From Anisakis pegreffii (Eukaryota; Nematoda; Chromadorea; Rhabditida; Anisakidae): 64,000 nucleotides of DNA. A model generated the notes under the pieces. The model did no database searches, was not told the origin of the DNA, and saw only the letters and a program-made list of their open reading frames with translations. The stretch is from contig JAPYMA010000096.1 in the NCBI GenBank assembly GCA_035041965.1, positions 1 to 64,000 of the forward strand. Direction: 5' to 3'. Of the stretch, positions 1-64,000 are shown in pieces. The translations under genes and the position numbers were made by a program. Within the stretch, counting starts at the first letter, position 1. Every line of letters starts with the position of its first letter.

Positions 1-31
1 ATTCTGGTGCCATTTTTCCGGTGTATTTCAG

Positions 32-3000
32 AATGCGGGTTATTGGGAGGTTAAGGGTCGGGGCCGATGGTCGTGTGGCTGAGTTTCTGGGCAAGACGGG
101 AGAGGGGGATCAGATGGAAGGGGAGACGATTTTAAAGATAGAGTTGGGGTGTTCACTCGGAGAGGGTACCACTGGAAAGGGAATTGGAACCGGTGGAAGT
201 GGATTCGGTGCTTTTGCTGGAGTTTAGAGATGGATGCTCACTTCGAATCAGTGAGTGTGTTGTTTGTTTTTTTTTTGAAGGAATACCCAACCTCTACCCC
301 CTTTTAAACAGTCTGTAGGGGAGTCGGATTCGAGTCACATGGGTAAAAGTACCCGGGAAGGTAGGAATGTACCTGAAATGGTTGAAAAATAACCTTTGAA
401 ATTGGGATATTTGGGAAAATTTGGGTGGAAAATTACCAAAAACGGGTTTTATAGGCGTTTGATTGGGTGTGAGACAGCAGAGATACGAGTGTTTGGCGAA
501 ATGTCCGCTGCAGGGAAATTTGGCAAAGTGTCCCCACCTGTCATTTTAGGATTAGCACTTTGATGTTAGTGTGTGTAGTGAGTGGTGATTGTTTGCTTGA
601 AGAGTTGGCGGGGAGTATTTTTTCATTTTTTTGGAAAAATTGTAATTTTTTATGAATTTTTTTGGAAAATATTATAAAAGTAATGTAGTATAGCAGTAAT
701 TAATTGTAATTAATTGTAAGTTAAAGGTCTGGAACAGCCGCCGGATTGTGTATTCGAAGCGTACCGATTCGAGTGGAGCAGCACGCAGCAATATCATTAT
801 ATGAAAGATGTGGTCAGGACGGACTGTGGAGGCTTCTGGTATGGTGGCGGTCAAGTGGCCAATCAGCAATGGCCGTTGGCACGAGATACGAACCCGTTTT
901 GTCAGTTCCTGAGTGCAGATACACTGAAGGTTTGAGTTGGCGTTTGACCTTTGACCTTTAGTGGTGACCTTCATGACGCTTGTGTGACCTTTGACCTTTG
1001 GCTGCTGCGTTTGACGTGTGGTTTCGTTTGTCTGTTTCGATTCCGAGTTTGAATTGGTGGTTTGATTGATTGGTTGGTTGGTTGGTTACAGGTGGCGCAG
1101 TCATCAATGGAACGGTACTGGTTGAATTCGAATAAATTGGCGTTATTCGTTGAGGACGATGTTGCGTTGTGGACAGAGCACTGGGATGGCAGACTGAGTC
1201 TGCAGGCACAGATCAGAGATTCGTGTTATGAGAATGTGATGGTGAGTTGGTTTTTTTGTGGTGGTGGTATTTGATTGGGTTTGGATTGGATATGGAGTGT
1301 ATTTGGGCATTTTTGGATTGATTTATTGACGTGGCAGAGGATAGAAGTGGGCAGGAAGAGTGAGAACCGAATGGCAGTTCGAAAATTTTAGGGTGGACAA
1401 ATGGCACCCAAACTGAGCTACACGATATTCACGTTGAGGAGTGGTGGAGACGTGACCACGTTGAAGGACTTTCATTTGGCAGTACATCGGAGCCTTTATT
1501 CCGGCGGTGTGAGTGTGCCGGATGAGGTGGTGATTCGACACCCGATTTGGACGACATGGGCAAGGTTTGGTCTCTTTTGGTTTCTGGTTTGGGTTCATTT
1601 GGATTCAGTTTCAAACTACGAACTACAAAGTGTAAACTACAACGTGGTGGTGGTGCAAACTACACATTATGGTGTTTGCTTTGCAGGTATAAGCAAGATA
1701 TAAGTGAAGATAAAGTGCTGCAATTCGCTGAGGAGATATTGGAGCATAAAGCAGCGATATCGCAGTTGGAACTGGATGACCGGTGGGAGAGGTCCTACGG
1801 CGATTTTGAGGTGAGTGGGCGAATAATATGACGCTGTTAGAGATAATAACGGCGATTTTGAGGTGAGTGGGCGAATAATATGACGCTGTTAGAGATAATA
1901 ACGGCGATTTTGAGGTGAGTGGGTGAATAATATGACGCTGTTAGAGATAATAACGGCGATTTTGAGGTGAGTGGGTGAATAATATGACGCTGTTAGAGAT
2001 AATAGAAAGTATTTTTTATTATTTTCAGTTTGATTCGACGAGATTCCCGAATGTGGAGAGGATGTGCGATGTGCTGAGGTCAAAGGGCATACGACTGTCA
2101 CTGTGGATTCATCCGTTTATCAATTTGGATAGTAATAATGCGAAGGATCGTGAGATTTGGGGATATATGGTGCAGACGGGATATAATAATGATAAGGAAC
2201 CAGCTCGGGTGGATTGGTGGAATAAGGCTGCATATGTGGTGGATTTCACGAATCCTGCAGCGGTATATTGGTTTAGAGAGCGATTGGATGCGTTGAAAAA
2301 GGTATTGTTTGGTGTGTGTATTTGGGTTTGGGATTGGTATTATTTATTGCTGTGATTAATTATTATTATTATTGTTATATATATATAATAATAAATAGTA
2401 TATATATAATAATAAATAATATATATTTATAATTAGTGAAAATAATTTGAAGTTGGGTGTGTACTCGTTTAAATTCGATGCCGGAGAGGTGACGTATCTA
2501 CCGAGGCGATTCCGGTTGTGGCGGAATGGGGCAAATATTAGCGATTATCAGCGATGTTATGCGGAAATGGCTGCGGAATTTGGGAATGCAGTAGAGGTGA
2601 GTGGTGAAAAATATTTTAGCGGCTTTTGGCGGCTTGCCAAAAGGTTGACCTGAAATGATTTTTTTTTGAATTTCAGGTTAGGGTGTGTTCGCGGACGCAG
2701 AATCTGCCGATATTAGTGAGGACATTGGATCGTCTTTCGACGTGGTTGGTGAGATTAAAAATATTTTTAGGATGGTAAAAATATTTTATAAATAATAAAT
2801 ATTTTGTATAATAATAAATATTATATATAATTATTATTGGTATTATTAAATATAATAAATAATAATAAATATAATTAAGGGATAACGCAGGATTGAGGAG
2901 TGTTCTGCCGATAGCACTGAATTATTCACTGCACGGATATTACTTTAATCTGCCGGATATCGTTGGTGGAAACTTTTATGGGGGGATTAAGGCGGATAAA

Positions 3001-4009
3001 GAGCTGTTTATAAGGTGGATGCAGGTGGGTGGTTATTTATTATTTATTATTGTTATTGTTATTATTTATTATTGTTTATTTATTATTATTTATTGTTATG
3101 TTATTATTTATTATTGTTTAGTTGGGGTGGTGAGTTCGATTCCGGGCTGGGTCTTAATTTTTGTGGAATTTTGGAGGATTTAGGATATAGGTTGTTATTG
3201 TTTTTGTTGTTTGTTTGTTTATTTTTTTGTTGTTTATTGTTGTTTATTATTATTTATTATTATTGTTATTTATTATTATTTGTTTTTCAGTTGAATCAGT
3301 TAATGGTGTGTATGCAAATGTCGAAAGCGCCGTGGGAGTATGATTTGGAAACTTGGCAAGTGTCCAAGAAAATAATGAGAGATAGAGAGATGATGATGGA
3401 TGACGTCATTTTAGAGGGGTGTAGGAGGAGTTGCGAGAGGGGGGAACCGGTGATATGGTTAGGGTTATTTATTGTTATTGTTTTTATTGTTTATTATTAT
3501 TTATTATTATTGTTATTATTTATTATTATTATTATTATTATTATTTCAGTCCAATGTGGTGGCTCTCGGATAGTGACGAGGCATTGATGTCGAGTGATCA
3601 GTTTGTGATAAACGATCGCGTAATAGTGGCTCCAGCTCTGGAGAAGGGAATGACATCGAGGGAAGTTTACTTACCCGCTGGGAAATGGAGACACGTGGCG
3701 GAAAATGCTCGGGAAGTTTGGAGGTTCATCTGGGAATAGAGTTTATGTGGGGCCGATACGGATTAGGATTGAAGTGAGTTTGAGTTGTTGATTTGTTATT
3801 GTTTTTGTTGTTGTTTGTTTGTTTATTTTTATTGTTTATTTGTTTACTTTTATTGTTTATTTGTTTATTTTTGTTGTTTATTTGTTTACTTTTGTTGTTT
3901 ATTTGTTTATTTTTATTGTTTACTTGTTTACTTATTGTTGTTTATAATTAATTTGCAGGTACCGCTGTTATCTTCAGTGCAGTATTTTGTGAAGGTGGAT
4001 GCGGACTGA
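32..4009 (+). CDS. GH31 glycosidase, MYORG-like (5' partial)
   Basis: Family GH31 retaining glycosidase; in animals this branch (myogenesis-regulating glycosidase) is a membrane or secretory-pathway enzyme. Exons by splice phase: 727-929, 1092-1241, 1392-1564, 1687-1810, 2029-2301, 2453-2596, 2677-2748, 2881-3024, 3291-3457, 3550-3773, 3959-4009. Upstream pieces 32-221 and 312-360 are phase-compatible but weak. Motifs in order: FWYGGGQVANQQWPL, PIWTTWARYK, SQLELDDRW, LWIHPF, YSFKFDAGE, LVRTLDR, PDIVGGNFYGG, VAPALEKG. The Asp of FDAGE (2477-2479, presumed nucleophile) and the Asp of RTLD (2728-2730, presumed acid/base) are 57 residues apart, the spacing I recall for human MYORG. Two anomalies: the exon at 2881 has no AG directly before it, and exon 3550-3773 needs a +1 shift near 3700-3715 to reach the conserved C-terminus. 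The gene may be active with sequence errors, or newly damaged. Family call is firm; substrate is unknown. Confidence 0.85.
1797..2004 (+). repeat. 52-bp tandem repeat copying an exon end and splice donor
   Basis: About four copies at a 52-bp period. The first copy contains the last codons of GH31 exon 1687-1810 (GDFE) and its donor; the others repeat the same GATTTTGAG/GTGAGTGGG junction at 1862, 1914 and 1966. Copies differ by single bases (gggc versus gggt). Confidence 0.9.
3118..3165 (+). repeat. tRNA B-box-like dispersed element, copy 1
   Basis: Contains GAGTTCGATTCCGG followed by GGGTC and AATTTTTG. A related string occurs at 6119-6160. It resembles the pol III internal B box (GGTTCGANTCC) of tRNA genes and tRNA-derived SINEs, but no cloverleaf can be folded. 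Confidence 0.35.
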
Positions 4010-4378
4010 GGTCAGAGTAGTGGCCAGTGTTTTAGTGTATTGTATTTTGTATTGTATTTGTTGTGTTTTGTAGTGCTCGGTTACGGTAGTTTTCGTTTCA
4101 GGACCCTTTTCTTGAGGAGATTAATTTTAGTGCGGTTTTGTATAGCAGCATTATAGTTGTGTGATTTATTTGTAAATTAAATAATTTGTTTTGAGATTTG
4201 TCGTTTGATGATAAATTATTTAGAATGTGTACGATGCACTGATTTATTTTATATTTATTATTGTATTTATTGTTGTTATTATTTATTATCATTGTTTTTT
4301 ATTATTTATTATTATTTATTATTATTGTTATTTATTATTATTTATTATTATTTATTATTATTTATTATTGTGTTTTAG
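4010..4378 (+). other. GH31 3' flank, no gene seen
   Basis: Follows the GH31 stop codon. T-rich, with no canonical AATAAA near the stop and no supported coding segment. The end merges into TTATT repeats. Confidence 0.5.
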
Positions 4379-4617
4379 GAGAGGGCAGGAGGGAGGTTCA
4401 GTTGAAGGCAGCGAAGGTACAGTGGACTATTGGACGAAACGATTAGGGATATCATATAGAGGTTATTTTATTTATTATTATTATTTATTATTGTTATTTA
4501 TTATTATTTATTATTATCTATTATTATTATATTATTTATTATTGTTATTATTATTATTGTTGTTATTTAGTATTGATATTGTATACTAAAGTTGAATTTA
4601 TCGATATAGATGCAAAA
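4379..4617 (+). CDS. Possible upstream exons of the next gene (4379-4461, 4571-4617)
   Basis: Two short open segments bounded by TTTTAG or ATTTAG and by GT donors: 4379-4461 (EGTVDYWTKRLGISYR) and 4571-4617 (LILYTKVEFIDIDAK). Phases agree with each other (1 nt plus 2 nt). They also agree with an in-frame start of exon 5435-5512 that uses an alternative acceptor (AATAG) just past an in-frame stop. They could be 5' exons of the Cys/His-rich gene, or noncoding. No initiating exon was found. Confidence 0.35.
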
Positions 4618-5464
4618 GTAAGGTTGTTATCTGTAGAAAAAGCGCTCATGGAACGAGTTGACCTCAGCTTTTGGTCTGGTTTTCTTTTCCCGCAGAAATT
4701 TGCGTGTTTTCTAGTTGATCTCTCTTCTTTTCTCTGCTTCTTTTCCCTTCATATCGTCTCTCTTTTGTTGTGCTCTCTTTCCGTCCTCCGTTTCTTTTCG
4801 TCTCTTCGTTTTGAGTTGTCTCTGATTTGGTAGTTTTTATATCCGATTGGCATTCGAAGCCGTCCGTATTTGGCGTGTGCTGTTTGTTTCTCTGACTCTC
4901 TCGGGCTAGACAATGTGAATGGGTTCTGTTTTGTTGGTCTTTATTGGTTTTGTTTGTTTCTTTGGCACCCTCCGCGATTGGCGTTATCTCTAGCGGGTCT
5001 GATGAGTTAGGTGATTTTTTGTGGTGAGCGATAGTATGTATTTGTTTGGTCAAAAGCCGTTGGATTGGCTGTTTGGTTAGCTGATTGGCACTTTTTTTTA
5101 TTATTTTATTATTTTTATTGTATATTATTATTATATATTTATTATTATATTGTATTATTATTATATATTATTAATATATATTTATTATTATATGATATTA
5201 TAGTTGTATAATAATATTATTATGTTGGTTAAATGTATAAAAAAGTGTGAGAGATGGCTTGTGAAGAGCATTTTGGGTTGATAGTGGGCATAGGTAGTGG
5301 GTTTGTGTGTGTTTATATGTGGTTATTGTTGTTATTTATTGTTATTTTTATTATTTATTATTGTTATTTATTATTATTATTGTAATTGTTATTGTGGTAA
5401 TTAATTAATTTTATAATTATTGTTTCAGGAATAGGTAATAGAAGAGGTGGGCGATTGGTGCAAG

Positions 5465-7018
5465 ATGGAAGAGCATTCGGATGAGATGGCGATGCAGGCG
5501 GCGGGATTAGAGGTGGGATTTTGTCTTTTTTGTCATGATTTTGTCATTTTGTCATTGTTTTGTCATATTTGACATAATTTGTTGTCATTTTTGTCATTTG
5601 TCATCAGGCGTTCTCCAAGCAATTCGATGTGACGCAAATTCTACGCGAGAATCCGGACGTATTGAATGTGCTGGCGAATTTTCCGTTTTTATTCAACAAT
5701 TTCAACGGTTTGGAGAAAATGACAGCCGAGGAGGCCGGGGAACGGAGCGCGAAGAGCAGTCCTGATATTAATTTCAGGTTGTGTTTTGTTAATTTTAGGT
5801 TGTTTTTGTGTGTAATAATATGTAATAATAAATAATAATTACAGCAGTTGCCAGGAAACACAATCAGACGAGTGGTTTGTGTGCTTCAAAGGGCCGAGCG
5901 TGCTAGCGACAGCTCTAGCAGCTTCATTGAATGTGATCTCGAGGGGACTTAATGAGGATGGCTATGAATAGTGGGTGCTTTTTATTGTTTATTATATTAT
6001 TGTTTTTATTGTTTATTATTATTATTTATTATTGTTAATATATAATAATATATAATAAATAATAATAATGTATAATAAATGATAATAGTAAAAGAAAGTG
6101 CGTAGTGTAAGTAGGTGTGGGGTTCGATTCCGGTCGAGGTCAATATTTTTGCGGGGTGTTTATTAAGAGGGCAGTTGGTTTTGTGGTAGTTTATATTAGT
6201 TATTATTATTTATTATTGTTATTATTGTATATTATTTATTATTATGTAATATTTATTATTATTAGTGTATATTAATAATAAATATTAATGTTATAGCTAT
6301 GATTGCCTGAATCGTCTCCGTTTCAAGTGTAGTTATCGAGTGAGGATGCGGAGATATGGAGAGAGTTTTGTGTGTGAGGAGTTTGGGGTGCATAGGCATA
6401 AGGCTGACACTCAGGTGCCGCTCTCGTCGACGGGGTTGCCGAGGTAGTTTTTGTTATTGTGTTGTTGTTTTTGTTGTTTATTGTTATTGTTGTTACCTGG
6501 ATTACCTGGATACAGGTAACAGGTAATCCAGGTAACAGTAATAACAGGTAAGATTATTGTTGTTGTTATGTTATTAATGATAATTATAGGTCAATGAGGG
6601 AGATAGTAGATGAGTCGTTTCGCTGTAATTGGTCGTATGTGGAGAGGCAGAAGAGATTGGGTGAGGAGGCGAAGAGACTCGGGCTGGAGATGGGGCAGAA
6701 GATGAATAGACAGGTTTATTTATTATTATTATTTATTATTATTTTTATTGTTATTTATTAATATGTATAATTTTAAATATAAATATTTAGATCGACAATC
6801 GCCTATCGTATCTGAGAAGGACGCGGAACATTCGGCAGATGCAGCAGCTGGAGGATAAACTGAACGTTTCAAAGGGATCGTCGTGTTCGAATTTGAATTT
6901 ATCGGCGAGTGATAACCAGGAGAACGTTATCAGTGACGTCACTGATAAGGGCGATGGCGAGGATGACGTCACTGATAAGAGCGCAACGAAATTGGACGAG
7001 AATTCAATGGAGGAATAG
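5465..7018 (+). CDS. Predicted nuclear protein with FLYWCH/WRKY-GCM1-like Cys/His segment
   Basis: Exons 5465-5512, 5608-5777, 5845-5970, 6297-6443, 6590-6713, 6791-7018, all phase-consistent; 280 aa from the ATG at 5465, which lies 36 nt after a TTTCAG acceptor with an in-frame stop between. The centre has DEWFVCFKGPSV followed by YDCLNRLRFKCSYRVRMRR, FVCEEFGVHRH: Cys, Cys, Cys and HxH spacing resembling FLYWCH/MULE-type DNA-binding zinc folds. After it comes a basic, probably helical segment (about residues 170-215) rich in Arg, Lys and Glu. The tail is acidic and repeats DVTDK. I do not recognise an orthologue; a DNA-binding role is inferred from the Cys/His pattern only. Codons are G/C-ending, unlike genes after 8 kb. 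Confidence 0.65.
6105..6160 (+). repeat. tRNA B-box-like dispersed element, copy 2
   Basis: GGGGTTCGATTCCGG then GAGGTC and ATTTTTG, matching the order of elements in the copy at 3118-3165. It lies in the intron between exons 5845-5970 and 6297-6443. Confidence 0.35.
6493..6535. repeat. 16-bp perfect inverted repeat in intron
   Basis: Arms TTACCTGGATTACCTG (6493-6508) and CAGGTAATCCAGGTAA (6520-6535) with an 11-nt loop that itself carries CAGGTAA. It lies within the intron between exons 6297-6443 and 6590-6713 and contains several GGTAA donor-like strings. Confidence 0.85.
6927..6948. repeat. Perfect 22-bp palindrome with CRE core inside coding exon
   Basis: TTATCAGTGAC/GTCACTGATAA is a perfect palindrome centred on TGACGTCA and flanked by GATA-type TTATC/GATAA halves. 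It encodes part of the repeated acidic tail. A partial second copy lies at 6964-6979. Confidence 0.9.
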
Positions 7019-7165
7019 TGGTTTTTTTGAGCCGGTGGTTCCTTATCACTGAGGTATGTGATTTGTACAGTGGAGTGATTAGACGTTATCAGTGACTGAT
7101 AAGGAGGTTATCAGTTGGGTATTGGGGGAGTGATAAGGGTTGCGGTAGTGATAAGGAGTGATAAG
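7019..7165 (+). promoter_or_regulatory. 3' flank cluster of GATAAG/CTTATC motifs
   Basis: Just after the stop codon there are at least six GATAAG or TTATC motifs (7042, 7085-7102, 7108, 7131, 7150, 7158), several as AGTGATAAGG. The motif continues the palindromic repeat of the last exon. GATA-factor binding or RNA structure is inference only. Confidence 0.4.
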
Positions 7166-7873
7166 GCTCGATATTGTTGTGTATTATTGTTATTATTATT
7201 GTTTTTGTTGTGTTTTAAATAATTCAGTAATTGAAATCTCATGAATTTAGCTGCCATTTCCAGCAATCTCATTATTTGATCATATCTCACTTGGTTGTAT
7301 GTCTTCTCTGCGCGCTATTTTCTCTTCTATTTCCATTGTCTTTCCATTTTCCTTTCAATCTCTGGCTGATCGTTCCGACATCATAGATTTTGATATGTAT
7401 TATTGTTATTGTTTATTATTATTTATTATTATTATTTATTATTGTTATTTATTATTATTTATTATAATATTTATTATTATTATTAATATGACGTGTATAA
7501 GCGATGGTTTGCCCATTATAGCAATACTTTGGTTAAAATTTGCTCATTGGTGAATGTTTTGGGTTATTATTATTATTATTATTTATTATTATTTATTATT
7601 ATTTATTGTTATTGTTTATTATTATTATTATTGTTATTTATTATTATTATTGTTGTTGTATTTATTATTTATTATTATTATTATTTATTATTATTATTAT
7701 TGTTATTATTATTATTATTATTGTTGTTGTATTTATTATTATTATTTGATGGACTATTGCCATGTTCCGTGTACCTCATGAGTGTATTGAATCAGTTGCC
7801 TTTGGAAATAGCATTTTGGGTTATTGAATTGTTATTTTTATTATTTTTATTATTTATTTATTATTATTATTTA

Positions 7874-7933
<60 letters not shown>

Positions 7934-9402
7934 GGATGTGTTGAATAAAAGGTTTTCGTATGATTAGGTGTAAGATTGTATAGGGTCAGGACTGAAAGAG
8001 CGTGGAATTGAATTGGTGATGAAATTCATTGTAATCCATTATTATAACGACTGTAGCAACTGTGAACTGATGCGACAAGGATCTCTCAATCCAATGAATG
8101 TCGATATTGCTTGGAGATGACATGATTTTTGAAGAAGCATTCGTGGAACGACAAAAAATATCATTGAAATGATGCGAATAAACACTTGAATCACTGCAGC
8201 AGATATACGCTGCAGTGAAACATCAGCCTGCCACGAAATTATCATCTGACTTTCGGTGCATATGATCACACTAACGCGGTAGTTGAACAGCATCGTATTC
8301 ATACGCTTAAATAATTGCGTCTTATAAAAATAGTGGATTGACGTCACTGATGTGAGCGTATTCGATCACTTAAATCCTAATCAATACTTGAGTCAGCCGA
8401 TGGCAAATGTTATGATGTATTCGTTGTTGTTATATGTTCAATGATTTACTTTACAAAGCGCTCAAAGTATACAACATTTAAGATCTTCAGTGAAGTGTGT
8501 ATGCGAATGAATAATCAACGAACGCATTGAATAGTTCTTGATAATCGCATAAAAAGTTATGCAACAATAGTGTGCATTTACCACCGTATGTTTCTGTTCT
8601 GATTTATTTGGTATGGCAACATGTCTCTTGCATGATATGCTAGTGTCAATAAACGAGGAACAATTGTAAAATACGAAAAAGATTTACTATCCCAGATCAA
8701 ATGATGAGTGAGAGCACAAAACGCTCAGTGATGAAAATGAATGAAAATTTTGCACTAACAATAAGAACAAAATATTTTATGATTGCATTAAGTTAGTTGG
8801 ATGTGCATTATATAGCCTCTTTTTTTGTGAAACAATCACTCAGATATGTTTAAACGAAACTCAATTGTTTTGGTTTCGATAATTACGTTCAGTGTATTGA
8901 TTATTACTTTCTTCAAATGGCACCGTTCAGCGAAACTTGCAATGCAATGGAGTGCATTAAGTGTAGACCGATGAAAAATTTATTGCAAAAAAAAACCCAT
9001 ACAAATAATGATTGCAACTAGAGTCGGACACTGAAAATGCGAAAGAAGCTGATGGTTCGGTAGACTGCGGAATGGAAATTTGACGGCCAACATCCACTCA
9101 CTTCGTCGACGACAACTGAGAGGGTGTTCAATTGCTGGCCACCGAAAAACATTTCGATCTTGCACTCCAGCGCAGCACTTATTAGAGCGTTTCAGTGAAG
9201 GAAGGATAAATATGAAACGGCAACAACACATATTACAATTACTTTCGGCATAAGGCAATAAGTTTTTTGAATGTATGAGAGGATTCTAAAGGAAAAGTCA
9301 TTCAACTGGTTCAAAAAGCAATTCAGTAAACTGCAATCAGATCCCGGATTCTTTGCCAGAAATGCATCGATTACGCACCAATCTGAACATTAAAATATTG
9401 CG
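7166..9402. other. Intergenic, no supported gene
   Basis: TTATT repeats to about 7,960, then ordinary AT-rich DNA. Minus-strand ORFs at 8042-8347 and 8980-9258 show no domain or clear exon borders. A TTTATT at 9403-9408 could be the poly(A) signal (AATAAA on the minus strand) of the cassette gene. Confidence 0.6.
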
Positions 9403-9684
9403 TTTATTTCTCGTCACCATCGTCTTCAATACAATGATTTTGAGAATTTCTACCAGCCAAATTGTTCACAGCTACGATCCTAACAATAAAAACCAAAAAT
9501 GAAGTTACTAGGAAGGAGCTCGCGAGGACACAAAAAACATTTTAAATATTATCCTAAAAACAATATCCTTAAAACTGAAATAAACCTAAACTTAAATATC
9601 CTTTTCCTTATAATTCGGTCATTATTATATCCTGTGCTTCATACGAGTTCCGTTGCCCGTAGATGTCCTAAGATGAACAGTGGC

Positions 9685-12600
9685 TCATCGGGGAAGTAAT
9701 TTGGAAATGTGATTAGTTCCCCACTCTAGAAGTGCCTTGGTGAGATTAGATCGCAATGAATAACCTACATATCTGAAAGCGTCCAAGTTTCTAAGTCCCC
9801 CCTGTGAACAACAAAGCCAAATTAGTCAAAATTGATCGAAATATGCCAAAAGGACTATTTTAATATCCTTTGGCAATACGGGAACATGATGATGCTACGC
9901 AATTTCTTCATTGCAAAGCTGTCAGGGTTGGTGGAATATCCAACGAAAAGTGACATAACTTTTTGCTTATTCAGGATCATCTGAATGAGACAAATTGGCA
10001 TTTAATTACTCACATCTCGGAAAGCTTCTTCATCCTTTCCATTGTTCACTTCCCGTTTCGTCGTTCTGAGCAAGTAGTTGTTTAGGTTGTCCTGTGAACA
10101 ACAAATCCAAATTAGTCAACCTCGTGCGGAATTGGCCAAAAGGACTATTTCAACATCCTTTAGCAATGCGAATAAGTGACGACGCTACGCAATTTCTTCA
10201 TTGTTTATCCGGGTTTCGACTAAGGCGCTTTCACTGGCTGGTTTATTGGTGTTGTCTCTACTTCACACTGCTTGCAAACCGCTTTCTCCTGTTCTAAGTT
10301 CTAACTCTTAAAAGGACCCCGTTCTATTCTTTTGTCACGCACCTATATTCCGCAACATTTATCTTTTGCTTTACAGTTTAACCTGCCTCGTACTTCTAAA
10401 CTACACCTCATATTTAGAAGCTTTCTGTCTGTTTTACTGCAGAAGCTACCAGAATTGATGGAATCTTCAGCGAAAAGTATCATCACTTTTCGTCTATTGA
10501 AGAGCACCTTAATGAGACCAAATCGCATGGAATTACTTTCATCTCTGAACGCTTCCGCATCTGGTTTGTTGAGTCTGATGAAGCGGTTGATATGGCCGTT
10601 CATTGAGCAACAAATCAAAATTTAAAAATAAAAAAACTTGTGCGAAACTGACGGAAATGAGTGCTTAGATATTCTTAGATTATGCGGAGCCGAGAAAGTG
10701 TTATGCAATTCCTTGATTGCTTTTTTAGCTAGAATGGTGCTATCAATTTCCATTTATTGAAGAGCACCTTAATGAGACCATATCACATTGAATTACTTAC
10801 ATCTCTGAACGCGTCTCCATTGCTGGCATCTCGTTTGTTCAGTCGGAAGAGGGAATCGGTGGGACTGACCTGTAAACAGGAACTACAAAGTAGAAAAAGT
10901 AGTGCAAAACTGGCCGAAAGAAGTGCTTCAAAGAAGTATATCATATTCCAGCTGTTTTAAAGCAGCTTCAGTTGCTTACATCTCTGAACGCTTCCGCATC
11001 CCGTTTGGTGAGTCTGATACGGGGGTCGATACGGCCGTTCTGTAAACAACAAATCAAATTTTAAGAAAACTTGTGCGAAACTAACGGAAATGAGTGCTTA
11101 GATATCCGTAGACAATGCGGAGCTGAGAAAATCTTACACAACTCCTTGATCGCTTTTCCGGACTTGATCTAAGATGTTTTTATGGAATCGTTCTTTGGTG
11201 CTATCTCTACTCCACACTTTGGAAAACTGCTTATTTCTTTTCTGTACCCCAGATTTTTCGAAGGAATTCTGTTCTCCTCTTCTGTCACGCCCTGATATTC
11301 CGCAACAAACCCCTTCTGTTCTGTTTATGTAAGTTTATCCTGTCTCATAACTCTCTTCTGCGCCTCAAATTTTGGTCTTAACTCAAAAGTTATCATCACT
11401 CATCGTTCACGAAAGAGGACATTAAGCTTTATGTTCTTTTCTGCCGCAAAGCTGTCAAGGTTGGTGGAATATCCAACGAAAAGTGACATAACTTTTTGCT
11501 TATTCAGGATCCTCTTAATGAGACAAATTGGCATTTAATTACTCACATCTCGGAAAGCTTCTTCATCCTTTCCATTGTTCACTTCCCGTTTCGAGATTCT
11601 GAGCAAGTGGTTGGTTACGTGGTCCTGTGAACAACAAATCCAAATTAGTCAACCTCGTGCGAAATTGGCCAAATGGAGCATAATATTCTATGGTTCCTTC
11701 ACGGACTAGTTTATTGGTGCTCTCTCTACTTCACTCTGTTAACTTCATTCTGCTTTATAGTCTAACTCTTTCAAAGCGATTCTGTTCTACTATTCTGTCG
11801 CTCCTGACTATTCGGCAAGTTTTCTCTTCTGTTCAACAGTTCAAGCGGTCTCGCTCTGTCCTCACAAATGCAGCACACATTCGGAAGCTTTCTTTTCTAT
11901 TGTGTTGCCATAACTGCTAAAGTTGGAGGAACCATAAAATTTAGTTAGAATGGTGCTATCAATTTCCATTTATTGAAGAGCACCTTAATGAGACCATATC
12001 ACATTGAATTACTTACATCTCTGAACGCGTCTCCATTGCTGGCATCTCGTTTGTTCAGTCGGAACAGATGTGCATTGCTGGCATCTCGTTTGTTCAGTCG
12101 GAAGAGGGAATCGGTGGGACTGACCTGTAAACAGGAACTACAAAGTAGAAAAAGTAGTGCAAAACTGGCCGAAAGAAGTGCTTCAAAGAAGTATATCATA
12201 TTCCAGCTGTTTTAAAGCAGCTTCAGTTGCTTACATCTCTGAACGCTTCCGCATCCCGTTTGGTGAGTCTGATACGGGGGTCGATACGGCCGTTCTGTAA
12301 ACAACAAATCAAATTTTAAGAAAACTTGTGCGAAACTAACGGAAATGAGTGCTTAGATATCCGTAGACAATGCGGAGCTGAGAAAATCTTACACAACTCC
12401 TTGATCGCTTTTCCGGACTTGATCTAAGATGTTTTTATGGAATCGTTCTTTGGTGCTATCTCTACTCCACACTTTGGAAAACTGCTTATTTCTTTTCTGT
12501 ACCCCAGATTTTTCGAAGGAATTCTGTTCTCCTCTTCTGTCACGCCCTGATATTCCGCAACAAACCCCTTCTGTTCTGTTTATGTAAGTTTATCCTGTCT

Positions 12601-15600
12601 CATAACTCTCTTCTGCGCCTCAAATTTTGGTCTTAACTCAAAAGTTATCATCACTCATCCTTCACGAAAGAGAACATTAATGAGACGAAATTGCAACGAA
12701 GTACTTACATCTCTGAATTGCTCGGCAGATCGCTTCATGACTCTCGTCAACATGTCGAAAGTATCGTCATTTGCCTGCAATGAACTCTTCGTCTTAATGA
12801 ATATAATCGAAATGAATGCATTTGGAATGCATGACCGCAAGTGTGCTCAAAAACTGACTGAATCTTTTTTATTCTGTTCTATTGTTTGACCTGTCTCGAT
12901 CTGTCTCCCTACTGCAACCCAGATTTGGAAGCTTTATGTTCTTTTCTGCCGCAAAGCTGTCAAGGTTGGTGGAATATCCAACGAAAAGTGACATAACTTT
13001 TTGCTTATTCAGGATCCTCTTAATGAGACAAATTGGCATTTAATTACTCACATCTCGGAAAGCTTCTTCATCCTTTCCATTGTTCACTTCCCGTTTCGAG
13101 ATTCTGAGCAAGTGGTTGGTTACGTGGTCCTGTGAACAACAAATCCAAATTAGTCAACCTCGTGCGAAATTGGCCAAATGGAGCATAATATTCTATGGTT
13201 CCTTCACGGACTAGTTTATTGGTGCTCTCTCTACTTCACTCTGTTAACTTCATTCTGCTTTATAGTCTAACTCTTTCAAAGCGATTCTGTTCTACTATTC
13301 TGTCGCTCCTGACTATTCGGCAAGTTTTCTCTTCTGTTCAACAGTTCAAGCGGTCTCGCTCTGTCCTCACAAATGCAGCACACATTCGGAAGCTTTCTTT
13401 TCTATTGTGTTGCCATAACTGCTAAAGTTGGAGGAACCATAAAATTTAGTTAGAATGGTGCTATCAATTTCCATTTATTGAAAAGCACCTTAATGAGACC
13501 ATATCACATTGAATTACTTACATCTCTGAACGCGTCTCCATTGCTGGCATCTCGTTTGTTCAGTCGGAAGAGGGAATCGGTGGGACTGACCTGTAAACAG
13601 GAACTACAAAGTAGAAAAAGTAGTGCAAAACTGGCCGAAAGAAGTGCTTCAAAGAAGTATATCATATTCCAGCTGTTTTAAAGCAGCTTCAGTTGCTTAC
13701 ATCTCTGAACGCTTCCGCATCCCGTTTGGTGAGTCTGATACGGGGGTCGATACGGCCGTTCTGTAAACAACAAATCAAATTTTAAGAAAACTTGTGCGAA
13801 ACTAACGGAAATGAGTGCTTAGATATCCGTAGACAATGCGGAGCTGAGAAAATCTTACACAACTCCTTGATCGCTTTTCCGGACTTGATCTAAGATGTTT
13901 TTATGGAATCGTTCTTTGGTGCTATCTCTACTCCACACTTTGGAAAACTGCTTATTTCTTTTCTGTACCCCAGATTTTTTGAAGGAATTCTGTTCTCCTT
14001 TTCTGTCACGCCCTGATGTTCCGCAACAAACCCCTTCTGTTCTGTTTATGTAAGTTTATCCTGTCTCATAACTCTCTTCAGCGCCTCAAATTTTGGTCTT
14101 AACTCAAAAGTTATCATCACTCATCCTTCACGAAAGAGAACATTAATGAGACGAAATTGCAACGAAGTACTTACATCTCTGAATTGCTCGGCAGATCGCT
14201 TCATGACTCTCGTCAACATGTCGAAAGTATCGTCATTTGCCTGCAATGAACTCTTCGTCTTAATGAATATAATCGAAATGAATGCATTTGGAATGCATGA
14301 CCGCAAGTGTGCTCAAAAACTGACTGAATCTTTTTTATTCTGTTCTATTGTTTGACCTGTCTCGATCTGTCTCCCTACTGCAACCCAGATTTGGAAGCTT
14401 TATGTTCTTTTCTGCCGCAAAGCTGTCAAGGTTGGTGGAATATCCAACGAAAAGTGACATAACTTTTTGCTTATTCAGGATCCTCTTAATGAGACAAATT
14501 GGCATTTAATTACTCACATCTCGGAAAGCTTCTTCATCCTTTCCATTGTTCACTTCCCGTTTCGAGATTCTGAGCAAGTGGTTGGTTACGTGGTCCTGTG
14601 AACAACAAATCCAAATTAGTCAACCTCGTGCGAAATTGGCCAAATGGAGCATAATATTCTATGGTTCCTTCACGGACTAGTTTATTGGTGCTCTCTCTAC
14701 TTCACTCTGTTAACTTCATTCTGCTTTATAGTCTAACTCTTTCAAAGCGATTCTGTTCTACTATTCTGTCGCTCCTGACTATTCGGCAAGTTTTCTCTTC
14801 TGTTCAACAGTTCAAGCGGTCTCGCTCTGTCCTCACAAATGCAGCACACATTCGGAAGCTTTCTTTTCTATTGTGTTGCCATAACTGCTAAAGTTGGAGG
14901 AACCATAAAATTTAGTTAGAATGGTGCTATCAATTTCCATTTATTGAAAAGCACCTTAATGAGACCATATCACATTGAATTACTTACATCTCTGAACGCG
15001 TCTCCATTGCTGGCATCTCGTTTGTTCAGTCGGAAGAGGGAATCGGTGGGACTGACCTGTAAACAGGAACTACAAAGTAGAAAAAGTAGTGCAAAACTGG
15101 CCGAAAGAAGTGCTTCAAAGAAGTATATCATATTCCAGCTGTTTTAAAGCAGCTTCAGTTGCTTACATCTCTGAACGCTTCCGCATCCCGTTTGGTGAGT
15201 CTGATACGGGGGTCGATACGGCCGTTCTGTAAACAACAAATCAAATTTTAAGAAAACTTGTGCGAAACTAACGGAAATGAGTGCTTAGATATCCGTAGAC
15301 AATGCGGAGCTGAGAAAATCTTACACAACTCCTTGATCGCTTTTCCGGACTTGATCTAAGATGTTTTTATGGAATCGTTCTTTGGTGCTATCTCTACTCC
15401 ACACTTTGGAAAACTGCTTATTTCTTTTCTGTACCCCAGATTTTTTGAAGGAATTCTGTTCTCCTTTTCTGTCACGCCCTGATGTTCCGCAACAAACCCC
15501 TTCTGTTCTGTTTATGTAAGTTTATCCTGTCTCATAACTCTCTTCTGCGCCTCAAATTTTGGTCTTAACTCAAAACTTATCATCACTCATCCTTCACGAA

Positions 15601-15968
15601 AGAGAACATTAATGAGACGAAATTGCAACGAAGTACTTACATCTCTGAATTGCTCGGCAGATCGCTTCATGACTCTCGTCAACATGTCGAAAGTATCGTC
15701 ATTTGCCTGCAATGAACTCTTCGTCTTAATGAATATAATCGAAATGAATGCTTTTGGAATGCATGACCGCAAGTGTGCTCAAAAACTGACTGAATTCCAT
15801 GCTATCGCATTCGCTAAATTTGAAAAGAGTCTGATTTTGAACGGATTTCTTGAGTCGAAGATTGAATGCTCTTAAAAAATGCAGTAATCAGTCGAGTGAA
15901 TATAACTTTTAAAAAATTACCCTGATCGCTATCACTGCTACGGCGAAGATGCAAATGAACTTGATCAT
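9685..15968 (-). CDS. Secreted precursor built from repeated KR-containing micro-exon cassettes
   Basis: Unrecognised gene. Exon 1 (15921-15968) encodes the signal peptide MIKFICIFAVAVIAIR, 8 nt after a TTTTCAG acceptor. Cassettes follow, each phase 0-0. Type a (SAEQFRD end): 15641-15706, 14175-14240, 12709-12774. Type b (NGRIDPRIRLTKR start): 15167-15226, 13701-13760, 12235-12294, 10980-11039. Type c (VSPTDSLFRLNKR): 14988-15056, 13522-13590, 12017-12124, 10801-10869. Type d (DHVTNHLLRISKR, or DNLNNYLLRTTKR in the last): 14518-14595, 13052-13129, 11547-11624, 10014-10091. The terminal exon is 9685-9801, starting GGLRNLDAFRY and ending in TGA. All cassettes have good acceptors (TTCACAG, TTTACAG, TTGCAG) and GTAAGT, GTAAGC or GTGAGT donors. 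If every exon is used the product is 409 aa with 16 Lys-Arg sites. The common plan is variable part, R-[LIV]-x-KR, acidic/Ala part, FRD. The signal peptide and dibasic sites suggest a processed peptide precursor; a secreted micro-exon effector is the alternative. Confidence 0.75.
10541..10600 (-). pseudogene. Decayed b-type cassette exon
   Basis: Still translates as a cassette (NGHINRFIRLNK then PDAEAFRD). However, KR has become KP, the donor GTAAGT reads GAAAGT, and the acceptor CAG reads ATG. It is therefore probably skipped. It sits between the last c exon and the last d exon. Confidence 0.75.
11430..15801. repeat. 1466-bp tandem array (three copies)
   Basis: Three nearly identical units of 1466 bp (one is 1505 bp because of a 39-bp internal insertion), each holding the four cassette exons a, b, c, d of the minus-strand gene. 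Equivalent points: 12655, 14121 and 15587. Only a handful of substitutions separate the two upper copies (for example ttcagcgcc versus ttctgcgcc). An older, divergent part-copy occupies 9.7-11.4 kb. Confidence 0.95.
12057..12095 (-). repeat. 39-bp in-frame duplication inside a cassette exon
   Basis: The c-type exon 12017-12124 is 108 nt instead of 69. A 39-bp segment containing FRLNKRDASN is duplicated in frame, adding 13 residues and one KR site. The other three c exons lack it. Confidence 0.85.
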
Positions 15969-15976
15969 TGTGGTCT

Positions 15977-18900
15977 CTGAAAATACTTGTCAAGTTTAGA
16001 AGGATTAGGCCTTCGAACAGAATGAGTTTTCTGAGAGCGTACAGATTCCAAATGGAACTGAGGCACCATAAAGCAGTGAGGTCCTCGAAACTCCCGAAAA
16101 TTTACTCTTTTTGGTTGCTAGATAACTCATCTTACCTCCTTCAGTGAGTTTTAACAAAGGCTGTCTCATCGTTAATAATCATTACTTTTATATTGCTCTC
16201 GGGTTTGTTTACTGTCAGCTTGCCTTGTCATTCAACTGACGATGAGTATTCGAAAGCGCAGCTGGTCATATTCGATCGTACAGTTTTGCGTAATTACTGC
16301 TAAAATTCGAATGAAGCGCGGCTGCAAAAAGAAAACCGATTGTTATTGTTATTATTTAGCTGTGTATGAAATTTGCAAAAATAACATTATAACTGCTTTA
16401 TCAGTTGTGAACGGTTTCCACATATCAAACAAACGAACATTACCGTCCGCACCGAGCAACTCATAACCTGTTGGTAATTTCATAACGAATTTCATGGATA
16501 GAACTGTAATTGATGTTGAATTTGAATTATAGCACTGGAATTTAAGGATAATGATGTTCACCTTCTTTGTGGTTAAAGATTGGAAATGTTTTTAGAATTG
16601 TTCAGCTCTTTGAGACTCCTCCCGATGTTATTTTTCTTCAGCAATGTCATGCAAAATTCTTATCAATAGCTGTCAGTTCTCAAACGACTGTAAATTCATA
16701 GCTTGTCCTTGTGATCTGTCGCATCGAATGCGCAACTGTCGGTTAGTTACCGGACTGAAATGGGATTTCTTTCCCAAAAGTGATGACTTTCACAGATGCC
16801 GTTGTTCAGTGTTGCCTTTCAGTATCAAAAATCTCGATAATAATGCTCAATCTGCAAACAATTCCACTAAAAAACAATTGCTGCATGAGCAAAGCTGCAC
16901 TGGATAACTCAAATCAGCTGTGTAAGCATGATAGAATTGAGAATTCAAAATATTTGTCGATCACTTCAAAACTTCTAGTTGTATGAACAGAGTTGTTTTG
17001 ATGACAGTTCCATGGTAAACAAATCTAAAAATAGAATATGATACGCCATTTTTTGATACCATCAAAATATTCTGCAAACACTAAAAATTTATTCTGTTGA
17101 AGCAGCATGTTGAGTGATTACGTCTCAGTGAGCAAAGTAACCAAAGAAAGCAGATAGCTTCGTGAAACGTTCCTGTCCATGGAGTAACGTGCTTGTGAAA
17201 TATTCGAGTTGGGTCTGTGGCCACCGAAAACAATCAGCAAAGATTGATTGGTCGCTGGTCTTGAAAATTGTTAGAACAACCGAATTGTACGTTTATGGAT
17301 ACTCGTTGAGAAGAAGCACATTTTACGTTTGTTAGGTGCTTGCCATTGCTTCGAGACCGCCTAAGACTGAATTTCGGTGTCACCGATCGAAAGCGAAAAT
17401 AACCAATTTCAATAACCATCGATGACAATCGATGTTATCGGTGGTCACCCGAGAAATTCGGTCCGTTCCTAGCTGCATTTGATTTCAGAATATCTAGAGA
17501 CACATTTGTTTCTTAGTAAAATCGAAGTGCTGAATTAAAGATGTTGTTTTCTTGCTGCTGAGATTTTGCTTCAGTTAGATATCTGCATTTTTCTCGCGCA
17601 GCAACTGACGACTTCGTTGATAATGTCAAACTAAAACTCTCAGTTCCTCGCAACAATTGTGATGTAGAGATGATTGTATTAATGACTGGTGATGTTTGAG
17701 AAAGAAGATGTCGGAATTTTGGCGTAAAAATTCCGAATCCATTTTTGGAGGTTTCGAAATTCAGTACTGCGACCGACTTTTTAAGTTACCCTTATTTGTC
17801 ACATTATGTCGTCATGCACTCGTGCTAAAGCTATTGGGCTTTATCGGTCTGTCATCACATAAAAGGATAAATTTTTTCTAATCAATCTTTCATCGCATCA
17901 AAATCATTTTTGCGATCAAATCGATAATGACGATAAAAAGTGCGAGTTTCTAGTTTGAGTAATCTTTGAATCGTAAGATTTCTTTCCTCGTGATGAATTC
18001 AAATTATCGCGATGATCGCAAATATCAGACGATTTTTATCAAATCACTGAAATCACCAATGTGTGAATTGTTGATTTCAGTGATTTGATAAAAATCATCT
18101 GATAAAAGTCTATGAAAATTAATTCATTGCCATCAAGATAACCTCAATTTTATGTTTTTCGATCGTTCAGATTTTAATTCGATTTCAGTTAGAACTTGAA
18201 GTAATGGAATATGTTTGAGGAAATATGGATGAACTCATTTTTTGGCAATCATAGTTGCTGACAGATACTTTTCAGATGTGCCAGTGGTGTATTGAGTGGT
18301 TCACCGCCTTTACGGTTTCGATATCAGATCTCGTAATGATCACAAATTCGGAGAGTTTTGAAAGTGCACATTTGAACTTGATTTATTAGATGAGTTCGCG
18401 AGAAGGAGGCGGAACATTACGAGGTTTGATGTGCGTTCAGCATATCACCGAAAAAGCATATCCATAGCAGTTAGCGCAAAAGTATCACGTAGACTTCCGC
18501 TGAATCAGCGTAGAACAGTAAGCTTCGTCAATTCAAAGTTTGGATTTTGTGTCATCTCTTAACAATCAGAAATTACTTATGATACATCACAGATATAAAG
18601 GGACAGAAACAGTTCGTTCAACCGGCAATTCGATCATGAAACGTGCTATTACTGATAGTGATCTGTTAATGTTTTTCATTTCGAATAAATCATGAACAGC
18701 TACGTTTTTTATTTCGCGTTGTCTTTACAGAACAAAACCGATTAGATGAAGAGGTATGGCGAAACGATTAATTATGTCTGACTCGACGATTTATTAAATG
18801 ATAAAGAAATCAACTATGTTCATTTAAAAATCTATATTTTGGCAAGAAACATTCTATAGAAATTCATTAAATCAATTTTGAATTTCACACGTTCTCATTT

Positions 18901-20142
18901 TTCGTTGAGCGACGACTGATGATTTGAATCCGAACCAAATGGATCCAACTTCGATCGGCTGCAAGCCGATCCTAGAATAAATTAACAATTCTTTTTTTTG
19001 CGTTTTGATTCCATCTCAAAATTGGACTTGATCACTACACAAAAACTAAAACACTCTTACAATATTACTGGAACAAGTGAATGAATATGAAGTGAAGAGC
19101 TGCAATGTTTCTGTACGATTCATGAATTAGTCACTCACATGGACTGCGACCACTGATGTGTGAAGTGTGACTAAAGCGTTTGTGCCATGCAACTGTATAT
19201 GAACCACCGAAACAGTTCAGTTAAAAACGCCATCGTATAATCGTTCAAATAGGAGTTTTTTCAGTCTGAAAAAGCAAACCTCATTATTGAAAATACATAA
19301 TTTCTCATATGTGAGTCCACATTTCGAGAATGTCAAAAAAGAAACTAAAGCTCCATCACAAAATGAACTTGTGGTAAGATGCATCAACTGATGTGGAAAC
19401 TTCTTCAAGTGAAACAACAGGTTACAAAATGCTGAAGTTGTTTTACAGTAGCATTCTTTTTTAGGCAAAATGATTCCTACATGAAGAATTGTTGATCATT
19501 GCAATGATAAACTACGATAGTACAGATCGTCTCTCCTGAATTATAAATTCAGATTAGCATCAGACATGACAGATTGAATGTATTACATAATACGTTCTAA
19601 ATCTGTGAGGTCATCTATCACGAATCAACACTAAATACATAAAAAATAACCAATTGACTTTGAGGGGCCAAAAATAATTGAGTGTCGTCATTGTGTTGTT
19701 TGTAATCGAATGCGATCAATTTCTTTTTGATAACTACAAAGATTGAAACATTAGAAAACACAAAAGTACCGTGTCATTTCATTGACCTCAGTTCATACGA
19801 ATCATTTTTCCGCATGACTTTTTCACTATAAAAGACCAGAAAACTGTCGTTCCATAAAGTAGTTGCTGAGCAAAAGACTTCAGAATCTATTGCTGTGTAG
19901 CAACAATCAGATTTTAGACGTTTGTTTGCTTGCTTATCGCATTTTATTAATGATTTCCAAACTGTTCGATGTTCGAATCAGTCAGCATCTGATGATATTT
20001 CTTTCAAAGTCTCTTTGAAATTGACGTTTCGGTGGTATTTGTTCAGAAATCCGTTATGTAGAATGTAATTGCACGAAAACGAAATCACACCTCAAAATCA
20101 AATTCTTGATTAAAGTAGCTAATGTTCTCTGAGCCATTTCAG
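15977..20142. other. Intergenic, no supported gene
   Basis: No ORF with domain or consistent splice pattern. Holds one strong hairpin (18026-18101). A short minus-strand string near 16440-16500 looks faintly WD40-like but has no supporting exons. Confidence 0.6.
18026..18101. repeat. 30-bp inverted repeat (hairpin)
   Basis: Arms 18026-18055 and 18072-18101 are complementary over 30 bp with one mismatch, separated by 16 nt. Transcribed from the minus strand the mismatch becomes a G-U pair, giving an unbroken 30-bp stem. Confidence 0.9.
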
Positions 20143-20150
20143 CCACAAAA

Positions 20151-23100
20151 ATGGTCATCTCATTGTTTCTTCTTGCCTGTGTGGTATCGCTTTCAAGAGT
20201 AAGCTACCAATTTGCGAGTGATTTTTTTCAATTTTTTCTTGTTTCGTTCAATTTTTATGTCGTCTGTAAAACTGATTCATCCATTCGAAAACGATATATT
20301 CGTACAACAGTGATGAGGTTTTGTTTCAAATACCCAGTCACGGAATTTTCACTTCATTGCAAACCTGTGGTGATTGCATCTGATCAACGAATAATAGTAT
20401 CAATCATTCATACAATCAGCTTTTCTCGTAGATATCCTTGTCATGAACATCAGTGAAATTTGTAGTGAAGCGATCTGAAAGATTCCGCTCACCAATCATC
20501 AGTTTGATTCTCGAACAAAACTCATTCCAATGAACACTGAATACGTTACCTTTCAAAATTCGCTGACAAATTCCACTTTGCAAATATCGTAAGCGTTTCG
20601 GTGATTCAAATGGTCAAGCCAAAAGTTCTGGCGGTGTGCTTCGAAGAATGACCGACGTGAGATAACTAAGACCAAAGTATAGTTCATGAAAGCGGATGCA
20701 TTCAAAACCGGAGAATGATTTATCTAGAACTAGTGTGTTTTAGAGTAATTTCATTGCTCACGATGGTGCTGTGAATGATTATGCGGAAGTGCGAAATATT
20801 CTCAATCAATACTATAAGATAACAGCACGAAAGTTTGGTTCATTCCACGATTACGTGAGTTTCACTTTTATTTGTCATGAATTGATTCTGAATGCCTAGT
20901 TTGCAAGAGCGTAATGAACGGATTTCAAGCTGCGATAAAATAAATGTCTAAAGATCAATCGAAGCGATGAACATTTTTGCGAATATACAAGCGGTAAGTT
21001 TGTCGTTTCTCAAGTAGTATTATCAAGTAGTGTCAGTTGATTCAATATTCCATTGAGTCAAGCTGATAATCAAGTTTATTCGAAAAGAGATTCACATACG
21101 ACATTCGTTTGCATCAAATCTCAGTTCATTGATTCAAAAAATGTTGCTTGAAGATTGTCTTGACAGTTCGTATGTAATTAAGGATCCAAAACACGTGAAC
21201 GTAGCACTTCAAGGTACCTCTTTTGATGATGGAACAGAGGCATCAACTAATCGTAAAGAGGGTGTTGCTGGAGATTTGTTTGAGAACGACATCTTGTTGA
21301 CGTTGCCACAAGCACAACAGCTGCTCAGAGAAGTCCGCAAAAGTAAAATGCTTGCTTCGATCTGTTTTTGAAAACACACTTCATTAGGCTACTTTCATTA
21401 ATTTGAGTGACCAGTAAGAGAGAACAGAAGGGGAGAAACGAAAATTTCCCTCGTACCGTACTGGAATGACAGTGAATAATGACACACTGGAAATTATCGA
21501 ATAGCTCCCAAATATTGCTGTCACTAAATTGACTAACAGTTTGCTGTTTGCACACAGGGGGTCCTCGCCAAGCGCAGGTTGGATTGCAGTGGTTTTGGCC
21601 AGCAGAACCCATTTCGTTCACTTTCGCAGTGTACGAGCGTAAGTTTGCAGTTTCCATTTTCCGGCTGCATCACTTCCACTGAATATACCACTGAAATTTT
21701 AGTGCAATATCGCATCTGCGATGAACTAATTTATGACGAAACTTCTTCTGTTCATCGAAAATAATTGTGATTAGTTCTTGTAATATGTCGACCGGAATCG
21801 TTCCCTAGTCCCTGAATAATTCTGGGATTCAGTAACATCAGAACTAAGTGTTACGAGCTCAACGCATTCTTTCTCAATCCCTTTACGTTTTCATAATTAT
21901 TTGGAAAGCGATTTATTCAACAAATCCAGCAGACCGTTTTTTAGCATTTTAGAATCTGAAAACAAGCGACAACATTAAAAGTCAAATTAAACAACTAAAG
22001 TTTGTGCATTAATGCCTTAAATTTTTCTATGAACAACAACAATGAAGCATCTTTAAGTGCTCACGTCTGAAGTAAAAAGAAGCCACACATACTCCTCGTC
22101 AAGATTTTCTTTTGGAAACATCAAATGTTTCAAACTCCTTAAAATAGTGAATATGAATGAGCTGGAAATGATTGATCTATACTTCTAGATGAGTGTATTC
22201 TCAAGATCATATGAAATGCCTTGTCCTATCAAGTTCAGAAATTCCTGGATTTTTCAGAGCATGAATCTCGAGATCGGGATTCAAAACTGAGAATCTCTGG
22301 ATCTCGAGATCCCATGCAAACACTAATTGTGATGATTATTTCTGAATTTGTTGTCCGAATCGATTCATGCTAAGATCATGCTTCGTTATTAATGTAACAC
22401 CGTAAACTTCAGCGAAATGGCAGAATCTTATTCGAAGAGCGTTACGATATGTAGAAAGTGAAACTTGCATGCGTTTCCAGGTTCTTGCTTTCATTCGTGC
22501 GTATTTTTTGATACAGTTATTCAATCAATAGTATTCGATCTGGTTTAAGGCAAAAAAACCTCGGCTAACGTTTTGCTAACCCTGAAAACTGTGAGCAGTT
22601 GCATTCCAATTCAGTGTCAATTCAGTTGCATTTCAGTGTCAATATAAAATTCATAATTCGTATCAACGTCAAATGAAGTTCTATCAAGTTATTAGGAACA
22701 ATCCAGCTCGATTAGAAATAGCGTTTAAGCGATTGCATGAACTTAGGAGAACAGGAATTCGAGGGATTACATTCAATTCATACGTGGTGCAGGATGCTGG
22801 TCAAGTGTTGGACGAGTTGGCGGTCGGCAGCAGATTTCAATCGGTTATGGATGCGAGGCGGTATTACATTCATTTTTTACGTACAGTTTAAAAAATGTAA
22901 TGGTATATGAATGCTGAGATTCACAATTCAGAGAGAGTATATATCTGATTCAGCAAATATGTAATATTTGTTGAGTCAGACAAATCTCCAAATCCAAAAT
23001 TCCTAATCTGCATTGCGAATTTTTGGAGAAATTTTTTATCGGATACGATGAGAAACGTTGATGGAACGAAAATGTTCGGTTTTAAGGCAAATAATTGGCC

Positions 23101-26100
23101 AGCTCGTAATTCATATGGATCCGAGTAATTTATTATCATGTCCCATTCAAATTTTTGAATGATATGAAACAGTTTGAGGGTAGTGAAGTGTGCTTTATCG
23201 ATTCTAAAGAAGATTTTTTTTGCTGAAGAAATATTGTACAGTTTAATATTCACTGCAAAAAAAGTCGTCAGTATGTATGGATTGAAGATGGGCATAGTGG
23301 CACACGAAACATTACATGCACTCGGATTATGGCACGAGCAATCGAGGAGCGATCGTGATCAATACATTACTATCAATTACGCTAATATTTATCCGGTTAG
23401 TCTGATCCCCTTCTGCCAATAGCGTTCATCAATCGATTTCTATGGGCTGGCGACCGGAGTTTACAATATAAAGTTTAGTATGCACATAGATGATAGCAGA
23501 TTTCAAAGGGGAGAATATAGCAAGTACTACACTGGGTCTATAGCGAGCTTCTAAACAGTACAGACAATCTACATCGTTTAGAAGGCTCATTGTGATGTTT
23601 CGGCATCATTCATTGTCCAGAAACTGAACAAGTTTGGGGTGGATTACACATGAATTTCGGGAACACATCTTCTAATGCAGGGTTTGTCAAGCGGAGGTGC
23701 GAGATAAGATTTCATTTTTGATACAAGAAAGTCTACAAGGACGGATTTTAACGCATAAATGTCTGTAAAGTAGGTGGGGATGGACTTCAACGGATAAAGT
23801 TTTGGAAGTGTTTATCTACACTATAGACACTCACTATAGTGAGTGGAAGAGAGATACAGAGTGGATGTTGTGAAGAGTGCGAAGATACTTTAACTGTTGT
23901 TGCATGAGCATATCTTAAAATTTTCTGGGCGGTGCGAGGGGAAAAGGTTGAGAAGCACTACTCTAAAGCATTTCCAAGTTTGAGTAAACATGCAGCATCA
24001 GAAACATTTCTCCTTCAAATGAGCATTCATTCGTATTATGATATGCTCATTTGAATTTCATGGCTTGCAAGGTAATTTCGAGAAGAGAAGCTCGTGGAAT
24101 ACGGACAATATGGGTGAGCCATACGATCTCGGTTCGGTGATGCATTATGGCTCGAAAGCGTTTGCTATCGATTATTCAAGGTACTTCATTATCAGATCTA
24201 ATCTTGATAATTACGAAGAAACCAGCCAGCAGTGTGCCTAGCATAGCGATGAGTAATACTTTCTTGATTTAGCGCAGTGTAGCATCTAGCATTACTAATG
24301 ATTAACTGAATAGATAATTTACAGAGATACCATTAGAACGATTGATCGAAATTTCCAACGCACAATTGGTCAGCGAGGTGGAATGTCGTTTAAGGACATC
24401 AAAATGATCAACAAGAGATATTGTCAATGTACACTGCATCATTTATTTGTACACAAACATTTTTCACATCGCAACTCACGTATGGCACATGAAACAGCAA
24501 TGAATTATTTTGGTTCAGGATTCCCAACCGATTCACCTAGTCGAGTCCATATGAAATCGATGAAGAAACAAATAAGAAATCCAAATATTGAATGATATTC
24601 GCTTCAAATTATCGAAACGATCGAGAAGTCAGGAGATTGACGATCAGAATCAATTTTTCAGACGTGTGCAGCCCTTTACCATGTCAGAATGGCGGCTATA
24701 CGAATCCAAACAAATGTAGTGAATGCAAATGTCCAAAAGGATACGGTGGAAGATACTGTGAAAGAATCGAGACAAGTGGTAGAGTAATTCAAGAAATATT
24801 GCTCTTAAGAAGATGATGAGTTCGATCATGAATTCAGTATCTAAAGCAGATATTATTATTCACTGCATCCAGTTGCACGATAAAAGCATGTAACGAATTT
24901 ATTGTGTGTCAGGAAATTGCAATATATTTTAGTACCCTCAACCTGTGGTGGTGAGCTGATAGCTGATCGAACATTCAAACAAATCGCAAGTCCACCGATG
25001 AGCAGCAATATTCGTTGCATATGGAGAATCACGGTTAGACGTCTTCATTGTTACACGCATGCAGCGTTGTTATTTTTTCTTCTTTGTGAGAACTTCATAT
25101 TGAAATAGTATTAAAATCGCCACAATGCTGCCTGCATGTGATAAACTTTATCTGCCTGACTACATTCTTCCATGCAAATAGCTAAAAATTTCCCCTGTAA
25201 AATTATTGCAAGAGTCATTGAACTGATCGCAGCTGGTTTCGTTGCTTTCCAGTATGATCACTGAAGCGATCATGTCACTGTTAGTTAGATAACTTGTTAA
25301 AATCGCAAGTAGGTGAGCAGTGTTCAAATGGAAACAACTTAAAATTTCTAATTTGACTATCGAATTGCTGTGTTGCAGTCGCCTGCGCAAGTACTGGTTG
25401 TTGTGGATCATTTGAATCTGCCATGTGAAGAAACTTGTACGAATTATGTGGAACTGAAATATGCAAATGAGAAAACTTCTACAGGTCCGTTCTTGCGATA
25501 TCTTTTTCATAAACGCGATAAGGTTTATGAAAGGACTTAATCCAACGATCTATGAGACATTATTCAACAATACTCTCTCTACTGAATCACATTAGTTCTT
25601 CAGTTGAGAAAACCAATTTGCTTCACAATTTCACATTATTCTGTTCATCGTGAATTGAATTACCAAAAACCTTTTGATCGTTTCCAGGTCCACGATTATG
25701 TTGTATGGCACCAACAGCGTCGTTTATTAGTGAAGGAAACGAGTTCATTGTTATCTTTAATACGGCTAATGTTGATACGCGCTATCAAGGCATGAAGATT
25801 CGCTATCAAGCATGTGCGTTACAGTATCGTCGCTTTCGTTCCTCCACTTAAGTCATTAACTTGTGAGACTAATCAGCTGCTAATGAATGAGAAATACTCT
25901 CAACTGTGATCATCGTACCGATTATAAGCGACATAATCGGCTTCGTTGACTTTTTTCTCAATCAAATAATATGATTCTTGTCATGAAAAACTGCTGAACC
26001 TGGTGAACCATTCGAGAGATCGAATGAAAATTAGGACCATGGAACTCGCTCAAAATATGGAACAAATTGCAATTGCATCATGAATCAGATGGAAAGTAAT

Positions 26101-28664
26101 CCAATTTTCAGATGGACGATTGCCTTCAACAAAAGTACCATACACTCAATCTGTAAGTATCTTCTGAGCTTTTGCCTATGCTTGAGAAATCATACGAACC
26201 ACATTGATCGAAAATGAGTACGAGATCATTTACATGATCAAGTGTTGATTGCATCACTTCAATAAGATTTACTCCTATGCAGTGTGACACATCCGTCGTA
26301 TAATCAGTTCTTTCACTTCCTGAGATTATGACTGAAAGAAGTTCAGGGGATATCAAAAGCTCGTCAGCTTTCGTCTTTATCAACCGAAAATTTTTACCGA
26401 GCTCACCCTTGTGAACACTGCTTATGGTTTCGTATCGCAGTATTCAAGAAAACTTTAAACCCTTATAAAATGCTTCGATTTTATGAGCAGAAAATCATTC
26501 GTTGACGTATTGATGACTTGAAATCAATTACATAAAATGATTCATTCGTTGCATGTAAACGTTCGCGAATAACTTTCAGCCTACCAGAGAAGCGTCAACC
26601 GTTGTAACGACAACTTCTAGTTATGCAGGTGCCCACTGAAAATATCACTTGAAGAGATCTGAGCATTGAACATTTTAACATTCGTTTTAGGAAATTATAA
26701 GCAGTTTAGCGTGAATTCAAAGGAATTATGAACACTTTAGCATCCGTTCACAGAAATTTTGAGCGAACTTTTAGTGATTCGCTTATGTTCATTATATCGA
26801 TAGGAGTGAAATCATTCACAGGAATGATGTATGGCTTTTAAAGGACGCACTATGAATAAGAAAAGACAAAAACATGTGAATATTTGCAATGTTTCCGAGT
26901 TTCTATCGTTCAGCACAAAATCGAGAATTGTAAAATATGGAAGCGTGATAGATCAGGTTTGCATCGCTGGTTTGCTGCTGCATTGATGCTATTCCTATCC
27001 TCAATAGCAAAATTCACATCATCCAAGTGTAGGAATGATGTTAAGTAGTTGCTCGAAGTAAAGCGACTGATTATCATAAAAGAATAGTAGTTATTGAATG
27101 ATGTTCATTTAAATCAGGTGCATGGAGTGCGTGGGGTGGTTGGAGTTCCTGTACGCAGAGCTGTGGTGGGTGTGGAGTAAGGAGACGAGTCCGCGGCTGT
27201 TATCCAGTTGATAGAAAATGCGAGTAAGTCATTGTATTAAAAACATTCATGCCGAAGTTTCAAGCTCAATCTCAGAGAATTCACTCTTCAAGCGTTCAGT
27301 CACTGAACCATTGGCATTCCTCCTTGCTTTCTCAATTTTCTATGATATTCGCTGCTGATGATTGATGATTGCTCCATATAAATTTGCAACGTCATAAAAT
27401 TCATTTCAACAGGGGTCCGTGGTATGAGGATCAACCATGTGGTCTCACGCCTTGTCCAGATCCAATTGATGGAACCTATTGCGAAGGAAAAATAATGTTA
27501 CCTTGTGACCTTATGGATAGGCTCAAATTTGGAGCAGCAAAATACAGTTCAGCGGTTTTCAATACACGTAAGGCAGCCAGTTCCTTAATCTCAGAGCGAT
27601 TAGTCATATGTAAATCTTCACGAAAACACTGGTTATTGAATGAGCTCAGACTGGCATTGCAAGAATCCCATTACAATTTGCTTGCGCTACTTCTCCACCT
27701 TCAAAAATCATGAATATGATGAAAATGTTTTGCTCTCGAATTTTAAGTACGATATTGCAATTCTACAATTGTATCAGAAAAAATAATGGATCATGAGTTT
27801 CATCCAGCAAAGTCGAAAGACATTACAGAGGAAGCATAATTATCATGTGAGTATAGAAGTAGCTTTCGATTCTAGAAAAATTCAGAATTGCCACGAAGCT
27901 GACCGCAACCGCTTAGGAACATAAATTTGCAAATGGAAGCATTTTAACTTTAGTTGCTCGTAAAGTTCTTCCATGTAGCCGATTCGTATCAAATTTCAGC
28001 ATCTCTAGATTCCAGTGCGAAGAATGACGTATTTAAACGGACCTATGAGAACAAGCAGTTGAAAGATTTTTCCGGGACGAAACAATCTGCTAACTCAACG
28101 TATCTGTGTGAAAAGTTTGTTGTTCGATTGTCTCTTAAAAATGCAATATTTTGACCCAAAATATTCCATTCTGATATATCGACTAATACCACAAAACATC
28201 TCACTCACAGAGGCGATCTAGCAAAAAGCTCCGAAATAGGCATCATCAAGACACATCAATTCAGCGTTTTTCTATAGATGCTGATCATGTGGTAATGCAG
28301 TTATGCTGAATGCCAGCAGCAATTCGGAACTTGTTTTGTTGAATTCTCACCTTTTGTTGCATCCATTCTAGTCAACATAGAGAAATGTAATTTCTATTGC
28401 ACATATACAGTTATCAGTTTGAACTTGTCAGTTTCATTCATTCCGGGGCTAATTCTTTTCGATGGTTCTGGACAGCTCTCGACCAACAGTCAAGATTGTA
28501 ACTGTGTTCATCTGGCTTATTTCAGACGTTTCTGGTACTCTTGTCCGACGTCGATGCTCACGATAAATATTGCTTGGTTGCGCCCCGGGGAGGTGAATCA
28601 TAATATAAGAGGATGTTGCAGTGGGTATTATGTCAGTGAGGGCATCTGCAAGAAAACCAACTGA
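20151..28664 (+). CDS. Astacin metallopeptidase with EGF, CUB and TSP1 domains (NAS family)
   Basis: Secreted zinc endopeptidase of family M12A; nematode relatives of this architecture (NAS-33 to NAS-38, including DPY-31) act on cuticle and matrix proteins. Exons 20151-20198, 20744-20854, 20954-20993, 21154-21342, 21558-21638, 22413-22480, 22747-22860, 23288-23395, 24062-24180, 24325-24428, 24662-24778, 24933-25033, 25379-25484, 25688-25813, 27118-27223, 27413-27567, 28000-28114, 28526-28664 give 648 aa with every phase matching. Signal [16 protein letters not shown]; propeptide; catalytic domain from [10 protein letters not shown] through [16 protein letters not shown], zinc motif [11 protein letters not shown] (about residue 223) and Met-turn SVMHYG; EGF (CQNGGY...CERIE); CUB (STCGGEL...YQAC); TSP1 ([11 protein letters not shown]); Cys-rich tail ending CCSGYY. 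The catalytic exon at 24062 follows AT instead of AG. The MKFYQ... ORF at 22673 is a shadow of exon 22747-22860. The third exon and C-terminal exons are the least certain. Confidence 0.85.
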
Positions 28665-29641
28665 ATAATTGTGTTTCTGATGACTAATTTATTTATTTAT
28701 TCGCACTATGCATTCCTTCTCATGCTTCACCTTTGTTACAATTCTCGTTTTTTCGTATTCCTCAATCAGCAATAAAAAAACTATCGGTGTTTCACTGTTG
28801 ATAATTGATGTTGCAAGCGTCAAATATGAGAATCTGAACTCAGCTGAGGCTTATTCATTTGATTGATAATTACAAATCACTATTAATGGTCACTAGTGAA
28901 TCTACAATATTTTATTCTTTGGTGTGCATAATTCCACTTCTTTTTATTCAGGCTTTGCCCTGGAGGATTTTTTCGCTTTCCATGTATGAAATCTTGACCA
29001 ACTGGACGTGTAATTTCCTCTCATTGCACTCCACACATTTGCCTTCACAATATCATTTCAGGTGTCATGTCCTTTGTGATATTACCCGTTTCCCTCTCAT
29101 TTACTTGAATAGAAGCTTGCGCTAAAGGATGTTCTTCTTTTCGCACTGTCGAGATTCGATTCAAAAGCACTAGACTGTGACTGATTCGAGCAACGAAAAC
29201 AGGAGAGTGTGAAGCACAGTGGAAGGTGTTATGCCGGCACGCTCTTTACATGGTTTCCTGTTTGAATTTAATAATTAGTTTTTTTCTGCTTTGAGATGTA
29301 TGGCATTGATCTCTCCAACGCTGCGGTAATGCTTCAAATTCCGTGTTATGAAAATTCGTTGAAAGTCATCGACAAATTGGCAAAAAGCAAGTCAATGTAA
29401 GATCAATGGAAAAATGCAACACCGATAAACAATTCATACAAAAATATTCCATCAACAATACATCACAAAATATCACAATGAAAATCAGTGCTGTTGGAAA
29501 TTGCTCACGAGCACTATGAATTGCAATTTGCGTGATTTACCTCTTCTGAAACAGGTTAATTCGATTAGAAGTCAGGCATAAGAGGGTTCATTATTTCAAA
29601 ATAATGGAACACAAATCTATCATGAAATCACGGTGTGCATT
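28665..29641. other. Intergenic between convergent astacin and zinc-finger genes
   Basis: No coding segment seen. AATAAA occurs at about 28,771 (cagcaataaaaaaac), about 107 bp after the astacin stop, a plausible poly(A) signal. Confidence 0.5.
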
Positions 29642-34016
<4,375 letters not shown>

Positions 34017-36462
34017 CGCTTACGCTGCAAAATATCGTTTGATCATGGGCTCGTGAATATTTTACCAAAGAACACGTAGTTTAGTCGAATTCTTCAAAAT
34101 TTTGGTTTGATTTTGAGTCATTTCAGCACCTTCAAACTTTATTTTGCAATAACCGATCCATATTGCGAGATGAACATCTGTCAGTGCCGACTGCGAATGA
34201 ATGCATGTGTAAATGAGCTAGTGATTAGACCTATAATCATTTCAAATCGATAAGCCAGAATTTTAAAAAAATTACGATGATGTTTTGTGCAACTTCTCAT
34301 GAGAGCTGTGGAGTTTTATGTGAGCAATTTTATGAATCCAACTTGATAAGATTGCTGATTCTTCGGTAGTAGTAAATTTGATGGAGAGAACATTTGAACA
34401 AAATGAGGCTGCGAAAGTTACATTCACAAAGTGCTGAATTATAAGGCAAGGGAATGTAGATTTAGTTTATCCGGAATAGCTTATGATTTGAATGACCTTC
34501 TTCTCAAAATCGTGCTTCCTGCTTCAGGTTACTTTTCCGAAAATTTTCATGAGAAAACTATCGACTCGTTCGACAGAGATTTGATCGCTTCAGTCTGTCA
34601 TTTGCTATCAACTTGGCAATATGAACAAAAAAAAAAGAGTTTCTTCGGTGAACAGAAAAAAATAAGAACAAATTTTACCATAATTATTTTGAAAGGATCG
34701 AAATACTTATTTTAATATTTGATCAATTGGTCTGATTCGGTTCTTTTCATTGACGAGCGTTTTCATGCTTAGAATTTGCTGGGCCACCGAACCTTCAGGA
34801 AGACTTGTTTCTAATCAGAGGTCAGTTGAATCGTTCTCATACCGTAACCGTTCTCACATAATAATAAATTCGTTTAAAGTCTTACGCTAATTGAAGGGTG
34901 AATAGTGAACTTACTGTAACACTTCTTGGAGACTCACTTAAGCTTGATTGTAAGCAAACTATCAGGAAAGCTTTAGCACTCGCTTATGGTACTGAAGGTC
35001 CCTACTCCAGCCCTTCAATATCCTTTCACAATACAGTATCGTTGATATGAATCAATGCGCAGACATTGAAACGCAATGGAGTATCAAGCAGTGACATTGA
35101 AATAAAGACTGAGCCTCTCAATTATGACTTATAAAATGGAATAAAAACTAAGACATGATGAGCCTTCATTGAGATGATGAGCATCCGTTGCTATACGGTA
35201 GATTCGAAGCAAGGAAGGTATCAGTGAATGGCTGAGTGATATGTAAGCGACGAGGCGCACTGATTTTCTCGTATCAACATCAACATTGGAGGAAGGGCGG
35301 TTCGAGAGTGCTGCTGAAATAAGTAGTTGCTTACATAGAGGAGATGCAAGTGGAGCAGTGAGAGATGCTAGATGAAGAAGGATAGATGCATAAACGAACG
35401 AGATGAGTTGTCGGATGGATGAACGAGCACCGTAATGATTGGTATCCGTTTTATATTTCGCTTGTGTTTTATATATCTTACAATTCATCCAATGATGATG
35501 ATGGTACGGTAAAAGACGTATTAATGCATTATGTATGATGCACCTTGATATCACTTGATGTTTTAGTGAAGTTGTAAGGTGATATGTTTATTGAGGTTGT
35601 ATACATGCATGTAGCAGTGTGGATTTGATCCTTCATGAATATTGAATGTACTCAAGAGGATTTAAAGGCTCATCTATGATTACAACAACTCAGATGTACA
35701 CGATCGTTTGTTCAATCAAAATCTCGGATGTTTATTTGACTCCGATGAAGTAATAGTTCGTTTCAATTTACCGCTGAGGATGATCTGAGGCCTACGTACA
35801 TAAAGACTGCATATATGGGATATATAGGTGTGCTTATGTCCATCGTATTAACCATCTCGTTTGCACTTACTTAAAAGGATATCATTTTCACACTATGTTC
35901 CTAGTTCCACCTTGAGCATTGCCTCTCACGATTAGAGTCGTTGACTTATTTGAACAATACCAACAATGCTCTACCACTGAGGAGTAGCAACTTCTGAAAT
36001 GTTTCTGAATGAATACATTTTATGTTATTAACTTTTCTACTACAGACTGTTCTCACAGATGGAACTAACAACTAATCTAACTGATGGATATAAACTGGTA
36101 AATTCTTTTATAGGGATATAAACTGATTTCGAAAAAAGTCTGCACTCTTAAAAATGGTTGCTGATCTGATAATTTTAACGTTCGATTTTAAACTACTTCA
36201 ATTGTTGTTTCAAAGAATTGGATTTGAAAACCTATTGACCCTCTAGTGAGTGTTACATCGCTACAACAACACTGAGCTAGCAAAGTCATGAAAATTTCAA
36301 AGAATGCTCACAATTTGATATTGATTTATTTTGTTGATGAGAAATGCGTACGTATTGAGTAGGATATGTGAGCATCATCAATAGTAGGTACATCTCGGAG
36401 TAATTGACTTATAATTTCGTCAGGCAATAAAATCTGCCATCGCTGTGAGCAATAGCGTTATG

Positions 36463-36480
36463 GCACACACACACACACAC
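36463..36480. repeat. (CA)n microsatellite
   Basis: About nine CA units in otherwise unique sequence. Confidence 0.9.
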
Positions 36481-38709
36481 ATACCATACATCCAGAGCCA
36501 TAATCTGCTCATCAGTATTGTATAATATTCATTGTTATTCTTGGACTATATTGTTAAGGTTGATCGTAATTGTAGTGGCGATAATGAATGAGTGGTCGCT
36601 TAGATTGAGGACATGAATTCAAGTAGAGTTATTCAATTAATGAAGAGTATCACCAATTGCTACTTATGATCGCACAACTGAACACTCGAATTCACTTGAT
36701 CGTTTCGAATGGACATACATCTGTGGTTGTATTATATGAATGCAGCATATTCTCATGTATCTATTAAGCAACTGTTATGTATTCAATAAGATGGCATAGC
36801 AAGAGGGAATGTGGCCACATCATAGCAGACGTTGATTTTTGATGCAGCAATAAAATATTATGGACAGCGAGTCTGGTTGATAACAATGCTCGAAATGTTG
36901 AAAGATAACCCAGTGAAATGCATGTTTATAGTCGTGCTAAACGAGTTTTTTCTATTGAACGAATTTGACGAGAAATTCGTTTTTTATGGAACAAATGCAG
37001 TATATTCAATTATATCTCATTCAGTTGGTTGTTTTTTTACATTGACTATGTTGCTAAAAGCTATTTTTACATTGACAGCGTTACCTTCACTGAGAATGTT
37101 GCTGAAAGCCTTTTTTTCACCTGCTTTCTAATTGATAACCATAAAGAGTGCAAAGATTTGGAGTTACAATCGGTGAAGGTTTGAAATGAATTAGTTGAAT
37201 GGCCAGACTCAGGGTGTTCACAGTTCAATCAGATGATCAGTGAGATGATATACATCCAGTGAAGATTGTGGAACGAATACGGTAGACGATAGATAATCAG
37301 ATATCCCTTTATAGGTGTACATATGTGACCTGAACGTTGATTTGCCCTCTAAAACAACATTGCATAACATATATAAGTATACCATTTACGCAATAATCTT
37401 CTGCTAATTAAGTGGTCGATCCATCTCGTCGCAATTAGTCAATGATCCTATCCCCTTGAAAGAACACCTCATTTATAGTGTCACATTTTATTACCTATTA
37501 AACTGCTTTCACTTAAATAAATTTAATTGAAATCGTCACAATTTTCAAATGAAAAGATCCTCGACATATTACTTTCCCATTTTGGTTAGTTCTTTGCAGA
37601 CATTAAAAACAATGAGAGATAGTTAGACGTCAGCTGATGTGTCAAGAACATCAATCAGGATGACTTCAAGTTATGTCGCGGTCGTTTCGAATTGTCTCGA
37701 TGATCAGATTCGTTCTAGAATGCTTTTCAGTGCAACGATAGCGATGCTCTATGGAGAACAGAGTAATTGATATTCAATGTCATCACACGCTATAATTAGG
37801 TATCTGTCTGAATCCAATTTGATAATCATTACATCTCAATTCAGCCCAATCTATCTAATCCGCAATAAACAAGTGCCTGTTGCGTAACTGCTCTGGAACT
37901 CTACTTTGAGCAATTCGGTAGAGTTATGACATAAAACGAATCGCAGTTTTGCTCGTTAGTTCTTGGCGATAGAAAGTGAACGATGAAAGCATTACATTCA
38001 ATCAGGACAACATTGTAAAGGAGATCACTGATTCCGGAGTGTAGTTCATTTAACAATGTGTACAAGATAAACGAGCATTTGTCTCGTATGTTCGCTGCTC
38101 ACCTAAAGAAATGATGCTTTCTTATTGTTTCATTCGCGTAAGTTTAAACAGCACATGCGATGTGCAGTGCAGCAAGCATTTCCAAAATTGCTTGACAGTT
38201 TCCAATTCTGAATAAAATTTTAAACATGTTATTTCCGGATTCATTTTTCGAGTTATTGCGCATAATAAGTTGCGCTAAGAAATGGTAATTTAGTAGCGGA
38301 CTACTATCATAATCAAATCAGTCTTCAGCAATTTATATCTATGACACAAGAGATAACAAATGAGCAATATCCAAAGCTTGAAAATATCTCTCACTTCAAG
38401 CTAACACAGTTGATACTAAAGCATTGAGTGACAAAGAAATGTTATAACGGAATTGGATGGTGTTTGAACGGTAGTAGCAGAGAGCAAAGATGGCTTATGA
38501 GAAAGTGGCAATGATGAGTAATTAGTGGAACACCTGTAGGCAATTTCATGCATGAATGGTATGATATCAGTGAGGTGGTAGCACTCATTATGGCAGGGAT
38601 CGTGTGATGAGGATGGATAATGTATGATGCAATGCAACCACTAGCGTGTTCAGAATATTCAAATTAGATATCTATCGTGCATCATCTTGATAGTTGTCGT
38701 TATTATACG

Positions 38710-38730
38710 AATAAATAAATAAATAAATAA
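38710..38730. repeat. (ATAA)n microsatellite
   Basis: About five tetranucleotide units. Confidence 0.9.
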
Positions 38731-40318
38731 TCTTGGCATACTTAAAGAATGGGAATTTCTGCGAGATTTATTAAGGAAATATGGGTCGAATGAGTGAGTT
38801 GCTGTATTAGGGATTAACGTTATTGTTGGTGATGGGAGATTAACGTCAATTGAACGGATGCGCTGAAGTTGTGTTAATTAAAATTTCATTCGATAATTAA
38901 GGATAAGCTCAATTCATTGACTACGCAACTCAATGCACTCCTAATGAGCCAACTAAGCACACACACAATCGTGCTTTAATTTGTTCACTTCATTATTTGC
39001 GTCTGAACGTCAAAATTAGCTATATTTTAAATTGCAAGTTATACTGCTCGTTAAATATCATGACTCAATCAGTTTCTACTCACCTTTAACATCCTCATAT
39101 GATCTATACATAAACTGACGAGTGAATTTTATTAATTCATTATGAGCGAATGCTTACAAAATAGTCATTGTTCGTTTTAATAATGCCCCTCTTTAAAAAA
39201 CAAATGAAATTTGGAGTGTTTGAATGCAGCATCAATGAAGCACTTTGGTGGTGAAAATTTCGTCAACTGTCGCAACAATATAAATGACGCTTATTCAGCA
39301 TTTTTAAGAATTTGATCCCAGTGACTGCTTTGGAAAACTGATATCCACCTGCACATTCGAAGTATTAAACGTCTAATTTCTCACCATAACGGTTCCATTC
39401 TACCGACTTAGGGTAGCGTTACACTTAATCATTGATAATCGTCAGCAGAAATTATTATTTTCGTAATTTAAGGAGAAAAATCTTTTTTATAAAATTTTAA
39501 GCAACAGAGCAAAATTTTCATTTCCTCAACTTGATCTAATTTGCAAAAAAAGAGAGGTTGATTGGAGTTTGAGTACGCGATAAACATAAGTTAACATGAT
39601 TTGGCATGAGAAACAGTTTCATATTGGACAGGATCTGATCATTATGAAGACACCATGAATATAATAAATATCGTTCAATACGAATTGAAAGAGATGAGTA
39701 TGTATACGGTAATAAACGGGATATTGGTATTGAATAGCGATTGATAGAACAGCAGCACCAACAGCTAATTTAAAGGATTGGAATAGCGAGAGGACATAAG
39801 TCAAAAGGCATCATTCACTCCTCACTCATCCTTCCACGACAACGATTAATATTTTACTATTCAATCGTCTTTGCCATCACGAGAAACGCAAATTGAAAGC
39901 AGCATCGTTTGCACGCACATCCATTTCTTAATCATTTTCATGCTCGATTCCACCTTTATAAATGATCAAATATGCGCATACCATATTCAACACAAACATA
40001 TATCACATCAAATACACTCAACATAAATTACATCATCGCAATTCATTCGCTACTCTTTCACAAATTTCATTTCTTACTGAGCAGTATTTAAATGAACATC
40101 ATATTCGCATTTAGTGCGTCTTTATGTTTTTACCATCGCTTATATTACTCAAGTGTGTTGCATAAACGAGCATAAGTTGAGAGTGTTCAGAAAGGTTTGC
40201 CTAAATATCACAATCCAAGACTCATCAAGTGAACATCGTTATTAGGTCCAACTTTTTTTCCAGCATTTTTTCCGGAAGCTTCATTTTAGTCAAGTCGAAT
40301 GGTTCCTTTATCTTGCAC

Positions 40319-40884
40319 ATGGCTTATTCGTGGGTACTGGTGCTTCTGTTCCAGTCAGACTGTTTGGTTTCTGCTCTATTTCAATGCATAAAACAGAACA
40401 GTTCCGAAAAGAGGACACTAAGTACACAACGGAGCAGACCAACATAGAACAGTTTGTCAAAAGTGTGAAATAGAAGCACTATTAATCTGCAGCGATAATC
40501 CATTTTTCGGTGACGTTATTTCTCATGCTGATGAATCTGACAGCAGCATGATATATCATTTTCAGGAACTTGAAGTCTTTTGCCTTCAGACGGATACGAA
40601 GAAAATTTTCCCTGAACATGACCTATTATTGACCGCATTATGATCATCACTATTCACTGGTGTATCAGTCATCACCCATAATGTAATGATTTGGTTGATA
40701 TTCAGGATAAAGCTGAAATTCATCTTTCCATTGAAAGTACACAAACAATTAAGCACGATTGATCCCTATACATTTAAGAGCGTCATATTTAGACCATCAT
40801 CGCGCTCAGCTATCCCAAACAAAGTTACTACTGTGGATAATTTTGTGCCAGATCATGAGTTCAGCTTTCATCGAGAATTAAGGT
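40319..40884 (+). CDS. Possible signal-peptide exon and following exon
   Basis: An ATG at 40319 opens a hydrophobic segment (MAYSWVLVLLFQ) that would fit a signal peptide. A second open segment, 40707-40884, lies between a TATTCAG acceptor and GTTGAG and reads DPYTFKSVIFRPSSRSAI and so on. Phases of the two fit if the donor CA/GTCAGA is used. They may be the 5' part of the PAN/lectin gene, but no phase-consistent link to the exon at 42973 was found. Confidence 0.25.
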
Positions 40885-41144
40885 TGAGTTGATGGCCACC
40901 GATGTTATATCCGACCGGTGGCGGTTGATGAAAAACTTTTGTTTTCCAAGTGTAATACTAACCGGTAAAAAAGTGTGAATCTTACTCACCAATTTTCCGC
41001 TTATAAACACAGCGAAATTTCTCGTAGGGAAAAACTTTAATTTCGTAGTCGATTCACAGCAATAGTGTGTTGCTGAAATATTATGAGCAGATAGTGAGAA
41101 TTATAATTGCTCTTCAGGTGCTGCGATCGGTTTTATGAATGGTT

Positions 41145-42790
41145 TCACAATATTTCTATTGGAAATCCGCAAAAAGTGCACAGGGGAATATCGATAAACT
41201 GTGATGTTGCGGTCAAGAACTGAGCGCAATATGCTGGAAGCCGAATGTTCCAACTTTGTGGCTCATCGTTGAGATACTGAAGATCACTGTCTAAGAATCC
41301 ACTACCATCAGTGATTGAGGCAATGTAGAGTGCTTTAGCAGACAAGCAATATCTTGCGAATGAAAAGAATCCTCACCTGCCAAAGATTTGACTTGTGTGA
41401 TGCGATTAAAGAAAGAACTGGTTGCAAATATGTGAGAATGCAGTGAAATTGGAATCTGCAATTCTCTGATGTAAGTTATCACAGATGCGAACTTACTGAT
41501 GTGTCTATAGATAATAGAGAGCACTTTATGATGAAAGAATTCGTTTCGACAGTCACAAATCTGAGCGTCTCTGCTCTGATAGATCAGAGTCATAGCCCAG
41601 AACGCAATTTGTAAGGAGTATGGTGCTTCCTTGGGCAAGATATTCACACCACTCATCTTGCACATGTCTTTCTGGAATTAATGATAAATTCAACGTTCAG
41701 AAACTGAGTTTGCTCAGACACCGAACAGCTCATTTTAATTATCACCGCAGTCTCCTGATTCTCGTTCCAATCAAGCATCCAACGTTGCTATTGAACAACA
41801 CAACCGTTTTATTCGTTGTGATGGATGTTGCATGAAAACCATCGCAGTTTATGATACCACGCTGGAGATCAAGTGGAATTGGGTTACAGACGTTATCATT
41901 CCTTCGAAAGTTTCCCGTTAATGCCTATCCTGTTAGCAGTCGTAAATTCAGAATTTTAGGAGTCAAGTCTACCCCATGGCAAAGGTAAAAATGGTATTGA
42001 AGGGAATTGTAATCCTATCGAATCCAGCAATAAGTACCCTAGCATACAAGGATTTCAACTGAAGCTGTGAGACTTTTTCATATTGTCCCCAATGGCGCCA
42101 CAATTGTGTGAGCAAATTTCCTGGGAGGATTTTTGAGAAATTCCTCAATCTCTCATTTGATAGTGTTAATGATTCACTGACTGTTATGGGACTGCAGTGC
42201 AATCACACGCTGTATTCCCGGCGGTCAACAGTTGTTCTGATTTCAACTTCACAACGCTTCGAAAAACCAGGATCCGAACTTGAGATGACGTGACTTCAGC
42301 AAATTCTCAGAAAAATAAGGAGATATATCCCTATCGGAAACAATTCGATTGGTCGTCACTCTGCGCTTCAAAAAAGATGCCTTTTATGAAAATTTGCATG
42401 GTCCCATTCGTAGACATTACGAATGACTTTTCAAATCCAACCGGACCACCATCGGCATAAATCAAATTTGGATGATGGTTTCCATGAGAATGATAACTGA
42501 GAACATCAACTGATTCATTATTCGACACGAACTAAATGCTACGTTGCACTCAAAATTTCTATTAAGTAAACCATTAACAGTAAGAGCCTGATAAGTGGAA
42601 TAATTGCTTAAAGTGTCTAGCAACAATGAATCACTTGATGTTCTTAATTACCATTCACATGGAAACCATGATCCACGGAAAACCAATGTCGACTGCAGTT
42701 TGTCAGTGAACCAGTCATAAACTTTACGATGCTGTCGAAGCGGTTGGTTACGAAATTTCTTCTGCTCAGCACGGTATTTTTTTGTAACAT
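41145..42790 (-). CDS. Unidentified multi-exon gene (3' part)
   Basis: Seven open segments with acceptor and donor signals and fully matching phases: 42652-42790, 42360-42496, 42038-42180, 41805-41924, 41525-41671, 41377-41455, 41145-41332 (TGA). About 317 codons; the 5' exon or exons were not found. Recognisable strings: RQHRKVYDWFTDKLQSTLVF, YADGGPVGFEKSFVMSTNG, QLWRHWGQYEKVSQLQ, NVCNPIPLDLQRGIINCDGF, DAQICDCRNEFF, ALYIASITDGSGFLDSDL. Many Cys and N-glycosylation-like sites suggest an extracellular protein. I recognise no family. The chain of seven agreeing phases is the main support. It lies on the strand opposite the PAN/lectin gene, possibly within one of its introns. Confidence 0.5.
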
Positions 42791-42972
42791 CTGAAGATTC
42801 TGAGAGCTATCGAAATTGCGATTGGTAAACGGGCAATCGGAAACGGGCAATTATTTGGTCATTTCCATTCATAAAAGGTTTCTGATGAGAAATTAGTTGG
42901 ATCGTACTTAAGGGAAAATAGATTTTGTTGTTTGCTTTGATTCATGATAGGTTTAACAGTCACACTCTTCAG

Positions 42973-45173
42973 ATTCTTTTCCCTGCTGATCACTTCGAAA
43001 CGAGCACCAACGATGTTTATTTCGTGCACTTTCACTATGTTTCCGTACATCTACCAGAGAGTAAAATACCACCCGTGAAGGTCTCTTCGGTGAGTAAATG
43101 TGCGGAAGAGTGCTTCAATAAAGGGTGTAGTGCATTCGTGTATGATCAAGATCAGCGGTGCATTTTGTATTTGGTCATCGAATACAACGGTTCAATTGTG
43201 CCAAGCATCTACATCAGAAACGTTAAGCAGATTCCAGTTCCTGATCATTGTCCTACTGAAAGCTTTGCTGAGAAGGTGATTAAAGATTTAGGTGAGTTCT
43301 TCTGCTCTTTCTACTCTAGTCATTCGAACTGGCTAATTGTAAGATGCTCCGTTCAGTCGCACAAGTTTAGACTAAAATTACAATTCGAAGCAATCAAAAT
43401 GCCGAAAGGCAGTTGGATGTGTAATCCGTGCTATCAGTTTTGAGTTCACTTTCAGGATTGGAACCCTGTCCGGCCGTAGGGACTCCGGCTCCAGTAACGT
43501 ACTGTAGGTCAAACGCCAAATGTTATTTCATGGTAACTTTTCTAGGCATGGTTTCAGTTCAGCAACCATCAAACCATCAATTTACTTCTAAGTATCGCTT
43601 CAGTTAATGACCATTATTAAACTAGCAGTTTAGCGTTAACTTAACAAATCTAAAGGTTCTATATAATTGGTACCGTGCAGAAATTTTTCCTCTTCATGCA
43701 ACCACGTTGTCTTTATCTTTCATCGAAACACTTGCGCTTACCTGTATTTTGATAATGTGCTCCTGTATGCGCACTTCTCACATGTAAATAAAACTTTTGC
43801 GCACATTCTTCTTCCCAAATGTTTGCTTCAGCAGTCATTTCTAATTGCTAGTTTTCAGTTATAAACGAGATGCTAACTCTCAGTTTTATGTGGTAATCAA
43901 TGCATCTTCAACTTTTTCAGTATGAAGGTCACACATTTTGGGATATGGTAAAGACCTGTGAATCGGTCATCAAGAAGAATCCGCATATGCCATTCACTGC
44001 AATATATCTTCCAACACAGGAATCCGCTGAAAACTTACTTGGTGTGTGCCTCTTTATCTCTTTTGAATGACCGAAAAAATAACAAAAACTGAAAAATTCA
44101 AAATTCGATTTATATTCAGGAAAGGAAGAAACAAGAATGCTTGAAAGCTTTACATTTTGTGTTTCTCACTGCTGAAGTCCATTCAGGTCGTCACAGTTAC
44201 ACGTACTGTGCCGTTCATTGACAATATTATGAACAGTGTTTATTGATACTTTTATTTGCCTCTCAGGAATGCAACTGCAAGTATACCTTGACTCACGACG
44301 GTAATTGGTTCCGAGTTAGCGACATCAGTCGGACAATGACATATTGCGAACAGAACCCTCGTAAAGCAGCATTAAGCATTTTAGGCATCTTGTTGTAATG
44401 TATGCACACCACTGGGTACTATGTTGTTGGTTATACATGAATAACAGAATTCATCTGAATTCAAAATTTTCCGATTACGCATGAAATTATTCTGCTTCGT
44501 TATAGAACAATTTTAGCAGAATATAGAACAGTCTGGTTCGGTAAAGAATAATCGCTCAATCGATCGCTTGAGAAGTTGAACGATATTTTTACATGTTTCA
44601 TCCAACTTTGGATATTATTGTGACGAGTAAATCGTTGTTGGGATGAGTTATACGAAAAAATTTTTTTGCAAAATTTTAACTGTTCGTGATCGGTGCGCCG
44701 TGAATCGGAATGATGTGAGCCGACGTATACTTGTAGAACCATCCGATAACGTAGCTCGATGAAAGGTGTATTACGAGTAATTTGCACGAATTTTGTTGAC
44801 TCAGAGACTTATCATTGTAGTATACTCTGCTCGATGCTTTACAGTGCTTGTATTCTGTTAAGCCAGCCACTATGGTTTTCATCATTTTCTATCACCAACG
44901 TGATAACGGAATCAGAATTGCTTCGTAATTGTAGAGTGTCACTATCAGGATTATTTGGCCACGTGGATGAGCCGTGAAACCGCCACCTCACCATGGCAAT
45001 GGGGGAATGGTGCACCGGTGAATTATACGAACTGGGCAACAGGGGAACCTAAGGGTGCGAATAATAATTGTATGATGTTGAATGGAGCAGCAAAGTGGAT
45101 GGTATATTACTGTTATGGACCTCGTTTACTCTATGCCGGTTGCGAATCAGATGCTTACCCTGGATTACGTTAA
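42973..45173 (+). CDS. PAN/apple plus C-type lectin domain protein
   Basis: Probably secreted or surface protein. Exon 42973-43291 encodes a PAN/apple-like segment (SVSKCAEECFNKGC, SAFVYDQDQRCILYL). A linker exon follows from 43456 (LEPCPAVGTPAP, donor near 43491 or 43503). Exon 43921-44041 (YEGHTFWDMVKTCESVIKKN, ESAENLL) and exon 44935-45173 (ATWMSRET, WQWGNGAPVNYTNWATGEPK, stop) form a C-type lectin domain, joined in phase. The usual EPN calcium motif reads EPK and the WND is missing, so calcium-dependent sugar binding is doubtful. The usual start of the lectin fold (C..W...CY) is not evident, so an exon is probably missing between 43503 and 43921. Another Cys-containing segment (44268-44398, CNCKYTLTHDGNWFRV) may be a further or decayed lectin exon. 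The start is not identified. Confidence 0.65.
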
Positions 45174-48100
45174 GAAGAGTGCATGTTATTCACAGAGACA
45201 TCAAACATTCATATTTATTGCATCTTAAATGAATTTTTATCGTGCTTCATTTGATGGCAATTGACTGCGATGTTTTTTGAAGTATGAGCTATGAGATGTT
45301 GCACGTTGAACAGCATTCAACTGTTGCTTTCAATAAAGTTCTCGCAAAAAACTCTTAATGCTGCAGGTCGTTTTGAGGATGCAATATGCTTGCATTTCAA
45401 ATGAACAAATATGCTCCAAAAATAATGACACTTCCAGAATACCGATTGTGTGGCGGACACAGGTTAACGCGTAAACTCGTAAATTGTACACCACCCCCAA
45501 CCTTAAGAAGAGCCGAAAGAGACAGCCGGAGGACACTGAGCAATTTGCCAACGAAACGAACAGCGGTTTTGATGCCTCACTGTCAGGCCAAAATTACAGT
45601 ACTTGAGCAGTATCCGATGAGTTGTAGCTGTGTGATAATTTCACTTCAGTACGATTGACTTGACTGCTCGATGCGGGGGTGAGGAAGGAGGAGGAGCCTC
45701 GAAAACTGAGGAGCACCAACCCAAACCGAAAGCCAATAATCAGCCTTCGGTGGTCGTCGACTGAAAGTTGGATTGACCATCTTCGGTGGCTACGGAAAAT
45801 TGAGGGCCATCGAATTTCTTAGGCCACAACCGAAACTGAAAATTGCTATTCGATTGGTGACAAGCAAAGATCGGTAATATCGTATTTTTTTCTGATTCGC
45901 ACTTATATAGAGCTAAAAAATAACTACTTCACACTCAGTATAAGGTAGTTTACTCGCATGCATGAGAACGGAATTCCTTTGAGATATATCTACCTGTAGG
46001 TTCCTGTCGATATTCCTTTCCAGTCTTCATTCTTGCTCCAGTTCGTCACTCTCATTCCATGATCGATTGCTGAACAATTTCTTCACTCCTTTCCAGTGAT
46101 GTTCACTGATATCCTCATTGCTTTGCTATTGATCCACTGTTATCGCTTTCGTTCACTCTTCACTGACGTGACGAAGCAATCAAAAATCAAGCATAATGAA
46201 GCAAGCATCATCACATGAATACTTTGTTGGACAAATCTAGCAATAGCTTCTGGAAAGCATACTGAGTAATTCGAGAACTGATGTTGAATATGAATATTTG
46301 GAAGGTTGAGAATACAATTATTGTTGTTTGCGAGTCAACGTTAAGCAAACTATTCTGATGGTACAGCTGTTTCCCTTCTATGGACGAGATGCAAAATGTG
46401 ATGCTGAATTCGTTCTGTGATTACTTTTCACACTCTCGCCCGGTTGTTGAAAAGACGTAATTACTGCCTAAGCTATCGCTGGAAACTAGAAAGTTCGCTT
46501 ATCGTTGGTGCAATACTGATCAAATTGTCCATATTCTGCTGAATAGATATTCATTCGTGGCTTTTAGAGCATTTTTTCGATTTCATTCTGATTGGAACTG
46601 TTCACGTTCCCATGAGAAAATGAAAGTTTCAATTTATGCTTGCTTTCAAAATTTTATGCTTCATATTTTAAAACTTCACTTCAGATTTTCATGATTTTAG
46701 TTCACGGTATGATTGATGAACAGAGAACAATAAAAGATTATCAACGAGGTAGCTTTTACGAAAATCATTTCACTTCAATTCGTCCAACATCATACAGTCA
46801 TTTGATGAATATTCATGAAGGTTTTTGTTTCTTTAACGATGATAACCACTGAGTTCGTTCCAACAAAATTTTTCAATTTCGCACTCTGCGGTTGTTTGAC
46901 ACGAATAGTATTTTATTTGATTCATAGACGTCGTATGAACACTCTGCACGATCATGTACATCCACGATTACCCAGTAATGAGCACGCAGTCAACAAACAA
47001 ACTGATTGTTATGACAGCGCATAAAACTTTTCGACTCATTTTGCTATTGCTCCCTCATACATGCAGTGGAAATTAATGGTATTGAATGGTTTGCGTGAAT
47101 CTCTATTGGCGAAATAATTCGAGAATCCTCGTGAAATTTCGTGCCGAAGATGAAAAAGAATTCAACGATACACTCAGTTTTCGTTCAATTTCAAACTTTT
47201 ATTGTAATGTTTCGTCTGAAAGCAGTCAGTTAAAAGACTGCTCATCGACATGCTATACGTATGGATGCATAGACGTTTCAATCATTTTCACATGATTGCC
47301 CATAAAATGGACATCTACACAGCGGCGATCAATCCTCATTCAATTTTCTAATTTCTCATCTTTTATTTGTGCTGAATTAGTGGTTATCCGCGTCCATTTA
47401 ATGCACATATCCGTAACATATACCACACATCGGTGAATATTGTCCGAGTGACATGTAAACACGAAATGTATTTCATACACATAGTATGTAATGTGCATAT
47501 GACACATATTTTGTATGGATTATGTGTGAACGCATAGCTGAAATATAATTTCAAAATGCTCTAGCGATTGCCTATGTGCAGTGCTGTTGAAAGCTTAACT
47601 TGCTCTGCTTCTTCATCATCTGAAGTGTCGTTTTTGTGAATGAGCATAAAACATAAAATCGATGCGCAACATCCTTCGACCAGCAGCGCAGCAACCAACC
47701 GACAAGCATCAGAGCAGCCAACTAACCAAACATTCAATCCACATCCCATCCCTCAGCAGCCATTAAGAAGTCCCGCTCGTTCGTTCCTCCATTCATTTCT
47801 CCGAACCAGCAACGCTCTCGCAATGCTCATTACTCATTTACAACTGCACTACAACATATTTCGTTGATATAGTTTATCACCTCTGCAAAATGATTTGTGC
47901 GTTCGCATACTAAATAAACGCCGATGAATGCCGCCGTATACAAATAAACCGTTCATTTAACACATTCATTCTCTTCACTGGCGATGCGAAAATTTATTTC
48001 AAGCACATGATACTGCGATGAATTTGTTGAACGCAATTAATGGTTTTGTTGCGTCGAGTTGATGGCCGCCGACTCGGTGATGTCTAGCAATAAGAGAAAT

Positions 48101-50272
48101 TTTAATTAACATCACAGTGCATTGTTTTTTTTCCCCATTTCTAGTACTCATCCAGTTGTTGAGCATTATTTTTGACAGTTCTCGACAATGAGAAATTACT
48201 CAGAAGAGCGTCGTGCATTTTGAATTCAACAAACGCAAAATGGAGAGTAGTGATGCAAAAAGTGTTCGTCAATAATTCAATCGTCAAATACATCCATGTT
48301 TCATTTGCTACTTGTCGGTTCTTTTCGTTTTGATTCCGCTCACTTCGCGCTCTCACAAATTCTCATTCTATCATTTTCTTTCCTCCACACAATCGCAAAA
48401 GCCGTTGTTGAAATTCAAGAGCAGCAAAAAAAAGATACAGCGCTGCGCTGTTAAAATTCGCAAATTCACGAAATGTTTTTGTTTTCATTGTTTCATTGTT
48501 CAGTCGACGATGAATTCTGAATGCAAACGAAACGCTAGTTGTCCCAATAAATCTTGAGGTGCTCAAATATTTCATTACGAAGAAAAATTTGTCCAGATTA
48601 TATTCTCGAATTGAGTCATTCTTCCGTCTGCCGTCGTCGATCACTAACATTCTTATCATCCGTCTCGTTGCGGAAACTGCGCCAATGCGGAAACTCTTCC
48701 GGTACATGACGTATTGTTGTTTCAAATTTCCCATTTCAGTTTTTTCACGAATATTTCCGTCTTTCCAGCGAGTGATTCTTCAGTTCAAATCATCGTTGAT
48801 TGTTTTATTCCGTTTTGATCGTGATCACGTAATTTTAAGATCAATCAGAATCATTCATCATATGACGAAGAAAACACATCACAAAAGCCATTTCCTGCTG
48901 AAATATCTCTTACCTGTCGAAAGTGCCATGGTCCGAAATTTTCTTCGGGAATAAGGTGCTGTCGATAAGTAAAGAAATGAATTGATGTAAAATCGGTCAG
49001 ATATGTAATCGACCTAATGAACGAGAATGTGCGTGAGAAGAACCGATCGGATCATCGCATCAATATCTAATCACCGAATCGCATAAAGGCAATCGACCTT
49101 TCTGAAAGTCACGCATCGCTGACTAAATGTCGACTGGTACAGCTGCACATCCGCTCTTCTCGTCATTGAAATATCTTTTTTTGTTTGACTGATTCTATAT
49201 TTATTCATATTTCATATTACTCTCTGCTCGTATTCGTTTAAATTTATGTGCACATACATATCTAGTTTTTTCCGAGCAGCATTCGTAAATGTTATTGTGG
49301 AATACAAAACACCACAGAATCACTTTGCATTTAATTGTCTTTTCTTTCTACGCAATATATTTATTTCCTTCCAACATAAAGCCTGAATCAACAAATGAAT
49401 ATTACAAAGACTCAATGAAATTTCACATTCTTTCGCTCTGCAGTTGAAATTGTGTTTACGAGTTTTTGCGTGATGATTCAAATTGGGTTGAATTTTGAGT
49501 TGATTCGTTCATTGAACTTGTCGTTGATCAGCGACACTTCACCAGTGGGCGATTTATTTGTCAAAGAACTTTTGAGAAGTTTCTGAAGTTGGGATTTTTT
49601 CGTTTTTGGAATTTTAAATTGTGTTTAAGTCGGTTTGTACACGAGCGCTTCATTGTTTTAATAACGCATACGAAAGACGGCGGACACGAAGTACTTACAT
49701 GCAGCAAAGTATCATTTAAAGTCGGTTTGTAAAGCGATTTAAACTTGCTTGTATTAGATAAAACAGTCTGTGTGATACACTCTCTTATAACTCGTTTTGT
49801 TTTCACTACAACTTAATGCAGTGTCTATCGCCAATTCGACGTCATTTGAGTGCATATCTATTTCTCGTTCATGATTACTCACCAGCAATCTATGCAAGCT
49901 AGTGGGCAACAGGTGAGTAGTGTGTGCGATAAAATCATATTTGGAGACATATCTAAAATCAGCTCCCTCCTGCTGTGTCATCGAAATTCATTTCTAGGCC
50001 ACGTGATACACTAGTTAATCAGACACTGTGAGAGAAATGAAAGCAGTTTGACGGAAAGGCGATTTTCGTGCTAGCGACTTCACCGACGAACAACATTAAA
50101 AAGCAATGATGCGTTGAATTCGTGTTGAACAAAATGTGATGTAATAATGAATGTTTGCTTATATTTCAGATGCTACTGAACAAAGTTGAATTATAACATC
50201 GTTATTATTCTTATTATTATTTTCATTGAATGAGGAGTACTTTAACATTTTTTCGATATTATTGTCAGTATT
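45174..50272. other. 5-kb region without a convincing gene
   Basis: Several ORFs of 60-130 codons lack domains and splice context. A candidate first exon (49871-49912, MITHQQSMQASGQQ, then GTGAGT) and a minus-strand open segment ending in GTAAGT at about 49,699 are not supported by neighbours. 47,400-47,530 is rich in alternating CA/TA dinucleotides. Confidence 0.5.
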
Positions 50273-53200
50273 ATGGATGGATTCAATTCAGTGATACAGC
50301 GGCGATATAATAATATTTTTGAAGTACATTTCCGTACAAGGCCCTCTCCTCACCTTCGATATTACAATATCAGTTGTTCCATAATATCAGTTTTCTTTTT
50401 CTTCAATATCATTTCAATTTGTTACACACTTCCATGCTCATATCAGGTAATTTTGATTCATTTTTGTCTGTTTCATGCAATTATTTCACTCGGTTACATC
50501 TCACGTATTAAATATGAAAGTGCATAAATAATCGTGTTACTATTTTGGTAGCGTTTCGTACCATTGTAAAATCGCTCAACTTTATGATTGTATGCAGTTG
50601 TATTTTCATGAATCTTCACAACGAATGAAAAAAATTCTGCATGAATGAATTATTGCAGCAACTTGATCGGTGTGTTAAAACCGAGAAAAAACAAGCACTG
50701 CAAACCAAGTTGTATTCGTTCTTGGAAAATGCTGCGAATTTTTAGGTGCCCGATGTAGATGATATTGTTTTTGATGTACCACTTGAAAATGAACATCCGC
50801 TGAAGCGACAGGCCCGGCAAACGAATTTATCTTCAGAATATCAGCCATTGAGGATTCATTTGCATTATGACAATGGAAGCATATCGTTGTTAGTATTATC
50901 ATTATTAGCTACTCGTTTTCATCAGTTCAGCATTCAATTCGTGCCTATTGAGCTGATTTATCTGAATATGTTCAGCAATATAATATTTATGATTCCGTAA
51001 TTGATTTCATCACATTTAGTTACATTCGCAGGAGCATCATTCATGTCAATACTAACATTCTCAATAGACCATAAATTATCATTCTTTTCAGACTCTCTGC
51101 GGAGCTGCAATCATTCGTCAGTGTGAGTCGTTCGTTGATTTTTTGATCTTTCAGCCTTTTGTGAGAATTTTAAACAATTTCTCATCAAATTGAAACGATT
51201 TATTTGTGTTCATAAATTTGTTTCAATTACCGAACTATATTTACATTCTTCGCCAATAAATTAATTTCCTTCTTCTTCTGCTCACCTTCCTTTTATTAAC
51301 CCATCATTGATTGATTACTCTTATTTATCTGAGCGTGTCAAGTCAACCGATAACCCATCTTTGGAGTCAAGCCCATATCATTTACTTCCCGTTAAATTTC
51401 AAGCCAAGCAAAATATTTTATCAAATACAACTGCATTTTATTGATCAATATCAGCAACACAACCATATGGTGTGTTGCTGATATTTTTGACCATATGGTC
51501 GTCAATTGTTATCCGCCGTGTGATTGATCACATGAGTGACTACTAACTAACTGATAGCAGGAGTTTATTCCTTTTCCTTGTCAATAATAGCATCATCACT
51601 GCATTATCAACAATATCAGTTATCACTGCTGTTATAAACTATTACTGTCACCATTCCGATCAAGACTAAATCAGTGAATTGCAGACATCCTTACTGCCAG
51701 ATGCAGTCGGCTATTGGACTAGTGCTTTGTCAGTGCGTCGCAAAAATGCACCCATACGGCTGAACAGGTGCTGCATAATTTATGATGTGTTTACCAAACG
51801 TGAATGACAATACATTCATGTGGACAATTTAACACTGCGCACTTGTTCATCGTTGAAATACTTCTTTTTTTGTCACAAAAATAAGTTTCAAGGTGATTCT
51901 AATCGAAAAGCATTCATAATTTAATATTATGAATAATGATTTAATTCAGAAAGTGTCTGTCGAATCATTATTACATAAGAGCAAATGAAAAGAGTCAGCA
52001 TCAGTCTTGTGTGATGGGGTGTAAAAGGAAGACAACGTGTGGTGAGATCGTTGTGCCCGAAGAGCATTTATTCGTACGTATTACATTTTGTAATATTTCG
52101 TTTTCTTTTCCATTCGCCATGATGAATAATGAATTGATATTGGTATGAACATGGTTGAAGTAATATTGTTTCACTCTGATTTCGAATTAAGTATCGTAGA
52201 ATGTATATAGCGAAACGAATGAAATTAAACATTATTTCAGCAATGCAGATATTGCTCATCACCAAATCCGTACAACTGTATCGCGTCAGGCCCAAATGAT
52301 GGACCAGGTGTTGAGAATGCTGACTTCTTATTGTATGTATCCGCCGTATTATCAGACAGGTGTAAAAACATCGATACGGTTGCTTATGCTGCACACTGTC
52401 AACAAGAAGCTGATTTTGATAGGTGAATATAGCAGCATATTTATAAAACATTTGTGCATCTTAACTGATTACAGTATTCATAATAATAATAATAATAGTG
52501 CTAATGAGGATGTGACTCTTAAATCTGCCTATCAAATTGTTATTGTTGAATCGATTGTAAACAGAGCATCGCTCATTTTGAATGTTTTTGTTCAGCAACG
52601 AAACTAAGCACCAATTTCAGTAATTTTTGACGCATGTTCAACTATTCAAAAGCTATAATATTAAAAAAAAACTCGCAGTCAACACTAAGCTATCTTCAGA
52701 CCAATAGCTGGTCATGTCAACCTATGTCCAAATGCACTATCGACACAAACACACGATCAAGAAGTACTTCTCTCTACAGTTAAACATGAAATTCTACATG
52801 CACTCGGATTTTCGGCTGGTCTTTATGCGTTTTTCCGTGACGACAACGGTAACCCCAGAACTAAGCGGTTTGTTCCACAGCATTTCGTAGTTTGTGTTAT
52901 ACAGCTATCAAAATGCATTTTTCTTGAGAATTCGGCAGAATATATTCGAACAATGCGTTGCTCAGTTCTGAACTACTCGTTTACTTTGATACTTCTAAAG
53001 GTACAATTGCATTAGCTAATTTTAGCAATCGATACAACAAGCCACTATCACTGAATCGTGAACGAGGTTATTATGATTGGGATTCGAATACCGTTAAAAC
53101 AATCATGCGAGATGACTGGTGGACTGCTGATGGCATTGTAATCCCATTATTAGAAGCATTCATTCAATTACTTTCTGAACTATTTCCAAATTTCATTCAG

Positions 53201-56200
53201 TGTAGTCTCGATACAGTACACCACCTTAGAGTATGGCACTTCCGTTTCTGTTTTTCATTAGAATAAACAACCACCATCCAAATATTTTCACTCGTTTCGT
53301 ATCGCTCAGTTTCTAATACATTCCAAATTTGCTCAGTCTCTCAATCGTTCCTCCCCTCGCTTGAATTCGTATCAAGCGCGACCGCTGTGTGTCTCTAAAT
53401 CAGGTCTAAAAATTTTCACATAAATAAATGCTCGATATTATGATAGCATGAACTTAGAGCACTTTTATCATATTGGAAATGATTATTTATTATCAGGCAA
53501 TAGATGAAATATTCCTCTCAGAATGAGGACATGAATTTAGAGATGAACGTTTGGATGGGTTTAGAGATGAACGCATAGAAACGGAGACTGTTATTCTGAT
53601 ATCATTAAGAGATTCGCTAGATGAAACATATGCAGCAGCATATTTCAGGTGTCTCATCCAGTACATATGATGGTGACACCAAGGGTGATGCAAGAAGTAA
53701 GAAGGCATTTCAATTGTGATCATTTGGAGGGTGCTGAACTGGAGAATCAAGGTGGTGATGGAACTGCTTTCACTCATTGGGAGAAGAGACTTTTCGAGGT
53801 TTAGTGATGTCTTCGAATTCGTTGCTGGTTTTCTGTTGAATTCGTTGCTGAGACTCATTATTATCGCGGAAATCCTCCAAATTCCTGTTCCGATCACATC
53901 AAGAAACTCGCCTCAACTATGGGACAGTTTATCCGATAAATGCAATGTTTTGCGCTAGAAAATTCTTCAATTTTATTGAATTCAGTTCTTTATTCCTTGT
54001 CGTGAATTCCTTCAATAAATTCAGCTTGGCGTCACTTTGAGGATATCCTTTTATATTATTCGCCTGAGATGAATTGCAATTTTATCATTGTGCTGCTTAA
54101 GCATTTTATGTTGCTGCCTAAAACCGATTGAATCAATGCAATTCTTCAAATGATACTCATTGGATAAAGAGTATCATTGATAGAATGCGACCGCGGTTCA
54201 TTTCATTCACTGCTTTTGTGAACATGTTCTTATTGAGTTGAGTTATGCAATCCATTTGAAGATTTTGATTCACATTTCGAACCAGAAGCTAATAGTCAAT
54301 TTTTACTTTAAGCTGTTTTTGGTATTTTATTTATGAAATTGGTTTTTGGAATAATGGAAGTGAATCGATTGACTGGATGTGTAATGTGCGTAGAAAAAGC
54401 CTCTTAGAGGAGAAAGGATATCGAACCTCAAAATGAGCCATGCGAGTAGCGCAGTGAAAGCTTCAGTGGTAGTTTCCATCAGCAATAGTCGCTTTGTGTT
54501 GGGGGAACTTACTGCATCCATTCTGTTATTCATCATTTCGTGTTTTGTACATCTTCGATGTTGATTGCGATCGCTCTAGGAATAATCAAAACAACATCAA
54601 TTGCTATGCTCACAGCAGAGATAATGAGGATAAATGATCATTTCAGAACGAAGCAATGACTGGCACGCACACACAAAATCCAGTCTATTCTCGCCTAACA
54701 CTCGCTCTTCTTGAAGACAGTGGATGGTATCGTGCTAACTATAGGTTAATTCATGCATTTTTTCATAAAGCCTGCCTTGTTCCGCATATTTCTGACGTTG
54801 TTCAGATGAGTACATCAAATTTTTAGTTCCTCTTGTATTCCACAATATTCGTACAGAAATCGAGACTGTTCGATGTGCAGATAGTTTTGGTAATAATAAT
54901 GATAATAATAATAGTGATTATTATCATTACTTTCATCATTGTTATTGTTGTTATTATTATTGTTATGATTATTATTTATTATTATTGTTGTTATTATTAT
55001 TATTGTTGTTATTATTATTTTACTATTATTACGCAATAAATGCTAAGAATCTCATCAATCTCTAAATGCTTCACCACGGATCCAAACATTAACGCCGAAC
55101 ATTTATCCTTGCTTTCAGTGTTGCCGAGAACCTGCATTGGGGCAAAGGTCTGGGGTGTGAGTTCGCGCAAAAAAGTTGCGGTGAATGGATTAATAAACGA
55201 TCAGCAAGGTTGTTTGTTACAATTTAGTATATTCTTCGATTCGTTCTCTGAATTCAGCTCTTAGATAAAAACGAAATCTCTCAGAAATCGTCAGTTGTGT
55301 CATTCAGATGATGTTTCAACTTTTAAACAGAGGATGAAATCACTCTTGATAGAGCTGTGCAAGTGTGATAAATCAAGTTAATGTTGCTGACAGTAATAAG
55401 GATAGCAATCGTAAGATTAACGAAGATATTGATAATAAGATCAGTGCTGTCTATAGGTCAGAATCCATATTTCCGTATTGCAACGAGATAAAGCACGATG
55501 GTAAGCGATCACTGGCAACGACACGTTGTACGGCTCAGCGAGACTCATTGGCACTTTGTAATCTGGTATTATCTAACGTTTCACTTAGAGCACTTTAATC
55601 CACTATTACATCCTCCACTCTTTGCGTGTTCACTTATGACGACTATGCAATGCTCATAAACAATCTCTCGCATTACCGTTTTATCTTAAGACATTGCGAA
55701 CGTTCAGATTCCTTATCGAGAAATTCTTCCGAAAGACTATCAGAATTTCGAGAAGCTCGAAGGCGTGCAAGCTGCTGGAGTTAAGCATTATGGTGGATCA
55801 GTGGAACTTGCCGATTTTTGCCCATATAATCAAGTGAGTAATGTTTTTGCATTTGCATAACTGTATCGAACGGGCACAGATCATGCAATAATATCACTCT
55901 ACGTATCTGAGAATTCTGAAATCGAAACAATTCATCTCTCTAAATGCAGATTGAATAGAAACATCGTAACGGTGGGAGTAGCGGTATTAATGACGATGGA
56001 TAGTAATGATAATAAATATCAGTGATGGGCGCGCTACTGACAAAATTAGCATCCACTGTCGCTAATTAGCCAACAAAATATTTTTGTTCTACTAAAAATA
56101 ATGCGCAAGTAGCGACGCTAATGGCTAGTATTCGCTTAAACGCTACTTTCGAATGTTTTTTTTTGAAATTTGCAATCGCTCTGCTGACTTGTTTGAAAAG

Positions 56201-58024
56201 AAACTTCATTGAGCCATTAAACAGCTGGAAATTTTTATTTGATAATTCAACAAAAAATCAACTTTAAATACGACTCATTGATACAACAAAGTCAGCAATA
56301 AAAATGTAACCAATGACGACACAATTCAACGACACAAAAAATGGGACTGCTAGCAGCTCACATTACACCTTTACATTCTATTTTAAAATGATCAACACCC
56401 CAAGCATTTCATCTAGGAGTCTGCATCGGAGATATTTTTTTCAATGACATGCCCATCACTTTGCTAACAGTAGAGTTAATGATATCAGCAATAATGACAT
56501 TATCAGTAATAATAATAATAGTGGTAATCCTAATAGTAATAATGACATGATAGCAATAATGATACAACTGGTAATGGAGATAATAAAAATAACGATACTG
56601 ATAACAATGAAGGAATTCGAGTGGAAAGGGTCGTCGACGATGTCGAATTCGAATTCGAGTGCACCGAAACGTCGCGACAGTCGTTGTGAAATAGAGGGCA
56701 ATATAGCGACATCGGATGAAACGAATTCCATTCTGGAACTATACGGCAGTCAATCGGGCTGTTTCGATCTGGCCACTGCGTGGACTGAACGCAAGTGCTC
56801 GCGGATTCGCACGTTCATTCAGTACATGGCTGGGTGTTATCAGGTTAATGCATCCTTTTGTGCATTTCAGCATTCGTGATCATCTTCTGCTTAACATGTC
56901 TATGAAAGAGGCCGCCGGCTGCACATGCCGAGGCTGCCTTCTGTTTTCGACTCCATCTCAGCCTGAGATTTGCCTTGGAGCTGATTGTGAGGCCCACCTC
57001 GAGCTCACACTCAAACCTGAGCCGCAACACTGAGCCTCAGCCAGTGTTCACGCTGACGCTTGCAGTGCTGTCACCTTTCGTAAACAACTGAACTATAAAA
57101 TCACCGCATTTACACCTTCATTCTTTAACCTATCTCTTCGTTTCATCAATTAACAAAGCGGTTAGAAGATGTTTCCTGCTAAGCTCTTGGATGTTATTTG
57201 AAGCGATAATATCGTTTGGTTGATTACATATGCGATAATTATTCATTGTTATTCAGTTCGCATGTCATGACGGTCTCCTTCATGTTGGTGTTTATAACGG
57301 TACCACGCTGTATCCCTGCTATCACCCCGGTCAATTTGTTCATATCAAAAAAGTTCGTTTTTAGAAACGCATTACGAGCATGTCATCCTTACTAACCGTT
57401 CATTACTTTTGGTTTCTGAAACTCGATTTTCACCTTCCATTGCGATTATTATTCATTTGAAACTCATCAATGAAATATTCTAATGAAAGAAAAGCTGAGT
57501 CATCTTTTTTGCAATTTTTGTTGCAATTTGCGATGAATGAGCATGAATGGTTCAGTATTCTTTTCGTTAAAATATTCTTCTTATTTGCCATACCAAATTT
57601 TTAAAAAAAGTGGACGTTCTCACGTTGAAATTGGATCGAAAACAAGAATTTAGATACGAAAAAATAAAAGAATGGAAAATGAGCTCCGAAAATCGGAAAA
57701 TATCGGCGAAAATTGTTATCATTCGATAATTATCTTCTTCGTAGTTGATAAAAGAGTGACCTTTCAATGCTTTTCACATAACAGATTGTGAATGGTTGGC
57801 TACGTGAAGGTGTCATTATATGTCCGTCATGTGCAGACTTCTGCACACCTGAATTGTTTCCTGCTGACGATAAATACGGCGAATGTCTAGCGCCGATTCA
57901 GTTACCGAACGACACTCACATCGGTGATGAACCAATCAAGGAGCCGTGTTCGGCATTCAAAATCTCTACGAACAGTCTATTGTATATTCTCGTTGTGCTT
58001 GTAATCATATCAGTCAACCAATGA
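50273..58024 (+). CDS. LMLN: Leishmanolysin-like metallopeptidase (invadolysin, M8)
   Basis: Zinc metallopeptidase of family M8; animal homologues act in cell migration and mitosis. Exons 50273-50446, 50746-50888, 51092-51122, 51685-51767, 51995-52073, 52241-52422, 52700-52867, 53026-53137, 53649-53798, 54647-54744, 55119-55208, 55457-55565, 55708-55833, 56613-56843, 57257-57352, 57785-58024; phases match throughout, 703 aa, close to the family's usual length. Hydrophobic N-terminal segment [24 protein letters not shown]; Cys-rich [38 protein letters not shown]; zinc motif HEILH followed by ALGFS (about residue 260); third zinc ligand in [10 protein letters not shown]; Met-turn [32 protein letters not shown]. 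The C-terminus is hydrophobic ([13 protein letters not shown]), as in GPI-anchored or membrane forms. The start codon (50273) is the least certain part, and an earlier exon is possible. Confidence 0.9.
51447..51485. repeat. 15-bp perfect inverted repeat
   Basis: AATATCAGCAACACA and its exact reverse complement flank a 9-nt loop with the palindrome CCATATGG; ACCATATGGT recurs just after, at about 51,490-51,499. Located in a leishmanolysin intron. Confidence 0.85.
54890..55035. repeat. ATT/TTG trinucleotide-type repeat in intron
   Basis: Low-complexity TAATAATAA...TTATTATTG tract of the kind that fills the introns before 8 kb, here in the leishmanolysin intron before exon 55119. Confidence 0.9.
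56021..56460. mobile_element. Possible hAT-like non-autonomous element
   Basis: 440 bp bounded by AGTGATGGGC and its inverse GCCCATCACT, with about 15 of 20 terminal bases matching. The ends resemble hAT transposon termini (CAGTGATGGGC). No coding capacity. A clear 8-bp target duplication is not visible, so the call is tentative. It lies in the intron between exons 55708-55833 and 56613-56843. Confidence 0.4.
56895..57075 (-). repeat. GC-richer dispersed repeat, copy A
   Basis: The reverse complement of this segment resembles 61064-61250: ACTGCAAGCGTCAGCGTGAA versus GCTGCAAGCGTTAGCTTGAA, then similar spacing of GGCTCAGG strings. Lies in a leishmanolysin intron. Confidence 0.55.
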
Positions 58025-59274
58025 CGTCTTTCGTCTTTGCCACTGACTACACGATGATATTGAATTCGGCGTTGAATTTATTTTACATGTGTGTGTGTAT
58101 CAGTGATTATTTATCAATCAATTCGTATACATTCGACAATTTTATACGGGTTTCGTTCTTCGTAATTGCTTAATCTCTGTTTGTTCAATGCTGATAACTG
58201 CGACTCGTTCATAATACGTAACAAATGACAGTAGTCTCGTTGCATGTTTTTCATATCATTTCTTTTGTGCAGCAGCATTTCTTACTCGTTTGATCTGTTT
58301 TATGTGCAGCTGATACAAAGCCTGATCGCTGCTTCGTCATTCCCAGTGATAATTTCGTTCCATCGGCTGTGATATAAGCTATTGTGTGATAAAACTTGAT
58401 ACTCTTTTTTATTCATTCATTGTTACTTTACTTTACCTGCATTGAAACTGTGCTAACAAATAAGAATTTTCAATATTCAAACTCTTGTCATTATGAAAGA
58501 ATAACACTTATGAAAGGGGTATGTATGGCAACTGAATACCTAAAAATTTATGAAAATCGTAAAAATATGAAATATATGCACACTCTCCATAGTTATAACT
58601 TGATAAGCCTCTAGAAATACAACGAAATAGAAATGTGATAAAAAACAGTTTATTTGATCACATTCGTTTAATCACATCAACTCCATTTGAAACTCATTCA
58701 AAATAAAGACTCAAATGGATTTAGTTCAGCAAAACGTTTATGAATCCTTAAGGAGATCCATTTTTCCTACGACGACTAATAGCGGAAAGGAACACAATTT
58801 CCAATTCATTTTCAATAAATTAGTATTGCACAACAAAAAGCCATCGCTGTGAATGGAAGGAGTGATTATTGATTTGGCAAAGAAAATGCATTAGACTAAA
58901 CAGAAATAAATAAGGTCACCGGAATATTATCCACAGATAAAAGATGTGTTGTACTCATCGATCTGCTGACCTATAGTTTGTGATGCTGAATATGATAAGT
59001 TAATAAAGAAAGCAAGATCACAATGGACATAATGACATGAGAACAACGCACGCCAAGAACGAGGTAAACGTTCAGTAAGTTGTGATTTCTGAACGGAGTC
59101 AGAAACAGAATGAATAATTGAAAATCTTTCTATAAACTATGACAACATGAATACACACACACAAACGATTGTTAACATGAACAAATATTCCATGAACTAC
59201 GTGGTTCATGTTCGTTCTTCTTGACCCAAACGACGAATAACCATTCAGTTTCAAGCTAAACTCTCAGGCATTCC
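58025..59274. other. Region between convergent LMLN and PEX12, no gene seen
   Basis: AATAAA at about 58,703 (plus) and TTTATT at about 58,651 (AATAAA on minus) are candidate poly(A) signals of the two convergent genes, implying overlapping or abutting 3' UTRs. No supported coding sequence. Confidence 0.5.
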
Positions 59275-61847
59275 TCACCCGTGAATGTCATGAAAAATCC
59301 GTATCAAATTATCTGTCTTTGCGGGCAATGAAGTGACAGGACACTTATGCTCTCTGCTAACGTACTCACTGATGCATTCGTAGCAAAAAACATAGCCGGA
59401 AACGTTTAAAACCTGAAAGTTGCATCATGTCGTACAGCTGAAAACAACGCAATAAATGGCTACGCAGTTTTTGTGCATCATTGTTGCACTCACTGCAATA
59501 CTGATGAATTCAAGTAATATCAATCAAAACTGGAGGAAACGAGATGAAATGAATGAAATATTATAATAACCGTATCGTTCTGACGTGGTCGTAAGCAAAT
59601 CGGGCATTTATCTGATTCAAGGAGCATGACGGCTCTTTCGTTGAAACGCTTCAAAACATAAACATTAACTTCATTCTGTTCTATATCAGTAACTCTTTAC
59701 ACATTTTCCTCCATCTGTTTTCAACAGTGCATTCAAAATTGTATCAAGTGACGTTTGGAGAGTATGCATTTTTTTGGAAATTTGCAAGCATGCAATAGAA
59801 CGATGGTAATGTAAATAATAATAATCACCTTATGAGGTGCCGCAGGGATCTTGTTGCCATATTTTTTGATGGTTGATGACCTTTGCTGTATACCGAAGTC
59901 GGTATTGTAAAAGAAGTCAATAAACTCAACAAACAATAAGGAGTAAGCGAATAAACGACTGAAGATTCCCGGTAACGCAAGTATGTAACGCCATAAACGG
60001 TTCAGTAGACTGCAATATTCATTTTGAATTTTGTTTGAAACAACGACAAATAGCCAACGTAAAAAACTCGAGGTCTGCGAGGTAATGAAACAAATATATT
60101 TAACACATCAAAAGATTTCTTGGTAATACTGAATGACGATTGTTGCATCTTAAAAATTTGTAGCGGAATAAATGAAACGAGTTCAGAAAAGGAATCACCC
60201 ATGTTGACGTAAATGCGCTGGTATATAATCGAATTGAGCGATATCATTTGTTGAGAGCTTTTCCAGTCGAACACCAGCCATATACAATAATGGTGAATGT
60301 ATGGGTGACGTTGACAGAATGTATGCTAACTGCAGCATGTACGTTACACCACTCATCAACAATTTCAACCATGGATATATACGGTGAAAATATTGTGCTG
60401 CTTTCAGTTTTGATGAGGTATTCGCGTAGTTTGCGGGAAGAACACGAAAATATAAAGAGACCTGGTCGTGCAGCTGATCCAGTTTGTCTTTTATGTATGG
60501 CCAAATAACCTGAATCATAGGTTATTACATATGAGCAATGTTAATCCAATGCATTTTTGGCTTATGTCAAATTAATGATTTCTTAGAGATGAGAATCATT
60601 ACATTCAGTATTTAGAGGAGAATATTGAAAGTGCTTAAACCATTGATAGATTCAGTTGGATCTTTATTTTTATGCTACACATTTGAAGTGGGATTGAGTG
60701 GCTTTCATTTAATCAATTGAATACATTAAGAGGACTTTAAAAACATACAATGATTATCAATGATCTCAGTCTTGCGAAGCCTCTTGATGGTATCGAACCC
60801 GTCGATAACGCTATTCGCTTGATACCATAAAAATTCTCCGAGAATGACGCACCTGAAGTGACCCTATCACAGTCATTTTAACGAACTATTCAGAATGAGA
60901 TACTCACTAAAAAGTTTGGGTTCTATATAAATTTGCACTGCAATAGGATTGTGATACCCGGAAAGCTGATGAGTTAGTTGGGAGATTCAATTAATGCTAT
61001 GAAACAGTAAACAATGCTAAATTTGTAGGTAAAGTGTTTAAAAAAGAAAGCGGTGCTGCAAGCGTTAGCTTGAAGTCTAGAGGAGCCTCAGAATCTTGTG
61101 GTTCAGGTCTCAATTTGAACTTGAGTAGAAACTCAGCGATAGTGGATAAGTCAAAGAATAAATTTAAGGATAAGGCTCAGGCTAAGTTCCGCAGTGAACC
61201 TCAGCAAAAAGCAGAGGTTAGCTTTACCTTGAGGTCTGTTGCAACCCGACCCGCTTTCAGTGACACATTCACCGAACAAACGAAAGAGAAGTGGAATTTT
61301 CATGTTGGAATTGAAAAAAACGGCGAATTGAGAGTGAAAAAGAAACGAACGCTCACCATATCTTTTCAAATAATGATTCTGAAGTAACAATTCGAAAACC
61401 GTATACAGTTCATCATACCATTTGCTTGCAGTGTCGAATCTCTGCGGACATATCGATGACAAATACTAAAAAACGATCTATCTAGTCTTTAATCGTTCCT
61501 CACAATATTCCTTTATTTCATTTTACGTTCCCAAAATTCATACATTTTTCAAGCACTCGTAGAAATCACTTCCAATCTAACCAGTCCCAATAACGCTGAA
61601 CGGGAGAATAATTCTAAGATCGCAGAATTAAAGAAAAGTGACTCTGCACACCTATGCATAATTCAAAGAAGGATACCTTTATCAAGTGTCGAATTGCGGG
61701 TTTCAATGAAATCGTGAGACTATCTTGAGAGAGGATATCAAATATTGACGGTTGTTCAACTGGTGATTGTGCGTTTGCATTCAAATGCGATTCATCAACA
61801 TTTGAATTTGAGCCTATCATTGAAACAGCTGGAATTTTATTTCTCAT
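59275..61847 (-). CDS. PEX12: Peroxisome assembly protein 12 (RING peroxin)
   Basis: Integral peroxisomal membrane protein of the PEX2-PEX10-PEX12 ubiquitin-ligase complex for PEX5 recycling. Exons (minus order) 61677-61847, 61357-61441, [one missing], 60199-60509, 59829-59958, 59571-59648, 59275-59412. N-terminus EQPSIFDILSQDSL then LKPAIRHLIK; SKWYDELYTVFELLLQNHYL; WPYIKDKLDQL; membrane part SGVTYMLQLAYI and HSPLLYMAGVRLEKL; FVEFIDFFYN; IPAAPHK; RING KCPICLRPRQND, VSGYVFCYECI and KCPVTSLP. Phases join from 61677 to 61357 and from 60199 to the stop. The exon that should carry the segment after HYLKRY is not found between 60,510 and 61,356. As in other PEX12 proteins the RING has few ligands. 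Start could be 61847 or the inner ATG at 61820. Confidence 0.85.
61064..61250 (+). repeat. GC-richer dispersed repeat, copy B
   Basis: Counterpart of 56895-57075 in opposite orientation, within the PEX12 intron region. It leaves a chance ORF (61034-61387) that should not be read as a gene. Confidence 0.55.
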
Positions 61848-62943
61848 TAGTCTCTGTCACGTTCGAGCCGAACTGCGTTCATTGCAAAAAATTCAGTTTT
61901 GCGATTAAAAATTTTTCTGCGATATAAAATAAAAATTTGCATCTTAAGAAAGCATACAAAATATTATCGTTCTTTCAAAATATTCAAAGATATCGTTCGA
62001 TTGGAACACAACACATCGATTCACCTTTTCACATGGTTGATTTTCATCGATAGTCAGTCACACTTCTCAAGGCTTCTTATTATTACAAAAACACGTTCTC
62101 AGTTCACAACAATGCTCCGATCGTAATCTCAACTGACAGACTCTTCTCAAATTTTTGTATTCCAACAATCCATCTCATTGCTTCAAACTGTTTAAAGATA
62201 TGGTTATCTTGCAACAGTCATTACCAATTCATATTTGTGACTGGACTGATAACATCGCAAGGATCTCGTATCATTACAGTTATTACTTTCGATACGTACT
62301 GACTGAATGATGCGTACAATTATCAGGTTTCATGACACACATAACGTTTCAAAAATTTAGTACTGTTCTAAGAGATAGAAGGAATCGAAAGCAAAACTTA
62401 CAAACGCTGTATTCACAATGATCAAAGTACAATCTGCCAAAGTGTAGTGTAGTCGATGATTTGTGTAGGATGAAACATGGACGAAACGTTATGTCATATG
62501 TGCATAATGCAAGCGTAACTGATTTTATTTCGGAATGTCTTGAAAAATAGATGGAAGGAATTGATAAAGGCCGTTATCGATTAGCAGTGAAATATCTGCG
62601 ATCACAAACATGTATAATAGCGATATCAAGGTTATCGTATTGGGTGCTCACCAAAGCATGCATGACTCTCATTTCTTGAGTTATTTCGGTGCTGTAAACC
62701 TCTTTCAACTTCAACGTCATCGTGCACTTCATTCCTCTCGCTGAATTGTTTACCGTTTCAAAACGATTCTATTTTCCGTTTTTTGCTTTTCTTAAGTCAG
62801 TTTTACATTATTTTCGTGTTATGATCAGAGGAAGTATTTCAATTCACTGTGCACATTGTTAACTGGTTATAATAGTGTGTCGTACGAAAGTTGTGATTAA
62901 AAGAAGCGAGTAAATTTGAGTGCATTAATGATTCTTTAAGATA
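61848..62943. promoter_or_regulatory. Divergent intergenic region between PEX12 and thioesterase gene
   Basis: About 1.1 kb separates the start codons of two genes transcribed away from each other, so it must hold both promoters. No coding segment and no recognisable core element seen. Confidence 0.4.
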
Positions 62944-64000
62944 ATGGTGAACAGCACTACTGCGGAAGAAACTCAAAATTCCTCGAATGAGCGTATCGAC
63001 CAGTTGAAAACAGAATCGGTACCAGATGAGATCGACAATGATGTCTACCTGAAGGATGTTATCAGAGCGTTCGATAAACTCAGAAACGTTTCGGATTTTA
63101 ATCGCGTTGCGCGAAAGGTTATCAATTTTTAAATTTGATTTTTTCATAGCATTTATTCCTTCACGTTCACAAGTTTTTCCACCAACTACAAAAAGAAATT
63201 TTCATTATTGGCAAACCACGTACGACTTTTATAAAATGATATTTCAGAATCCGTTAAAATCTCATGGTTTTTATTATGGTAGATCAATTTTTCAGGTGCA
63301 TCCAATTTCGGCTACTCGAGACAGTATATTAGTTGAATTAACACTTGAAGAAGAACATGTAAATAGTAAAAAAACAATGCATGGTGGACAAACAGCTGCA
63401 CTTGTTGATATGATCACCGCGAGAGCCGTGGGAATCACTATTAAGGACAGGGCGATGGTGTCTGTGGAACTTGCTGTTAGGTTTCTATTTATGCAACCAT
63501 TCATTTATATTCGTTAGTATAATTGCTCTTGTTAGCATTTCTTAATTTATCATTATTGCTTTCGATTTATCATTGTCAATGTTCAGTTGTCATTTGCACT
63601 GATCATTGGTTATGTTCATTATAACTGTTATGCGAGTTTATTTTAAGCTCATTCAGTACTGCTCGGATTCAGTTCAGATCTCAGGTGTTATCAGTCAGTA
63701 TTGTATCATTGTTATCACAACATCATTGATACTGTTTAGAATGCGGCGGTTGATTATTGAATCATTCAGTTGGAATTATTATCGTACAAATGATGGACAC
63801 TGATATATTTCAGCTATATGTATCCACTTCGATTGGGTGAGACGGTGCTCATAGAAGCAAAAGTTCTGAAGGTCGGTCGTAACATGGCATTTACAGAGGC
63901 TGAATTACGTCGCAAATGTGACAATCGTATCATAGCGAAAGGCAAGCACACTCTGGCATTCATCCCTAAACCAGCAACTCAAAATGGCGAACCATTTGAG
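62944..64000 (+). CDS. THEM2/ACOT13-like acyl-CoA thioesterase (3' partial)
   Basis: Hotdog-fold thioesterase that hydrolyses acyl-CoA to free acid and CoA; the mammalian homologue acts at mitochondria and in cytosol. Exons 62944-63117, 63296-63480 and 63814 to the window end; phases match. The N-terminal 40 residues are polar. Conserved: FNRVARKVHPISATRDSI, EEEHVNSKKTMHGGQTAALV followed by Asp, VSVELAVRSYMYPLRLGE. Asn of EEHVN, the HGG, and the Asp after ALV are spaced as the catalytic Asn50, Gly57, Asp65 of human THEM2 (Asn to Asp 15 residues). The tail ends IAKGKHTLAFIPKP, the usual end of the fold, so little is missing. A second in-frame acceptor (ATTTCAG at 63241-63247) would add 16 residues. 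Confidence 0.88.

Follow-up and report, generated by a model that had tools for sequence, protein, structure and literature searches.

A candidate nematode gene for a multi-copy secreted-peptide precursor built from tandemly duplicated cassette exons

The minus strand of the window (the whole 64,000-nucleotide stretch of DNA analysed) reads, from position 15968 to 9685, as a signal-peptide-like exon followed by 15 cassette exons and a terminal exon. The first coding exon (15921–15968, 48 nt, MIKFICIFAVAVIAIR) opens with ATG, ends at the donor GTAATT and gives the model a hydrophobic start of 16 residues, whose hydrophobic core is evident by direct inspection. A TTTTCAG on the same strand (15977–15983), ending 8 nt before the ATG, is a weak candidate for a trans-splice (SL1) or cis acceptor; because this string shows no enrichment across the window (25 observed, 21.61 expected), trans-splicing of the first exon is only possible. 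Each of the 15 cassette exons is flanked by an AG acceptor and by GTAAG or GTGAG as donor, is in phase 0-0 and has a length that is a multiple of three. They fall into four types, namely A (66 nt, encoding ANDDTFDMLTRVMKRSAEQFRD), B (60 nt, NGRIDPRIRLTKRDAEAFRD), C (69 nt and once 108 nt, VSPTDSLFRLNKRDASNGDAFRD) and D (78 nt, DHVTNHLLRISKREVNNGKDEEAFRD), and share the plan [8-10 variable residues]-R-x-x-KR-[4-10 residues, mostly acidic, A or N]-FRD. The 15 symmetric cassettes of 60, 66, 69, 78 or 108 nt claimed by the original prediction are all present, and the motif R-[LIV]-x-KR that it assigned to every one of them holds in general; the cassette D4, however, reads R-T-T-KR, hence R-[LIVT]-x-KR.

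The exons are ordered signal-ABCD-ABCD-ABC'D-BC-(decayed B)-D'-end, all on the minus strand. The first set consists of A1 (15641–15706), B1 (15167–15226), C1 (14988–15056) and D1 (14518–14595), the second of A2 (14175–14240), B2 (13701–13760), C2 (13522–13590) and D2 (13052–13129), and the third of A3 (12709–12774), B3 (12235–12294), C3 or C' (12017–12124, 108 nt), in which a 39-nt in-frame insertion brings a second KR, and D3 (11547–11624). B4 (10980–11039), C4 (10801–10869) and D4 or D' (10014–10091) follow. Joined, the model has 409 residues with 15 FRD and 16 KR (one per cassette, two in C3), so that repeated units are bounded by dibasic sites throughout, and its sole cysteine lies in the signal part. 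Between C4 and D4 the earlier inventory of intact units, itself correct, had overlooked a decayed B-type unit (10541–10600) that we leave outside the exon count: its frame is still open, the acceptor is lost, KP replaces KR and GA replaces the donor GT. The terminal exon (9685–9801, 117 nt with the stop) exists as described and is, in addition, a decayed cassette (...DAFRYVG...) lacking KR and the usual donor; its acceptor side is D-like, FRD|GT is replaced by FRYVG, and the reading frame continues through the former intron to TGA. Because GTAGGT persists at the former donor spot, a further splice within this exon is possible. KR was lost together with the splice sites in both decayed units. 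An AATAAA at 9403–9408, 277 nt past the stop, is a possible poly(A) signal.

The array bears the marks of tandem duplication of a 1466-bp block, which is repeated nearly unchanged. Two full blocks (A-B-C-D with introns) occupy 12775–15706 on the minus strand and a third, slightly changed, comes next. Cassettes are identical within type (A1–A3, B1–B4, C1/C2/C4 and D1–D3), C3 being set apart by its insertion, and matching introns differ between copies by 0–4 of 110–414 bases. There are thus four cassette types plus D4 as distinct sequences, D' departing from D at six residues. Since the copies are recent and identical, they do not amount to 15 independent events and do not lend independent support to one another. 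Types A to D share sequence in exon and intron alike and appear to descend from older duplications of a single exon-intron unit. Copy number may rise through unequal crossing-over of the four-exon block, and the array seems to grow in its middle and to erode at its end.

We asked how readily such a structure arises by chance with the module expression AG|...R..KR...FRD|GT. Within 9601–16100 it occurs 15 times on the minus strand and never on the plus strand, it is absent from both strands elsewhere in the window, and a slightly looser expression finds nothing in the 30 kb of contig that follow. Not one of 500 dinucleotide shuffles holds even a single module, and chance frames were rejected on this ground; a plus-strand gene was likewise rejected, no cassette lying on that strand. 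The residues R, K, R, F, R and D are invariant across A, B, C, D and D4, with synonymous variation at four of the six corresponding codons. Over the six pairs of types A–D, and with the small numbers that this implies, FRD has pN 0 and pS 0.33, the R-x-x-KR core pN 0.23 and pS 0.60, and the eight residues preceding it pN 0.56 and pS 0.63; since FRD and KR were chosen for being constant, these values show only that their constancy does not merely reflect recent copying. A codon model trained on 12 kinase exons (1182 codons, all 12 used) placed 11 of the 12 kinase loci above zero when each was left out, the remaining one scoring -14.7. For A+B+C+D it gave +5.7 in frame 0 against -27.1 and -23.7 in the other frames; among 5000 random open sets, 24 reached the frame-0 score. 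The synonymous component of the model carries no information, as 2268 of the 5000 did equally well, and the result therefore rests on amino-acid make-up. Taken exon by exon, the score is positive for A, B and C, close to zero for the first exon and negative for D, D4 and the terminal exon. The repeated open frames of the plus strand (112–130 aa) fall below the model's listing score, as do the short cassettes.

The surrounding genome (122,655,733 bases, 1740 contigs) is that of a nematode, as had been proposed: it holds 205 SL1 leaders with one mismatch allowed (none in a reversed control) and 5S-SL1 repeats of 552 bp, and a neighbouring gene has nematode orthologues. These orthologues were found with a window exon at about 63.1 kb, which matches Toxocara canis and Ascaris suum (75% identity) and Gnathostoma (70%) over about half of the query. 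One of six genomic ANIS5 rows agrees in 62 of 63 residues with PDB 2mar_A, an SXP/RAL-2 family protein that we take to be Anisakis simplex Ani s 5, so the genome is very probably that of Anisakis; two further ANIS5 rows gave no such match, one having a single weak row and the other no SXP/RAL-2. The cassettes recur nowhere else in this genome among the matches listed: at least 16 for the cassettes, at least 10 for the whole 1466-bp block and at least one for the first exon with its upstream sequence all fall at this locus. A dispersed repeat family was rejected, the block and first-exon DNA matches listed being on this contig only.

Protein searches returned no relative. Against about 5.8 billion proteins, the 409-residue model yielded 8000 scored candidates and a 107-residue signal-plus-ABCD piece one candidate, none at E up to 10, in a word-based search that is weak for short, fast-evolving peptides and in which a product of 188–224 residues falls between two length limits. 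The negative is informative, since the same collection returned the nematode orthologues of the neighbouring exon and the protein P0001, marked as encoded in the window. In Pfam the full model returned 14 rows with E values of 10 or less and none above the curated cut-off; the best, DUF746 (E 1.6e-5, below cut-off), and the others are taken as chance on a repetitive, charged sequence. For the 107-residue piece, NCBIfam (a bacterial and archaeal library) returned no rows and the PDB six, all at E 1.9. A BLASTP/HMM-type check of the joined cassettes, here against the protein collection and Pfam, thus ended without a relative, and the claim that the gene belongs to no known family agrees with all four resources. 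As no homologue was found, conservation of the gene across species is without support. tRNA and Rfam scans of the window gave no matches.

Taken together, these data allow another objection to be weighed, that the array is a tandem repeat which is decaying or never coded and whose open frames are due to chance, or else a block over-expanded in assembly. The decayed unit, the degenerate last exon, the identical blocks, the missing homologue and the missing synonymous codon signal would all suit it. We nevertheless consider it very unlikely, because the shuffles contain no module, because 15 frames are open and flanked by splice sites, and because amino acids stay constant alongside synonymous change between types.

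This nematode locus probably encodes a multi-copy precursor of secreted peptides, cut at KR and amplified through the recent 1466-bp tandem duplication. Speaking for this reading are the 15 in-frame cassettes with good splice sites, their multiple-of-three lengths, the in-frame 39-nt insertion and the constancy of KR and FRD. From sequence features we infer that the gene model is transcribed and spliced and that its product is secreted and cleaved at KR, and the layout of a secreted precursor put forward by the original prediction is supported to that extent. The first exon would supply the signal peptide, a kex2-like convertase in the secretory pathway would cut after each of the 16 KR, and a carboxypeptidase would trim KR from the released ends. 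Predicted to be set free are 15 internal peptides of 11–26 residues and of seven kinds, together with an initial fragment of 13 residues and a final one of 51; such a precursor would yield much peptide from one message. Monoisotopic masses calculated for predicted KR-bounded peptides are 2143.125, 2051.991, 2352.121, 3031.329, 2813.417, 2384.099 and 1256.626 Da. Four kinds recur, SAEQFRDNGRIDPRIRLT in three copies, DAEAFRDVSPTDSLFRLN in four, DASNGDAFRDDHVTNHLLRIS in three and EVNNGKDEEAFRDANDDTFDMLTRVM in two, and three occur once. Six of the seven kinds have the form (S/D/E)(A/V)...FRD...R-x-x, with FRD internal and R-x-x at the end. Because G never precedes KR in the model, C-terminal amides are not expected. 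The exon junction falls directly after FRD and hence inside the predicted peptides: as each exon ends at FRD, every FRD-bearing peptide would take one half from one exon and the other half from the next.

This arrangement invites the alternative that symmetric cassettes are skipped or mixed, in the manner of micro-exon genes, so that one locus gives rise to many secreted isoforms. Every cassette, being in phase 0-0, could be skipped without a frame shift, and with predicted peptides crossing exon junctions, splicing could pair any N-half with any C-half; skipping among near-identical copies, on the other hand, would bring little new sequence. Divergence between D3 and D4 bears on the same question. 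Their seven substitutions all lie within the first 11 codons, in the variable part (7/33 bases, six codons, every one residue-changing), while the KR-FRD part is unchanged (0/45), the downstream intron differs at 3/100 bases and the intron just upstream at 1/44. The excess in the variable part is significant against the 44 upstream bases (Fisher p 0.0008) or the downstream intron alone (p 0.002), yet it disappears with 100 upstream bases, of which 33 differ (p 0.63), and it is absent between B4 and the decayed B unit (variable part 7/33, upstream 16/100, downstream 38/98). Because the contrast vanishes with a wider upstream stretch, we keep fast evolution of the variable half as a hint only. 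We regard variation by exon mixing as unlikely, and its more specific form, a single-locus combinatorial generator in which interchangeable N-halves (ending in FRD) and more variable C-halves (ending in R-x-x) would compose a secreted peptide library, as slightly more so.

It is also conceivable, though quite improbable, that KR is left uncut and the gene yields an intact, repetitive and perhaps helical protein that is secreted and serves as coat, matrix or antigen. By inspection, L-x-R-L-x-KR...acidic...FRD could form an amphipathic repeat, and other Anisakis allergens contain tandem or short repeats (Ani s 7, 11 and 12), as recorded in parts of an omics review (PMC7397233). The repeat length of 20–26 residues, however, varies chiefly in the stretch from KR to FRD, a pattern more in keeping with spacers than with a regular repeat fold, and KR has gone from both decayed units.

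Under the precursor reading, the site of peptide action can be placed either in the worm or in its host. That the peptides act on the host, as an immunomodulator or effector among excretory-secretory products, is a possible but somewhat unlikely sub-case. An orphan gene in a parasite that is very probably Anisakis would fit it; orphan status also fits an internal, lineage-specific peptide, and we lean slightly towards signalling inside the worm. Our probabilities for these alternatives are not mutually exclusive, as the precursor reading leaves room for host action as well as for exon mixing.

Schistosome micro-exons measure at most about 36 nt, a size exceeded by all cassettes of the Anisakis gene (60–108 nt). 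The likeness to schistosome micro-exon genes (MEGs) suggested by the original prediction stands as regards the symmetric exons that make up most of the coding sequence (15 of 15 cassettes in phase 0-0) and the predicted secreted layout, and fails as regards exon size and the finding of a single locus where the flatworms have families. According to the available part of one account (PMC4015677), MEGs mostly combine a signal peptide with many symmetric small exons, their products appear secreted, and dibasic sites go unmentioned, whereas the Anisakis cassettes carry KR. We therefore grade this resemblance as superficial. The view that no known gene has this plan is not supported: among known arrangements, the magainin and caerulein genes of Xenopus come closest by analogy, their peptide exons being tandemly repeated with quasi-zero divergence (PMC3731216, available part). 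The predicted Anisakis exons follow the same scheme of tandem, near-identical peptide exons in one precursor gene, a correspondence of plan and not of homology, and the skin precursors of Xenopus laevis also have basic cleavage motifs (PMC3731216, available part). They differ in belonging to a vertebrate, with no sequence relation found, and the Anisakis gene is unlike them in placing junctions inside the predicted peptides and in having four exon types in fixed ABCD order.

Precursors known from nematodes are further removed. Neuropeptide-like proteins (NLPs) have a signal peptide, as predicted for the model, and share with it repeated peptides flanked by dibasic sites; they differ from it in that the Anisakis gene has no amidation site and devotes one cassette exon to each repeat. 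No NLP or FLP family was matched by sequence in the protein collection or Pfam, and FRD does not occur as a string in the main text of an NLP survey (PMC8764417). The nematode polyprotein allergens (NPA, ABA-1) are tandem polyproteins cut at basic sites, as outlined in part of PMC3079579, while the Anisakis units have 20–26 residues and an intron each; no NPA unit was matched, there being no Pfam family above cut-off and no homologue. HYP effectors of potato cyst nematodes are secreted proteins with variable-number repeats whose repeat region is one open reading frame with motifs of 5–17 residues, and the available part of the source (PMC4177990) has no dibasic cassette exons; in Anisakis each cassette is instead a separate predicted exon. 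The repeat-bearing allergens in the same portion of the Anisakis omics review have other layouts (PMC7397233), and the available text of a pharynx transcriptome paper (PMC5763927) holds nothing on this gene.

We thus probably have before us a new orphan family of secreted-peptide precursor, judged from its sequence, whose plan has a vertebrate parallel; if real, it would be a new family of secreted nematode peptides. A search of the open-access literature found no tandem peptide-exon precursor in any nematode, and the gene may be the first of its kind on record. It seems to have escaped gene prediction, because the protein collection returned no entry for it and yet contains P0001 from the same window. 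The predicted exon-straddling peptides make a combinatorial role of splicing directly testable, and a repeated secreted product in a zoonotic, allergen-rich parasite is a candidate marker. Neighbouring exons match PAN, leishmanolysin (twice), astacin and C-type lectin.

Within the predicted precursor gene on the minus strand, a further, decayed 60-nt unit of type B lies at 10541-10600 (-), where acceptor, KR and donor have all been lost and the reading frame remains open. Just upstream of the gene lies an open stretch on the minus strand, PTGYELLGADGNVRLFDMWKPFTTDKAV (16391-16474), which scored as coding-like and had no match in Pfam; it is perhaps an exon of a different gene.

The composition of positions 1-8000 is sharply unlike that of the remainder of the window. 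GC skew across this region ranged from 0.36 to 0.50 in four 2-kb steps, T exceeded A, and TTA/TTG-rich tandem arrays were numerous. The region may represent a foreign or chimeric contig end. It also contains GH31 glycosidase pieces, and positions 110-140 of the GH31 profile were covered by only 2 of the 41 genome rows, one from this region and one on contig C576. Adjoining a GH31 piece, a 52-nt unit is repeated in four copies (1797-2004, 99% alike), each containing a GTGAGT donor-like site.

On the plus strand, domains of the astacin, PAN, C-type lectin and leishmanolysin families are matched at 24059-24175, 42922-43440, 44943-45143 and 52689-53786, which puts several types of secreted protein on a single contig. 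On another contig of the same genome (C14, 1-2070), 552-bp tandem repeats form an array in which 5S rRNA genes alternate with genes for the nematode spliced leader SL1, both kinds of gene having one common orientation.
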